NCBI RefSeq assembly: GCF_013368755.1
Contig: NC_049563.1
Coordinates: forward strand, 2,418,001 to 2,482,000
Direction of reading: 5' to 3'
Origin: Talaromyces rugulosus
Lineage: Eukaryota > Ascomycota > Eurotiomycetes > Eurotiales > Trichocomaceae
DNA: 64,000 nucleotides
The notes under the pieces are model-generated. The model did no database searches. It worked only from the letters and a program-made list of their open reading frames with translations, and was not told the DNA's origin. Positions 1 through 64,000 of this stretch are shown one piece after another (within the stretch, counting starts at the first letter, position 1; each line of letters begins with the position of its first letter). The position numbers and the translations under genes are program-made.

Positions 1-1598
1 AATTTCAGCTTCCTTCTTAACCTCCACGAGCTCAACGTCCGCATCAAGAATTTTCCGAATGAACTGGAGGCTGTATGTGACCATATTCTCGATGGCAAGT
101 ATTACAGAACTATGTCCAGTTGCTGTATTGGGGCCGAAGAGAATGAAGAAATTGGGAAAACCATCCATTGCGGTTCCTTGATATGCTTGCGGCCCATTTC
201 TTTCCTTCCACACATCCTGGATTTTGCGTCCTTCACGGCCAACAACCGAGAGAGGATGGAACCAATTGCCGATATCGAAACCGTTCGCTAGAACGATAAT
301 GTCTGCAGGAACAGTTTCTTCTTCGCCGTCTTCTAGGCCACCCCCTGCTGCACCGAGAACGAGACTTTTTGCCTGCAGTCTTTTGAGTGGTTGCTTTTTG
401 AGCGTGATCTTTTCATCGTGCAATGACTGGAACCAATACGCATCATATAATCGTCGCTTACACCCAACTTCATAGTCTGGGGTCAAGATGTCGTGGTATT
501 GGCTTGGCACCGTCTGCTTCATATGTTCCAGATATTTTTCCTGCAGCTTTCTCCTGTTGCGTGCGGCTCGCGTTGGATTGTATTCCGAGAAGAGAGTCAT
601 ATATTCAACTTCGGTTACCAGGAACATCATCGTCCTGACAATCCGGCCCAAAATCGGCCAGTTGGTGAACAATTTGGGCGCTGTGGCAGCAAACTTTTCT
701 TTACCACCCGGTTCCTTCTCTTTCGGGTGGACCCATGGTGCAGAGCGCATCACCTGGGTCACTGACTTTGCATTATAGGGTTCCTTCGTTAGAAGGGGAA
801 CAAACTGTGACGCGCTAGCGCCTGTTCCAAGTACCAAGATATTCTTACCTGCAAAGTCAATGGTCTCATCCCATCGTGATGAATGAAATATGGAGCCTTC
901 AAACTCCTCTAATCCTGGGGTATCGGCTGGAAACTCTCGGGGTTCAACAATCCCACCCACCGCACTGACGACAATCTTTGCCCGAAATTTTTCAGTATGT
1001 AAATATACCGAATCATATCCCTCGCGTTCCGCCAATTTTTCCCTGTTGCTGGCACTCAAGTCGCCCTTTCCCGTGACAAGATGACGGACAGTTACCTCCC
1101 ATAGCTCTTCATCCTCTAGCCATCGAATTTCAGTAATATCTGAATTTAACTGAATATTATCCCGTATTCCAAAATGCTGGCACACATCATGGAAGTATGT
1201 GACAATCTCATGACCTGTTGCGAAGAGAGTTTTGCCAACGTAATTCGGTTTAAACGAGAATGAATAGAGGATAGTTGGAACATCACATGCCTACAGAGTT
1301 CATTGTATCAACATACAGTGTCAGATTAGGGATGTCAAGAATAAAAAATCAATAAGAGGTTACTCTCTTTCTTTCTTTCTTTTTCATGTTATGTACTTAC
1401 AATCCCCGGATATTTGTTTATTTGCCATGTCCCACCAATTCCTGATAGACGATCAAATATGCGGAATTGGTCGAATTGAAGCTCGCTTTTTAGGCGACAC
1501 CCCATGGAGATACCTGCAGCACCAGCACCGATGACAATAACCGGAATATAGGTGAATTCGGTATCCTTAGACATGCTTTTTCCCACGGGCGGAGCCAT
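1..1598 (-). CDS. Baeyer-Villiger-type FAD monooxygenase, 3' end outside window
   Basis: Flavin- and NADPH-dependent monooxygenase, cut by the left window edge. Exon 1 (1598-1401) encodes the FAD-binding Rossmann motif GAGAAG near residue 25 and then GGTW and YPG, as in Baeyer-Villiger enzymes. An intron at 1291-1400 has donor GTAAGT. Exon 2 runs from 1290 to the edge. It carries FEGSIFHSSRWD (around 846-905), matching the family signature FxGxxxHxxxW, then a second nucleotide-binding motif GTGASA and, near the edge, ANGF and GPNTATGH. Known family members insert oxygen next to a ketone or hydroxylate small molecules. Next to P450s and a PKS-NRPS, an oxidative tailoring role is likely, but the substrate cannot be read from the sequence. 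Start chosen at the ATG just before the Rossmann fold. Confidence 0.88.
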
Positions 1599-2288
1599 AG
1601 TGAGAAGAATTTTGTAACTGGGAGGTTAAAAACAGCATGGACTTCACGTATGTACAGTGGCAAGGAGATGAGGAAGTATTGTCGCACGAAGGCGCAAGGA
1701 TTGGAAGGATTGCAATGGACTTCACATTATAGGAGCAATTATCTACTACGTAGGTACTCCGTATTATTGTGTATTATTACGATAAATAATACTGTCATAA
1801 ATTACCCCAAAATTTATCCGTGCCCTTGGTGCTTGTAATTTAAACTTAGAACGGGAAGTTACGCAACATCCAACCCCACCGCAGAAAACCAACGTATACG
1901 ATCCGATCCTGCGAGAGAGAAAAAAGGAAAAACTCAATTTCCACGATGATCTGCTTAATTGCTATATTATCTGTGGGGACATCTGTACGAGGAACTGAAC
2001 TGTCTGTACGGAGTATGCAAGTGGATTTGCTACTGCGGAAATTACCGATAGGAACCAAGTAATACAACATAACCCATTATTGAGTCTAGCCTCGCCGAGG
2101 TCACAGTGGATAGAGACCATGCCGGGAAGTTCCATTATGTAGTTGTTGGTTGTTTGGAGTGTTAGTGTTGCTCGTAGATGTCGGTCTACTAGACCTTATG
2201 ACCCCCTCTGAAAGAAGCTAGATGCAGTTTCGATTGATGAGACCCGACCTGTACAAACGACATTTGTAATTCTTCTTTTCAATCCCAC
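1599..2288. other. intergenic, divergent promoter region
   Basis: Spacer of 690 bp between the divergently transcribed monooxygenase and P450 genes, so it should hold both promoters. It is AT-rich in places. A CTTT microsatellite near 1366-1384 lies just outside it, within the monooxygenase intron. No ORF or clear regulator site was recognised. Confidence 0.5.
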
Positions 2289-4054
2289 ATGTCTTACTTG
2301 GGACCCGAATTGAACATGGAGAATTTTTCGTGGGCAGTTTTGCTGCTGGTGCCCATTTATGTGATCGTGCATTTTGTCCGTAATTACTTTGCCCTTCGAG
2401 GACGAGATTTTCCTGGTCCTTGTTTAGCCAAGTTCACCAATTTCTGGCGGCTACGCGCGGTCTACAGAGGGAACTTTGAGCACGTCCTGTATGATCTACA
2501 TTTGAAACACGGCGATGTAGTGCGCATTGGACCCCGATGCCTCAGTATCTCGAACCCGGCTGCCATCGAAGGAATATATGGAGTCAAGACTGATTTTAAA
2601 AAGGTAACGCGATATCTAGGTGTTTTTCTTTTTTCTTTTTTTTAAATCATCAGCAGCTAATAGCTCTTCTTCTCCCAGAGTGATTATTACAATGTTATGC
2701 AAGCAGTCGAAAACGGGAAAATCATCCCGACGCTTGTCACCACAAAGGAAAAGAGTGGCCATGCAGCTCTGAAGCGACCGATCGCGAGCGCGTTCAACAT
2801 GTCCAGCATGATGAAATATGAGCCATTTGTGGATGATACTATTGTCACCTTGGTTAAAAAACTCAACGAGAAATTCGTAGTCGAGGATCTACCTTGCGAG
2901 ATTCATAAATGGATTCAATACTGTGCGGTTCCTCGGAGACTTGTCTACTGGCTTGTTTTGAATGTATTTGCTGACAGGGAGAAAAATAGTTGCATTTGAT
3001 GTTACCGGAGAGCTCACCTTTAGCCGGCCCTTTGGATTTCTCCAACAAGGGAAAGACGTTGGAGGCCAAATTCAATCAGTGGTGCAGGCATTCGTCTATT
3101 TTGGTGTCGTACGTCTCTCTTTAGGACCAATTTGGTTTCTCTACTCATATTCTAGTGCTTTCCTAGGTCGGCCAAATACCTATCATTGACTATTATCTCA
3201 CTAAGCATCCTATAATCAACCGGCTCATGAAAATAAAGAATCCGTATATCGATGCAGCGACGGCTAAACTGCAGGAGCGGATGGAAGAATCAGAGGTAAT
3301 CAAGGACAACAACAGACAAGATTTGGTCAGCCAATTTCTTGAGGCCAAAGAAAAGCACCCGGGAAAAGTCACTGATCAAGAATTGATTGGCTACGTGATG
3401 ACTATGCTTATTGCAGGCAGTGATACATCCAGCGTCGGTCTCCGCGCTATGGTGTATTTCTTGGCTAAGTATCCGGATGTACAAAGACGACTTCAAGTCG
3501 AATTGGATAGTGTCGGGAATCTCAAGTTCCCAGTTGCCTGGAAAGAGACACAGAACATGCCCTACCTGGACGCGGTAATCAAGGAGTCGCTGCGTGTGCA
3601 CCCGGGTGGTTCAGTGATTCAGGAGCGAGTCGCTCCAGAGACTGGGTATCAGCTGCCTGATGGCCGCTTCGTGCCGGCAGGAACCATTGTCGGCATCGCA
3701 GGGTGGAACATCAGCCGGCGCAAAGAATTTTACGGCGATGATGTGGACACTTTCAATCCAGATCGTTGGCTACGTGGCGCCACCGAGAGTGAGGAACTTT
3801 ACCAGATACGACTGGGTGGAATGAAAAAGGCGGACATGACTTTTAGCCATGGTCCGCGTGTCTGTATTGGAAAGAACATTGCGCTGATGGAGGCCTATAA
3901 GCTGATTGCCACAATCTTCGGGCTTTTTGAAGTGCGACTTGAGAATCCCGACAAAGAGTGGACCGTGACCAGTGCCACTATGATGTCGCAGTCTGACATG
4001 GATGTCCGATTTGAATGGAGACAGGGGCATAGTGTGATTGATCTAGGGCGTTAG
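2289..4054 (+). CDS. cytochrome P450 monooxygenase A
   Basis: Microsomal class II P450, 525 aa after removing three introns (2604-2678, 2923-2977, 3109-3166). All junctions keep frame and restore conserved stretches such as FKKSDYYN and WIQYWRKIVAFDVTGEL. Residues about 12-30 form an N-terminal membrane anchor, followed by a Pro-rich hinge (DFPGP). Diagnostic motifs are the I-helix AGSDTS, the K-helix ESLR, and the heme loop FSHGPRVCIGKN with the Cys heme ligand. All key residues are present, so it should be active. Substrate unknown. It converges on P450 B, with 451 bp between them, and probably oxidises the cluster product. An in-frame ATG at 2316 is an alternative start. Confidence 0.92.
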
Positions 4055-4505
4055 ACGGGTGGGTGGTGTTGATTTCCGGTCCAGGGATTATGTTCTGGTA
4101 GAGTATTGCTACCATTCTACTTATCCCTTTGGATAAAATATGCGAAAGCGACGATAGTCGTAAACTCTTATTTGTGAATGCAAGAATGGTGAATCTCCTA
4201 TCTTACATGCAGTTTTAACAGCAGTTTGGCTTGTCAATATATTTCCATAGGCAAACGTAGAAATGCTTCCACGTGCATCCACACCAAACCAGAACATATG
4301 TTAGATGGATGGATGACATGACAATTTGACTGTACAAGTATGATTATAAAATTTTTGCTCCTGGGTGCTAAACACTATGTACTTGGCAACAACCCTAACC
4401 GTATATAACCCAAAAGACCCCTCCAAAATATCAACACATTTCTTCCGGCCTTAGCTGTTTTCTAACCCCAACCTATCCAGTTAAAAAATTAATGTAAAAC
4501 TTGCT
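4055..4505. other. intergenic between convergent P450 genes
   Basis: Shared 3' region of two convergent genes. It probably holds both polyadenylation regions. No ORF or repeat of note was seen. Confidence 0.4.
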
Positions 4506-6225
4506 TTAGCGTCGTCGAATTCCTAGAGAGCAACCCAGTGGTTTATGTAGGAACCCCTCTGTCGTTACCAGCTCCTCCTGGTAACACTCAAACGAATACC
4601 TCTTAAAAATGGTCGCAACAACGAGCAGTGTCTCCATCTCAGCCAGGTTTCGCCCACTGCAGGCCCGCGGACCGAAGCTGAATGGATTGAAAGCTTTCTT
4701 TTGCTCGGTCGTGAGGTAGTCAAATCGTTCCGGGCGGTATTCCATCGCATCCGGGCCCCAGATATCAGGGTCATGATGCATAGTCCAGCTGGGAATACTT
4801 AAAATGGTACGTTCCGGGAAGTGATGGCCCTGGACAGTGCAGGACGATCCTCGAGGGATTTCACGTGCAAGACCAAGAGCAGATGTGGTATGAAGGCGCA
4901 AACCTTCTTTTACTACGTTCCACAGACTACGACACATGCTGTTCAGTAAAGGGATTTTTGCAGGGGAGGGCTTCTAAATGGGACTTACTAAGGCAAGTTT
5001 TTAATTTGGGAGTACTCCGGAACTCCGTCGAGATCACCTAGCTCATGATCCAACTCGGCATGTAATTTTTTCTGCACAACTGCATCTCGGGCAATATAGA
5101 AGATGATCGGACAAAGACTATTGCTTGTAGTGTCTGCACCAGCCACTACTTGCGTCAATGCTTCAGAAATGAGCTCCTCCCGGCTCAGCGGCTTGCCGTT
5201 CTCATCCCGAGCTTCCATTAGTTTTGTCAGGAGGTCAGTCCGTTGGGATGGTTTTGCAATTCGTTCATCAACTCGGGCAGCGCCAATGCCATTGACAGTG
5301 TCCATCGCGTAGAGCCCTTGTTGGAACACTGGGTCTGGAGTCATCCGGTTAGCTTCCTTGCTGCACAGTATAATATAGTATTTGAAGATTTGACGGCATA
5401 CCGGGAATCCATTTCGCCCAGGATTTCAACTGAATCATGCAACCTAGACTGCACGTCAAATAACCTCGTTTTTCGAGAGCGTCCACTGCATTAGCAGTAG
5501 TAATGGGCGCCAACGGGTTCCGGGCATCTCTGAATTCGGCCGTGGACGAGCTATTCCGGGTCATCCCAAACGGTGCCCCGAAAGCCAAGTCCCCGATACA
5601 ATCAAAGGCGACCCAATTACACCAGTCTAGGGCATCGATAGGAGCATATGAACCACCCGCACTATGGCTGAGCCCGTCCCATTGCCGCAACAGGGCTTCA
5701 ATAGTGGATTTAACAAACGGTTCAAACTCGAGCGTAGATTTGGCACTGAATAAGTGTGACACAACCTTGCGTTTTCGTGTGTGATCTGCTCTGTTGCGGG
5801 TACTAAAGAGGCCGGGGCGGAGTGATACAAAAGCATCATAGAAGTCGCTACAGTAACATTTTAATTCCAGTTTCCCTTTTGTCACTTGTGTAGATGACGC
5901 TCCACAGAACTCTACATTGGGCGTACCTCTTTGTAAATCCATTTCCATGACCGTATATTAAGTTGACAGCATCAGGGTCAACGACCGACACATGGTTGGG
6001 TGCGATACGCACAACGGGGCCAAATCTCCGATGTGCGTCATTCACAGCGATAAACCTCCTCCCACGACGGGCTTGTAGGAAAAGCCAGATGTTTGTAAAT
6101 CTAGCTAGAAAAGGTCCTGGGATTCGTCTCAATGGCTCATTGGAGAGGTAAGGATGAACGAAATAAATCAAGACGGCGAGAACATGGACGGCCGCAGCCA
6201 AAACCGGAAAATTGAAAAAGCCCAT
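4506..6225 (-). CDS. cytochrome P450 monooxygenase B
   Basis: P450 of 507 aa in four exons (6225-5927, 5847-5402, 5334-4989, 4938-4506). Junctions were chosen to keep frame and restore P450 sequence (FTKSDFYDAF, KWIPDPVFQQG, KNLPYMCRSL). Introns are 79, 67 and 50 nt; the second has a CTAAC branch site. The start is the ATG at 6225, giving MGFF followed by a hydrophobic anchor; longer frames upstream open only with TTG. Motifs: RRIPGP hinge, I-helix AGADTTS, K-helix EGLR, heme loop FSFGPRACSGRN. It resembles P450 A in layout (for example SDFY versus SDYY at the same place), so the two may be related. It probably makes an oxidation in the same pathway; substrate unknown. Confidence 0.9.
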
Positions 6226-6574
6226 GCTGCTTGCGATGAGAGATGAGAGAGAGATTGCAATGCAGTACAGACAATTTACTACAATCCACGTTCTTTGAAG
6301 GGAATAAGGTAACTTCAATCTTACGCAGAAGTATCTAGTTGCCCGAAACGGTTAGTCATATAATTCGTATACAAAATGATCGGCAAAAAAATAACGTGGG
6401 TGGGGAACCCGGCGTGGTGGGGCGTTACTGTAATTACCACTTGTATTTGGGCGGAATTACATGAATTACATACTCTTGGCCAGCCCCAAATTGTTCTCTT
6501 GGAAAACCTTCGTATAGCGGCATTTATCAGATACCCGAAAACCACTGGGAGGATGAAAGCCTCGTAAGACAGAT

Positions 6575-7756
6575 ATGGACAGACCCACAGCTGGGGATAA
6601 AGCCACGCTCATCTGCCCCAGCTATGTGGATGGAACTGACACTGATTATTACACATTATTCGGGCTAGAAGCTATCATGGAACGACTTGACGGCGGAATT
6701 AGATACGACCTAGGCCGGGACTTCCTTGGCTCAGCTAGGCTAAACCTGCAGCATTATTTGTGGAAAGACACGCTCAATTACGATATCCATCCCAGCATTC
6801 CCGTCGCGCACGATCACCTGCGTATTGCCGACGTAGGAACTGGCACCGGGTGAATACTTCCGCTTTACCTGACCGATGCCGATATCAGATCCCATGCTGA
6901 CTGATTTATCTATGCTATTGTAGGATTTTCTTACTTGGCCTATGCCGGCGTCTTCCTCCTTCAACCTCTTTCCAAGGACTTGATGTTTCGGCTGATCAAT
7001 TCCCGAATGCCGAATGGACCCCTGCCAATGTCAGCTTTAGAAAGGTTGATGCCATGCAAGACCCGCCTGCTGATCTGCAAGGCAAATTTGACATCGTACA
7101 TCTCCGGCTATTTACATGCGTAGTGGAGAACGACGATCCACTGCCAATCCTCAGCCACTGTCTTAGTCTCTTGAGTGAGGACCCACCTTTGATGGATTGA
7201 CTAGCCTATTCCTCAGACAATACTTGCTAACCATAGACATTCATACAGAACCTGGTGGTTATCTACAATGGGATGAGTATGACTCAGGCACCACCGGAGT
7301 TATCGGAAGCACTCCCGGCGCTCCGACTCAGCTGCTCAATTCCATGCTGCAAGCAATGGGTAGCAACAGACCTCTAAGGTTAGTAGTACAGTCCGGTGAC
7401 TTGACGTTGATCTAAGACGGCATCCGCTAATACACAGTTTTCCCGACAATAGCTGGATTCCACGGTTAGATGACCTCTTCCGCGCTCAGGGCATGCAATC
7501 TGTTCAGAAAATATCTACCCGGCCCCCGCCAGAGCTTCTCAAAGCTTACACGGAGATGTTATTGGTTGCACATCTGGAACATGCCTCTCTTCACGATGCG
7601 GACGGCGCCAGCGTAGGGGGCGACCGATTGCGCAAATTAATCGGACAAGGTGCCGAGGAGATGAAGAAGGGCGGTGCTTTCAATCACATGCTGCAAGTGG
7701 TGGTAGGTAGGAAACCTTGTGTGTTCTCGGAAGGTTCCGGGGAAAAGTCGTCTTGA
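6575..7756 (+). CDS. SAM-dependent methyltransferase (UMTA/LaeA-like fold)
   Basis: Class I methyltransferase of 324 aa. Four exons: 6575-6849, 6924-7174, 7249-7378, 7438-7756; all junctions keep frame. Motif I is VGTGTG, completed across intron 1 (ADVGTGTGIFLLGL). It is followed by GLDVSADQFP (motif II region), FDIVHLRLF (motif III/IV) and LLKPGGYLQWDEYD (post-motif). This set is typical of the fungal methyltransferases found in many metabolite clusters and related in fold to LaeA. It could O- or N-methylate a pathway intermediate. The start lies 349 bp from the P450 B start, so the two share a divergent promoter. That spacer contains a GTAATTAC palindrome (6430-6437) and two adjacent GAATTACAT copies. 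A regulatory rather than metabolic role cannot be excluded. Confidence 0.87.
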
Positions 7757-8057
7757 GACTCGAGGCGTTGAAATTCCTTGTCTTGCTTTCACACGAACGA
7801 TGTGACCCTTCGGAGAGGACAGTTGGGGACCTGTACATTGTTGAATTACATATTATACTAGTATTAAATATGACAGTATTGCAAATTTAATATCTTCTGC
7901 GAGCGAAGGGCAAGAGAAAAATTCGAAGTACATGAATACTGAAAAAAAAGAACATAGAAGTTCCAATTAAGCAAAAGGAAGTGAGAATCAAAATATTGCA
8001 CCTAAAACATCTCCGTAAATAATACATGTAACAAGGACCCGGAAGACATTGTTATTC

Positions 8058-9130
8058 CTATAGTTTCGCTTTCTCCTGGCTAACAGAACCACTACCATGA
8101 CCTTTCTGCTTTGGCTTCGCCACCGGAGTAGGCTGTAAGTACCCGCATGTACCCAGAATCTCCTTCTTTTCGTCATCGTCCAATACAATTCCAAATTCTT
8201 CTTCTAGAACGTCAATTCTCTCACTTTCAGAATGAACTGTCCTCGTCTGGAACTTCCCATGGATTCTTTTCCGTAGCTGGTTTTCCCACAGAAGAATCCA
8301 CCCTGCTGGTTTTTTCGTCTCCTCATCTAGAACGAATCGAAAAGCCATTACCTTGTACAAAAACCATGACCGTTTGTTTGTACGAATTCCCCGTTCGATT
8401 GCGGTGTAGTCTCCTTCCAGAAACTCCATTTCGGTGAAGGCGTAAGAGGTAACCCAGGGATCTTTGGCGCTGTTGCGGAACTGAATATGCCAGTATTTAA
8501 AGTCGTTCGACTTGGTCCGAGGAAGCGTGTCCGAGATAATACGTCCTCGGCGCCCGTCTAGGTCGTCAAACTCATGACCATCTTTCAACGGAACAGGGTA
8601 AATAGGGGCGTTAGGACCGAAGTTTGAATCCACCAGATACTTTTGCCCATCAATAGTAACAATAGTAATCATGTGAGACCTTTAATTATTCGCCTTGTTA
8701 GTAATATGAAACACTTCGAGGGCGATGACGCATGAACTAACCAGTCTCCAAAAGATGGTTTGGTGGGATCCTTTCCCACCGCAGCGGCACTAGTATTCAC
8801 ATTGAGTCGTGCGCATGTAGGGAAAGCATCATATCCCAGGGCGACCAGGATCTCGTAGAACATTCGGGTCACTTGAAAACACATACCACCGTGTCCTCGA
8901 CCGACAACTTTATTGTACACGTATTTGGGCGTTAACGTTAGCAGGCGGTCTGGCGTGTAGTGTAAAACGGTGTTCTCGAATGGTACTCCCGCAAGCTGGT
9001 GGTGTAGAAGTGTCGTTAATGCATCGAGGGAGTCGATCCCCCCCGCAGGTAGCATGAACTTTCGTCGCACCTCATGGGGAAGATTGATGCGGTCAAAGTA
9101 TACCTTGACATGCTGCGGTGAATAGGCCAT
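8058..9130 (-). CDS. arylamine N-acetyltransferase (NAT family)
   Basis: Acyl-CoA:arylamine N-acyltransferase, 336 aa, exons 9130-8742 and 8679-8058 with a 62-nt intron. The catalytic triad is visible. The Cys is residue 84, in GRGHGGMC. The His is in SHMITIV, restored by the splice. The Asp is in YLVDSNFG. The usual acidic residue after the Cys is Gln here (MCFQ). The C-terminal part is longer and more charged than in bacterial NATs, as is common in fungi. The family moves acetyl (or malonyl) groups from CoA to aromatic amines, oxygen or hydroxylamines. Its position 1.5 kb from an aminodeoxychorismate synthase suggests it modifies an aromatic amine made in this pathway, or protects the cell from it. 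A separate detoxification role is the alternative. Confidence 0.92.
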
Positions 9131-10589
9131 CTTGGATTCTTCGCTATAGTTTAATTTTCTAACAACACGACAACAATTTTTCAAGGAAGAAGATTTGCAT
9201 ATGATGGTAGATACCATAAAACCCCGCACTTTGGGGCTATTATATGGATTGTGGTAATTGAAGGAAAAGAATCGTTGAAACGAAATGTTACCGTTTCGAG
9301 GTTATGTAGTACCAACAACGAGGAGCTAAGGCTTCCACCGGGCATTAGGGGGAAGAAACAAAGAAAAAGGAAAAGAAAAAGGGCTAGGAAATTGTTTTAA
9401 CCATTTTCCATCAAAATGAAATTTCCCGTCGCTAGTTACTGTAACTCTATCTCGTCTCCTTTTTTTTAATACTTGTGTAAGGTTTAATTTACGTTGTAAT
9501 GTCTTGTACAACCAACCAACAACTGACAGACATTCTTTTAGCCTACCAAGATCCGCAGGAGCAGGGGTGGGGACTTGGACTGTTGGAAACTCTCGTGGAA
9601 TTAGGTCTAGAGACTAGAATTCCAAATCGAAGAACCATTTTGAATTTAGACAACTATCTTGTTTAACCATATTAAGAATTATACATTTACGTATGCGTTT
9701 TTGTCAAATGCCAGAAGATTAGTAGCACGTTCTCTAAATCCCTAAGACATAATAACGTATGTATTAATCAAACAAGGAAGGAACAGAATGCTTGTTGATA
9801 CATCGTCAACGTACGGAGTATAGATCCTGTGATTAGTTAGATCCCATTATTGACTTCGTCTAGACTCTTGGAAGTGTACTTCAAGGGGAAGCTTCGTACT
9901 CCATACCTTCCAAGGTGTAGTTAAAAGTTAATATTTTAACTTTTTAAGGTGCCCCCCGTCCCCAACATTAAACGTAATGACCGATCCACTGTTGGGGCGC
10001 GGCTGCCTATCCGGATAAACTCTAATTTTTCTCGTATCGAATCGTACGAATACTGTGTAATACACTGTAACAACATCGGAAGGATGCATTCGGATACAAC
10101 CAACATATTTCGGATTGCCACCAACCTGGACAAATATCGGAACCACCGGCGGCATTATTCCTCAATGACTAGTTTCCGCGCTTTACACTCTTCGGCCCCA
10201 AAGAGGAAGAGCCCTAGAAAAGAAAACCCGGTTGACACCGTCGTATACGCTCTATCACAGTGGATCACTGTATAACAAATATCCTTGGCGTAGGGGTGCA
10301 AGACATTTTGATGGAAGAACACACTCGGCCTTTTTTTTTTAATTATTATAGATCCATCAATTACTACGGTAACAATCTTTGCAAATATGGCCAATACATA
10401 AGCACCATTTATAATGGTGAATCCGAAGACGTAACAATTTGTCTCCGTACCACATGCCAAATAGAAGTGCTTCAACTCCCGCGTTGTTTGAGAAAGTGCT
10501 TTTAGAAAGAGAAGATTAATCTCAATCGCCTCATTCACCTTACTCGTTTATTTTCGTCGTTGTGCTCGACCTGAGCTCCCCAAATCAAC
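9131..10589. other. 1.46 kb intergenic region, divergent promoters
   Basis: Separates the divergent NAT and aminodeoxychorismate synthase genes. It is AT-rich with several short low-complexity runs, such as poly-T at 10331-10340. No ORF looked like a protein and no cluster motif TTCGGCG was found. Confidence 0.45.
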
Positions 10590-12941
10590 ATGAAGGTCAC
10601 ACCCAGAGTACTTTTCATCGATGCATACGATTCCTTTACCAATAATATAGTTGGGCTGCTCGAAAACAAATTGTATGTGGATGTGACGGTTGTCCGCATG
10701 GATGACCCATTTGTGGTCAAACATTTCCATGCCCTCCTTAAAGCTTTCGATGCCGTTGTCGTTGGGCCTGGTCCTGGGCACCCAGCACTGCCCAAGGATA
10801 TCGGAATCATTCAACAACTCTGGGAACTATCTCCGGAGGATATGCTACCAGTTTTTGGCATATGCCTCGGCTTCCAGTCTTTAGGATACGCTTTTGGTGC
10901 TAAGGTGCAACGATTGCCGTTTCCAAGACACGGTATTGTGACAAGGGTGACGCACTGCAAATCTGATATTTTCGAGACAATTTCAGAATTTGAAGCAACA
11001 CAATACCATTCTCTACACGTTGATATTGGGAAACAAGACCATGACGATTTGTGGACAATTACCACAGCATGCCCAGAATTGAAGCCGTTGGCATGGGACC
11101 TCGATGATAAGCACACAGAGCGAATCCTCATGGGACACAGGCATGTTTCAAAGCCATTTTGGGGGGTCCAATTTCACCCAGAATCGATATGTACCACAAC
11201 TGAAGGTGCAAGGGTCCTTTCAACTTGGTGGGAACATGCACAGCAATGGTCCTTTCAGAATCAAAGACGGGCCATGACTTGCGATCCAGTCTTCCAACAA
11301 CTTTTAAATATGCAATCAACCCGTGTTTTTAAAGATTCCTCAAGCAAGGTTGTATTGAACGGGAATCAAAAGTCTCAATTACGTTGGCTACAACAACGCC
11401 AAAAATCGGTACGCGTCACAGACCTGGTGGAGGCCTTGCACGCTTCACAAAGCGAGGTCATTCTTCTCGACTCGCAAGGCCACAACGCTGGTCGTTATAG
11501 TATTCTTGGAATTGTTGATACAGACCGCACCAGGAAAATCACATATAATGTCCAAAAGCATGAGCTCGTTTGCTACTTCGGCAATTTAGGGAGTCTCCGA
11601 GTTTCAGTTGATAGCCAACAACAAGTGTGGTCAATTCTTCAAGACTCTATGACGGACTTTGCAGAACTAGCCTCACCATATGGCCTACCTCAATCATCGC
11701 CGTTTTGGGGTGGGTGGATGGGCTACGTCTCCTATGAAGGCGGCTTGGAGTCAATAGGTGTTACTACTCCATGCTCTGGCGAAGAACCAGACTTTAATTT
11801 CGCATTCATCGATCGTAGCATTGTCATCGACCACGAAGAAGGACTCGTCTACATTCAATCACTCATCGCCGACGATATGTCCTGGCTTTCTCGAACCAAC
11901 GGCCTTGTATCCAGCTTGGAAGACAAACCAGCCTTGAGCCGGACTATTTCTTCCCAGAAAAAGGAAAGCTTAAACGACTGTATAAAACGTGGCCATAACT
12001 CAAAACCAGTTGAGGCAACATATCGACAAAAGGTTTTGGCGTGTCAAGCATCACTCCGCGCTGGCGATTCGTATGAATTATGTTTAACCGACGAAACGCG
12101 AATCCTCTTGCCTGTGGAAACAAACCCTTGGGAGCTTTATAAAAGCCTGCGTATCAACAATCCAGCCCCGTTTGGCACATTTATGCGACTGTCTGGCGCT
12201 ACAATTGTTGGAAGCAGTCCGGAGAGGTTCCTCCGCTGGAACCGCGACGGTCAATGTCAATTACGTCCTATTAAGGGCACTGTGCGCAAGACGCAAGATA
12301 TGACATTTGATAAAGCTAGCACCATTCTTAATTCGGCCAAAGAACGAGCAGAAAATCTGATGATTGTTGATCTAATCCGACATGATCTGAGCGGGGTCTG
12401 CGGCGCTAGGAGTTGTTCAGTTCCCCAGTTGATGCAAGTTGAGGAATATCAGACTGTTTACCAATTAGTCTCCGTCATCGAGGGGTGGCTACCCAAATAT
12501 GGTGCTTCTTCGACCACACCTACCGGAATCGACGTGCTCAAAGCTTCATTACCTCCCGGTTCTATGACGGGAGCACCCAAGAAGCGCTCTTGTGAAATAC
12601 TTGCTGATCTTGAACATCGCCATCGTGGTGTCTACTCCGGGATTCTAGGCTACATGGATGTCGGAGGCGGTGGGGATTTTTCTGTCGTCATTCGAACTGC
12701 CTTCCGATGGGATGATGAGGTAGTCTATAGACCCTCTAATGACTCGGCCACTCCAGCTACCTTCCACGTGTACCGAGTTGGCGCTGGAGGTGCAGTTACC
12801 ATTCAGAGTACAGACAAGGGGGAATTTGATGAAATGGAAACTAAACTCGACAGTGTGCTGGAGACATTTGTGGGACCCAAAGTGGACAACCAAGGTGCCA
12901 TCTCCGTGAATGGGGTCTCATCATCCAAAGAGCAATCATGA
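10590..12941 (+). CDS. aminodeoxychorismate (PABA) synthase, glutaminase-synthase fusion
   Basis: Intronless, 783 aa. The N-terminal third is a class I glutamine amidotransferase: VVGPGPGHP, nucleophile Cys92 in GICLGFQ, and the His/Glu pair in FHPES. The C-terminal two thirds is a chorismate-binding domain with FGTFMRL, GSSPERFL, PIKGTVRK, ENLMIVDLIRHDL and PPGSMTGAPK. PIKGT carries Lys562 at the position of the PabB active-site Lys. Anthranilate synthases have PIAGT there, so the enzyme should make 4-amino-4-deoxychorismate from chorismate and glutamine. The fused architecture is also the fungal PABA-synthase type rather than TrpE. No aminodeoxychorismate lyase, mutase or prephenate-dehydrogenase-like partner was found in this window. 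As a cluster gene it is probably a second copy beside the folate-pathway enzyme, supplying an arylamine building block; this is inference. Confidence 0.94.
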   Translation: MKVTPRVLFIDAYDSFTNNIVGLLENKLYVDVTVVRMDDPFVVKHFHALLKAFDAVVVGPGPGHPALPKDIGIIQQLWELSPEDMLPVFGICLGFQSLGYAFGAKVQRLPFPRHGIVTRVTHCKSDIFETISEFEATQYHSLHVDIGKQDHDDLWTITTACPELKPLAWDLDDKHTERILMGHRHVSKPFWGVQFHPESICTTTEGARVLSTWWEHAQQWSFQNQRRAMTCDPVFQQLLNMQSTRVFKDSSSKVVLNGNQKSQLRWLQQRQKSVRVTDLVEALHASQSEVILLDSQGHNAGRYSILGIVDTDRTRKITYNVQKHELVCYFGNLGSLRVSVDSQQQVWSILQDSMTDFAELASPYGLPQSSPFWGGWMGYVSYEGGLESIGVTTPCSGEEPDFNFAFIDRSIVIDHEEGLVYIQSLIADDMSWLSRTNGLVSSLEDKPALSRTISSQKKESLNDCIKRGHNSKPVEATYRQKVLACQASLRAGDSYELCLTDETRILLPVETNPWELYKSLRINNPAPFGTFMRLSGATIVGSSPERFLRWNRDGQCQLRPIKGTVRKTQDMTFDKASTILNSAKERAENLMIVDLIRHDLSGVCGARSCSVPQLMQVEEYQTVYQLVSVIEGWLPKYGASSTTPTGIDVLKASLPPGSMTGAPKKRSCEILADLEHRHRGVYSGILGYMDVGGGGDFSVVIRTAFRWDDEVVYRPSNDSATPATFHVYRVGAGGAVTIQSTDKGEFDEMETKLDSVLETFVGPKVDNQGAISVNGVSSSKEQS

Positions 12942-13351
12942 GACTTGGAAAATATCAGACTCTTTTCTGCTTTCAAGCAAATTCTACTTCTTGGTTTTCA
13001 TAGATTTGTCTTCTGCTAAGAATATTACTTTAATGTCGCTTTCATCATGATATGTGTCTTCAGATTCGTATCTATTTTATTTTTGTTCTTTAAAAGTGTA
13101 AGGTAGGTTCTTATTCATGGCGAAAGTAATTCAGACTACTACGATATGTGTTATAATTGTATACAAGGGCAATATAGTCTCATGACGGTAATACTCTAGG
13201 TACCTCCTCCTCTAGCCTCACCATCAATTCTCGCCATATCCTCTCTCTTAATCTTTGTCCTTCTTTGCTCAAAACAAAGTCTGAAGGCCTATGTCAAATT
13301 TGGTCAGTTTTCCACATATATTAAAAGATACATGGGGGTTATTCTGTTAGC
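12942..13351. other. intergenic between convergent genes
   Basis: Shared 3' region of the aminodeoxychorismate synthase and the short-chain dehydrogenase. No ORF or repeat seen. Confidence 0.4.
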
Positions 13352-14300
13352 CTACTCTGAAATAACGCCATCGCTCAAGTACTGTCCGTGACTTGTTTTT
13401 CCTGCTGCGACCCCAGCAACGAGTGTTCGGGCCCCAATATCTGCTCTTCTACCTAAAATAGATTCTGCGCAGAATATAACCGCGCCCTTGATACCGACAA
13501 ACTCCCGGTGATTCTCGGTAATACAAAAGCCAGGGTTGGTAATGTTCACTGTGATGTCAGTGCCGAGCTCGATGGCTAGTTGTTGGGCGCAGAGAACCTG
13601 CACTAGCTTCGATATTGTGTTTCTATAGGTTTCAGTTAGATGTTTTCTTATTTTCTCCAGTCTTTTTTAAATTCCATAGGATTCAGCGGGTGCATGACGA
13701 ATATTACCTTTCTTCAGCCTTTGCCGTACTCTCCTTGCGCAGTGACTCGAGGACACTTTCACCTTCTGGCACATCCGCCCAGCCATCCAACCTTGAAAAA
13801 TGGTGCATATCGCTTCCCACAATACTCACCGTTGCAGAGCTCTTCGCCAACTTTTCTTTCAGCAGTAGGCATAGCATGACAGGTCCTATCACATGGGTCA
13901 TGATCTGAGACTCCTCGCTATTGTAAACTCTCCATTCTGCTGTAAGTATACCCGCATTCGAGATAAGACCATCGACACGGTCAAGTTCATTTTCAACGCG
14001 ACCAGCAAATGTGTTGATAGACTCGAAGGATGTGAGGTCTAATTGCCATACTTCCAACCGTGTCTGAGATGTAATGTTTTCGGCAATCCGGAGTTTCGCG
14101 GCCTCTCCCTTTGACACTGAACGACATGCGAGGATGACACGATCGGCATCTAAATTTGCGATTTGTTGCGTCGCAGAAAGTCCCAACCCAGCTGAGGCGC
14201 CTGTGATTATAATTGTCTTTCCCGTAAAGGATTCCCTGACAGGCGGCGGGGTAGTGAAAAGCTGTGTGTAGAGAAAGTTTTTGACAGGGTTCTTCGGCAT
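13352..14300 (-). CDS. short-chain dehydrogenase/reductase with altered active site
   Basis: Protein of 287 aa, exons 14300-13708 and 13622-13352, with an 85-nt intron (donor GTAATA). The Rossmann motif TGASAGLG and the NAG motif (LISNAGIL) are present, as is the active-site Ser region (SIVGSDMHHF). With the only splice that keeps the downstream frame, the residues before the active-site Lys read NTISK, so the YxxxK Tyr is Asn (codon AAC). The rest of the C-terminal half (KLVQVLCAQQLAIEL, VNITNPGF) is normal for the family. The protein may therefore be inactive or use another mechanism, unless the intron is drawn wrongly. It lies between the PABA synthase and a gene-poor AT-rich stretch. Substrate unknown. 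Confidence 0.82.
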
Positions 14301-15751
14301 CTTGTGTGGATTGGGATAAAACGAAAGTCGAGATCACATAAATTGGAGCTCTGTGTTGTAGCCAGATGTGCAATACTGAGTGTGAATCAAAAATTGTAAA
14401 TGTGCAGAAAAGCAGCGGTTACGAAAAAGAAGCGCATCAGTTTAGCCTCAACGCATGAGCAAAATTTTAGGTCAAAGCTTTAATCCGGTGCATCAACTAC
14501 ATGAAGGTGACGAAGCTGGGTGACATATCTTAGCCCCGAAAGCACTGTTACGAATCGCTGTATGTACCTGAAACTTCGTGTAACAAACACTGTGTATTGG
14601 AAAATACATGTTACGTTGGTGGTCCACATGAGAAATGCCGAGGGGAAGCAGTCACCCGCGAGCTTAATTCGGTACGAAACAGAGTTTAGGTTTTAGATCT
14701 TGCTTTATCAGTAGTACCAGAACTCGGCCATGTATGATTAAATCCTAGGGGCCGGTGGCGTATATATATGGGTGGCCTGACTATGTAAGAAGAAGCAAAT
14801 AAACTTCTAGCGCTAAGTTGGTGGGGGGGCCGTAAGGCGCCAAGCCCTTTATCGACCTGAAAATTACCGCCACCCGGAGATTATGGTCATATTCTTCATA
14901 CTTTTATGGCGACACCCTTTAACTATACGAGCGAAAAAAAACTCTGGGTAACTGGGTCCTAATGTCACTTACAAACAATACTATCAAAAACGATAACCAA
15001 ACAGAACGCCCAATGACTGAGAACTTCGATCAACATAAGAGCTTTTAAAAGACGTACCTAGATATATCAATTCAATGTTGACAGCTAATAACATCAGTAT
15101 GTATATATTTACAAAAATATACATCAATTGATATCAACACATTTCTATTTCATCAATAGGTCCATCAATTCAAAAGTCAATTTTCATTAGATTTCTATAT
15201 GAATTATATACATGTACTTGCAGAATAGTTACAAAGCTCAATATATACATGTGTCATACTAATATTGCAAAAAGTGATAATATATCGAAATTTGTTATAT
15301 TATAGTGTTTTACTATATATCAAAACATATAAACATTCTTTATTTAGTAATATATCATTGATATAGCGGTAATGATAGCACTTATTAGTTGTATGATTGT
15401 TACCTAGCCTCTCAACATTGCCACGATGTCGCCGAAATATTTGAAGGTATCCGCGTTCCAGCAAAAACTGGTATGGATATATAAAGATATTTGTTTACTA
15501 TCATATGTCTAGTTTGCCATGTTATATTTTTATATCAAATTGTAAAGTCCGGCTGGCCTAGATATCCCACCTAATTCGGATCCCCGAAGAACCCTGGAGG
15601 CGGTTTGGAAATGCATGGCGTTGACAGGCCACAATATATGCACTTACCCCTCGTTTGAACTGCGTTACATATTGCAACCCAATTAGAAATTGTGAAGCCT
15701 TCTAGACTATGCTTATAAGCTTGAGGACTGACCCAGGTTTGAGACAAGACC
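14301..15751. other. AT-rich gene-poor stretch
   Basis: About 1.4 kb without a recognisable gene. Positions about 15,050-15,560 are very AT-rich with many TATA-containing short repeats and few G or C. This fits an old repeat degraded by C-to-T mutation (RIP), but no terminal repeats or transposase remnants were recognised. Confidence 0.45.
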
Positions 15752-15910
15752 TCAAGAGGAGGCTATCACAACAGCTTTGTCATAGATCTTTCCGTCTTTG
15801 CCCAGTAAGTTGGTTTGGTAGAGCTCTCGAACGAGTTCCTCGATCTCAGTTCTTGTGTTCGGCTGTTTAGAATACATGGTAGGAGGCTTGAATTCAACAG
15901 GGAGGGCCAT
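15752..15910 (-). CDS. small ORF, 52 aa, unknown
   Basis: Short frame starting MALPVEFKPPTMYSKQ and ending KAVVIASS. It is unusually protein-like for this AT-rich area: charged, with an amphipathic stretch TRTEIEELVRELYQ and then GKDGKIYDKAVV. A TATATAAAA sequence lies about 125-135 bp upstream on the same strand (around 16,035-16,045), the right place for a core promoter. No family was recognised. It may be a real small protein, or the surviving first exon of a longer decayed gene. Confidence 0.45.
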   Translation of the reverse strand: MALPVEFKPPTMYSKQPNTRTEIEELVRELYQTNLLGKDGKIYDKAVVIASS

Positions 15911-16377
15911 GGTTGGCAGTGGAATTGCTCGGTTCGATATCGTATGAAGAGTGTTATGTGAAAGGCACTGGAAACTTGGAACTTGGAGCTTGTAGATTTG
16001 GTTACATCTACGGTGAATAAAAGTACCTGGGCGTTTTATATACTGTCAGTCACATAAATATCTACATGTATCAATATAGAATAAAAGTAAATAGAGGTTA
16101 TTGTTGCTTGGAAAGCATCGGTGTACGAAGTATCCACCTTTATTTCCGCACAATTGGATGATTTAAGTCAAGAACTATGCTAGAATCTACAAGGTTAGGA
16201 AACAAAGAAAAAAAAAAACAATAGTAGAATGTTTTCTATTGTGTCAATAGGATAACTGCAAGAAGTAACTAGGAGGTCAGCTGGTGTTTGTCATGTTTGG
16301 CATCAGCCGCTCAACTGGGCACCGAGGCGCCTTCCTCTTCCACCTCCCTGCGCACAACAAGACAGACATCCTGCAAA
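15911..16377. other. intergenic, divergent promoter region
   Basis: Spacer between the 52-aa ORF and the kinase gene. It contains the TATATAAAA sequence described for the small ORF and an A-rich run near 16,210. Nothing else was recognised. Confidence 0.4.
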
Positions 16378-17743
16378 ATGCGTCGCTTTGAGAGAATTTA
16401 CGACGTGGTCGAGCCTGTCGAAGAATATCGTCGTGGTGGCTACTACCCAGTGTGTCTTCATGACGTATTTAATAACAGATACGAAGTTATTGGAAAGTTG
16501 GCGTTTGGCCAGTTTTCAACGGTATGGCTTGCAAGCGACCTAAAGTAAGTCAACTGTTTGCAGCCGTATTGATTTTATCGTATCTCCTATTACTCACACA
16601 TGTCTACCCAGACTTCACCGGATAGTCGCATTGAAGATTCTCAAATCAAATGCCTCAAAAGACAACAAGGAACTTGAGATTTACCGCCGCCTGTCTGATC
16701 TTACGGTAGATCATCCTGGGAAAAACCACGTTTTACAGCTGTTGGATCATTTCATGCACGATGGCCCCAATGGAACTCATTTGTGCCTTGTGTTTCCTGT
16801 CATGTTGTTCGATGGCAACTCGATGACTGTCACTGGGATACGACATGGTGTAGAATATGTAGAAACCATTTCTAAGCAGCTATTACTAGGATTGGACTTT
16901 CTCCATGGACAAGGAATTATTCATTGCGGTATGTTCATACTTGTTTGTGATTTTAGGATATTGAACTAATTGGCTCATAGACCTACAACCCGCGAATATC
17001 ATGTTCTCAGTTGTCAGTGCTCCTACTGATGACTTCCTGCAACCGCCCAAATTCAGTCCCGTCAGGTGGCTCGAAGGGGTGGAAGTGGACGACAGTGTTC
17101 CAAGGTATTTGATGGCTACCCAGAGACTCCGAGGGAGTTTGGACGATGCAGACTATTCCAAGTTGTTGGTTAAGATTGGAGATTTGGGCGGGGGTAACAT
17201 GCTTCGACAAAAGTTTTTCTATTGAAAGATAGACTAACGATAGTATAACAACCGTACATAGTCAACAGTGTGATGAGTTCCCAGTAACACCAACAGCATT
17301 ACGTGCACCTGAGTTAATTCGCCACAATATATGGGATGCTAGTGTTGATATTTGGGCATTGGGGTGTCTGGTAAGCAGTCATTTCACACTATCAACTCCA
17401 ACTCTTTCAGGTCTAACTATATATGTACTATATAAAGATATTCGAATTTGCAACAAACGAGCCACTTTTTCCTTTGATGTCCTTTGGTCTGACAAGGGAG
17501 CAGATTGAACATGAGCATACCGCACTGATTGACGAGGTGATTGATGACGGTTCGGCGTATACTGGACGTTTTGCTACGTATCTGATGGATAGATTACAAT
17601 CCGATTTTGGGCAGGAGAATATGCGGAACCTTGCTGCATTTCTAGAGTCAATGTTACAGCGAGATCCTCAGTCGCGAAAGTCAGCTGCTGCACTGCTTCA
17701 ACATCTCTTTCTAGTTGGAGAAATACAGAATTGGGGCATTTGA
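16378..17743 (+). CDS. SRPK-like serine/threonine kinase, probable frameshift
   Basis: Kinase of the SRPK-like group common in fungi. Exons: 16378-16544, 16612-16928, 16981-17193, 17269-17370, 17438-17743. Visible motifs are a glycine loop KLAFGQFSTVW (first Gly is Ala), ATP-binding Lys in VALKIL, catalytic loop HCDLQPANIM, DLGG in place of DFG, VTPTALRAPE, and DIWALGCLIFEF. The third junction is a problem. The only good donor (GTAACA, directly after a run of five G at 17190-17194) leaves phase 1, while the acceptor before TGTGATGAG needs phase 0. The reading frame therefore breaks at the G-run. Either the gene is a recent pseudogene, the G-run is a sequencing error, or an unusual splice is used. 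It has no obvious role in the pathway. Confidence 0.72.
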
Positions 17744-18157
17744 AAAAAGAAAACAAGAATGGCGTGTGATTTCGTGAGAAGGTGTTGTACAATCAGCAGC
17801 CAGGAAGTCTAGCCCATTTTTTAAGGAAAACATCAATCTCTAACTTGGTGATCTTTTTCAGTCCATTAAATATGTCAAATGTTTAATGGATCGAAATAAT
17901 TCTTCAAAAGAGGTTATGGCTGGATCCACCGGGCATAGATTAGCTGCTGATCTTTTCCCCCACGGTCCGTTCCGTCCACAATCTTCTTTCCGAGTACTAA
18001 CTACGCTTGCGGGTTTATTAATTATCGCGTTATATTATTACTACGTATTATTATCACATGTGCATGTGGGGGGCCCTTAGAAAGTCTAACGAATGTGATC
18101 TCGCCTTTTCCTCACGTACTTTTCTCCGCCCACAAACATCCCGACAAACTCCAAAAC
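17744..18157. other. intergenic
   Basis: Upstream region of P450 C. No ORF, repeat or TTCGGCG motif was recognised. Confidence 0.4.
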
Positions 18158-19871
18158 ATGGCTGACACGTCAGTGGTTTACCCTGTAATACGATTGATCG
18201 CTGTGCAGCTTCCTGCCTTGGTCGTTGCAGCAAGCATCCTATACGTCGCGGCAATATGCATCTATCGAGTTTATTTCCACCCGTTCGCCCATATTCCCGG
18301 TCCGTTTTTTGCGAAACTGACGGACGGATACGGGTTGTATCACTCCTGGCTAAAGAACACACATCTCACAATCCATCGTCTACATGAAGAGTATGGCACC
18401 ATTGTCCGATACGGGCCCAGCAAGATCCTTGTCAACGACGTTGATGGCATGCGAGAGATCTATGGCTACTACGCGAATTTCGCCAAGGGTAGCGCTTATG
18501 AAGTGTTGCGATTCAACCCGGTTCACAGTGTCTTCAATGCCACTGATAAAAAGATGCATCGACGAAAGAGAAGGCTTGTGGGCCAGGGATTTTCGGACAG
18601 CGCATTGAGAGCGAGTGAAAGTTGCATTCTGGAACATATGGACAATTTTGTCAACGCTTTTCTTAAATCGGATGATAGGTCCAATACGAGAACAGAGTGG
18701 TCGACGGCAAAGGATATTTCCGTACTCTGTATGAACATCCTCCCCGGAAAAAGAAGGAAATAAACGACGAGTTAACCAGAATATAGCTAGCTACTTGTCC
18801 CTCGACTTGATCACCGATCTGGTGTTTGGCAAATCCACCAGCACCCTGACCAAGCCCGAAAACCGACAATTCAGATCCCTTCTAGTGACTACTGGTTACC
18901 GCATGACCATGGCTTTCCAGATGCCCTCTGCTTTCCGCGCTGGCAAATCTGGACACTGGTTAGACCTGGGGACGTGGACACTACACAATGTAGATAAACT
19001 GCGCGCCCAATGGGCTGCCATGCTGCGAGGATGGGCCATGGACCGAATCCAAGCGGAAAAGACGCGGGCAGAAGCTTCGGAACCTGACCGGAGGGACATG
19101 ATGTCGACAATCATCAATGCCACAGATCCGGATACCGGCGAAAAACTCGACGCGGCAGAAATTGGTGCAGAGGCCTTCACATTGATCACGGCTGGCGGGG
19201 ATACCACATCCGTGGGTATTTCGGCCACGTTTTTTTATTTGTCTCGTAGCCCTGCTGCGTACGAACGATTGGTTAGCGAGATACGCACTCAGTTCCGGTC
19301 AGTAGATGATATTCGCATTGGAAGCACGCTTAGTTCCTGTCACTACCTCCGTGGTTGTATCGATGAAGCAATGCGGTTATCTCCTCCGGTATGTGTACCC
19401 TTGTATCGCGAAGCTGGACTAGGCGGCGCCACGGTGCGTGGTATCTTCGTTCCAGAGGGTTGTGTCGCAGCCACACATGCATACGCTATACATCATAACG
19501 AAAAATACTTTCCAGACGCCTACTCGTACCGTCCAGAGCGATGGCTCCCTCCGTCAAAACAAAACGGCAACGACGAAATATCAGTAACTCCTGATGCCAA
19601 ATCTGCCTTTCTCCCTTTTAGTCACGGCCCTAGGAACTGCGCCGCGATGAACATGGCATACCTGAATCTTAGCCTGTCCGTGGCGCGTCTACTATGGCTT
19701 GCTGATTTCCGGATTCCGTCGTATCCGGGTCTTGGGTGTATTGGGGGTGGGGATCCGAATAGTAAAGACCCGATGCGCAGGAGGGAGGATGAGTATCAGT
19801 TGTATGATATTTTTGCGTCGGATAAGAAAGGGCCTATGTTGGAATTCAGGCGACGGGATATCTCTATTTGA
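18158..19871 (+). CDS. cytochrome P450 monooxygenase C
   Basis: P450 of 551 aa in two exons (18158-18728, 18787-19871) with a 58-nt intron starting GTATGA. It begins with a hydrophobic anchor (residues about 15-35), then YFHPFAHIPGP. The I-helix reads AGGDTTS and the K-helix EAMR. The heme loop FSHGPRNCAAMN keeps the Cys ligand but has Ala where most P450s have Gly two residues after it. That change is tolerated in some fungal P450s, so activity is likely. It is less similar to P450s A and B than they are to each other. Probable tailoring oxidase; substrate unknown. Confidence 0.9.
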
Positions 19872-20325
19872 TGGTACTACTTATAAATTCAGTTAGGGAA
19901 GGCTTATGTAAATATCCTGGTCAACTATATATACTAAACTGCTACATAGACCATATGTAGTTCATGCGGCTCGCTTCCCTGAGCAGCACTTATATAGACA
20001 TTCTTTAGTAGGGCCTGTTTAAAATATAAGTAACCTTGTTATTGTGGAAAGAAAAAGCATAGATCTGGTAACTAACAGAGCTAGGAGCTAGAAATACTTG
20101 TTCAATGTTGCCGTAAACTTTCTATATGGTCACCTTTTTTCTGTCCGGCGGTACATCAACAGATCGCCCAAATTCTAGTTGCAATGCTCTCCTCCAACAC
20201 CTTTTGATCATCACATAGTCTCAATAGTCACCACATGGTCAACCTACCTCGAACGCTACTGTCTCTCAACCCTTTCATACGTGCCCAACTACTCTTTCAC
20301 CACCACAGCCCAGCAACTCCACCAT
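19872..20325. other. intergenic between convergent genes
   Basis: 3' regions of P450 C and the small membrane protein gene. Nothing else recognised. Confidence 0.4.
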
Positions 20326-20880
20326 TCAAAGCTGGTCAGCCACCCAAGCCGTCACAGCTGCCAGAAACAGCACACAGACCGGAAACCCGGCCGTCCACCC
20401 TCGCTGATAATCCATCCTTAAAAACTCATTCAACGCATGCTCGCGCTTCTCCTTGGATACTTTCTCCACCATTATTGCCCTCGTCTGGAGCGGCACAAAA
20501 CCTCGGTAAATTGTATGCGGGAAGTACGCAATACTGACGATCGCGGCGATGGTGTACAGGTTTGAGGCGAGGGGCCCGACAGCACCGACACTGCCGTCGC
20601 CGAGCCAGCCCCAGAGCGTCGAGCTTCTGGCGTTGGCGAGACCGAGGAAAAAGTTGGGGATGAAAGACAGCCAGATGACGGGCAAGCTGACGAAGCGAAT
20701 GTGGTCCCACCAGCCTGGGAGGACGGCTTGGCGGGCTTCGAACGACACGGCTTTGTGCTTGAAGGCCGCGACAAATTCGTGGGAGATGTAGGAGAAAGTG
20801 CCGCTGACAGCAGCGAGGAAGATGGGGGAGATGCGAAATAGGGCGAGGCCGAGGGCTTGTTGGGAGGGGGTTAGCGTCAT
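20326..20880 (-). CDS. small integral membrane protein, about four TM segments
   Basis: Intronless, 184 aa. Hydrophobic segments lie at about residues 8-30, 65-85, 100-125 and 165-182, separated by a charged loop (VEKVSKEKREHALNEF). The size and topology resemble the fungal DUF1772 (anthrone-oxygenase-like) proteins often found in metabolite clusters, but no diagnostic residue could be confirmed, so the family is a suggestion only. The region upstream contains TTCGGCGGTCCGAA (21170-21183), an inverted repeat of the motif found at other cluster promoters, which favours membership of the pathway. Role unknown. Confidence 0.72.
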   Translation of the reverse strand: MTLTPSQQALGLALFRISPIFLAAVSGTFSYISHEFVAAFKHKAVSFEARQAVLPGWWDHIRFVSLPVIWLSFIPNFFLGLANARSSTLWGWLGDGSVGAVGPLASNLYTIAAIVSIAYFPHTIYRGFVPLQTRAIMVEKVSKEKREHALNEFLRMDYQRGWTAGFPVCVLFLAAVTAWVADQL

Positions 20881-21169
20881 GGTGGTTCAAAGGTGGTGGT
20901 TGATTGCTTGTTTTTGTTTTTATATTATTTTGCCATTCACATTGCCTCTGATCACCGTTACCGCTTCTTATATGCTCAATCAAAAGCGCGATGTGTTTTA
21001 TAGAACAATTAATCAGCTCGGGGTTCGAACGATTCGGGATCGAAAGATAGTCTTCCAACGCCGATTTCCAGTGTGAAGTCTCTACCCTCTATCAATTTCT
21101 TTTTAGTTGAACTTAATACGGCATCACGCAAGTGATCCGCGGCGGATAGAGTCAATATGTTGATGCATG

Positions 21170-21183
21170 TTCGGCGGTCCGAA
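21170..21183. promoter_or_regulatory. inverted CGG element upstream of membrane protein gene
   Basis: TTCGGCGGTCCGAA: TTCGG and CCGAA half-sites separated by 4 bp, the form expected for a dimeric Zn2Cys6 regulator. It lies about 290 bp upstream of the membrane-protein start and shares the TTCGGCG core with promoters at 34.4, 37.2 and 39.9 kb. Function is inferred. Confidence 0.45.
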
Positions 21184-21411
21184 TACATCTATCGGCGCCC
21201 CGAAGGCCGATCACTGCTTCTACTCAGTGGAACATCACGCATCGCCGAGTCGAGGGATCAACCACTCAGCTGTCGTTGGTCACTTGGTTTCGCCTCGTGT
21301 ATCCTTTAAACGGCAAATAACTCAGGGACGCTTTCCTGTGGATCAAACGCTTGAAGGGCCAGACTGTCCCCCATCATCTGGTTAAGATCAAGGCCATGGG
21401 CGCTTAGGAGC

Positions 21412-21432
21412 TTAGGGCTTTTAGGGTTAGGG
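21412..21432 (+). repeat. interstitial TTAGGG repeats
   Basis: Three TTAGGG units (21412-21417, 21421-21426, 21427-21432), two of them directly adjacent. TTAGGG is the usual fungal telomere unit. This short run may mark an old break-repair site or be chance. Confidence 0.5.
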
Positions 21433-21830
21433 TTAAGAACAAAGCGGAAACGAACACATAGAAAATATAAAGACAGTGTCAACAAATCAACTCAAAAGCG
21501 GCCATCTTAACATCAAGATGGCCTCAGAAAGTGAGATAGAAGCACCCCGACAGTTCGCTGAGGATTGGCAGGAGCCACTATCCGCATTTTTACGTATAGC
21601 TGCCTATGATATGGCGGGTAAAACCGAGTAGGAATACAACGTGACTTGCAAAGAGTAGTATGAATTAGTGGCTAACGGATGGTAAGGTAGGCAGATGTAG
21701 CCAATAAAATCCAAGTATCAACCTCCCGAAGATATGTTTTTGAAGAGTACATGAATGGAGAACCCGTTGAATCCAAGTATGTAGTGATAGCAAACATATG
21801 TTTTAAACCAAAATTTTCAACTCTCACTCC

Positions 21831-24800
21831 TCAATGATCCTCCGTAATCAACAATGGCATACGCATCCTCCCATCCAACTCCCTCAAGAACTCTCCCACA
21901 AGCGGATCCAACCCAACGCCCAAGGCTCTATCCACCCAATTTCCCCAAGATAACACCTCTAGCTCCCGAGTACTACATTTAGCAGCCAGGAACCCACCCA
22001 GCTCTTCAACAGGTACAATCGTCTCCCCGGAGCGGTGCTCATACCGTACCGCCCCCACCACCGTCGCACCCTGTGCGTTGTCGTCAACAACGACTCCTCG
22101 TACGATATCTCCAGCACATGCTTCCAAGCCAATAAAATCAAAGGCACCAGTTGCCCTACTCATCTCCGGAACTGCTTTCAGCGCAGCCGAAAAGCGCAGC
22201 AGCGAATGAACGATATCGTTCTCACCGACGCCAGTGCCTGTAATGTTGGACGGGCGGTGAACGACAGCGACGAAGCCTGGGATGATGGCTGCGGCGCGCT
22301 CGAGCGTCATCTCGCTGGCCCATTTGGCGGCGACGTAACCGTCAGAGCCGTCGCGGGGCGGGGGATAGTTTGCGAGTGAAATAGGTGGGAAGGCATCTAC
22401 CCCGTTGGAGTGAGATGAGGGCACGAGGTGACCGACGCCGGCGCTAGATACGTAGTGGAAGCGAGGGATTGCTCCGACACCGTGTTCGATGGATAGGCGG
22501 AGTAATTCTTTCGTGGACAGGACGTTGGGTGTACGCAGTGAGTGGTATGACTTCATATGAGAGACCTCGGCGCCGTTGTGGATCACAGCGGCTACGGTGG
22601 AAAAGATGGCGCGTGCTGTGGCATCATCAAGGCCAAACTGTGCTTGGTAGAGATCTCCTTGGTATGACTTGATCTTTGGAGAGGCGACTTTGTGCGTGCG
22701 TCCTGGTCGTACGGCGATGCAGTGTATGTAGGCAACAGATGGATGGGCCACGAGTTGAGAGAGTATTTCCCGACCAAGGAACCCAGTTGATCCAGTGAGG
22801 ACAACTGAGAATGGACGCTGCAGCCGCTTTGTGGAATTCAGCCATCGAGAAAGAGCTTCCGATGAGGTCACTGCTGGTGGCAAACTCGTTTCGGCATCCC
22901 AATCTATACCGGACGTAGCCTCTACAGATCCATTAACGTGATTGGGGCTCGTGTTCCCGACCTTGGAGGCCAGAGTCTCCAGCGCTGTGGCTTGGAACAG
23001 TTCAATCAGCGGGATTGATACGCCAAAGGCCTCTTGAATTTTGGCTTTGAGACGCATTAGCAATAGCGAGTTTCCTCCTACTGAGAAGAAGTCCGAGTCT
23101 TTAGCGATTTGAATTCCTGTTCCTACCTCCGAAAGAACATCTTCCCAAACGTGTTTCATCTTCAGTTCAGTGGCGTTGAGATGTTGTGGTTCACCATTCG
23201 TCTCTTCCTGGAACTGCGAGAGCGGTACCGCGGCTAGCGCCTTTGTATCCAACTTTCCTCTTTCGGTGAAGGGCATCGACTCGAAGGGCACAGCAACAGC
23301 AGGCCGCATATAGACGGGTAACGGTAGTGACTGTAGTAATTGACGTAGGTAGACTTGTGGTTTGGAGATGGAGGCTCGCCGCTTCTGGTCGGAAAAGACA
23401 ACGTAGGCAACAAGGATCTGGTTACTGTCACCTCGTACTCGCACCACAGCGCTGGAGAGTACGCCATCTGACGTGCGCAAGATGCTGTTCGCAACTTCGT
23501 CAAGCTCGATACGAATGCCTCGTAGCTTAACCTGAGAGTCCCCATCGATACGTCCCAGGAACAAGAAAGAGCCATCGTGCAGAAGACGAGCCCTATCTCC
23601 AGTTTTGTAGATTCTGTCCCAGCCCGGATAGGGTCCTCGCGGTCGAGGAATCTTGTCTTGCACAAACTTGGCAGCAGTAAGCTCCGGCTGTCCAACATAA
23701 CCCAGCGTGACACCCGGCCCTGCAATGCAGAGCTCACCGGGCCATCCAAGAGGTACGGGTTGTGATTTCTCATCAAGCATGTACACCCCGTAATTGGGCA
23801 TGGGGGGTCCCACGGGGACAATATAGTTCTCGGCAAATTCGACCGTCTGATACGGCACATCGCCTATTGACGAGATGATGGTGCCCTCCGTCGGTCCGTA
23901 AGCATTGAATAGAGCCAAGCCTGGCAAACTTAAGCTTCGGAACTTGCGAATCAGACTAGGGGCGAAAGCTTCGCCTCCGCACATTGCTACCCGCCACTTA
24001 TGGCATCGTGAAAGAACCGAACTAGCATGGTCGAGTAGAGACGACATTTCTGAGATGATGAACAAGGTTACTGTCACCTTCTCTCTCTCTATAATGGAAG
24101 CCAGCTCTATGGGATCTTGCCGATTGTCTCCCATGATAATAGTGCCCCCAAAAACCAGCGCATAAAATATCTGAGCAATGGCCGCGTCGAATCCCAAAGC
24201 GCTTTGCTGCAAGATCACATCGCGGTCGATACCCAAGCGCTCGCCAATGGATGTGCACTGGATGGCGAGATTATAGTGAGACACGGTGATACCCTTTGGT
24301 CTTCCAGTCGATCCGCTCGTGTAAAGAACGAGCGCGGGTGCAGTTGGGGTCGAAAGGTTAGCGAACACATCTCCAGAAGCTTGAGTTTGTAGCTGGATGT
24401 TAAGAAGCCTAGATCCCTGTGTGTTCAATCCTTTTAGACGACTGTCAGTTGCAGAATGGAAAAGTATCACTCGCGGTTTGCATTCATCGATCACCGCTCC
24501 AAGCCTTTCCGGTGAATTACGGACGTCAAGCGGCGTGTATGCAGCTCCCACCCGCAATATAGCAAAGATACAGCATATCGAATCAACTGTGGGATCGCAG
24601 AAAACAGCTACTGATGATCCTGCCTTTGCACCAGCGTCGGTTATAGCATGGGAAAGTGCGTTAATTCGTGCCAGCATTTGCTGGTAGGTCAGAACTCCGC
24701 CAATCAAGTCCTTTACCGCGATAGCGTCAGGCTGAGTTCTTGCCCACTGGTCAACCTGATGGACCACTGTTTGCGTGGAGTACCATTTGAAGTCGATTAC

Positions 24801-27800
24801 ATTTCCAGTTCCAACGTCAATTCCCCGCTTGACCAAAGACTGTTCAAACAACGGAATTTCGTTTATGCGGAGCAATACATTTTCAGAAAGGACGCGCAAA
24901 AAGTGTATGTAGGTCTTGACAATCAGATCCGCTCCTTCTCTGTCGTACAGATAATCTTGCATTGAAAAGGTCAGCATCCCGGCTCCGTCGTCCTTTTCGT
25001 CGATCGAAAGTGTAAGGTCGAATGGCGCCTTGGCATCCTCATAATCTAGGAACGACATGGGACTATCTCCAAGTTCCGGTGATCTGAGCGCGCCCATACG
25101 GTAGTTAATTAGGACTTGGAACAATGGCGTGTGTGTTGAAGACGTGGCAACATTCAGCTCCCTTACAATAGACTCGAGTGGTACGCCAGAATTGGACAAC
25201 GCTGCGTGTGCTTTCTTGCGTGTGTTGCTCAAGGTAGTCGCAAAACGCTCTTTTTTATTGAGCGGCAAACGCAAGGGAAGCAAATCTAACAGGAATCCTA
25301 TGGTGCCGAGGAACGCCTGTTCAGACCTGTTCGCGTCGATGACACCTATGCAAACATCATCTATGTCGAGGAACCTACTGATCATTACTTGGAAAGCTGA
25401 TAGGTAGAAGTGGAAACTGGTTGTTTTGGCACTCAGGCTTGCCTTTTGAATAGCCGAGACCAGCTTTGCGTCAATATGTTCGACTATGTCGAGAGTACTG
25501 TATCGCGTTAAGGTCTTCCTGGTCCCAACCTTGGCGAAAGGGAATAAAGGTATCGGTTCCACCGCAGGTTCCGGAAACTCCTTCTTCCAGAATGCTAACT
25601 TGCTGGCATGAGCCCCCGTCTTGATCAGATGCCGCTGCCTTGCTGTGAACTCCAGATACTGAGTTGGAGATGGCACTCGAGCATCGAGATCCTTGTATAC
25701 GCTAGCCATTTCATTTAAAGTAATTTGCCAACTCACTCCATCCATAATGATGTGATGGTATCCAAAGATAATGGTATGCTCCTGGGCTGTGTGGGAGATG
25801 ATTGAAGCAATGAAGGAGTCGCCAACTTCAAGATGAAATACGTAATCTCCTATCCGCCTGAATTCCCGTTCAACATCTGTCGTCTTGTTTCCAGATAGAA
25901 TTTGAAGTCTGAAGCGCGAATCGGGTAACACGGACTGGATCGGCTCTCCACTAGCATCGTCATTTTGAAGCGCCGTGCGAAAGATCTCATGTCTCTGAGT
26001 GACTTGCTTAAGAGCCTTCCCGAGCCTGGGAAGGTCAAGCGGCCCCGTAATACGGTACGATGTCGTGCAGTTAAAAGGCGTTTCTTGTTCTAGATAGGTT
26101 GTTGGAAACCATAAGCGAGTCTGACTGTTTGACATCGTATCTTTTCGGGGGACCGATAAAGGCTGCTGCGCGGCGGGAGACTGATCCACACCGACCTGAA
26201 CAAAATCGTCTATAGGATCATTTCCGCCTTCTGATACCACTACGAAACTCCTCAAGCTGGGTGTAGATGACGCTGGTGTCAAAGCTGAAGGCGAAGACGA
26301 TTTCTCTTGCCGCACATCATCATGGACGGGAATGGGGATGTTCTCGGATGCGGACGCTATCCCAAATCCAACTGAAAACTCCTCACATACTGCTTCGTTA
26401 GAATTTAGATAAAAAGCTTCGGGGCATGTTGAACTTACGCTCTTGTACAGTTGACCCTCCCAGGATCTTGAGTACTGGTACATCGACCTCAAGTTCACTG
26501 AGGAACCAAGAACGGAGATCGGAAGCCATCAGCGAGTCGATACCAATCCCTACCAGGTCCGTATCATCTCTTACGGAGTCTGCTCCAAGATCTAACATTA
26601 CTTCCAGGTGTTTCACAAAATGATGTTGCAAAGTCTTTGAAGCTTCTTCGGGGGACTTGGACATTTCTAGATGCTGCTTAAGACCTTGACCGGCTTCTTG
26701 AGTGGTGGATGTCACAGAATTGCCAGATAGACTGATGAGGTGAGAAAACTTTGGTTTAGACCGCCAATTCGATATTTTGCTAGATGATGATGGCGCTGTA
26801 CGCTTGAGCGCTGTGATCAGATGCGGGGACGGCCGGGTATCACTACCCCATACAATGGCCTCGTTGAGGAGGCTGGAGACATCTGATTCGGTAAGTGAAG
26901 AGAAATACTCCCCTACTGAGGCATCGGTTGCCAAAGTGTCACCCCAGATTCCTGGTAAGGAAACAGACGACCCATTAAGCCCTCGCTTCCTGCGTTGGGT
27001 AGCCAGAGCCTCCATAAACTGCGAAAGAACCTGGATTAGTCGACATGCCGAGCTTCATCATTATAGAAGAACATACCGCTGTTATTTCAGATTCCCCGGA
27101 TCCTTCCAGCTTTGCAGGGAATGAAGTCAGTAAGACGAAGAAGTCTAGATGTTGCGAACCAAATGACTCGTCGAGGTTGGCGGCGGCTTCAAATATAGTG
27201 TGCGACAAATCTAAGTTTGTTTCTTCCACGTAAAGATTGCCACCGCATACTAGTCCCACTATGCGAGGGAATTTCTGCCTTAACTTATATGCTTCAACTT
27301 GACTGGCCAAATCCACTTCCTCGAGATCGATTCGCACACCAGGTTTGCGAAGGGCGGCAACCCAAGCTGGTGTCGCAATATGCAGCGCATGGTGCTTTGC
27401 ACTTGGGGCAGTTAGTCGCATGGATAAGGACGAGATTAATCATCAGCCTACCTTTCTGCAATGACGATGTGTCTTGCACCACCCGAGACCAGCCAACGAG
27501 CTAGGGCTCGGCAAAAGCGATACAGACGTTCGCCAAAAGGTATGTTTTGTTGTGAGTTAACAATGTACTAGTGTCAAGGGGTCTTGCCTGCAACGATATC
27601 TTGTCAGCATCAGCCCAGTCCACAATAGTCAACGGGTCTGTAGAATCCGGAAGTCTGCCGACGAGCGCCGAAGCATCGAGTAAGCTACTAGTTTCTTCAC
27701 CATTCCTTATCTCCGATACGAAGTGACGTGCAAGCTTCAATGTGTTAACGAAAGAGGTTCTGGATGCATAAGAGGCTACCCGAGACTGGATCCGGAACAA

Positions 27801-30800
27801 GGTGTCCTTCTCTACAGAGAAACTGGGTGACACAATATCTATGATGCGTTGAGCGGTTTGATTCCTAGCGGGGCCCATATTGACGAAGAGGTTTGTGTCT
27901 TGGGGTACCAAAGATTGCACAGCCGATCGAGAACTATGCGGATGGATGAAGGTCCAACCTACGCCGGTGCTAGATACCTGATCTGGATCACTGGTGAGGA
28001 ACACGAATCGCTTATTCGTTCCACGAACCAGTTCCAAGAGCACAAAGGCGAGTAACTTGCCTGGCTCGTATATGACGGCAGTCCCAGCCTTGAACATGCT
28101 GTTGATCCAAGTCGCTGAGAGGTACTGCGTCGTTATCTCAATAACTCTGTGTTGCATTGATTCGTCGGCTTCACAAGGCAATTGCCACAATCTGTCGACC
28201 ATGATGGAATTGGATAGATTTTCTGACAAAGCTATAACGGATCCTTCCTGACCAGGAACTTGACCGATGCAAATGTGGAGATAGTCATGTAATCCTACCC
28301 TCAAAGCCATAAGGCTGGAGTAGTTCACTTGAACGTTTACCTTTGCGTTGGATTGTTTGTCTATATTGAGAGCATGCGACCTCGCCCAAGGATAACAGTC
28401 AAGCGAATCGATGGAACCGATAATATCTATTACGACATCTTTGACAGGATCGGATGCTCCTTCGATGATGTTTCTTCGACTAGCATTAAATCGATCGTTG
28501 GGCTCGCGGGCAGGCAGTACACGAGGAACGAACATTTGATGGTCTCTGATCTTGATCTCATCCTCATCAGTCCACAGGTGGGTAGCTTTGGACAGCTTCC
28601 AATGCTGGGCATATACCAAGCGAACCAAGCCGGTTGCTATTGTGTGTTCCACGTTCCAGGTATTGTCTATAAGGATTGATTGAAACCGGGCATCTTGGGC
28701 GTGACTGGCGATGGACCGACTCGATGCCACGGTGGCGGCATAAATAGGATCATTGAAGTCACCGTCTAGGGCCACCCATAAGATATTCTTAGACCAATCT
28801 AACACGTCTCGAATCTTTTGTAGATGTTTGTGATGATTGATGGGCTCGAATGAGTGGGGAATCTTAAGATCATTCACAATCACGACAGCGCTGAAATTGC
28901 GACTGAAGTTGTGCCTTAATTTACCCAACGTATCCAACGATTGTTCGACAACTAAGCTCCCTTTCCAACTGTGAAGTAATCGAACAGAATCCTGTATGAT
29001 CCGATACGTGGTAAGATTACCGTCTCCGACGAAGAGCAGGTCTCCCGAGAGTTTCGCCATGTGATCTGGGTGCAACGGGTGACGCAAGGCAGCGATTCTG
29101 TTGTCCAACGCCTGACTGATCATCAAGGATATCCCTAAGTAGTCTTCAACGTGATCAACGCCGCTGAACATTGAGCTGCGTAGCACATTGTCCAATTCGA
29201 GCAGAGGCACCGGTGATCCTAGAGCCTGATCATCATGAGCCGTTAGAGTCCCATACAGCAAATACCTCAACCAGGTAATCTCCCTAGTCGGTTCTACAAA
29301 TAGGACATATCCGCCCGGCTTAATGAGTTCGCGAAGGTTGGAAATAATAGAGTCCATATTCTGTCGACCATGGATAAGGAAAGAGACCACCATGAGATCA
29401 AACCCTTCTTGGGAGATTACTCGCAGCTTGTCGAGTTGATCTGGCTGAAGAGACTCAAGCTTCACTTCTTGAACCCTTTGATCCAAAGTTCCCTCGGCTC
29501 TAGATGTAGGGCTAATGTCTCCGAATACATAGGAACCAGAGGTCCCACCAAGTGCCGCTAAAACACTCCTAGATGGTCCAAGGTGATTGGATCCTATCTC
29601 GACTACTTGCAATTGCGGAAAACGATGTTTGAGTGTTTGGGTGATCGAACCTAGATGCCTGTCTATAGCCCCGAGTGCGGGTATTATCTCCACAAGAGAA
29701 GGAGTAGACATTGTCCCGTTCTCGAAATCTCCCGCCAACAGAATTCTGCTTTGAAGGGATTCACTCAAGGTCTTCATGAAACCAAGATCAACTGTTTCAG
29801 GGGACTGAGCCACGTTTTGTGTAATCTCTCTGTGATTGACTTTAGTATTAAGGCTTACAGCGTTTTGCGTATTGCACACACGCTGGACAAAATCTGCCAA
29901 CGGCTGGTAAGGACCGGGTACTGCCCTAAAAGTACCTTTGCCTCTCAGTTCTCGGAGGTAGGCTAGTGCCGTCTTCTCCAGAAGCTGGTGAATACTGGCT
30001 GCGCCGCGTGTCTCGCGAGTTGTTTCTGCCACTGAGTGATTGTCTAAGGCAACGCTCTTCCAGACCGTAGAAAAGAAGAGCTCACGGTCGTCCTTTCTTA
30101 AGGCATGGCTCAACGAAGAGAAAACAACGTTTTCAATTTGCATCCATGTGTAGCTTGTGGCAGGATCGTAAACTTCAATATCCGCAGTAAAAGAAGGCAA
30201 GTGTTTTCCCGTGATGGAGTTCGTCGCTCCAATACGCGAAGTGATTCCGAGTACGGTACCTCGACCGTATTCTTCACTATTCTGCAAATCCGGATTGAAG
30301 GCAAGTCTCCCAATTTTTTGGGGGACAAAAGTTGTCCAAAGGTTCCTGGTTTACGTTAGTCAGTCTACTTGCATAAATATATGTTTCTTGGAATCCCTTA
30401 CCCGTCTCCTGGGTATGCGAATGCCAAATACCCGAGTTGGATACAAGACTCTATCCACGATGGCTTAACCGATAGCACGCTTCTGTCAACTCCGGAGGAC
30501 GTCGGCACGATGGCAGAAGCATAGTCCCAGCCGCGCTCCGCTTCGTCTAAGACGGAAAACTCGTGATCATACGATAACCCTACCTCTCTCATAGCAGAGT
30601 AGAAATGGTTGATATCCACAGACTTGAGAGGAGCCACTTCGTCGTCGCCGTGTGCCTTTCGGGGCAAGGCATCTACTGTTGTAGTCCCCAGTATAATACG
30701 TACAATGCTGGTCACGGCAACTTTGAGTGGAGTACTGCCGTCGGGCATGCCCGTACTTAATGAGAAAACAGCCTCAAGAATAGATTGCCCATCAACGCTT

Positions 30801-33800
30801 TTCCCATGATGAGGTTCTAACTGCTTGATCGAACTAACAAGTTCCACGCCTCGCGAAGATTCCGGAATAGCAACAGGCAAATGCAACTGCACATCCAAAA
30901 GCTCAAGAAGGGAGACTGTTCTGTCGCCTATGAATGACAAGGCTGCATCAAGTATCATAGCACAGAAAGCGCCAGCTGGTAGCAATACCTGTCCCTGAAT
31001 CTTGTGATCCGGTAACCATGGGACTTCTTCGCGTCGCAAGATGTTGCGCCATTTCAATTCATTTTCCGGACTGCCAGGGCTTCTGTGACCGAGCAATTCG
31101 TGGGGCCGAGAGCTTCTCGTGCGATATTCTTTGGATAGACGTGATTCTGTCCAATACGGTTGGCCATGATCCCAAGGGTAAGTCGGTAGGTCCTTGAGTA
31201 GGACCGGCCTTGACAGACTCGTACCAGCGTGTGCTTCCTCGTACCCCTTCACATTGATGAAGGCACCAAGACGACACCACAGGAAGGCGAGAGCACTGGT
31301 CAAGGCGACGATATCATTGGATTTACGGTCAAGTACGCCGGTATACGGTGTATTCCCCCCGGACTCTTTAAGGGTTTGTGTAGCAGGTCCTTTGAGTGCC
31401 GGGTGGGGACCGATTTCCATAACGGCATCGAATGGGCCGGCTTCGATCACGGCCCGCTCTAAAGCTTGCGAGAAGAGAACTTTCTGCGTCATATTGTCGC
31501 TCCAGTACTGCGCTGTGAGTTCTTGCCGAGTAGGTGTTCCTCTAGGTCCATAGACACTAGAAATCCAACTACAAGACGGATCTTCTTCTTGTGGAGAGAG
31601 GTTGCACGCCTTCAAGGAACTAATGTATGGCTGGGCACACGGATCCATATGGTGGGAATGGTAAGCAGTGTCGACCTGTAGTGCCCTAGCGAATTTCTTC
31701 TGGTTGACCAAAGTTTGCCTCGCTTCCTCGATCGCATCTTCGTCACCTGACAAGGTCACGCTCGCGGGCGAGTTGCTGGCCGCCACAGCGACTCGTCCCT
31801 GGAACTGAGGAAGGTCGATCAGCGCCTGAGCATCCTCTAGGCTCATTCCGGCAGCCAGCATGGATCCCCTGGCCCCTGAAGCTGATCTAGCGAGATGGGC
31901 GTGGACACCTCGGTAGTAAGCAATTCGCACACCTTCCTCGGCCGTGATCACACCAGCAGAATATGCTGCCGCTATTTCTCCGGATGAATGCCCAACGGTG
32001 GCACGGAATGTTACGCCAGCAGACCGCAGGAGGTCAACCAAAGCGATTTGAATTGCTGTACAAAGAGGTTGCGAGATGGCCGCCTCCAACAGACGCGATT
32101 GGGAGGGTGGCGCAATGAGTTCGGTTTTCAAGGACCAGCTTGGAGGATCAGGGAGGGATTGCAAAGACTTCTCTAGCCTCTCAATCGTAGCTGAGAACTT
32201 TGCAGACCCTATTATAAGATCCCGGCCCATAGTCGCCCACTGAGCTCCTTGCCCAGTGAATACGCCCAAGATGACAGGGTCGGATTCCATCTCACCACTA
32301 GCACGGATACCAAAATCTTCTCCTGATGATCTTTTGCGGTCCAGCTCAGCCTTCATCTTCTCCGATAACTCTGAGGCAGTTAGAGCCACGAAAGAGACTC
32401 GTACAGGCAATATGGTCCGCTTGGTCAGGAGAGTCCAGGAAAGATCCCTCAGGTCGACTGATTCATTGGTGTCTAAGAATTGAATGTACTGGTCTATCAT
32501 TGCAACGAGAGCACGTTCATTGTTCGCTGAAAATACGAAAGGCAGTGGGGTGAATTTATGACCACTGCTGTTTTGGTCGTTCGAAAAATGCTCAACCCAA
32601 GGCAAATTGTTGTGTACTAATGGTTCATAGCTTTCGAGAATTACGTGGGAGTTTGTGCCACCGAAACCAAAGCTATAAAATCTTCAAGTTAACTGGGGAA
32701 AGTGGAATAGAGGGCGTTCGGGCGAGAGTTTACCTGTTTACACTGGCACGTCGAGGGCATCCGGTAGCAGGAGCCGGCCACGGCAGGGCCGCGGTCGGGA
32801 CTTCAAGTGCGTCTAAGAATGGTACCACATTCGGGTTCGGAGTAAAGTAGTGTAGGTTAGGTGGAATTAATTTATGGCGTAAAGCGAGTGAGGCCTTCAA
32901 CACCCCAGCCAATCCAGCACATCCTTCGGTATGGCCGACGACAGTCTTGATAGTTTTACGATGTTAGTGGATGTTGCTAGTAAAGGGGTTGTAGTCAATA
33001 CCTTGATACTGCCAACCACCATCTTTTGGGCATCTGATTGAATGACAGAGTCCCCGAAGAAGGCCGCATGTATAGCACCTGCCTCTTGAGGATCTCCTGC
33101 TTGAGTGCTGGATCAAAAGGTCAGCAATGAAAAAAAAAAACCATGTCGAGTAACGTACCCTGTGCCGTGCGCTTCAAAGTACTGACACCGGTCAATGTCC
33201 TTTGTAGGATTCAACCCTGACTTTTGGTACGTCTCACGTATCAGCGCTGCCTGAGCATCTGAGCTAGGCATGGTTATTCCCTTTGTACGCCCATCCGAGT
33301 TGACCCCTGTCTCACGAATAATGGCCTCGATACTGTCGCCATCCCGAATTGCATCTGATAGCCTTTTCAAGAGAACAGTAGCGAACCCGTCTCCCCGAGC
33401 GTATCCTTCAGCGCTGTCGTCCCACATGCGGGACCTAGCGGAGAGCATGTGCAGGTTTGCAGCAGATATGAACAGTTCCGGGCCGAGTAGAAGATTGGAA
33501 CCGCAGACGCAGGCGATGCGACTCTCTCCAGAACGTAAGCCGAGAACGGCTTGATGCAAGGCAACGAGACTAGAGGAGCAAGCGGTATCGACCGTCAAAG
33601 ACGGGCCATTCCAGTTGAAGAAGTACGAGATTCTATTCGCGTTGAGTGCTGATGAGGTTCCAGTAACCATATACTTGGAGAAGTAGTCCGGATCGCGAGC
33701 CTGCACGTCCATATAATCTCTGATCATCAGACCGGCATAGACAGATGTCGAGCTTCCTTGGAGGCTTTGAATTGTGCAGCCTGCAGATTCCATGGCCTCG

Positions 33801-34120
33801 TAGACGGACTCAAGCAGCAGCCTTTGCTGAGGATCGATAGCTTCAGCTTCTTTGGGTGTAATGTTGAAGAAGGCGGCATCGAAAAGCCGAATGTCCTCTT
33901 CCAGAAAGTAAGAACCTTCAACATTTGTTGTTCCATGATGCTCTGTGTCGGCGTGGTAAAAGCCATCAAGGTCAAATCGATCTGCCGGTGGTCTCCTGGA
34001 AACATCTCTGGGGGATAGCAGGAGTTTCCACAGCTTGGATGGCGAGCTCGCATTGCCAGGAAAACGACAGCTACTGCCAATGATGGCAATGGGTTCGTTC
34101 AATGGTGTTGAGTAAGACAT
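21831..34120 (-). CDS. hybrid polyketide synthase-NRPS megasynthase
   Basis: Core enzyme, about 3,950 aa. Exons: 34120-33159, 33107-33002, 32945-32734, 32672-30402, 30345-27569, 27500-27452, 27401-27077, 27030-26439, 26389-21831. KS: Cys181 in DTACSSSL, His in EAHGTG and GHTEG. AT: GHSSGE, Ser near 656. [12 protein letters not shown] near 980, but the usual LDxxxQ reads IESCIQ near 1169 (Asp to Glu). MT: SAM motif I reads EIGSNHLG near 1432. KR near 2080-2300: glycine loop absent and the Tyr of the usual SNYTAAN is Ile (ESEITAV). ACP: GIDSL, Ser near 2400. C: HHIIMDG near 2643. [12 protein letters not shown] near 3121. T: GGNSLL near 3537. R: TGSTGFLG near 3630 with YVAAK near 3781. No ER domain. 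An in-frame ATG at 34249 is an alternative start. Expected product: an aminoacyl polyketide released by reduction or cyclisation. Confidence 0.93.
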
Positions 34121-34249
34121 GATGAAATCCTCTATGGAAGTTTTGGGAGGACGGGAATCACGACAGGCCTCCGAAAAATCTAACTTCATTGACCACGTAT
34201 ACAAATAGGCTGTGTAGTTCTGGAATGGATCGAGCGACGACTTAATCAT

Positions 34250-34754
34250 CAGAGAAACGTAAATGCTGATAAAAAGTCTTATACAAGTATTTCCTAAACT
34301 AGTTAGATCATCGGCGACTACAGCTCGGACCTAGTCTCTGCAAAGCCGATAACGGTCAAGGCTATCGGCTACGAGGCAAGACTACATCTCCCAGACCGGA
34401 TGTGCGAATTTCCAAGAGAACGCCGAACATTCTAGATTCCTTGATCTCCCACTGACCGGACAAGAAAGCGAGATGTCAGCTTGAGCTCTCGCACCGCCGA
34501 AAATGAGCAGAAGGCTAGTGCGATCGTTATCAACAGCATCCAACAGGCTTATTCGATCATAACTCACCCTCCTCAGCGTATATAGAACCTTTGCGAACCG
34601 CGCCGCTCATTCCTTCCACTATACGATATAGAGCACGCCGTCTACTCATTTGTCGACCAGGCAGTTGCCCAGGTGGTTCAGCAATCCAAAAGCTGCTATG
34701 GTTTTCTAGCCAATGGGAAGTACGCTTCGGAGCTAGGAAAGTAGTGTGAATAGA
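34250..34754. promoter_or_regulatory. PKS-NRPS promoter region with two CGCCGAA sites
   Basis: Upstream region of the megasynthase, following regulator 1 on the same strand. It contains CGCCGAACAT (34421-34430) and CGCCGAAA (34495-34502), about 300 and 375 bp before the start codon. The same core occurs at the EthD/MFS and hydrolase promoters. Regulation by one of the two Zn2Cys6 proteins is inferred, not shown. Confidence 0.5.
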
Positions 34755-35951
34755 CTATAGTATGTCTAATGAAAGAAGGCTATTTCGAAGTTTATTAATC
34801 GTCTCGATCAACTCATCCTGTCTGGTATTCACCGCCTTAAATGTAAGAGTCATCAGATCATTCGTGTCTGTACCATTATAATTCGTTTTAAGGGACTTGA
34901 TAATGGTGCCCATCCGACGTAACAGGTGCCTAGACAGTTGTAAGATCATCGTGATCTGGAGCGCAGAGGAATCAGGTACAGAGAAGGACCCGATTTTCAT
35001 GTCGGGCATCTGGACGTAATCTTCGCGCGCCGTTATCATGGAGCGGTCCAAACACGCTTGCATGTTTCCGAAAATATCATGGTAAGTTTCAATGAGACGC
35101 TGGTAGCACGAAAGTACGAGCAAGAAAGACGATTGATCGAATGATGGAGAGTCATTCGGAGCCAACGCCGGTAATGCATCTTCCTGCGGAGGTGTCATGT
35201 TGTAACTATTAGACTCTGAATTGCGCGGGTACAGCTTGTCAAGGACTTCTATCAAACGCTGTGATAACTGGAAAGTCTTGTCGATCGCAAAGTCTTTGTT
35301 TTTCCAGCTATTAGGTTGTGATATAGAAGTCGGAGGCTTAGGTATCGTGGAAGAAAGTGTAAACATTTCAACGTTGAGATCCGAGAGCCCACGAATAGTA
35401 GAGAGTCGCAGATTTTGTGTATCTTGAGGCTTAGGAGTACCGGGGCAAGTTCGCACCATTCCATCGTCTGGAGGCAATTGTTGTTCTGCAGACAACATAG
35501 CCCACTCCTGGTTGAATCGATACTGCCAAGTGCTCGCGGCATTCCCCGATTGCAGGTAGGGATCGGCCGTAGGAGAAGCATTAGACGTTGACGAGAATCC
35601 TGAGACAAGGTCGACAAAAGTCGGGCCTGACCAGGTGTCCGTCGTTGGATTGTCCGACAGCGGACATGTACTGAGCGCACTGAAATCGAACTCAGTCTGA
35701 CTGGGGGGGAATGATGTGTTCAACGGCGTCATGGACTCGATTCCATTACCATCATCGTTGCTGGCCAGAGTTGCGATAGAAGATTCTTGAAGGTTTGGCT
35801 GTTCGCTCTGGCGGCGTGTAGAGGGGGTCCAGGTACAAACAGCTTTTACCTTTGTACAACGGATGCAAGGGCCTCCATGTCCGGACCTTGAGCAGCGCAG
35901 CTTCTGGCCGTGGCACCTGTCACAGGCGGAACGTTGGACGGGATTGGGCAT
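34755..35951 (-). CDS. Zn2Cys6 transcription factor 1
   Basis: Intronless, 398 aa, starting MPNPVQRSACDRC. The N-terminal binuclear zinc cluster is CDRCHGQKLRC followed by CIRCTKVKAVC, the six-Cys pattern of fungal Gal4/AflR-type activators. The basic linker (STRRQ) follows. The middle is Ser/Thr/Pro-rich, and the C-terminal part is helical with NKDFAIDKTFQLSQRLIEVL. The same order and similar phrases occur in regulator 2 ([20 protein letters not shown]), so the two are diverged paralogues of an AflR-like layout. It lies directly upstream of the PKS-NRPS in the same direction and is the best candidate for its pathway-specific activator. A frame extending to 35966 opens only with TTG, so the ATG at 35951 was chosen. 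Confidence 0.9.
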   Translation of the reverse strand: MPNPVQRSACDRCHGQKLRCSRSGHGGPCIRCTKVKAVCTWTPSTRRQSEQPNLQESSIATLASNDDGNGIESMTPLNTSFPPSQTEFDFSALSTCPLSDNPTTDTWSGPTFVDLVSGFSSTSNASPTADPYLQSGNAASTWQYRFNQEWAMLSAEQQLPPDDGMVRTCPGTPKPQDTQNLRLSTIRGLSDLNVEMFTLSSTIPKPPTSISQPNSWKNKDFAIDKTFQLSQRLIEVLDKLYPRNSESNSYNMTPPQEDALPALAPNDSPSFDQSSFLLVLSCYQRLIETYHDIFGNMQACLDRSMITAREDYVQMPDMKIGSFSVPDSSALQITMILQLSRHLLRRMGTIIKSLKTNYNGTDTNDLMTLTFKAVNTRQDELIETINKLRNSLLSLDIL

Positions 35952-35966
35952 AGTGACGCCGGCCAA

Positions 35967-36490
35967 AAAAGTGTGTCACACTGTGAACGGCACGCGTAAA
36001 TGTGGGAGCGTGCTTGATCAGTTCGCGATGAGTATAGGATGTTGGGAGGAAAGGAGGTGGTAAAACGAGGAGCTGAGCGGCACTAGCGGTGGCGACAGCC
36101 GCTAACGTCTGGTAAGGTCGGATCCCCCCGCACGTGCCGTCACCCAGCTCCACCACTACTTCTAGTCTGCGTATCAATTGATGGGCTTAGGAAATATCTA
36201 ACTTTAAGGCTAGAATTATATTTAATTATGTAGAGACATTAGAAATTACAGTATAGATTGGAACTTTTATAACTTTTACATAATTAGCTAACCTTGGCCT
36301 TTATAAATTTAAAATTTTGGCTATTTTTACCCTTTTTTAATAGTTTTCACAGGGAGAATTTTTTTGGTGTACATGAAGCCACCATGAGGATAAACCTTTG
36401 TTCTCGCACACGGTGACTCGGTTTGTGTATTGCTCGTTATGATAGGTTTGATATGAGATTGTAGCATATATGCAGGTCCTACGTAGCCTC
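35967..36490. other. intergenic, part AT-rich
   Basis: Upstream region of regulator 1 and 3' side of EthD 1. Positions about 36,190-36,350 are AT-rich and look like degraded repeat sequence. No gene seen. Confidence 0.4.
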
Positions 36491-37032
36491 TTATTTCAAT
36501 ATCTTACTCAGTGGACCGTCTGGCGCGACAAATTCCTCAAAGGAAGGTTTGTAAGCCGACACTCCGTCCTCGCCCAAGCCAACAACACGGCCCTCTTGAA
36601 CAAAGACTTCGACCCAGGCGAGGCTCGCGACCACGTGACGCTCGCTGAGATACGGGGCCTCTTTCTCAGGGAAGGTTTGGCGAACCGGGTCATATGCGAT
36701 GGCACGCAGGGTTTCAAGATCACGAACATAAAGTTCGACAGTGAAATCGTGATCCTCAATTGACCATTCAGCACCCAGTTCGCCCTTGAAGCGCTCGAGG
36801 GCGCCTCGCGTGTCTTTTGTCGAGAATACCTGTGGTGCAATTTGAGCATGATTCCGAAACAGGACGCTAATGATCTAACCTGATGGTACAAGACAAGACC
36901 CTTGCTGGAATGCAGGGTTGCGACTTCCTTTGCGTGAGCAATAGTCCCGAAAAAGTGACAGTCCCGTTCCGAGCAGCCGTCCTTCCGGTAATGCGCCAAG
37001 GTCAGACGCAGGAGTCGCTCTTTGGTACTCAT
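36491..37032 (-). CDS. EthD-like dimeric alpha/beta-barrel protein 1
   Basis: Small protein of 163 aa, exons 37032-36880 and 36829-36491. It starts MSTKERLLRLTLAHYRKDG. The fold-typical features are an N-terminal strand LLRLTLAHYRK, a helix with conserved His (TIAHAKEVATLH), and a C-terminal half VELYVRDLETLRAI...ASLAWVEVFVQEG. It aligns along its whole length with EthD protein 2, with the intron at the same place and phase. EthD/ABM-type proteins are small dimeric barrels; several fungal cluster members act as cyclases, decarboxylases or monooxygenases on polyketides. Divergent from the MFS gene, sharing a promoter with several CGG half-sites. The exact reaction cannot be read from the sequence. 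Confidence 0.82.
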
Positions 37033-37440
37033 TGCGTGATCGGTTACTGCAGATGTGAAAGATGGGCAAGTAAGGTCAGACGCATGATGGCCAGTAGCAT
37101 TGGGGACATATATGGTCAATGCTTCGGCGTCCTTCTTCAAAGCAAACCCGAATCGGCTAGCCGAAACCTTAGTCGGAGGTGGTCAGATTAAGCGTTCGGC
37201 AGTAAGTGGGGCCGATGATTAGTCACTACCGAAGGTTCGGAAGTAGATTCGGCGGTTATGTTTCTTGGCAGTTGCGGATCTACATCGTTCGTATTATTGT
37301 GGATCCCAATATGAGCCCCAAACACGAGGCTTTGTCGTCAACACTGAAGTTTTCTCTCTACTGGGAACTACTTCTGCACACTGCCAGCCTCATAGTCTGT
37401 CGCAAACACGCACCAGTTGCAAACTCGCATCAAATCGATC
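37033..37440. promoter_or_regulatory. shared EthD-1/MFS promoter with clustered CGG half-sites
   Basis: Divergent promoter of 408 bp. About 100 bp (37153-37255) holds TCGGCTAGCCGA (37153-37164, palindrome), TTCGGC (37195-37200), CCGAAGGTTCGG (37229-37240, palindrome) and TTCGGCGG (37248-37255). Inverted CGG half-sites are typical targets of dimeric Zn2Cys6 proteins. The density is far above what is expected by chance for so short a stretch. Confidence 0.55.
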
Positions 37441-39452
37441 ATGAGCAACAGCAGCACCAACAAGGAAGCGCCGTCGGAGCCTGTTCCTGGCATTGATTCG
37501 CCGCCCACAGGAGATGAGATTGAGAAGCCAAGCAGCACAGGGGAGCCGCCAAAAGATGATGAGGAACCCGAGCGCTTGACCAAGGCGGAAGCCTTCTTGC
37601 TTGTCGTTTCCATATGCGTGAGTGGAAAGACAACGGGGTTAATGAAAAGCTACTAACTTTTTGTCTACGACAGATTCCTACATTCATTGCGGCCCTTGAA
37701 CAGGTACGTCTGCAGATTGCAAGGCGCGAACGGACATATCCAGTGCTAATATCTCTTGCAGACCATCGTATCTACCGCAGTCCCAACCATAGCTAAATCC
37801 TTCGATGCTTCTCCAGTCGAATATGCCTGGATAGGAACTGCCTACTTGCTTCCCGCTGCTGGTAGGACCTTATCACACTCTTCCTACAACCTGCGCTAAC
37901 TCAGACACTAGCTTCGGCTCCCCCGTGGGGTGCGCTTAGCGACATCTTTGGCCGGAAGCCAGCACTGCTTGGAGCCATCTTCGTCTTCTTCATCGGTTCC
38001 CTCATCGGTGCAGTTGCCCCTAACATACATGCCGTCCTTGCGGGACGAGTGATTCAGGGTATAGGCGGTGGTGGAATATTGGGCTTGTCAGCGACAGTCG
38101 TTGGTGATGCATTCAGTCCCCGGTAAGTCATCAAATGCGCATCATCACGAGTAGTCTGCCTAACATTAAAACAGTGAACGAAGTAAGTATTATGGTATAA
38201 TTGGTGTCACCTGGGGTTTGGCCTGCGGGCTTGGTCCCATAATTGGTGGAGCCTTTTCCCAGTTCGTCAGTTGGAGATGGTGTTTCTGGATTAATCGTAT
38301 GTCACACCTTTCAAACCCTTTCTACCACTTTTAACTCATCTCTTCATAGTTCCCGTTGCTGGTGTTGCCGCTGTATTCGTCTTCTTCTTCCTCAAGGTCC
38401 ACACACCTAAGACACCCATCATCCAGGGGTTGCTCGCAATGGATTGGCTCGGCACGCTCTTGCTGGTCTGCGCAACCGTTATGTTCTTACTAGGACTGGG
38501 CTATGGTGGCGTTGCATACCCTTGGGACTCGGCCATCGTCATCTGCCTCATAATCTTTGGGGTGGTGGCACTCGGCATATTTGTTGTGGTCGAATGGAAG
38601 GTGGCCAAATATCCCATCGTTCCAATGAGACTCTTCCAGTCCATCTCCAACGTCAGCGTTTTCGGTATCGCATACCTACACGGGGCCATATTTATCGCCA
38701 ACCTTTACTATCTTCCTCTGTACTTCCAGAGCGTCCTCGGTGCCACTCCCCTCCTCTCTGGCGTCTATCTACTTCCAGTAGCAGTCACCTTGTGCGTTTT
38801 GTCAAGCTTGAGCGGATATTACATTAGCCAGACGGGCCGATACAGACCGCCTATCTACATCGGCTTGGTAGTAATGCTTTTGGGAACTGGTCTCTATATT
38901 GACCTCAAGCCTTCTCCATCCTGGCCACGAATCATTCTCTACCAGATAGTATCTGGGCTCGGACTCGGGCCGGTCTTCCAGGCTCCAATAATGGCCATAT
39001 TCACTCTCACGAAACCTGCAGATATCGCGGCCGCAACAACGACACTCCTCTTCATTCGTGACATTGCAACTGCCATGTCGATTGTCTTTGGGGGCGTTAT
39101 CTTTCAAAACCGCATGTCACAGCAGTCGGGCAAGATTACTGACTCCTTTCCACCCGAACTAGCCAACCAGATAATCGGTGGGGAGTCATCGAGTACGCTA
39201 ACTCTAATCCCAACTTTGCCGGATGACCAGAGACGCGTCATCAATGAGGTGTATACTTCGAGCATACGCACTGAATGGATATTTTACACTGCACTTGCTG
39301 GTGTAGCACTGCTCTTGAGCTTGTTAATCAGTAAGCAGGTGCTCTCTAAAGAGCACAAGCTTCACAAGACAGGACTCGATACCATGGAGCAAAATCGATT
39401 GGAGGAAGAAGAGAAGAAGGCGGCACACGAGAATGGACAATCCCAGGTCTAG
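37441..39452 (+). CDS. MFS efflux transporter, DHA 14-TM type
   Basis: Membrane exporter of 580 aa in six exons (37441-37617, 37674-37703, 37762-37861, 37912-38122, 38175-38296, 38350-39452); every junction keeps frame. The N-terminal 50 residues are hydrophilic and Pro/Glu-rich. Motif A reads [13 protein letters not shown] and the antiporter motif [14 protein letters not shown]. About 14 hydrophobic segments follow, and the C-terminal tail is charged. This is the drug:H+ antiporter type that usually exports the product of a metabolite cluster and gives self-protection. It shares its promoter with EthD protein 1 and points toward the hydrolase. Substrate inferred only from the neighbours. Confidence 0.92.
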
Positions 39453-40085
39453 ACACTTCCTGAACCTCCTAGGCCAAGTTGCGTACGATACTTGGGGAGC
39501 TCCAGTTTCATGGTCTATTCAGTGGATATACTCACTAAATATTGTATGGCGTGGGAACATATTATATTTTGTGGCTGTTCACAAAATGCTTTAATCAAAA
39601 CTTACATGTATTATCAAACTTATTATCGCAAGTAGCACTTTTAAATGCATTGGTTTCTGATAGATTTAATTACACTGGGGTATTCTGAGCGAATTACTAA
39701 GAGACACTCTCACGAGTTTGTATCAGCTCACAACGGTGTCCCAAACTGAACATATTCGCTCATAGAAAATCTAAGGAAAAACAGATCTCCTAGCTGTTTT
39801 CTATTTCAACCGTTCATTCAAGGAGTTGATCGCTTGAACGCCGATTATTGTATCGGGTTCGGCGGCAACATTCGGGTTCGGCGTGGCACAAACCGGGCAT
39901 GTAGAAGAGAGGTTAGTGCACGACACCTAATCACTGTTTATATTCCGCTTCTAATCAAAATATCTTTGGTACACGGTTCGCCTATGAGTCTATACAAGAG
40001 GTTCTCTGCTCATTTTATTACTTGGAATAAGTCGGCCAGCGGCATCGCCAAATCAGTTTGAGAATTTTCATCGTTCATAAACAAA
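39453..40085. promoter_or_regulatory. hydrolase promoter with direct repeat TCGGGTTCGGCG
   Basis: Region between the MFS gene and the hydrolase. TCGGGTTCGGCG occurs twice in the same direction, at 39853-39864 and 39872-39883 (19-bp spacing), about 200-230 bp upstream of the hydrolase start. The core TTCGGCG is shared with other cluster promoters. Likely regulator-binding sites, by inference. Confidence 0.55.
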
Positions 40086-41453
40086 ATGCACACCTTCTTC
40101 AAGTCACCATTCTTCAACTTCGAGTTCCTGCGACTCCTTGCCATGGCTCCTTTCGAGGGCGGCGAGATCGCAGAAATTCTCGAGGCAGTAAGCAAAATCA
40201 AGGACCTGGATCCCGAGAGCTGGTACGACGCCTGGAGCGAAGCCGGCACAAAGGCCGAGCAGATTGCCCAAGAGGGAGAAGATTCAAGGGACCAAGTGGC
40301 TGCCCGTCGCGGCTATTTACGCGCAGCCCGATATCTTCAATCGGCCATGTTTATGCTTAATGAGGGCCCCATCGGTTACGACAAGCGCGTGTTGCCGACT
40401 ATCGAGCGCTCAATTCGCGACTTTCGGAAGGGTGTTCAGCTTCTAGATGCACCGGTTCACTTCCTCGAAATAGACTACGAAGATGGCGTGAAATTGCCAG
40501 GATATCTATACTTGCCACCCTTGAATAAACGTCTCCCTAGCGGCAAGACACCTATCCTCATTAATACCGGTGGCGGTGACTCTACGCAAGAAGAGATCTA
40601 TTTTATCAACGCGTCTGTGGGCCCAAGCCTAGGCTACGCAGTTCTTACCTTTGACGGCCCAGGACAGGGTATCGTTTTACGGCGCGAGAAGTTGGCGATG
40701 CGTCCTGACTGGGAGGTCGTCGTGTGCAAGGTACTCGACCATATATGGGACTTTGCGGCGCAGCATCCAGATGCCAATCTTGATCTAGACCACGTGGCTA
40801 TCACCGGTGCGTCCATGGGCGGGTATTATGCCCTGCGTGGAGCCGTCGATCCCCGTATTACAGCATGTATCAGCGTCGACGGATTCTATTCGATGGAGAG
40901 TTTTGCTGAAGGCCGAGTACCAGCCTGGCTGTGGAAAGGTTTCAGGGCCGGCTACATTTCCAAGTCAGTCTTCAACGCCGTTGTCGGAGTCACATCGTCG
41001 CTCAACTTTCAACCTCGCTGGGAGTTCAATCACATGAAGTGGGCGTTGGGTCAGGATAACGAATATGATGTGATTCGACGTATGCTTGATTTCTCGCTCC
41101 GTCGTGCTGACGGGTCAGAGGTCCTGCATGATGTGAAATGTCCAGTGCTGGTCACTGGCGCTGGGTCGTCGTTCTATTTCGACCCGAGCACCACAACGCG
41201 TAGGATTACGGACAAGCTTGTGCATCTGAAAGCTGAGGATAAGGAGGAGTGGATCGCTACGGATGTCGCTTTTGGTGGGCTGCAGGCTAAGATTGGCGCC
41301 TTTGGCTATTCAATGCAGCGTACTTTTGGGTGGCTTGATAAAATTTGGAAAATTGAGAGGGAGCCGCTTAGGTTGGGTGGAGCACCGATTAAACGCGAAG
41401 GTTTCAGTACTAATGGAGTTCCTGATATTGTATCTATTTTGAAGAAGCCTTGA
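40086..41453 (+). CDS. alpha/beta hydrolase (DUF1100/Ayg1-like)
   Basis: Intronless, 455 aa. The nucleophile elbow is GASMGG with Ser243. The region before it (GGDSTQEEIYFINASVGPSLGYAVLTFDGPGQG) carries the oxyanion-hole pattern typical of this group. The N-terminal 150 residues are the helical extension seen in the 2,6-dihydropseudooxynicotine-hydrolase/Ayg1-like proteins. Fungal relatives occur in many polyketide and PKS-NRPS clusters, where they cleave C-C bonds, shorten chains or help release and cyclise intermediates. It probably acts on the megasynthase product. The first ATG (MHTFFKSP) was used; MAPFEGG at residue 20 is an alternative start. Confidence 0.88.
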   Translation: MHTFFKSPFFNFEFLRLLAMAPFEGGEIAEILEAVSKIKDLDPESWYDAWSEAGTKAEQIAQEGEDSRDQVAARRGYLRAARYLQSAMFMLNEGPIGYDKRVLPTIERSIRDFRKGVQLLDAPVHFLEIDYEDGVKLPGYLYLPPLNKRLPSGKTPILINTGGGDSTQEEIYFINASVGPSLGYAVLTFDGPGQGIVLRREKLAMRPDWEVVVCKVLDHIWDFAAQHPDANLDLDHVAITGASMGGYYALRGAVDPRITACISVDGFYSMESFAEGRVPAWLWKGFRAGYISKSVFNAVVGVTSSLNFQPRWEFNHMKWALGQDNEYDVIRRMLDFSLRRADGSEVLHDVKCPVLVTGAGSSFYFDPSTTTRRITDKLVHLKAEDKEEWIATDVAFGGLQAKIGAFGYSMQRTFGWLDKIWKIEREPLRLGGAPIKREGFSTNGVPDIVSILKKP

Positions 41454-42173
41454 GGAAAACCACAACAGGAAGCGTGGAATACTTGGGGACAGTGATGGGT
41501 ATATCTTCTACGACAATCAACATCGAAATATATAATAGCCATGATTGCTCCGGATCAAGTTAAAACCTTAGAGGAGAGCTAGAGCTAGAATTAAAGTGAT
41601 CAATTGATATAGGTGGAAGAAAGTTTGCTAGAAGTGCTCTGTATTTAGTAAGCTTATAGTAGTAATACATATCTCTATCTCCAAGCATGTACTAGTAGTA
41701 ATTGAACCCTTTTGGCATTGCGCAAGGCAGAACCTGACATTCATCGAGTGATTACACGCCGTATTGGAGAGTTTTGCAACCTTCAGATTGAAACACCGAC
41801 CCATGGTTAGTAGGATACAGACGTAAAAGGTTTTCTGCAGCTCCTTCAGTGTCTTCAGCGCCGAAGTTGTCTCCTTCTCCGTGAGCGCTGATCATCTGCC
41901 TATCTTTGAATCTGTTAGTATCAAGTAGGCGATCACCGGCATGACTACACGCCGGTGAAAAACTGTTTGCAAAGAGCACCGAAAGATCAAATGCAAGAAA
42001 CTCGGTACTATCTTCGGTCTCGGTGGCAAAGGATTCGTTTCGAAAATTTCGGCGATGACCTTGACCAGCGGGCGAACATATTAGGCCGCTGGCATCCACG
42101 TTATGGAAGATTACGCACTGAGTGATTGTCACGCCATCGTACTGCATTAATCATACCTAATCCACCCTGCATC
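41454..42173. other. intergenic, no convincing gene
   Basis: Spacer of 720 bp between the hydrolase and EthD protein 2. It contains an open minus-strand frame (41752-42147) with no recognisable features, ending 26 bp from the EthD-2 start. Confidence 0.35.
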
Positions 42174-42861
42174 ATGTCCCCCCTTCCCGAAAGGCTTCTG
42201 CGGCTGTCGATCGCACATTACAAGAAGCCAAATATCTCTGATGAAGAATTTCACCGCTGGGCAACCGAGGAACATTGTGTTCGAGCAGCCGCGATACATG
42301 CCAAGCATGGTGTGCGGACTTTTGACATGGTGAGTGCATTTTCTACTTTCGAAAGTCACCGTTCGTATTCAGTCATCTTGGGTGCTGCGCACAGGGCCCG
42401 CCTGTGTACAACGAAGTATGCGGGTGAGATTATGGTGGCGCCGAGTAGAGAAACCTCAGCTACAGTCTGGTTTTTGATCCGCCTACCTCGTGTAACGCGA
42501 GGATATCAAGTCTGATGGAGTCAGCTAACATATACATGATCTTCAGTTGTTCAGTTTGAAGCCGGCGCGAGACCAGGTTCAAGAGCTGAATGAACGCCTT
42601 GGGGGCAAATGGACTGTCGACAACCACGACGTCGTTGTCGAATTTTACGTGCGCGACTTGGCGGCAGTGGAAGGCATCATCAACGACCCTGACTTTCAGA
42701 AATTACAGTCGGAAGAAGCTCCATGGATCGATGCGGAGAGAGTCCCGATTGGAGCAAGCTTAGGCTGGGTTGAGGTTTATGCGGAGCAGGGCAAGGTTGT
42801 GAACGTTACGAAGGATGAGAAGCCTGCCTACGGGAAGCTGGATTTGGGCGTGGGTGCCTGA
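42174..42861 (+). CDS. EthD-like dimeric alpha/beta-barrel protein 2
   Basis: Protein of 156 aa, exons 42174-42329 and 42547-42861. The intron sits at the same codon position as in EthD protein 1 but is long (217 nt). It starts MSPLPERLLRLSIAHYKKPN, followed by FHRWATEEHCVRAAAIHAKHG and, in exon 2, VVVEFYVRDLAAVEGI and ASLGWVEVYAEQG. Its closest visible relatives are EthD protein 1 (36.5-37.0 kb) and the damaged copy at 44 kb. The family suggests a small cyclase, decarboxylase or monooxygenase-like barrel. It lies downstream of the hydrolase in the same direction. Function not proven; it may be redundant with, or successive to, EthD protein 1. Confidence 0.8.
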
Positions 42862-43982
42862 ATCGATTTCAATTGCATTTTCAGACGAAGATTTTTGGAG
42901 ATCGTCAGCGATATTGATGATTTTGGTATACCAGAAGGAAAAATCCGTATCCACAATAACATCACTCGTCCGTACGGTGTCAGTTTTATACATTTGCAAT
43001 GCCACGTCATATCGCTTGGTCACCCAACAGCGTATTTTCTTGCCAATGTCTATCAGGCCATCTTTACCGTTAAAGCTAGGGTTAAAGCAGGTCCGGGATA
43101 GAGCGAGGTTTAAGTCGTTAGAGATCTGAGCCGCTACACAGAGCGTTTCAAAGCCTTCCCACCACATATTGAACATGATTTCTGAGCAGAAATACTAGCA
43201 GGGCAAACAGTACAGCACGTGATCATCAACGGAATAATTATTGTAATCTTACTACCATGTACCTGCTTTACAAAGCACACTGCTTGCGCCGAACATTAGG
43301 AAAAATTCAAGGCAATCACATGCATCGGCTTCGTGGTTGAGAGTTGGCGATGGTGTCGTGGGTTACTAACTATCACCGCCGAACCGCCGATGACCGAATT
43401 GCTGGCACCAAGCAAATTGCACATCAATATGGGGTTTGCTTACTCGCTTGATAGGTAACGACGTCTTCCAAACCCGAGACGATCACCCTAGTTTACAGAC
43501 AAGATGGTCCACATACAACGTGTGGTCCGGTACACTACATGCTAGGCACGGAGTACCACAATATTACCAGGTAAGATTGGAACTGGGGAGACGCCAAAAT
43601 TAATTGGCTCGCCATCTTGATTACGTACACTGACGTTGGTGTTCAATAAACGTCTACAATACCGACGCCACACGTAACGCCGTGCGGGTAGAAGTCTACA
43701 TTGAGGATGGGTCCCCTACCTACACGCCATTCTATGCGGAGTATGTGAAGGTTCGGGGAGGGGAGCTATTCAGAGAGGGGATCACTCGGGGTCACTAAAG
43801 GAAACAAGGATTTTTACCGGCTATTCGGACTAGAATACGAGTAGAAAGCTCTCTCTCGGTCAAATTGCTTGGTACTTCCTTACAATATATACCATTAGTC
43901 GCTTGTACTACTTGTTCCTTTTCATTCTCATTGAACCAGTCTCGCCAAGAACCGTTCATCAAGGGTCCAAATAAAATTTTTA
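42862..43982. other. intergenic with decayed sequence
   Basis: No intact gene. CGCCGAA sites occur at 43287-43293 and 43377-43383. A plus-strand frame at about 43,640-43,798 (VYNTDATRNAVRVEVYIEDG, then TPFYAEYVKVRGGEL) reads like the end of a small NTF2/SnoaL-type protein and may be a gene remnant, at low confidence. Confidence 0.35.
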
Positions 43983-44521
43983 GCCATTCGTCCAAAACTG
44001 CAAGCTACGCAGCGCCTTCTCCGTATTGCGGTTGCGGACTTCGGGAACCCAGAGATTTCCGAAGCTGACTTCTATCGCTGGGCAACAGAGGATCACTGTT
44101 CTAGAGCGGCAAAGATTTACGCCCGATATGGAATTAGGGGTTAGGGAATGGTATGATTAGTCCTCGTATTTGTAGAAAGCCCAGAGTGAGCCATGTCCCG
44201 CTGACGTTATGCTGCAACTTAGTTCTTCAACCCCCACCGCGCCCATTCCGCCACCAAGGAGTTGAACACACACATGGGAGGCAAGTGGATCATAGGCAAC
44301 CACGATGTACAGGTGGAGTTCTACTTGCGTGATCTCGCGCAGCTCACAGTAGTTCCTGAAGACCCTGAGTTCAAAGCCTTGCAGGAAGAGGAGGCCCACT
44401 CGTCAGCGGAGAGAATATTCTTGGGGTGGGTCGAAGCGTATGTGCAAGACAAGATGGCCCCGGCCAGGTTGTCAATGTGGGTTTTGATGGAAAAACGTTA
44501 TTACTCCATAAACATGCATTA
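43983..44521 (+). pseudogene. ruined third EthD copy
   Basis: Exon 1 remnant (about 43998-44155) reads QRLLRIAVADFGNPEIS followed by FYRWATEDHCSRAAKIYARYG, clearly matching EthD protein 2 (FHRWATEEHCVRAAAIHAKHG). It has no ATG in frame and hits a TAG at the codon where the intact copy has Phe, just before the intron. The exon 2 remnant (about 44230-44521) reads [20 protein letters not shown] and [11 protein letters not shown] but lacks several residues around the PWIDAERVPIG stretch of the intact copy. Lost start, internal stop and deletions together make it a pseudogene. It lies between EthD protein 2 and regulator 2 and shows that this gene was duplicated more than once. Confidence 0.82.
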
Positions 44522-46243
44522 AAATAGTAACGCCCTACAAGCCAATATTGCCTTTCTCTCTCCAACTTCCGTACTACGTTTCACATCTTCTGCTCCTCCT
44601 TTCTGCCTTGCTGGGAGGGGTGGGTGTTATAACGCATCACCACACGAACACATACATCTATCATTAGTTGCCTTTATTATAATAGGACCTAGTTATTTTG
44701 GTCAAAGTACTAACTAGTCTTTAAGGTAATACGTTAAATTCAACCACTGGATATGTGGTGTAATTTGTTCCCCGGATGTACCCACGACTAACCAATGAAG
44801 TCAAATGATCCTAAGGCCTCAGATCTGCGGAAATGGCGTACTTTGGGGGCGATTGGCTTCGTGGCGTCTAGCTTATTTTGGACGAAATCTCCGAGATATC
44901 ATTATGGGCTGTTTACTACCTCCTTGTCATTCGGATACCCCAAATGCGGCAACTTCTGTGCAGGACAGGGAAACACGAAGATATCGGAACTACTTAATGG
45001 TTTACACAGTCAATGGCCGCAATGGTACATACCGCTACATATTTACTCTAAATTAGGCCGAGAAAACTAAGCAGTTAGCCGCAGCAGTAGTAGTAGCCAA
45101 GCCAACATTGCTTGCAGCTATATACTTAACCCTAACCATTCGCAGGGTCTAATTGCGTCGAAAAACGTGACGAAGCAAGGATTACTGCATTCTGGAGGTG
45201 CCGACATAACAGGGGTTACTGTTGATGAACCAGGGTCCAGAATCAGATTTTAGATAGCGTCTCGTCTGAATAGTGGGTTTAAGGATTCGAAGTTGCCACT
45301 TAATCTGATATGTTTTAAAGCGGGTGGTGTCTGAGGGTATTGGAACCTATTATAGTAGGAGCCTACTCGGTATAGAGACAATATAAAGTAAATAGGGTAA
45401 AGAGTATGGTTTCTACCCTTTGGGATTCATGAATGATGTCATTACCCCTCATTATCACGAGATACAACCCAATTAGGAAGTAGGGGTCTTTTGAGATGAT
45501 GTTTATAACCAGGCTACTACGTACTATAGCACTACTAGCAACTTTTGGACTAGGCAAGCGGGGGATCTGCAGGCTTTCCCGGGCCTGGCTCTTTATATGT
45601 GGGCCTTTCTCGGTACATAATAGTGTTCCATAGAAACCCTGACCAGTAAAACCTGACATGAGGTCCATTTGCATAATAAAAAGTGTGTCATCCTAATGAA
45701 TTTAATGGGATAATTTAAACCAATAATAATTTAAGAACATTTGTTGGCAGCAGCCATCACATGTAGGCTACTGTCCTTATAATTTTTATAGCCTTTCAGT
45801 TACCGAAAATAGATTAGCTGCTTACATAATTATTTAGTCTGATGGAGAACTTTTTTGTTAAATCTGACAAAAATTCGTGTCATGTCAGAAGTGGATCCTG
45901 TCAATACGACTCCCTACTAGGCAAACTATACAAAACAGAGGCTTGCGAATTGGCTCGCTCTCAGCCGTTGGAGATATCTCACGCAGACCAGCATAGACGG
46001 CCCAAGACCTTGGATCCAATCCATTCCAATGACCCTCCAATCCGAACGGACAGAGATGTCGTTGTGTCAGACACACAGCCCCGATTCCAATGGCTAAGCG
46101 AAGTATACGAGGAGTTCTGCGAGGAGTTCTAAAAATTTGTACTTAAAAGGTACTGTCCATTTTTGGTGCCCTCCCTTATCGCCTTTGGCATTTTATCAGG
46201 GATCAACTATCGACAGTCCTGGTTCCGCTCGTGCATAGCCGTA
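44522..46243. other. 1.7 kb gene-poor region
   Basis: Between the EthD pseudogene and regulator 2. It is AT-rich around 45,690-45,840. Open frames are short and have no recognisable features. Probably contains degraded repeat sequence and the promoter of regulator 2. Confidence 0.4.
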
Positions 46244-47835
46244 ATGGATGAAGGTCAATTTCGCCGCGCCTGTGACCGATGCCATAATCATAAACTACGA
46301 TGCAAACGAAACGGGGCCAGTGGCTGCCTTCGCTGCATCAAAGCCGGGGTCAATTGTGTCTTCAGCCCGTCTCTCCGTGTACGAAAATCACGGCAAGGAC
46401 CAGCCGTAGACAGCGAAGAAGGCGATCAGTCCTTGAGCTCTGCTGCGGACTCGAACTCAAATGCAAAGCAGCAAGACAATGTTCCAGGTCCCACCACAAA
46501 CCAAATGTTGCACAGCGTATCAGACCCTGACGGTACATGCTCTGCCCTTGACCCTCCCACCCTAGCATTACGCCAAAGGGAAGAATATGCATGTGTGTTG
46601 ACATAATATTTCTCTCTACAGGTTGTGTCGGCATAGAAGATATAATGCAATTTGATCTGGGGTCGATGGATTGGTCCTCACAAGATGCAGACAAATCCGA
46701 GTATAGCCTCCATCCTGCCACAAGACCATTGAGCAAGCACGACGAAGCGCAGCAAATATCCCTCTCTTCGTCGGATAGCATCATGGAGAGCCCAAAGACA
46801 ACCTATACTGAGTTCTTTGCAGCACCTTACAAAGACGTTGGTGGTTCACAGATGAACTCGCACCCCGGTGACACATCCGCAGACTATGCTAGTGCATCTG
46901 CCGCGACTCCTTGGATATTGCAAACTACCCAAATCGGCCAGATGTCGCCATATCAACCGCAGTCTTTGCTCAGCGAGGACTATCAGTCTAGTTCCAATCA
47001 AAAATCAGTCGAAGATGGAGGACCACCTCGTTACGCCTCAGGGGGGGATGCGAACCCTCGTGTGTCACGGCGAGACACTTGGGTTCGCAGGCTATCTAAT
47101 ATCAATATCAAGTTATATCAGCATGCCGCCCTAATATCACCGCGCTCAAGCACTCACTCCTCAAACTACGGTTCTTTCCCTGATGGTGATGGCTCGTTCC
47201 TCCCAAACAAAGACGTAGCAGTTGATCAGACTTTCATTATTACGCTGCAGCTACTCGAAATACTCAACAACCAACATACGCCTCCCAATGGCTCCCTACG
47301 GGGCACTTTTGCTGACTCTCCCGACCATGGCACTCTCTTGCTCATATTTTCTTCGTATCTCCGTCTCCTCGACGTTTACTCTGCCATCTTTCACCGGTTA
47401 CATACCTCTCTTGGTCCGCACCCGTCACGACCATCAACCTCTGCTTCAACCCATCACCCTTCCAGCACTGTCTGTGGCACGGATGCTCCCAATAACGCAT
47501 GTCTACCGCGTTTCCCGACGCTCAGGATTGGCGACTTCTCGCTTCAAGCCCCTTCTTCGCTGAATGCACTACTTGTTGTCCAGCTAGCGGAACAGCTACT
47601 CCAGCGTATCTATATAGCAATGCAACACTTGAACCGCCGTCGACCCCAGCGACATTCAGTCTCGGAATCTTCGCATCCTCGACGCCCCAGAGATCGTTAT
47701 GACACACTTGATGGAGATGCCGAGGACAGCAATGTCGGTGATGTGTCCGAGGTGTTACTTAGATCTGTGCAAAAGTGTCAAATGGAAGCCATGGGGATAT
47801 TGAGGGAGGTTAAACGAGCCCTCAATTCACGATGA
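46244..47835 (+). CDS. Zn2Cys6 transcription factor 2
   Basis: Regulator of 500 aa in two exons (46244-46532, 46622-47835). The 89-nt intron uses GTACAT and acceptor CTACAG; a nearer GTGTGT donor would give only 29 nt and was rejected. The zinc cluster is [11 protein letters not shown] followed by [11 protein letters not shown], with a basic linker (RVRKSRQ). A Ser/Thr/Pro/Gln-rich middle is followed by [14 protein letters not shown] and [20 protein letters not shown], phrases that match the C-terminal half of regulator 1 (LSDLNVEMF, NKDFAIDKTFQLSQRLIEVL). It is thus a diverged paralogue with AflR-like architecture. It lies at the right edge of the metabolic block and may regulate the right-hand genes or act with regulator 1. 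Confidence 0.88.
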
Positions 47836-48826
47836 AACTAACTTTCTTTACATGGAACCTCAAATCACAGTGATTATGTAGATAACATCGACTTGCATAT
47901 AGTTCCATAACCAGACAATCACCGGCGTCAATTTCTATTTCCAAGTAAGACAACCGCCCTCAATGTGATATGTAAAGTTCCAGCTGATCATGGTTGGCTC
48001 TTCTCTGTGAACATACATGCCGAGCACTGTAGCGGACACTTTCGGGCGAAGCAAGTCTGGCCATCTATCGGTTGCAAAATTCATGAGACTCTTGACGCAA
48101 CCCACTTACATAATTTTATTAGAGAATCTATATGCTACATGTAACTAACTATATGACGTATAAATATTTAGTTCTAATATATAAATCTTAAAGCCTGTTG
48201 AATTGGGTGAGGTCTAGAGCCCTAGAATGGAGCATGTCAGTGGGGAGCGGCCGGCAATGGCCTGAGGATGTAACTGGATAGTAGTATTGCTGGTAAACCA
48301 CTGAGTACTCTGCTGCTTGTGTACATAAGAATCTATATAGGGGCGCGTCCGGAAGGACACGCAGAGTTTCCAAAGACACTAAACCCCTTTGGGAAAACCC
48401 TTTTTTATTGGCTGCAGGATCCGACTCGGTGCCGAGTCGGCTTGCTGATCTATCCACACATGGATTTACAGGCGCTTTCTGACAAAGCCATTATTAATTT
48501 TATTTTAATATATATTTTTTTTCTAGTATTGACTATAGAATCTATTAAATTGACATTTATCAATGTGACTATTCTTCGTTGGATACCGTAAAGTAGGGCT
48601 TCATATATACTCCTCACACGCATAACCTTTCCCTCTATATCATCCAGTTTGTTTATATCATCTATTTGATTGGTATAAGTAGCTTGATTTATACAATTCA
48701 ATTCAGACTCGTTGTATTCCAGGTAGAAATACATGTAAACATACTTCTCGACGTCAACCCTGAATCACGAGCCATGCATTTCGCAACTAAAACCTTGTGT
48801 TTAATAGAGTGTTGGCCTTCTGCCAT
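47836..48826. other. intergenic boundary between cluster and NLR region
   Basis: About 1 kb, AT-rich at 48,110-48,190 and 48,480-48,760. No gene recognised. It separates the last regulator from the NACHT-ankyrin gene and is a natural right boundary of the metabolite cluster. Confidence 0.4.
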
Positions 48827-51800
48827 TCAACATAGGGCACGATACATGTAACGTCCAAGCAAACAGTTCTCCCTCAGTTCTTTGTCTTCTGGAAGATGCT
48901 TTGTAGACCATTTTGCCCCCTTTGCAAGCAGCATTTTGCATATTTTCAGGGCTTTTGATACGTCACTATCCGACACATATTGATCTGAGATTATTCGTCC
49001 AGCCACAGCGTAAAGTGCATTGCCATAAGGCGGACCAGTAATTTTGAGATCAGCATTTCTATCCAGCAGCAATTCAACAACACCAGGATTGTTACGGAAT
49101 GCTGCCGCTTGTAGCGCGTTTGAAAACCCGGTCGCAGGTAAATCCTCCTCACCAAATGGCTTTACGAAAACACCTGGCGCGTTAGCATCAACACCCATAT
49201 CCAGAATGTGCCTGGTCATGTCCACACTGTTGCTCGCTGCTATCAATATGTTTCCAGCAGTTAGGCAACTAGGATCACTGGGATCCACTCGTGCGCCTTT
49301 GCGAAGCATTAATTCAAAAATATCATACCACTTGAAGCGAAGGGCCATGGCAAGGGGGGTATCGAAAAGTCCTGTCGGGTCCGGATTGAGATTTGCGCCA
49401 TGGAGAATGAGCAACTCGCAGACCCTTTTCTTTGATATTGCCTGGTTGTCATAGGTCACCCCATCGTCCGTCCCATCGTCCGTCTCATCATCTACCTCGT
49501 ACATCTCTTCCTCCGGCCATAGTGACCAAAGCAGAGCTTGAGGTCCAATATGAATGCCCCAAGAAAGAAATAATTCCACCAATTGGACATCCCCGTTTCT
49601 CGCCGCAATAGATAAAATGTCACATGGGCCATTTGAATCGTGTTCCATGTGCAAATTAATACTCGCCCCACGATCTAAGAGCAACTTACAAACATCTAAG
49701 CTTCCACGGAAGGTAGCGGATGCTAAAGCAGACCAGTTTCCGCAGATTTCGTTTGGATCAGCGCCATATCCCAAGAGGACACCCACCATTTTGGCGTTTC
49801 CGTTATCACACGCGATGGATAAAGCACTATTGCTGTCCCCTGCATACCCTTGTTCTATGTGATGAAGATCCGCCCCGTTTTCAATCAGTAGCCGGACGAC
49901 ATTTTCATGGTTACGAGCAACAGCATTCATTAGCGCAGTCCCCCGGATAGGATCGTCAAATTTTGTCAGTATAGGAAGCGGGGAATGATTGCTATCGGAA
50001 CATATTTCAGTTGAAATCCCTGCGCTCGGCTCGTGTCCCGGTACAGGATCATGGATCGCATCGATTTCTATCTGACTTTCTTTCAAAAGCCGTTTGACGA
50101 GAAACTCCAGCCCAAGAACAGCCGCCCAGCCAAATGGTGAAGCCAAAGTATAAATTTTACACGGAAACGGCCCTACCGGATAAAGAGGATTGTATATCGT
50201 CAGAGCATAGGAATATACACCCCCAGAGGTAAGAAATCCCATGACCAACGGAGCGAGTCTCTCCTGCTCTTCTTCTGCGGCAAGCTTCAGGTGATGAAAC
50301 CAATGTTGACATGCATAAAGCAAAAGGGGAAAGTATTTGAAGTCGCTTCGCGTGTTCAGTTTCGTCGTACAATGACTGTAGTAATAGATATAGGCAATAC
50401 AACTTTCCGCGATGGACGCATGGGCAACACCTTCTCTGAATCCGTACCTGGAGTATGCACTGTCTTGGATTGTGCTCGATAAAAATTCCTTTACCGAAAA
50501 ATGGCATAGAGATAGTTCGGTATTTTTATAACCTCTTCGAGTCACGAAACTTGACAGACAGGTTGCAATACCCTCTGCACGGAATTTACCTCCATTGATA
50601 GCTGGTAACTTGGTAACGTCGATGATGCATGCCTCGTTCACCTCTTTGACATCGAGGGGCCGAAGAGAAAGCGATATCCATTGTAACGCCTTCGCGATCT
50701 CGGGTTGGAATCGGCTGTTGACTCCTTGTAATATCCTCATATAACACTCGCCTAAGGTGGGCGGCATTGAATTTATAACCTCTTCAATGTCCTTCGGTCT
50801 CGCAATTGGGGGGAGACCTTTTAATTCATAGAGCTGCCAGCTAACCCATTGGAACCTAGTGATCCATTATCAATAGTGTCCCAATGTAGGCTTCGTAGAT
50901 TAATTTGGAGGACTTACATCCCACCAGACTTGCCAATAAGTTTCTCAATGATATTCACCCGGGCAACATTTCCCAAGTTTTTCAAGTTCTTATTACCCTG
51001 AAACTGCCCTTCGAGATATAACCGTATGTCATCGTGGTTCGTGACCGCGTCAATGGAAATTTTGTACAGTCGAGATTGCGATTCCATGGTTTTCTCAATG
51101 TCGATACAACTGAAGCCCACTCGGCTAGTAAATAAGAGGTGAAGGTGTATTTCCCGGCTTGATGTTTCCACTATCCACTTCAACATCTGTGCTCTCTGTA
51201 ACCCTTCTCGGTCATCTGGCAATTCGTCAAGAGCATCAATTACAACATATACATCCTTCTTATCTTTTGTCAGCTCTGCAATTGCAGACTGAAGACATGT
51301 TTGGACATCGTCAAAAGCCAGTTTTTTGGGATTGTTGTGATTTTGATGGAATTTCTCGTGCATTTGTTCTACCATGGCCATGATGCTGGTAGATTCTGTG
51401 CAGAGCTGGCGTAGTAGTGATGATAAGCATATGGTTGTGTTTTGCAAGGACTGATTAGTGAAGGAGAAATAATAGTATAAAAGTATAGTTCCCGGTGTAG
51501 TTGTGCAATAAAGCTTCATATGTTCGATCGCTGCGGAACTATTTTTTATTTTAAATTAGATATAGGAGCGCTAAATCAAAGTTGTTTTTGACTTCTTACC
51601 AGAGAACTGATTTTCCACAGCCAACTGGTCTTTTGTTAGCAAAAAAAAGCAGGAAGAGGAAGCAGCAATTGATGATACTCACGCTCGCCTTTAATCCACA
51701 AAACCGATCCTTGTGTCTTCCATTCATCGAATTCGGGTCTTTGAAAGAGCCAATTGCATGTACCGGGCTCTTTCTTTGAATTTGTATCACCGTGTTTGGC

Positions 51801-52516
51801 TGATGGATCGACTGTACACACCCAGTCGAGGACTTCTTTGTACTTTTTATCTAGAAAAAAAAGAGATCATGTTAAAAGAAAGATGAAACTAAATCTGCAA
51901 ACCGATGAATGTGACCTACCCTTTTTCGACTTTTGCAAGTCTGTCACATATTCATTGGCATTGGCCATATTCAATGACAGTTGATCCGACTGGTTCCTGG
52001 CAACGATCGAAGAATCAGTATTTATGGAATTCATTGTTAATGGAAAATTCAGGTATACGGAAAATTCTCAATTACAACTCACAATCTCAAAACATGCAAC
52101 AAGAGTTGTAGATCCGACTTTGTTTCCACCAGAAGACCACGCAACTTGAAGATCTTTCTCTCCTTGAACGGATATTTGACTTTCTTCCACTGGAATTTGG
52201 CCTGACGTCGAAGTCCGCCGGAACTATTGCTATTTTCAATTTCCCCTAGCTTTTCTCTTAATTTGCCCATAGTGGCTTTGCATCGTTGTACAGCGTCTCG
52301 GCAAGATTCATCGTGAGCTTCATTTGGGGGCGGCTTCGGCCTTGCTGTCATCGAGTTTTGTAAAAGCGTCAGGGTATTTTCAATGCCAGTCAGAGAATCA
52401 CAAATAACGGCAACGTCTTCTTGATAATCTTTCCAAGTGTCGTAATATGTCCAGAGACCTTTGCATACTTTTAGGCCAGCCTGGACAAAGGCAAGTATAC
52501 TACTACCGCCATCCAT
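48827..52516 (-). CDS. NACHT-ankyrin NLR-like protein, possible frameshift
   Basis: Fungal STAND/NLR-type protein of about 1,100 aa. Exons: 52516-52083, 51996-51920, 51850-51683, 51629-51600, 51538-50918, 50855-48827. The N-terminal 150 residues form a helical NLR-effector-like domain (MDGGSSILAFVQAGLK). Then come the pre-NACHT phrase GTCNWLFQRPEFDEWKTQGSVLWIKG, Walker A PVGCGKSVL, Walker B VYVVIDALDEL, and from about residue 600 a series of ankyrin repeats (TALMNAVARNHENVVRLLIENGAD and more). At the junction just before Walker A the strong donor GTGAGT (51682) leaves phase 1 while the P-loop exon needs phase 2. No canonical donor repairs this, so the gene may be a recent pseudogene or have unusual splicing. 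Fungal NLRs act in self/non-self recognition and cell death. Confidence 0.75.
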
Positions 52517-53070
52517 AATATCGTATTTTAGGGAAACTCACACTGGAGTTCACCATCAACATTGAATAATACACTATCAGTCTCTATTGTAACGAGAGAC
52601 AAATTCCGTGAATCTAGAAGGGGTGCCAACCTGCATTTAATGCTATTTATGCATGTGAACGCGAGGCGAGGCTGAGCTGCGCCACTATTCCCTGCACGAT
52701 GTCAACACGTGCATACTCATATCGAATAGTGAATGCCAAAGGGCGAATGCCCAACGTGTTTACTGCTGCACGTTGAGTTTTAACCAAAACTGCCTTGTCA
52801 TTGCTAGATAGATTCTTTTGAATAGATGAGACATAAAATAGTACCACACGCTACAATGCAAAAGTAGGACCAACCTATAGTCATAAATGCAATGTCTAAA
52901 ACGCCAGAAAAAAAAATTGCAGAATTGAGGGAACATACAAACCCATTTTCGTCATCCCATTCCCAGAGAAACCGGGGTATCAAAAAGAAAAAAAGAAAAG
53001 AGAAGGAAAAGTAGGAAAAGGGAGACTAAATATTTAAACGCCGAAAAACTTGCTCTACTTCAAATGCTGA
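52517..53070. other. intergenic
   Basis: Between the NLR start and the Gln-rich protein end. It contains a 66-codon minus-strand frame (52647-52847) of uncertain meaning and A-rich runs near 52,910 and 52,985. Confidence 0.35.
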
Positions 53071-54689
53071 CTAGAACATTGAGCTTCGTTTCTTGTTTAG
53101 CTTGTTTGGATCATTGTCAGATGATGACTTGCGAAAACCAAAGAAGCTTTTCTTCTCTTTAAGTTGCGGTGCAGGTTGAGGCTTCTGGCCAACGCCGAAA
53201 AAGGACGCAGACGATTGCGGCCGTGGAGGTTGCGCAGGAGGATGTAGGCTGGACACGGACTGGGAAGGGCGGTGTTTTCCTGGCGCTTGCAGATACGGAC
53301 CCGGTCGTTGTTGTTGTTGTTGTTGTTGTTGTTGTTGCTGCGGCCTGTGGGTTGGAGATGTGTAGTGAGAGTACCTGGCATGATGAGTCGGATTTGCCGA
53401 AGAAACGACGATACCGGGAGTTTGAGAACGGTGGGCTGGATTGTTTGGCTTTTGGTGACGAGATTGCTGGTCTTCTCTTCCATAGAGCCTTTTCAGTCGT
53501 TCGGTTTCCTGGTTGATCTCGGCCTCCTTCCTGCGCTGTGCTTTTTGATCTGCCTCGACCAGATTCCTTGTGCGTCTTTCTTCTTCCTCGGCTTGCTGTC
53601 GTCGTTGTCGTTCGCGTTCGCTGAAGGCCTGCTGCTGCTGCTGCTGCTGTTGCCTTCTCCTGGCATTTTCAGCATCTGGATTACGGTTCATGCGCGGATC
53701 GACGTTTGGTTGATTTAACACAGGCCGAGTGTCTCGCTGAGGGATTGTCACCTGCGGCCGCGACGGGCGAGGTATATCAGCAGCTACTACGGTAGTATTG
53801 TTGCGTGGTGGTGTTTTCGAACGTCCAGCAGAGGGCAGGGCAGATGGGTTGGAAACGTTGAATGTATCCTTCATCGGCGCGAAAAACACGTCCCGGATAA
53901 CGACCGCACCCAGCATCAAGACGACCTCAAGGCCCTTGAAGTCTTCCATTTCCACTCGGTAGAGATTCGGCTCGTAAAGGGTGAATTCTTTCAATTGTTT
54001 GAATATGGCGATCGTAATATCAGGTTCCTTGTTCTTTTTTTTAGCACCGGGAGTGGTGTTTTTGCCCGAGAGATAGCATGCGAAATCCTTGGATAGAGAG
54101 CCGTCCTTGCGCCAGACAAACTTCAGCTTCGGGGTCAGGTCTGACGCGGCAGGGTCGCTCTGTGTTCGGTCAAGGGTCGAGTTCGACGGTTGTTTGAAAG
54201 TTTGCTGCGGCATTTCAAACTCCCACGATGGCTGTGTGTTCCATGTCTTTGGCTTGTAGCGCACTTTGATCTCTTGGTCCGGGTTGTATAGATGGATGGT
54301 GAATTCAGAAGGCATAATGGCTTCCGGCGGAGGAGCGACGCCGCCATTCTGGCGTATGGCGTCTGCTGAGAGACTCGGCTGAGTCCACTCGGGCACAATC
54401 AAAACTTCTCCGAATAGCACATCTGGGATATAGGCGTCGTAGAGGGCGATGGCGTAGCGGTTCTGCGAGGCGGGTTGGGAAGGGTCGGGGCGACGCAGCG
54501 TGTAGCTGGGCTGAGGCTCGCTTCCGTGCTGGGTAAAGAGGACGTTGTTGGTGAGATTCTTTCCATTCGGACTCATATAAAACGCTGTTTTGGTACTGTT
54601 TGTTAGTCCAGTGCGCAAACATGAGTCTATATGACACGACACGCGGGGGGAAGGTGAAGTGACGTACTCGGGAGGTTCTCGTCCAACAT
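53071..54689 (-). CDS. conserved hypothetical Gln-rich protein
   Basis: Long frame of about 520-530 aa. The N-terminal half is ordered and mixed in composition (NVLFTQHGSEPQPSYTLRR, YAIALYDAYIPDVLFGEVL, FTIHLYNPDQEIKVRYKPKTW, KLKFVWRKDG). The C-terminal half is low complexity, with two poly-Gln tracts coded by CAG/CAA repeats (about 53,309-53,338 and 53,629-53,650), coiled-coil-like QQQQQAFSERERQRRQQ, and a basic end (KSFFGFRKSSSDNDPNKLNKKRSSMF). No enzyme motif was recognised. The first exon is uncertain: ATG at 54689, with an intron near 54,620-54,667 (donor GTACGT); MSPNGKNL is an alternative start inside the long exon. It looks like an ordinary conserved gene, not part of the cluster. Confidence 0.72.
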
Positions 54690-55516
54690 GATGGTTGGTC
54701 AACGGGGGAGTGAGTTGTCTGCCAGACTATAATAAATTCTCGATTGACAGATGCATGAAACAGACGAAATATTCGCTGATGTTATACTATTGGAGAAAGT
54801 CGGCAGAGCAATTGAAGGAGCAAGTAAGGAAGCTCCGCCACTGTCGACGCCTCCGCCGAGTTGGACGATCGCGGCCCCGCCTGCGACTCGAGCTTGTGTC
54901 CAAATATAGCAACAGGCGCCCTGGGATGGCGGCCTATTTCCTGGGGTTTGTTCCTAGAGCACTTAATTAGCGCAGAATGCTTATAGAAAGTTACTAGCAA
55001 CGCTGTTAGATCTGAAAGACTAACAGATGCGATCTACAGCCCCCGAAAGATATCGTCAATATCGAAATGGTGCTGCCTGGGCCATCAGTTGGGCGATTCT
55101 TGGCAAACACCAGGCTACCATATTATTTTCGAAGCTATTTTCTATTTCTGGCAAAATTAACTCGGAGCTCCAAAGAAACTCAATTGTTTGCGAAGTACCA
55201 GTTTGCATTAATTGATACTTCGATGAGGTTTTGTGCTACTTGAAGCGAGTGACTGCAGAATTGCCTGTTTGGGAAGCAGGCTCGAATGTCAACCCTATAT
55301 TAATGGCCTAAAGCTAGCTCTAACATTTCTCGTTGATGAGGCATTTGTCAAGAAGTTTCTCCACATTCAATGAAGTTACGTGTCAAAAGAGAGGGCTGTG
55401 TTATAAAACTCTAAATGCTCGATATAACGATTTTTTCTTCTAACGTCTATTCAGCGTAAATGAGAGCATTCTTTCTTCGAAGAACAACAAGATTCAAATC
55501 CAAATCATATCAAAAT
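54690..55516. other. intergenic
   Basis: 0.8 kb upstream of the Gln-rich protein gene and 3' of the phosphatase gene. No gene or repeat recognised. Confidence 0.4.
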
Positions 55517-56557
55517 CTAGACACGGCTACCGTCGACTTCCTTTCCCTCTGGAACCTTGGCCGATTGTCGATCCTTTTGGCTGGGCTGCAGACCCTGTGC
55601 GTCCCAGCCATCTATGCCCTTGTTGTAGTAAATTTTCTGCTCGTCGCGCGATGGTGCTTCAGGAGTCTTGCCTCGTCGCGATCGGGACTCGGGTGTCTCG
55701 ATGATGGTAGCGTCGTCTCCGCTGAGCTTCTGGCCTTCGATGTCTTCCGTGTCGACAGTATCCGAGAACTTGTATGTGCGGTACTCGGTGTTGAGCCATC
55801 CAGTGCCTAATGCGAGCTTCTTGTTAGTTTCTTGGTTTATTACCGGACGCTATTAATCGCGCACTCACCCTGGTAAAGGCTGCTGTCTTCCCAGTCCTCG
55901 GTCAGGTAGTGAAGCAATCCACCGTGGGTCACCAGGACAATCTCCTTTTCCGGACGAGCACGAAGCCATTGTCGGACCTCGCGGGCTCTATTCCTGAGAG
56001 CTCCAATCTGTGGTGCCCACTTTCCTTCCTACAAATTTTCATATTTCGGTTAGTCTAAACCATCAACCAAAGATTCTTGGGCAAAACGTTTGTTTGTTAC
56101 CTTGCTGTTCCAGCCATCATGAACCAACGAAATATCCACCGGCAATCCCCGATCAACAAACTCCTTCTGGAGCACTTCGCGGTCACTTCCCGTGTCACAA
56201 GGCACGTCGCTCGTTTCCTGGGCCTCCGGGATCAAGATAAGCTTAAAGTCCTTGTGCTCCTGGAACACGGGCTGGAAGCTGAGAAGCGCAGTGTGGATAG
56301 TCCGTCGCAAAGGGGAAGCAGCGACCAGTTCGATCTGAGAGTGATTGGGGAAGGTGTCCCTCAACTTGGCGCATTGTTGTTCGCCAAGTTGCGTGAGTTC
56401 TGGGTCGGGGAGAACGTGGTTGGCAGTTGTGAGATTGTGGTAGCCCTGTGGTAATGCACGCGCATCAGCGAACTACTCAACCTGCATGTCAGATCAGGAG
56501 CTATTCTTCTTCTCGACTTACCTGCGCATGGCGGACAAAATGAACAGTGGGAGCCAT
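55517..56557 (-). CDS. histidine phosphatase (phosphoglycerate-mutase-like) family protein
   Basis: Protein of 276 aa in four exons (56557-56522, 56445-56101, 56028-55869, 55806-55517), all in frame. It starts MAPTVHFVRHAQ; RHAQGYHNL across the first intron is the RHG-type active site with the phosphorylated His. Then come LPDPELTQLGEQQC, the second conserved Arg in ASPLRRTIHTALL, and the second catalytic His in VLVTHGGLLHYLTEDW. This layout is like that of the yeast Pmu1-type phosphomutase-like phosphatases. The C-terminal 60 residues are charged and probably disordered. It is a general metabolic or housekeeping gene, unlikely to belong to the cluster. Confidence 0.9.
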
Positions 56558-58101
56558 GGTTGCTGACAGATACTGAGCGAGCTATCGCGGGGTAGAAATC
56601 AGATCTTTAACTTGATGAACAAAGACGACTAGCAAGAAACCCCTTTGAATAAGTTGAGTTATTCTATAAGTATGCCAGAAACAAAGTCACGAGAAAGTAC
56701 GAAGAAAAAGATAGACGAGAAAAAATAAAAATAAAAAACGGTGCAGTCGGCTTGCAGTGCTCCGTTGCGATGCCGCTTCACTCGAGATGATAATTCTTTC
56801 TCGCTCATGACGACCGCGGTGGCAGTTCGCCCCTCTGTGGGCCAATGGATGCAGCATGAGCCATTGCGCTGGTCGAGACTGGTGGAGAAAGGCTTTCTTG
56901 AACTTAATAAGTCGAAGAGTTTTTGCCCCGATTTTCCCCTCTTGTCAGGAACGCCCGACGTCATCCGCGGAAGGTTGTCCGAGCGACTCACGGCTAAATA
57001 ATGGTCATAACAATATTGATCTATCATTGACTACCCTGTGCCCACTCTTCTAGATTTTGCTCTTGTTTATATGTAAAATCCTATACAAAAATTATCACTG
57101 CAAATCAAGTATGATATCAATTGAATATTCTACAAATAGAACTTTAAGCAAAAGATCAAGAACACTAAGAAAGCGCATGCATTTGTCATAGTATATTTCC
57201 CTCGAACTATTGTGATCTGTATGATTAACAAAAAGTTCTATTCCCATAAATTAGCCTTTAAAGCGGGTTGAATTGCATTTAAAAAAAAGTGTATAGATAT
57301 TAGAGGCCATCTACAAATGATTTATGGGAGACAACTAGCGTTATGCCAATAATGTAGCGCCTTGGATGTTCGAGATCCCTAGCACTAGGTTTCATGTAGG
57401 TCTTGAATGTATCATAGTCTTCTCTGCGAGTGTACCTGTCGGTGCCGCTCTAGTGATGAAAATAGGGGAAATTCGTGATGGGCTAGAGGCTTATATGGTG
57501 GTAAAGAAACAAGGACGGGAGAATAAGATATTTTAGCACTTTTATTTATTAGCCTCTCGACAACAAAGCTAATGGTTATTATAGGAAGCTATGTTAGACG
57601 TTGTGCGTCTATAACCTGACTACAGGTGCTGATGTCGTATTTAAGCTCCTTCTCGCATCCTTTAACGATTTCAGCTCCGCCATTGGAGGAGTATTCTGTT
57701 TGGTGTGGAAAAATAGACAGTCCTTATATAAAACAATGCCAAAAAAGGAGGTATAGGGATGTATTATTTTATCTCCTTGTTCCTGTCAAATGGATGGCAA
57801 TTGATGAGGGAGGTGGGAAGCTCATTATTCAGGGCTATACAGAGGAAGGAACCTGCGATGTTTGGTTTAACTTTGTACACATTATATATGTAGTTTAACC
57901 TATTATATTTATATTTTATGAGCTGTATCAGACTGTATCGAGCTGCATGCAAGCTAGACTTGTTTTGTCAAAGTCACGGGGTACTGAACCCCGCCTTCAA
58001 TGTTGATATCAACTACCCTCCCACCGCGAGGTTAAGAGCCGTTCCAAAACTTAAATTTTGTGTATTATATCCTTTTATTTATCCTTGGGGGAACCGCTAG
58101 A
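56558..58101. other. 1.5 kb intergenic, AT-rich
   Basis: Between the phosphatase and the lipase-like gene. Positions 57,060-57,300 and 57,530-57,930 are AT-rich with short frames only. Probably old degraded repeat sequence. No gene recognised. Confidence 0.4.
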
Positions 58102-59881
58102 ATGGTTTTCTTTAAGAAGATATTTGAAAAACCTCGCCCGACAGGCGAGGGACCCAAAAGTGACCCGGGGCTTCACGATCTTATCGAGGACAAAGAAGCG
58201 AATAAAGCCGCGTCTACTGTGTGAGTGTCGATATTGCCACTCGAGCTCAAGCTATATATATTTTTTTTTCAGTCTCGCTGATACTAGGTCAGAATCGTCG
58301 CGGTGCATGGACTCGGAGGAAATTGGCTCAAAACATGGGAGTCAGAAAATGACAAATGGAACTGGGTTCAATCTTCCATAGGACCAAGATTGCTTGAAGA
58401 GACTGACGTTACTCCGAGGGTGTTGTCGTTTGGGTATAACTCCGACATTTTTGATACTAAATCTGTTAATGATATCCAATCAGTTGCGCAGATGTTGGTG
58501 GGGAGATTATACCATGACTTACAGATGATGGACAACATATCGCATAAAGTGATATTTATAGCCCACAGTCTCGGAGGCCTGGTGGTGAAGAAGGTAACAA
58601 AGCACGCTTACATTCCCAATGTATTCTCATAACCTGACAGCTGACACATTTTGTCGTCCTAGGCACTTATTGTCGCTTGGAATGACAATGATCGGTACGG
58701 CAAACTGCTAAGTACAATTCAAGGATGCATCTTCCTAGGTGTACCCCACAGAGGCGCAGACCTAGCATCCTCCGCAAGGCTCCCAGTCCGCATCCTGCAG
58801 GCTCTGTCTGCAGGGTCGCTGGGAAACGACAAATTTGTGAAAAGTCTCAGGCGAAAATCAAGTGAATGTGAGGATATATCGCGAGACTTTATTCAAAGGG
58901 CAAAAGGCCTGCAAATAAGAACATTCCACGAAACGGAAAAGTTTATGAACCAGATTGTAAGATACTAATTTAATTCATTGCTGTTTAGAAGAAGTATATC
59001 GGTACTAACCCCCTCATGTAGATTGTTGACCGGGATTCTGCTGTTATGAATTTACCGAACGAAGTCGTCCAACCCCTTGATGGCTCTAACCATCAAACAA
59101 TTTGTAAATTCTCTAGACAAGAAGAGCAAAGGTACCAACCTGTATGGGACGCTTTGAGAGAATTGGTCTTGTTTGGAGAACCTAGTAAGTGAGATAACCC
59201 GTATTTGTCCTGTATATATTTATATATATCTATATGTTTGTGTGTGTGGAGAAATTTACTTAATTACATGTACTGGATTCCTAATTATGCTATAATCGTT
59301 CAGATTCCCCAATTGACCGTGAGATGTTGCCATCGTCTCAAAATCCCGGCAGATTTGATTACGAAGCCCAGAAAACACAAATTGCTTCCGTATATCCACA
59401 TTACACGCAGCGTCCGCAGCAGGGACCCTACATGAGCGACGATGATCAATTATTCGGCGTGGAACGGGCTCATGAGCATCAAAACACCTACAGCCTGTAT
59501 TATAACAGGCAGAACAGGCGACGGCCCCAAACCAAAATCATCTACAGGTGCTGCAAAACGTGCGGTACTGGAATGCACCACACCGAGGATTGTCCTTGGC
59601 TTGGGAGAGATAATTTGCGCTGCTATACATGTGAGTTTTAGTATTGTCTCTAGCAGACAGTTTGTTTGGTAATTAGGGCCATTTAGCTAACAAGTATAAG
59701 GCCACCAGTTCGGACACTATTCAAAAGATTGCCGCCCGGAACAACCATGCATAACATGTAAATATCATCTCATATAAGACTTGGTCTCATACTGACCTCT
59801 TCAGGTGGTAGCAAGGGACATTGGGCAAAGGAATGTCTCGCTCCAGATGCGTGTTCTAAATTTAAGTTGCTCTATCTATGA
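58102..59881 (+). CDS. lipase-like (SERAC1/DUF676 type) protein with CCHC zinc knuckles
   Basis: Seven exons: 58102-58220, 58293-58593, 58663-58956, 59022-59184, 59304-59630, 59701-59757, 59805-59881; 445 aa. The hydrolase half has VAVHGLGGNWLKTW, nucleophile Ser in IAHSLGGLVVKKA, IFLGVPHRGADLA, and the C-terminal His region SNHQTICKF. This is the lipase-like domain often found at the N-terminus of fungal NLR proteins. It is followed by three CCHC zinc knuckles (CKTCGTGMHHTEDC, CYTCHQFGHYSKDC, CITCGSKGHWAKEC). After the third knuckle the expected splice donor reads TTAAGT instead of GTAAGT, so translation runs to a TGA at 59881. A fourth knuckle (CGQYDHWKDAC, about 59,915-59,950) lies beyond. 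No NTPase domain is present. Confidence 0.77.
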
Positions 59882-60210
59882 TTGCCTATTATATATAAAC
59901 TAACCCTTCATAGGTGGACAGTACGACCATTGGAAGGATGCTTGCCCTTGGAAACATAAACTGAATACTTAATGAATGCCTGTCTGAAATCCGAGTGGGA
60001 AAAGCAAGACTACCAACGTCAAGGGAACTATGAAACGACGAAGGTCATGCATCAACGAGCATTTGCAAAGAAAGCGTTAGGTACGGAACACCCTGACACA
60101 CTGACCAGTGCCAATCATCTAAGGTCAGTGCTTAGACTTCAGGGGAATTATGAGAAGACATAGGCTATGCATCAACGAGCACTCTCGGGTAGAGAGAAAG
60201 CGTAGAGTTA
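59882..60210 (+). pseudogene. orphaned fourth zinc knuckle and TPR remnants
   Basis: Positions 59,915-59,970 encode the second half of a fourth CCHC knuckle (GQYDHWKDACPWKHKLNT, then stop). Positions 59972-60163 encode QGNYETTKVMHQRAF, LGTEHPDTLTSANHLRSVLR and QGNYEKT, then TAG, then AMHQRALSGREKA and another stop. This is the repeat pattern of the kinesin-light-chain-type TPRs found at the C-terminus of many fungal NLRs. The unit recurs as DNA too (GCATCAACGAGCA near 60,049 and 60,171). The stops and missing NTPase make it a remnant of a longer NLR-type gene. Confidence 0.65.
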
Positions 60211-60933
60211 CTGCTTAAAAGCTACTGGAAGTACGAGGCTTGAGCACTACAGTATACAGGTCAAAGAGGGACCCATTCAAACTAGGCTAATTCTCTTGCG
60301 TTCGTGTTTATTTGGGAGAAGGCATACGAATGCAAGTTTATAATCCTTTTCGCACAAAATTATACTTGTCATGCCGCAAATTTACAAGAATCTTCCTATT
60401 TTGTTACTCTACTTATTTGGATGTAAATGGGACAGTCTCAGATTGCATTCAATTCTACAGGTGAGATTAGACAACGACTTACTTAACTAACCGTCAGACA
60501 TGGACAAGAAAGTAGTAGTAGAAAGATCTAGTTCAGAGATTCCTTGTTCCTGAACAAGCCTCGGATAGCTTACCCACCGACAATGACATCTCCGGTCAAT
60601 GTCGGCCCGGCTATATAATCTTACCTTTTAAAATTTAGCAGTACATATTCAGTATCACTCGGAGGTGCGGCTCATTCTCGTTTTTACTTGTGTAGTACCA
60701 CTTCCCAGCTATATACACTCTCGTACATTTCTACAGCTTCCTACCCCGAACGCACCAGGAGAAATTGCCACTACCTAACAATTACCATACGAACTTAACT
60801 CTATTCAGGTTAGCCATTTTTATTAGGGTCTCGACTCTCCCCAGTGGGGCTGAATTAGTTTACTTTTGAAGGTTCACGTATCAACCTCCCGAGATCCCTG
60901 ATATAAACGCTTTTAAACGGCTAGTAATGGAAG
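60211..60933. other. intergenic
   Basis: 0.7 kb between the TPR remnant and the end of the two-domain helical protein. No gene or repeat recognised. Confidence 0.4.
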
Positions 60934-62514
60934 TCACCTTCGTGATGCAACACGCCGCGTCTCCATTTGCATTTCCCTGGCATATTTTATCTCCCTGAGG
61001 CTGTGCTCCGAAATTTGGATTTGATGCACCTGCAACACGATTGAAAATGTTGACTTAAGGGAGTCGACTTCACCCATGAGTGACAGGACCCTCTTCTTAT
61101 TCAATTGCCACTTCAGCATTCTCAATAATCCCGTGTATTTCTGTCGCCCAGTCTCTGTCCTGTATGTTAAGACATCTAAGATATTCCCCACCTCGCGCAT
61201 AGCTTCTTCACTATCCCGGATAACTTCCCATGCTAGCCTTTGCTGGTCGGCGGACATAGAGGTACAAATTACGCTTGTCGCTTTCTCAAGAAGATTTGAG
61301 TATTGCATAATTCTTTTTGAGAGCACCACAAGCTCCCGATAGGAATTTTCTGTCCTCATAATGTTGAATGATGTCTTAGCCGCAGAATCAATAAATTGTA
61401 TGATGCTAATTGCAAGCGATACGCCGCTTAGAGCATCCGTTGGAGACCCAAAGGATGGCATTGTGGGACGAAACTTTGACTTCTGACGCCATTTTTCACC
61501 CGAACCTGATGAGTGTGGCTGGTCTCGATTAATTTCGGTTTGTTCTGGGAGCGGTTCAGAAGACTCTTCTCCAAGCTCATTGAGTAGAAGTCTCTGCGTG
61601 TTATTTTCGGTTTGATTGACCTGCTTTGCCTCCTGCTCGGAGAGTTCTTCCAGGTTTAAGGAACGCAGGTACTCGTTGATTTCGCCTGCTAAAGTGTTCT
61701 GGTCCACCGAATGCGTCCGCTCATTTGCTGACTGAACTTGCTGTTGAATTGGAATAGGAAATTGATTTGAATGGTTGGTTAACGGTACACTGCGATGATC
61801 TGAAATGGTTTCAAGCTGCGGGTATGACACACTGATGCTGACGTCGTCTGGTAAGGTGTAAATTCTTCCATGGTCAGCCAGCGGCAATCTTGGCCTTGCG
61901 AGAAAGTGCTCATATACAATATCAGTGATCTCATCAACTCTTCCAAGCAAATCAAGGCCGTCTATCTGATTGTAATTCCAACCAAGATAACCTTGTCTAT
62001 GACTAGCAGGATAAATCCCTCTGCTTAAGGCGTTGCTGCGCGTAGGTTCTTGTACAAGTTGTTGTGATTGTCTGGGCTTAGCTACGATTGACAAGATGGC
62101 TTTTGGTATTGTGATGTGGACGAGATTAACCTGGGCAGAAAGGCTTCGTTTGAATTTTTCGAGATCATCAGCCGCGCTAAAAACCCATTGGACCTTTTTT
62201 GGAGCGCTTGTTAAAAATCCGCGATGAGAGGATTTTCCCATCGACTTCTCGTACTTGCAAATGGTCCGCTTGAAATCATTCACAAATTCCCGAGTGTCTG
62301 TTGAATACTTCTCGATTTCGTCCCGAAATGACCCCGGGACCTCTGAAAGATCAAGGCGTTTGACGTCGTCCATTACATCGAGAAATTCTTGACATTGTTG
62401 TTGAGCAAGACGATATTCTGATTTTGAACCACCTTCCTCTTTCAAGGCATTACGAACCTTTATAGCGAATCCAAGAAAAAGGGCAATATCACCGGGAGAG
62501 AAACCGAAACTCAT
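60934..62514 (-). CDS. protein with two NLR-type N-terminal helical domains
   Basis: Intronless, 526 aa, starting MSFGFSPGDIALFLGFAIKV. Residues 1-170 resemble the helical domain seen at the N-terminus of fungal STAND/NLR proteins (hydrophobic first helix, then QQCQEFLDVMDDVKRLD and a long helical stretch). Residues about 350-500 start a second domain of the same style (GVSLAISIIQFIDSAAKTSF, then YRELVVLSKRIMQYSNLLEKA). The middle is polar and Gln/Glu-rich, probably disordered. No NTPase, ankyrin or WD repeats are present. It may be a stand-alone signalling partner, an antagonist of NLR proteins, or a truncated NLR. Exact family not assignable by eye. A longer frame upstream opens only with TTG. 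Confidence 0.7.
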   Translation of the reverse strand: MSFGFSPGDIALFLGFAIKVRNALKEEGGSKSEYRLAQQQCQEFLDVMDDVKRLDLSEVPGSFRDEIEKYSTDTREFVNDFKRTICKYEKSMGKSSHRGFLTSAPKKVQWVFSAADDLEKFKRSLSAQVNLVHITIPKAILSIVAKPRQSQQLVQEPTRSNALSRGIYPASHRQGYLGWNYNQIDGLDLLGRVDEITDIVYEHFLARPRLPLADHGRIYTLPDDVSISVSYPQLETISDHRSVPLTNHSNQFPIPIQQQVQSANERTHSVDQNTLAGEINEYLRSLNLEELSEQEAKQVNQTENNTQRLLLNELGEESSEPLPEQTEINRDQPHSSGSGEKWRQKSKFRPTMPSFGSPTDALSGVSLAISIIQFIDSAAKTSFNIMRTENSYRELVVLSKRIMQYSNLLEKATSVICTSMSADQQRLAWEVIRDSEEAMREVGNILDVLTYRTETGRQKYTGLLRMLKWQLNKKRVLSLMGEVDSLKSTFSIVLQVHQIQISEHSLREIKYAREMQMETRRVASRR

Positions 62515-63172
62515 GGTGTCATTACCGCGTAAGAAGGGACTTGTGGGTAGGCTTAATTCCGTAGTCAAACTCAGAATTCGTTTTTGACAGCCTTCTTGTT
62601 CCTATCTAAGCCTGGTTCTATTAATTTTGTAATAAATATGAATGCTCTGACCCGAGATCAGTAAAGCGAAGTGAGCAAGGGAAAACAGACGCGTAGGCGA
62701 GGTGCGGGGGGATACGGTACTAACTCCAATATGGTTTAGGAGGCCAAAGGTTGTATGTAGTTCCACTTACACACATATTCCAGTTGCTGTCTTACGCTTA
62801 CTTGGATGGACACTACTCTCTCGATACCTATTGCAAGGTGTGTGAAGATTGCCACCGACTTTAGAAGGTGTACAGATTATTGTATAGGTTACGATATATT
62901 CTGCTCTTATCGTTTTAGGGCCCCGGTGCACGTTTAGTACATATGTACCAAACATTCACCAGTAAAAGTAACACATAAGCGAGTATATTCACACTAGGCT
63001 TATAATTATTAGTGTCTTCGTAGTGGAGCCAAATCAAATAAAGAGGGTGCAAAACAACATTGAATGGAGGCTGCGAATCTTCCTGTAATAAGGATATGTA
63101 TATGTGTATATTACACCCAATGTCCGAAATCCTATTATATATAACAGACCCTATCCAACCCCCAAAAAGACC
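62515..63172. other. intergenic
   Basis: 0.66 kb, AT-rich near its HECT-side end. No gene recognised. Confidence 0.4.
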
Positions 63173-64000
63173 TTAAAAGTTACCAAACCCACGAGAATTC
63201 TTCAACGCCATGTCGAGGTTCTTCGCCAATGCCTGAGAGCTCGTATATTCCGGTAACAGCAGCCGGCCGTAGCAGGTATAACTCGTTGGAAGGCGCTGTA
63301 TAAATGTTAGTATCAATATGAAATAAGAAAAAGAATAGTGAAGGGCTTACATCGTCTCCCGACCCGTTCCTCTGGATAACAAAGTTGATGCTCGAGATGC
63401 CATTAACCGGTATGCGATCGCTCGCCGTCACAAATTCCAGAAGCCGGGCTTTCTGTTCCCGCGAGTACAGCTTGACGATATCCCAAAAAGCTGCAATCAG
63501 TGAATGGCTTGCGTCCCAGCCTCCGTCGTAGGTGGCGCAGCGTTGGAGCTCATCCATATCAATCTCCTGGATACCCTCGACAAGTGTTCTCAGGGATTCC
63601 GGAGTAAATATCGACAACGACGAGCGATCCAGGCAAGTAAAGAAACCCCGTGCAAATGCTTCGTATTGAGGTCGTATCGATTTGTCGGTTAGCCAGAACA
63701 GGTAGTCTTTGACGTACTGGTCCCGATTCTCATTAGTTACGAGCTCGGGCTCTTCCAGGGCTTGGTCAGTGGACGAAATATCACCATCAACCGTGTCCAC
63801 GTTGGGTTGCAATGGTTGAGAATCATCTTTGTCAGAAGAGCGATTTTGAATATCAGAGCCTTTCTCAGAAACAATAGACTCAGAAGTATTGCTTCGTGTT
63901 CGCTCCCGATTTAGCACCGAGGGACTTGGCCAGTCTGCGTCTCGGCCAACACGACCCATATCTACTGCCTTGACTGTGCCAAAAGCCTCAAAACTAAACT
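63173..64000 (-). CDS. HECT-type E3 ubiquitin ligase, C-terminal part only
   Basis: Open to the right window edge. Exons: edge-63351 and 63295-63173, with a 55-nt intron. The visible part is the HECT domain. It has VTNENRDQYVKDYLFWLTDK, SIRPQYEAFARGFF, PESLRTLVEGIQEID and, after the intron, LPTSYTCYGRLLLPEY, in which Cys is the ubiquitin-accepting residue, ending NSRGFGNF. A 60-residue acidic/Ser-rich insertion sits upstream (about 63,770-63,920). HECT ligases receive ubiquitin from an E2 and pass it to substrates. This is a general cellular gene and marks the end of the accessory region. Frame continuity to position 64000 shows the gene starts outside. Confidence 0.88.

What the first reader, a model, noticed from the sequence alone, without database searches (positions are those of the whole stretch)
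8058..12941. PABA-type synthase plus arylamine N-acetyltransferase inside a PKS-NRPS neighbourhood
Seen: PIKGT (Lys562) marks an aminodeoxychorismate synthase rather than an anthranilate synthase, and a neighbouring NAT has its full Cys-His-Asp triad. Known: aminodeoxychorismate leads to PABA or, with mutase and dehydrogenase partners, p-aminophenylalanine; NATs acylate arylamines. Inference: the pathway makes and masks an aromatic amine. I know of no described fungal PKS-NRPS pathway with this pair, but could not search.
Basis: partly seen in the sequence, partly recalled or inferred. Interest (0 to 1): 0.78.

Follow-up and report, generated by a model that had tools for sequence, protein, structure and literature searches.

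The report
Spare PABA synthase beside fungal PKS-NRPS
A Talaromyces-like mould carries an extra, distantly related copy of the enzyme that starts PABA synthesis, back to back with an arylamine-acylating enzyme and amid other accessory metabolic genes, which hints at a hidden aromatic-amine product, although its link to the large PKS-NRPS enzyme next door is unproven.

Summary
Window 10590-12941 (+) encodes an intact fused PabA-PabB aminodeoxychorismate synthase (ADCS) with Lys562 in PIKGT, above the curated fungal-ADCS cut-off (680 against 443 bits). Divergent from it, 9130-8058 (-) encodes an arylamine N-acetyltransferase (NAT) with one 62-base intron and an aligned Cys-His-Asp triad.

It is not the folate gene. 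The genome gives three ADCS genes: the Eurotiales folate ortholog on C2, this one (38% identical to it), and one on C5 beside a carboxylate-reductase-like A-T-R gene. In trees the window copy lies outside the Eurotiales folate clade.

The proposed pathway is only partly supported. A kinase gene and repeat debris separate ADCS/NAT from the PKS-NRPS. A motif of PKS-NRPS-side promoters (five sites, 21-43 kb) is absent near ADCS/NAT, though a weaker one, CGGN6CCG, lies on both sides. No linked mutase for p-aminophenylalanine was found. The A domain keeps Asp235 and resembles PsoA, so it should load an alpha-amino acid, not PABA.

Best reading: a separate accessory module making a PABA-type arylamine. 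Conservation of the pair elsewhere could not be tested.

The parts
1..1290 (-). FMO-like / N-monooxygenase-like flavoprotein; its frame runs on to 104 bases before the window
   Evidence: PF00743 and PF13434 above cut-off
2241..4054 (+). cytochrome P450 (a)
   Evidence: PF00067 on 3167-4051; the first exon 2241-2642 is assigned by eye, no Pfam hit
4506..6351 (-). cytochrome P450 (b)
   Evidence: PF00067 on 4509-4973 and 5352-5957; exon 5848-6351 by eye, no Pfam hit
6557..7756 (+). SAM-dependent methyltransferase, several exons
   Evidence: weak Methyltransf_12/25 hits below cut-off on 6901-7197 only; exons joined by eye
8058..9130 (-). arylamine N-acetyltransferase, intron 8680-8741
   Evidence: PF00797 in both exons; splice and triad
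10590..12941 (+). bifunctional aminodeoxychorismate synthase (PabA-PabB fusion), second-lineage copy
13352..14333 (-). short-chain dehydrogenase, two exons
   Evidence: PF00106 on the first exon; second exon by eye, no Pfam hit
15159..15542 (.). short degenerate repeats with counterparts at 13 other places in the genome
   Evidence: 14 other places for the whole 14340-16240 query, 13 of them in this stretch, 65-84% identity
16273..17743 (+). protein-kinase gene
   Evidence: weak PF00069 hits, below cut-off, on two exons; reading frame by eye
17951..19871 (+). cytochrome P450 (c)
   Evidence: PF00067 above cut-off on 18735-19868, below it on 17951-18760
20326..20886 (-). small membrane-protein-like ORF, no Pfam family
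21831..34330 (-). PKS-NRPS hybrid: KS-AT-DH-MT-KR-ACP-C-A-T-R
   Evidence: KR weak
34755..35975 (-). Zn2Cys6 regulator
   Evidence: PF00172
36491..37182 (-). EthD-domain-like protein
   Evidence: PF07110, just below cut-off, on 36494-36874
37396..39452 (+). MFS efflux pump (TRI12-like)
   Evidence: PF06609 on 38295-39449; first exons by eye
40062..41453 (+). FrsA-like alpha/beta hydrolase
   Evidence: PF12697 above cut-off, PF06500 just below; NF003460 FrsA far below cut-off
42126..42861 (+). EthD-domain protein
   Evidence: PF07110 above cut-off on 42529-42858
46133..47835 (+). second Zn2Cys6 regulator
   Evidence: PF00172 on 46133-46603
21170..21178 (-). ACCGCCGAA site 1 (further sites 34493-34501, 37248-37256, 43375-43383; CCGCCGAA alone at 39858-39865)

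Best explanation
The ADCS at 10590-12941 is a dedicated copy for specialised metabolism, not for folate. Shown: the gene is intact, it is one of three distinct ADCS genes in this genome, and it stands head to head with a NAT inside a run of oxidases, a probable methyltransferase and an SDR. Inferred: it turns chorismate into aminodeoxychorismate, the cell's ordinary lyase gives PABA, and the neighbouring FMO/P450/methyltransferase/SDR/NAT modify and N-acylate the arylamine. Inferred, from the gap and from promoter motifs: this module (about 2.5 kb before the window to 14.3 kb) is a neighbour of the PsoA-like PKS-NRPS cluster (about 20-47 kb), not part of its pathway.
For: Three ADCS genes and one TrpE (TrpE by its PIAGT). 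C2 is the Eurotiales folate ortholog (90% to T. islandicus, 95% to an unnamed jgi protein) with housekeeping neighbours. The window copy is 38% identical to it and falls outside that clade: it groups 99/97 with three unnamed proteins, and holding it with the Eurotiales is rejected at p-AU 0.016. Marker motif: PIKGT in 118 of 119 listed relatives of the window copy, PMKGT in 120 of 120 listed relatives of the folate copy. Strong constraint: 1 of 155 near-invariant columns departs. Neighbours. PKS-NRPS-side motif ACCGCCGAA: 4 sites, all at 21.2-43.4 kb, 0 of 100 shuffles reach 4; CCGCCGAA: 5 sites, all there, 0 of 100 shuffles reach 5; none left of 21 kb in the window. Repeat debris between the blocks.
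Against: CGGN6CCG, a possible Zn2Cys6 site, occurs once each in the FMO/P450a, NAT/ADCS, P450c, small-ORF and regulator-1 promoters, that is on both sides (5 found, 1.83 expected; the best of 16 spacings tried), which would fit joint control. Fungal clusters can have gaps and genes without the regulator's site, so absence of a motif is weak; the P450 at 18-19.9 kb also lacks ACCGCCGAA. That motif was picked after looking, and another group of four sites exists at C1:2245578-2265208 (100 of 274 places listed). No core synthase or regulator of its own was found for the left module (11 of 40 upstream frames scanned, the longest ones among them). A shared 10-mer of its promoters (GTACGGAGTA) is a genome-wide common element (460 against 52 for the reversed control). 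PABA is a poor substrate of tested fungal NATs (PMC4542470, passage). No expression data.
Confidence: 0.42

Rival explanations
1. One reading: the ADCS supplies an aromatic amine (p-aminophenylalanine, or PABA) to the PKS-NRPS product and the NAT acylates the amine.
For: The ADCS ends 8.9 kb from the PKS-NRPS stop codon. CGGN6CCG sites lie in promoters on both sides. The A domain keeps Asp235 (alpha-amino acid) and aligns best with PsoA. Read by hand against PsoA, the position recalled as 239 changes from Tyr to Ala, which would open the pocket towards the para position. R domain keeps the GxTGxxG and YxxxK motifs, fitting a reductive release.
Against: No mutase in the window and one PF01817 match in the genome, far away; PKS-NRPS-side motif ACCGCCGAA absent from NAT/ADCS; kinase and repeats in between. 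The prephenate-dehydrogenase search found nothing, not even the housekeeping gene expected there, so it says nothing either way.
Confidence: 0.22
2. Extra PABA capacity or a neutral passenger: the ADCS is an acquired spare for folate, and its neighbours are unrelated accessory genes.
For: Catalytic residues and near-invariant columns kept; no proven functional link to any neighbour.
Against: A folate ortholog is already present; the divergent lineage and company of tailoring enzymes are unlike the housekeeping neighbours of C2.
Confidence: 0.24
3. Self-resistance copy: a nearby pathway makes an inhibitor of ADCS and the window copy is the insensitive version, as in resistance-gene-guided mining of fungal clusters.
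For: A housekeeping enzyme duplicated next to a core synthase is the pattern used for such mining (PMC12616698, passages). Bacterial abyssomicins inhibit the chorismate-folate route (PMC6100094, search listing only).
Against: Only W728Y departs among 155 near-invariant columns; a third copy exists elsewhere; does not explain the NAT.
Confidence: 0.08

Closest known systems
Fungal folate ADCS PabaA (TIGR01823; Eurotiales orthologs)
   Same: Same fused GATase-PabB layout, same catalytic residues, above the curated cut-off
   Different: Separate lineage (PIKGT, not PMKGT), 38% identity to the genome's own folate copy, accessory neighbourhood
Bacterial fused ADCS (best PDB match 8hx6; that it belongs to chloramphenicol-type metabolism is recalled)
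   Same: Fused PabA-PabB; chorismate to aminodeoxychorismate for specialised metabolism
   Different: Bacterial clusters add a mutase and a dehydrogenase for p-aminophenylalanine (recalled); no linked mutase found here
Fungal NAT genes in biosynthetic clusters (PMC11213898, Table 1)
   Same: A NAT gene located in or by a PKS-type cluster in Eurotiomycetes
   Different: None of the 16 rows is typed as a PKS-NRPS hybrid, though one row is typed NRPS, T1PKS, Terpene, one (A. udagawae) shows 28% similarity to an entry naming NG-391 and lucilactaene, and the text speaks of PKS or PKS hybrid clusters. 'chorismate' and 'aminobenzo' have 0 hits in its main text
Pseurotin synthetase PsoA
   Same: Best solved relative of the window's A domain (472 bits); PKS-NRPS layout
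   Different: Pocket positions differ by hand reading; the rest of the protein and the cluster were not compared
C5 ADCS of the same genome with an A-T-R reductase and a GMC oxidoreductase
   Same: Non-folate ADCS in an accessory neighbourhood
   Different: Not sister to the window copy (p-AU 1.4e-06); none of the genome's three NAT genes lies there

Membership tests
Fungal aminodeoxychorismate synthase (TIGR01823) | Curated score cut-off 442.55 bits over the full fused protein | tested here: met
   680.2 bits, residues 6-761
Fungal aminodeoxychorismate synthase (TIGR01823) | Catalytic Lys in PxKGT (Ala in anthranilate synthase) | tested here: met
   Lys562; the genome's TrpE has PIAGT
Fungal aminodeoxychorismate synthase (TIGR01823) | Enzyme activity on chorismate and glutamine | not testable with these tools
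   needs protein
Eurotiales folate PabaA ortholog | Placed in the Eurotiales folate clade | tested here: not met
   p-AU 0.016; the C2 copy is the ortholog
Arylamine N-acetyltransferase (PF00797) | Family profile and Cys-His-Asp triad | tested here: met
Arylamine N-acetyltransferase (PF00797) | Acts on an arylamine made by the neighbouring ADCS | not testable with these tools
   no biochemistry; PABA a poorer substrate of tested fungal NATs (PMC4542470, passage)
p-Aminophenylalanine pathway (PapABC type) | Chorismate-mutase-like partner linked to the ADCS | tested here: not met
   one PF01817 match in the genome, at C3:1009011; a very divergent mutase could be missed
p-Aminophenylalanine pathway (PapABC type) | Prephenate-dehydrogenase-like partner | tested here: inconclusive
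   0 matches in the genome, though a housekeeping one is expected
Gene of the window's PKS-NRPS cluster | Shares the regulatory motif of the cluster's promoters | tested here: inconclusive
   0 of 5 CCGCCGAA sites lies left of 21 kb, but CGGN6CCG occurs on both sides, 5 against 1.83 expected
Gene of the window's PKS-NRPS cluster | Kept together in other species | not testable with these tools
   no fungal genomes with context available
Self-resistance duplicate | Changed inhibitor or active site | tested here: inconclusive
   1 departure in 155 near-invariant columns; no ligand known

The most novel reading that the evidence does not exclude
This genome has taken a folate-route enzyme into accessory chemistry twice, by two separate lineages (window copy and C5 copy). 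The window copy feeds a fungal PKS-NRPS or its neighbour module with a para-amino aromatic unit whose amine is capped by the NAT.
Probability: 0.2. Interest if true: 0.75.

Novelty: new variant of a known kind. Interest (0 to 1): 0.5.

Why it matters
If true, it gives a handle on fungal arylamine natural products made from chorismate by the PABA route, known to me mainly from bacteria (recalled). It also offers two ADCS loci in one genome to test how a vitamin enzyme is recruited to accessory chemistry. Eight paper searches on this matter showed, among the listed titles and abstract starts, no fungal cluster with a dedicated ADCS; several lists were capped (20 of 847; 15 of 18), most of the listed papers were not opened, and subscription journals are mostly not in that library.

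Tried and rejected
Sole folate gene: rejected. Anthranilate synthase: rejected (PIKGT; the genome's TrpE has PIAGT). PABA loaded directly by the NRPS module: disfavoured because Asp235 is kept (pocket read by hand, position numbers recalled). A core synthase just upstream for the left module: none seen among the 11 scanned of 40 upstream frames of 120 aa or more; the nearest is a PKS (KR-ACP-R seen) 26.8-30 kb upstream. Zn2Cys6 palindromes CGGNxCCG: of 16 spacings the best was CGGN6CCG, 5 found against 1.83 expected, on both sides; not convincing after 16 trials, but it counts against two separate regulons. Window copy and C5 copy as sisters: rejected. ADC lyase: 13 PF01063 matches in the genome, none in the window nor beside the C5 copy. 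Locus-tag trick for NAT/ADCS linkage in other fungi: failed, the NAT search gave only 8 hits of 1151 candidates, and the two nearest are second-exon fragments of unnamed organisms.

Full report
What is there. The frame at 10575-12941 (+) is a complete fused aminodeoxychorismate synthase (ADCS) with glutaminase, N-terminal and chorismate-binding domains. It scores 680 bits against the fungal ADCS model with a cut-off of 443. Lys562 in PIKGT aligns with the PIKGT of E. coli PabB. On the other strand, 9130-8058 is a NAT with one 62-base intron; both other NAT genes of the genome are split at about the same place (by eye). Its Cys84, His132 and Asp147 align with those of the solved arylamine N-acetyltransferase 7qi3. 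The two genes are divergent with 1.46 kb of upstream DNA between them, for which no other match was found in the genome (that search skips very common words).

Is it the folate gene? No. A whole-genome search gives four chorismate-binding genes: one TrpE and three ADCS. The C2 copy is 90% identical to T. islandicus and 95% to an unnamed jgi protein, 53-74% to the other named relatives of the 120 listed (all from Eurotiales genera, as I know them), and stands near Trs120, a WD40 protein and a lyase: the folate ortholog. The window copy is 38% identical to it and 41% to the C5 copy. Its own listed relatives are at most 53% identical (4329 hits of 7998 scored, best 120 listed, the first being the window's own protein). 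All 120 listed relatives of the C2 copy have PMKGT; 118 of 119 listed relatives of the window copy have PIKGT, one has neither.

Trees. A quick tree of 82 rows (the 3 own copies and 79 of 239 fetched relatives) and a careful tree of 40 rows (3 and 37 of 239) both put the window copy outside the Eurotiales folate clade. It groups with three unnamed proteins (98, 99/97), among ADCS of Sordariomycetes, Dothideomycetes and others (classes recalled from the names). Holding it with the Eurotiales is rejected at p-AU 0.016, and holding it with the C5 copy at 1.4e-06. The C5 copy has a long branch and an unsure place. The trees are unrooted, so transfer from another class and an old duplication both remain open. 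Against 237 relatives (239 minus 2 of odd length) the window copy departs from 1 of 155 near-invariant columns, the C5 copy from 9 and the C2 copy from 0. The window copy therefore looks like a working enzyme.

The surroundings. Left of the ADCS lie, outwards, the NAT, a probable methyltransferase (weak hit), two P450s, an FMO-like flavoprotein and an OPT transporter whose main exon is 0.9-2.5 kb before the window; right of it an SDR. From 14.3 to 16.2 kb the DNA is AT-rich, with short repeats; the stretch has 14 other matches in the genome. Then come a kinase gene, a third P450, a small ORF without a family, and the PKS-NRPS at 21.8-34.3 kb. Beyond it lie a regulator, EthD-type proteins, an MFS pump, an FrsA-like hydrolase and a second regulator.

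One cluster or two? I compared 14 promoter regions, set by approximate gene models. One GC-rich 9-mer, ACCGCCGAA, occurs in four of them, all on the PKS-NRPS side; a simulation gave any such 9-mer in 1 of 100 sets. In the window it occurs 4 times (shuffles: mean 0.39, none of 100 reached 4), and its core CCGCCGAA 5 times (mean 1.27, none of 100 reached 5), all at 21.2-43.4 kb. In 90 kb of other DNA of this genome the core occurs 3 times, one of these about 9.3 kb before the window. Genome-wide the 9-mer occurs 274 times, so four in 22 kb is unlikely by a Poisson count (3e-5). But the motif was picked after looking, and one other group of four appears in the 100 places listed (C1:2245578-2265208). 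The promoters of FMO, P450s, methyltransferase, NAT, ADCS and SDR have none. This argues, moderately, that the PKS-NRPS regulon ends near 21 kb. Against it: CGGN6CCG, the best of 16 palindrome spacings, occurs in five promoters on both sides, FMO/P450a and NAT/ADCS among them (1.83 expected). No convincing motif unites the left genes alone: GTACGGAGTA is shared by three of six regions taken as promoters but is common in the whole genome (460 against 52 for the reversed control).

Chemistry. The A domain matches PsoA of pseurotin best and keeps the Asp that binds the amino group of alpha-amino acids, so PABA is not its likely substrate. Read by hand against PsoA, the position recalled as 239 is Ala instead of Tyr, which could admit a larger or para-substituted ring; this is weak. 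p-Aminophenylalanine would need a mutase and a dehydrogenase (recalled). The only chorismate-mutase match in the genome is elsewhere. The dehydrogenase search is uninformative, since it missed even the expected housekeeping gene. PABA needs only the ordinary lyase; 13 class-IV aminotransferase matches exist in the genome, none in the window. Tested fungal NATs used PABA poorly (PMC4542470, passage), so the acylated amine may be a modified one.

A second ADCS in accessory DNA. The C5 copy (C5:5251602-5254070, 89 kb from the contig end) lies beside an A-T-R gene of the carboxylate-reductase type, a GMC oxidoreductase and a Ty3-like retrotransposon. Of its A-T-R, 752 residues of a 991-residue frame were compared with solved structures; at 1e-15 or better only a reductase domain, 8aep, matches. 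Two non-sister ADCS in accessory neighbourhoods of one genome is the most unexpected result here.

Literature. PMC11213898 (section 7 and passages) lists 16 fungal NAT genes in predicted clusters, mostly PKS; none is typed a PKS-NRPS hybrid, but one row is typed NRPS, T1PKS, Terpene and one is 28% similar to an entry naming NG-391 and lucilactaene (PKS-NRPS products, recalled). Its main text has no hit for 'chorismate' or 'aminobenzo'. PMC12616698 (passages) describes mining by resistance genes, the basis of one rival. PMC9605436 (passages) sorts fungal carboxylate reductases and has no hit for 'aminobenzo'. The searches named under Why it matters showed no fungal cluster with a dedicated ADCS among the papers listed.

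Verdict. That it serves accessory chemistry is likely but not shown. That it works with the PKS-NRPS is possible and, on balance, less likely than a separate neighbouring module.

Noticed in passing
L017:6602-9070 and L017:9285 to L018:2257 (C5:5251602-5257257): A third ADCS (823-aa frame) convergent with an A-T-R carboxylate-reductase-like gene, near a GMC oxidoreductase and a Ty3-like retrotransposon, 89 kb from a contig end; a candidate PABA-derived pathway of its own.
   Followed up: partly
L028:1-3216 (26.8-30 kb before the window): End of another PKS with KR, ACP and a terminal reductase domain.
   Followed up: no
window 48827-51555 and 60934-62601: NACHT-type (NPHP3_N) plus ankyrin frames, and a weak SesA-like match below cut-off: NLR-like fungal genes beyond the PKS-NRPS cluster; a HECT-domain gene at 63180-63998.
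   Followed up: no
window 26978-27439: The PKS KR piece scores below cut-off and seems by eye to lack the usual catalytic Tyr/Asn motif, so beta-keto reduction may be lost.
   Followed up: no
window 13352-13666: The SDR beside the ADCS seems by eye to have Asn where the YxxxK tyrosine is expected.
   Followed up: no
whole genome; window 2006 and 9811: GTACGGAGTA is about nine times commoner in the genome than its reversed control (460 against 52).
   Followed up: partly
C1:2245578-2265208: A second group of four ACCGCCGAA sites within 20 kb, possibly another regulon of the same kind.
   Followed up: no
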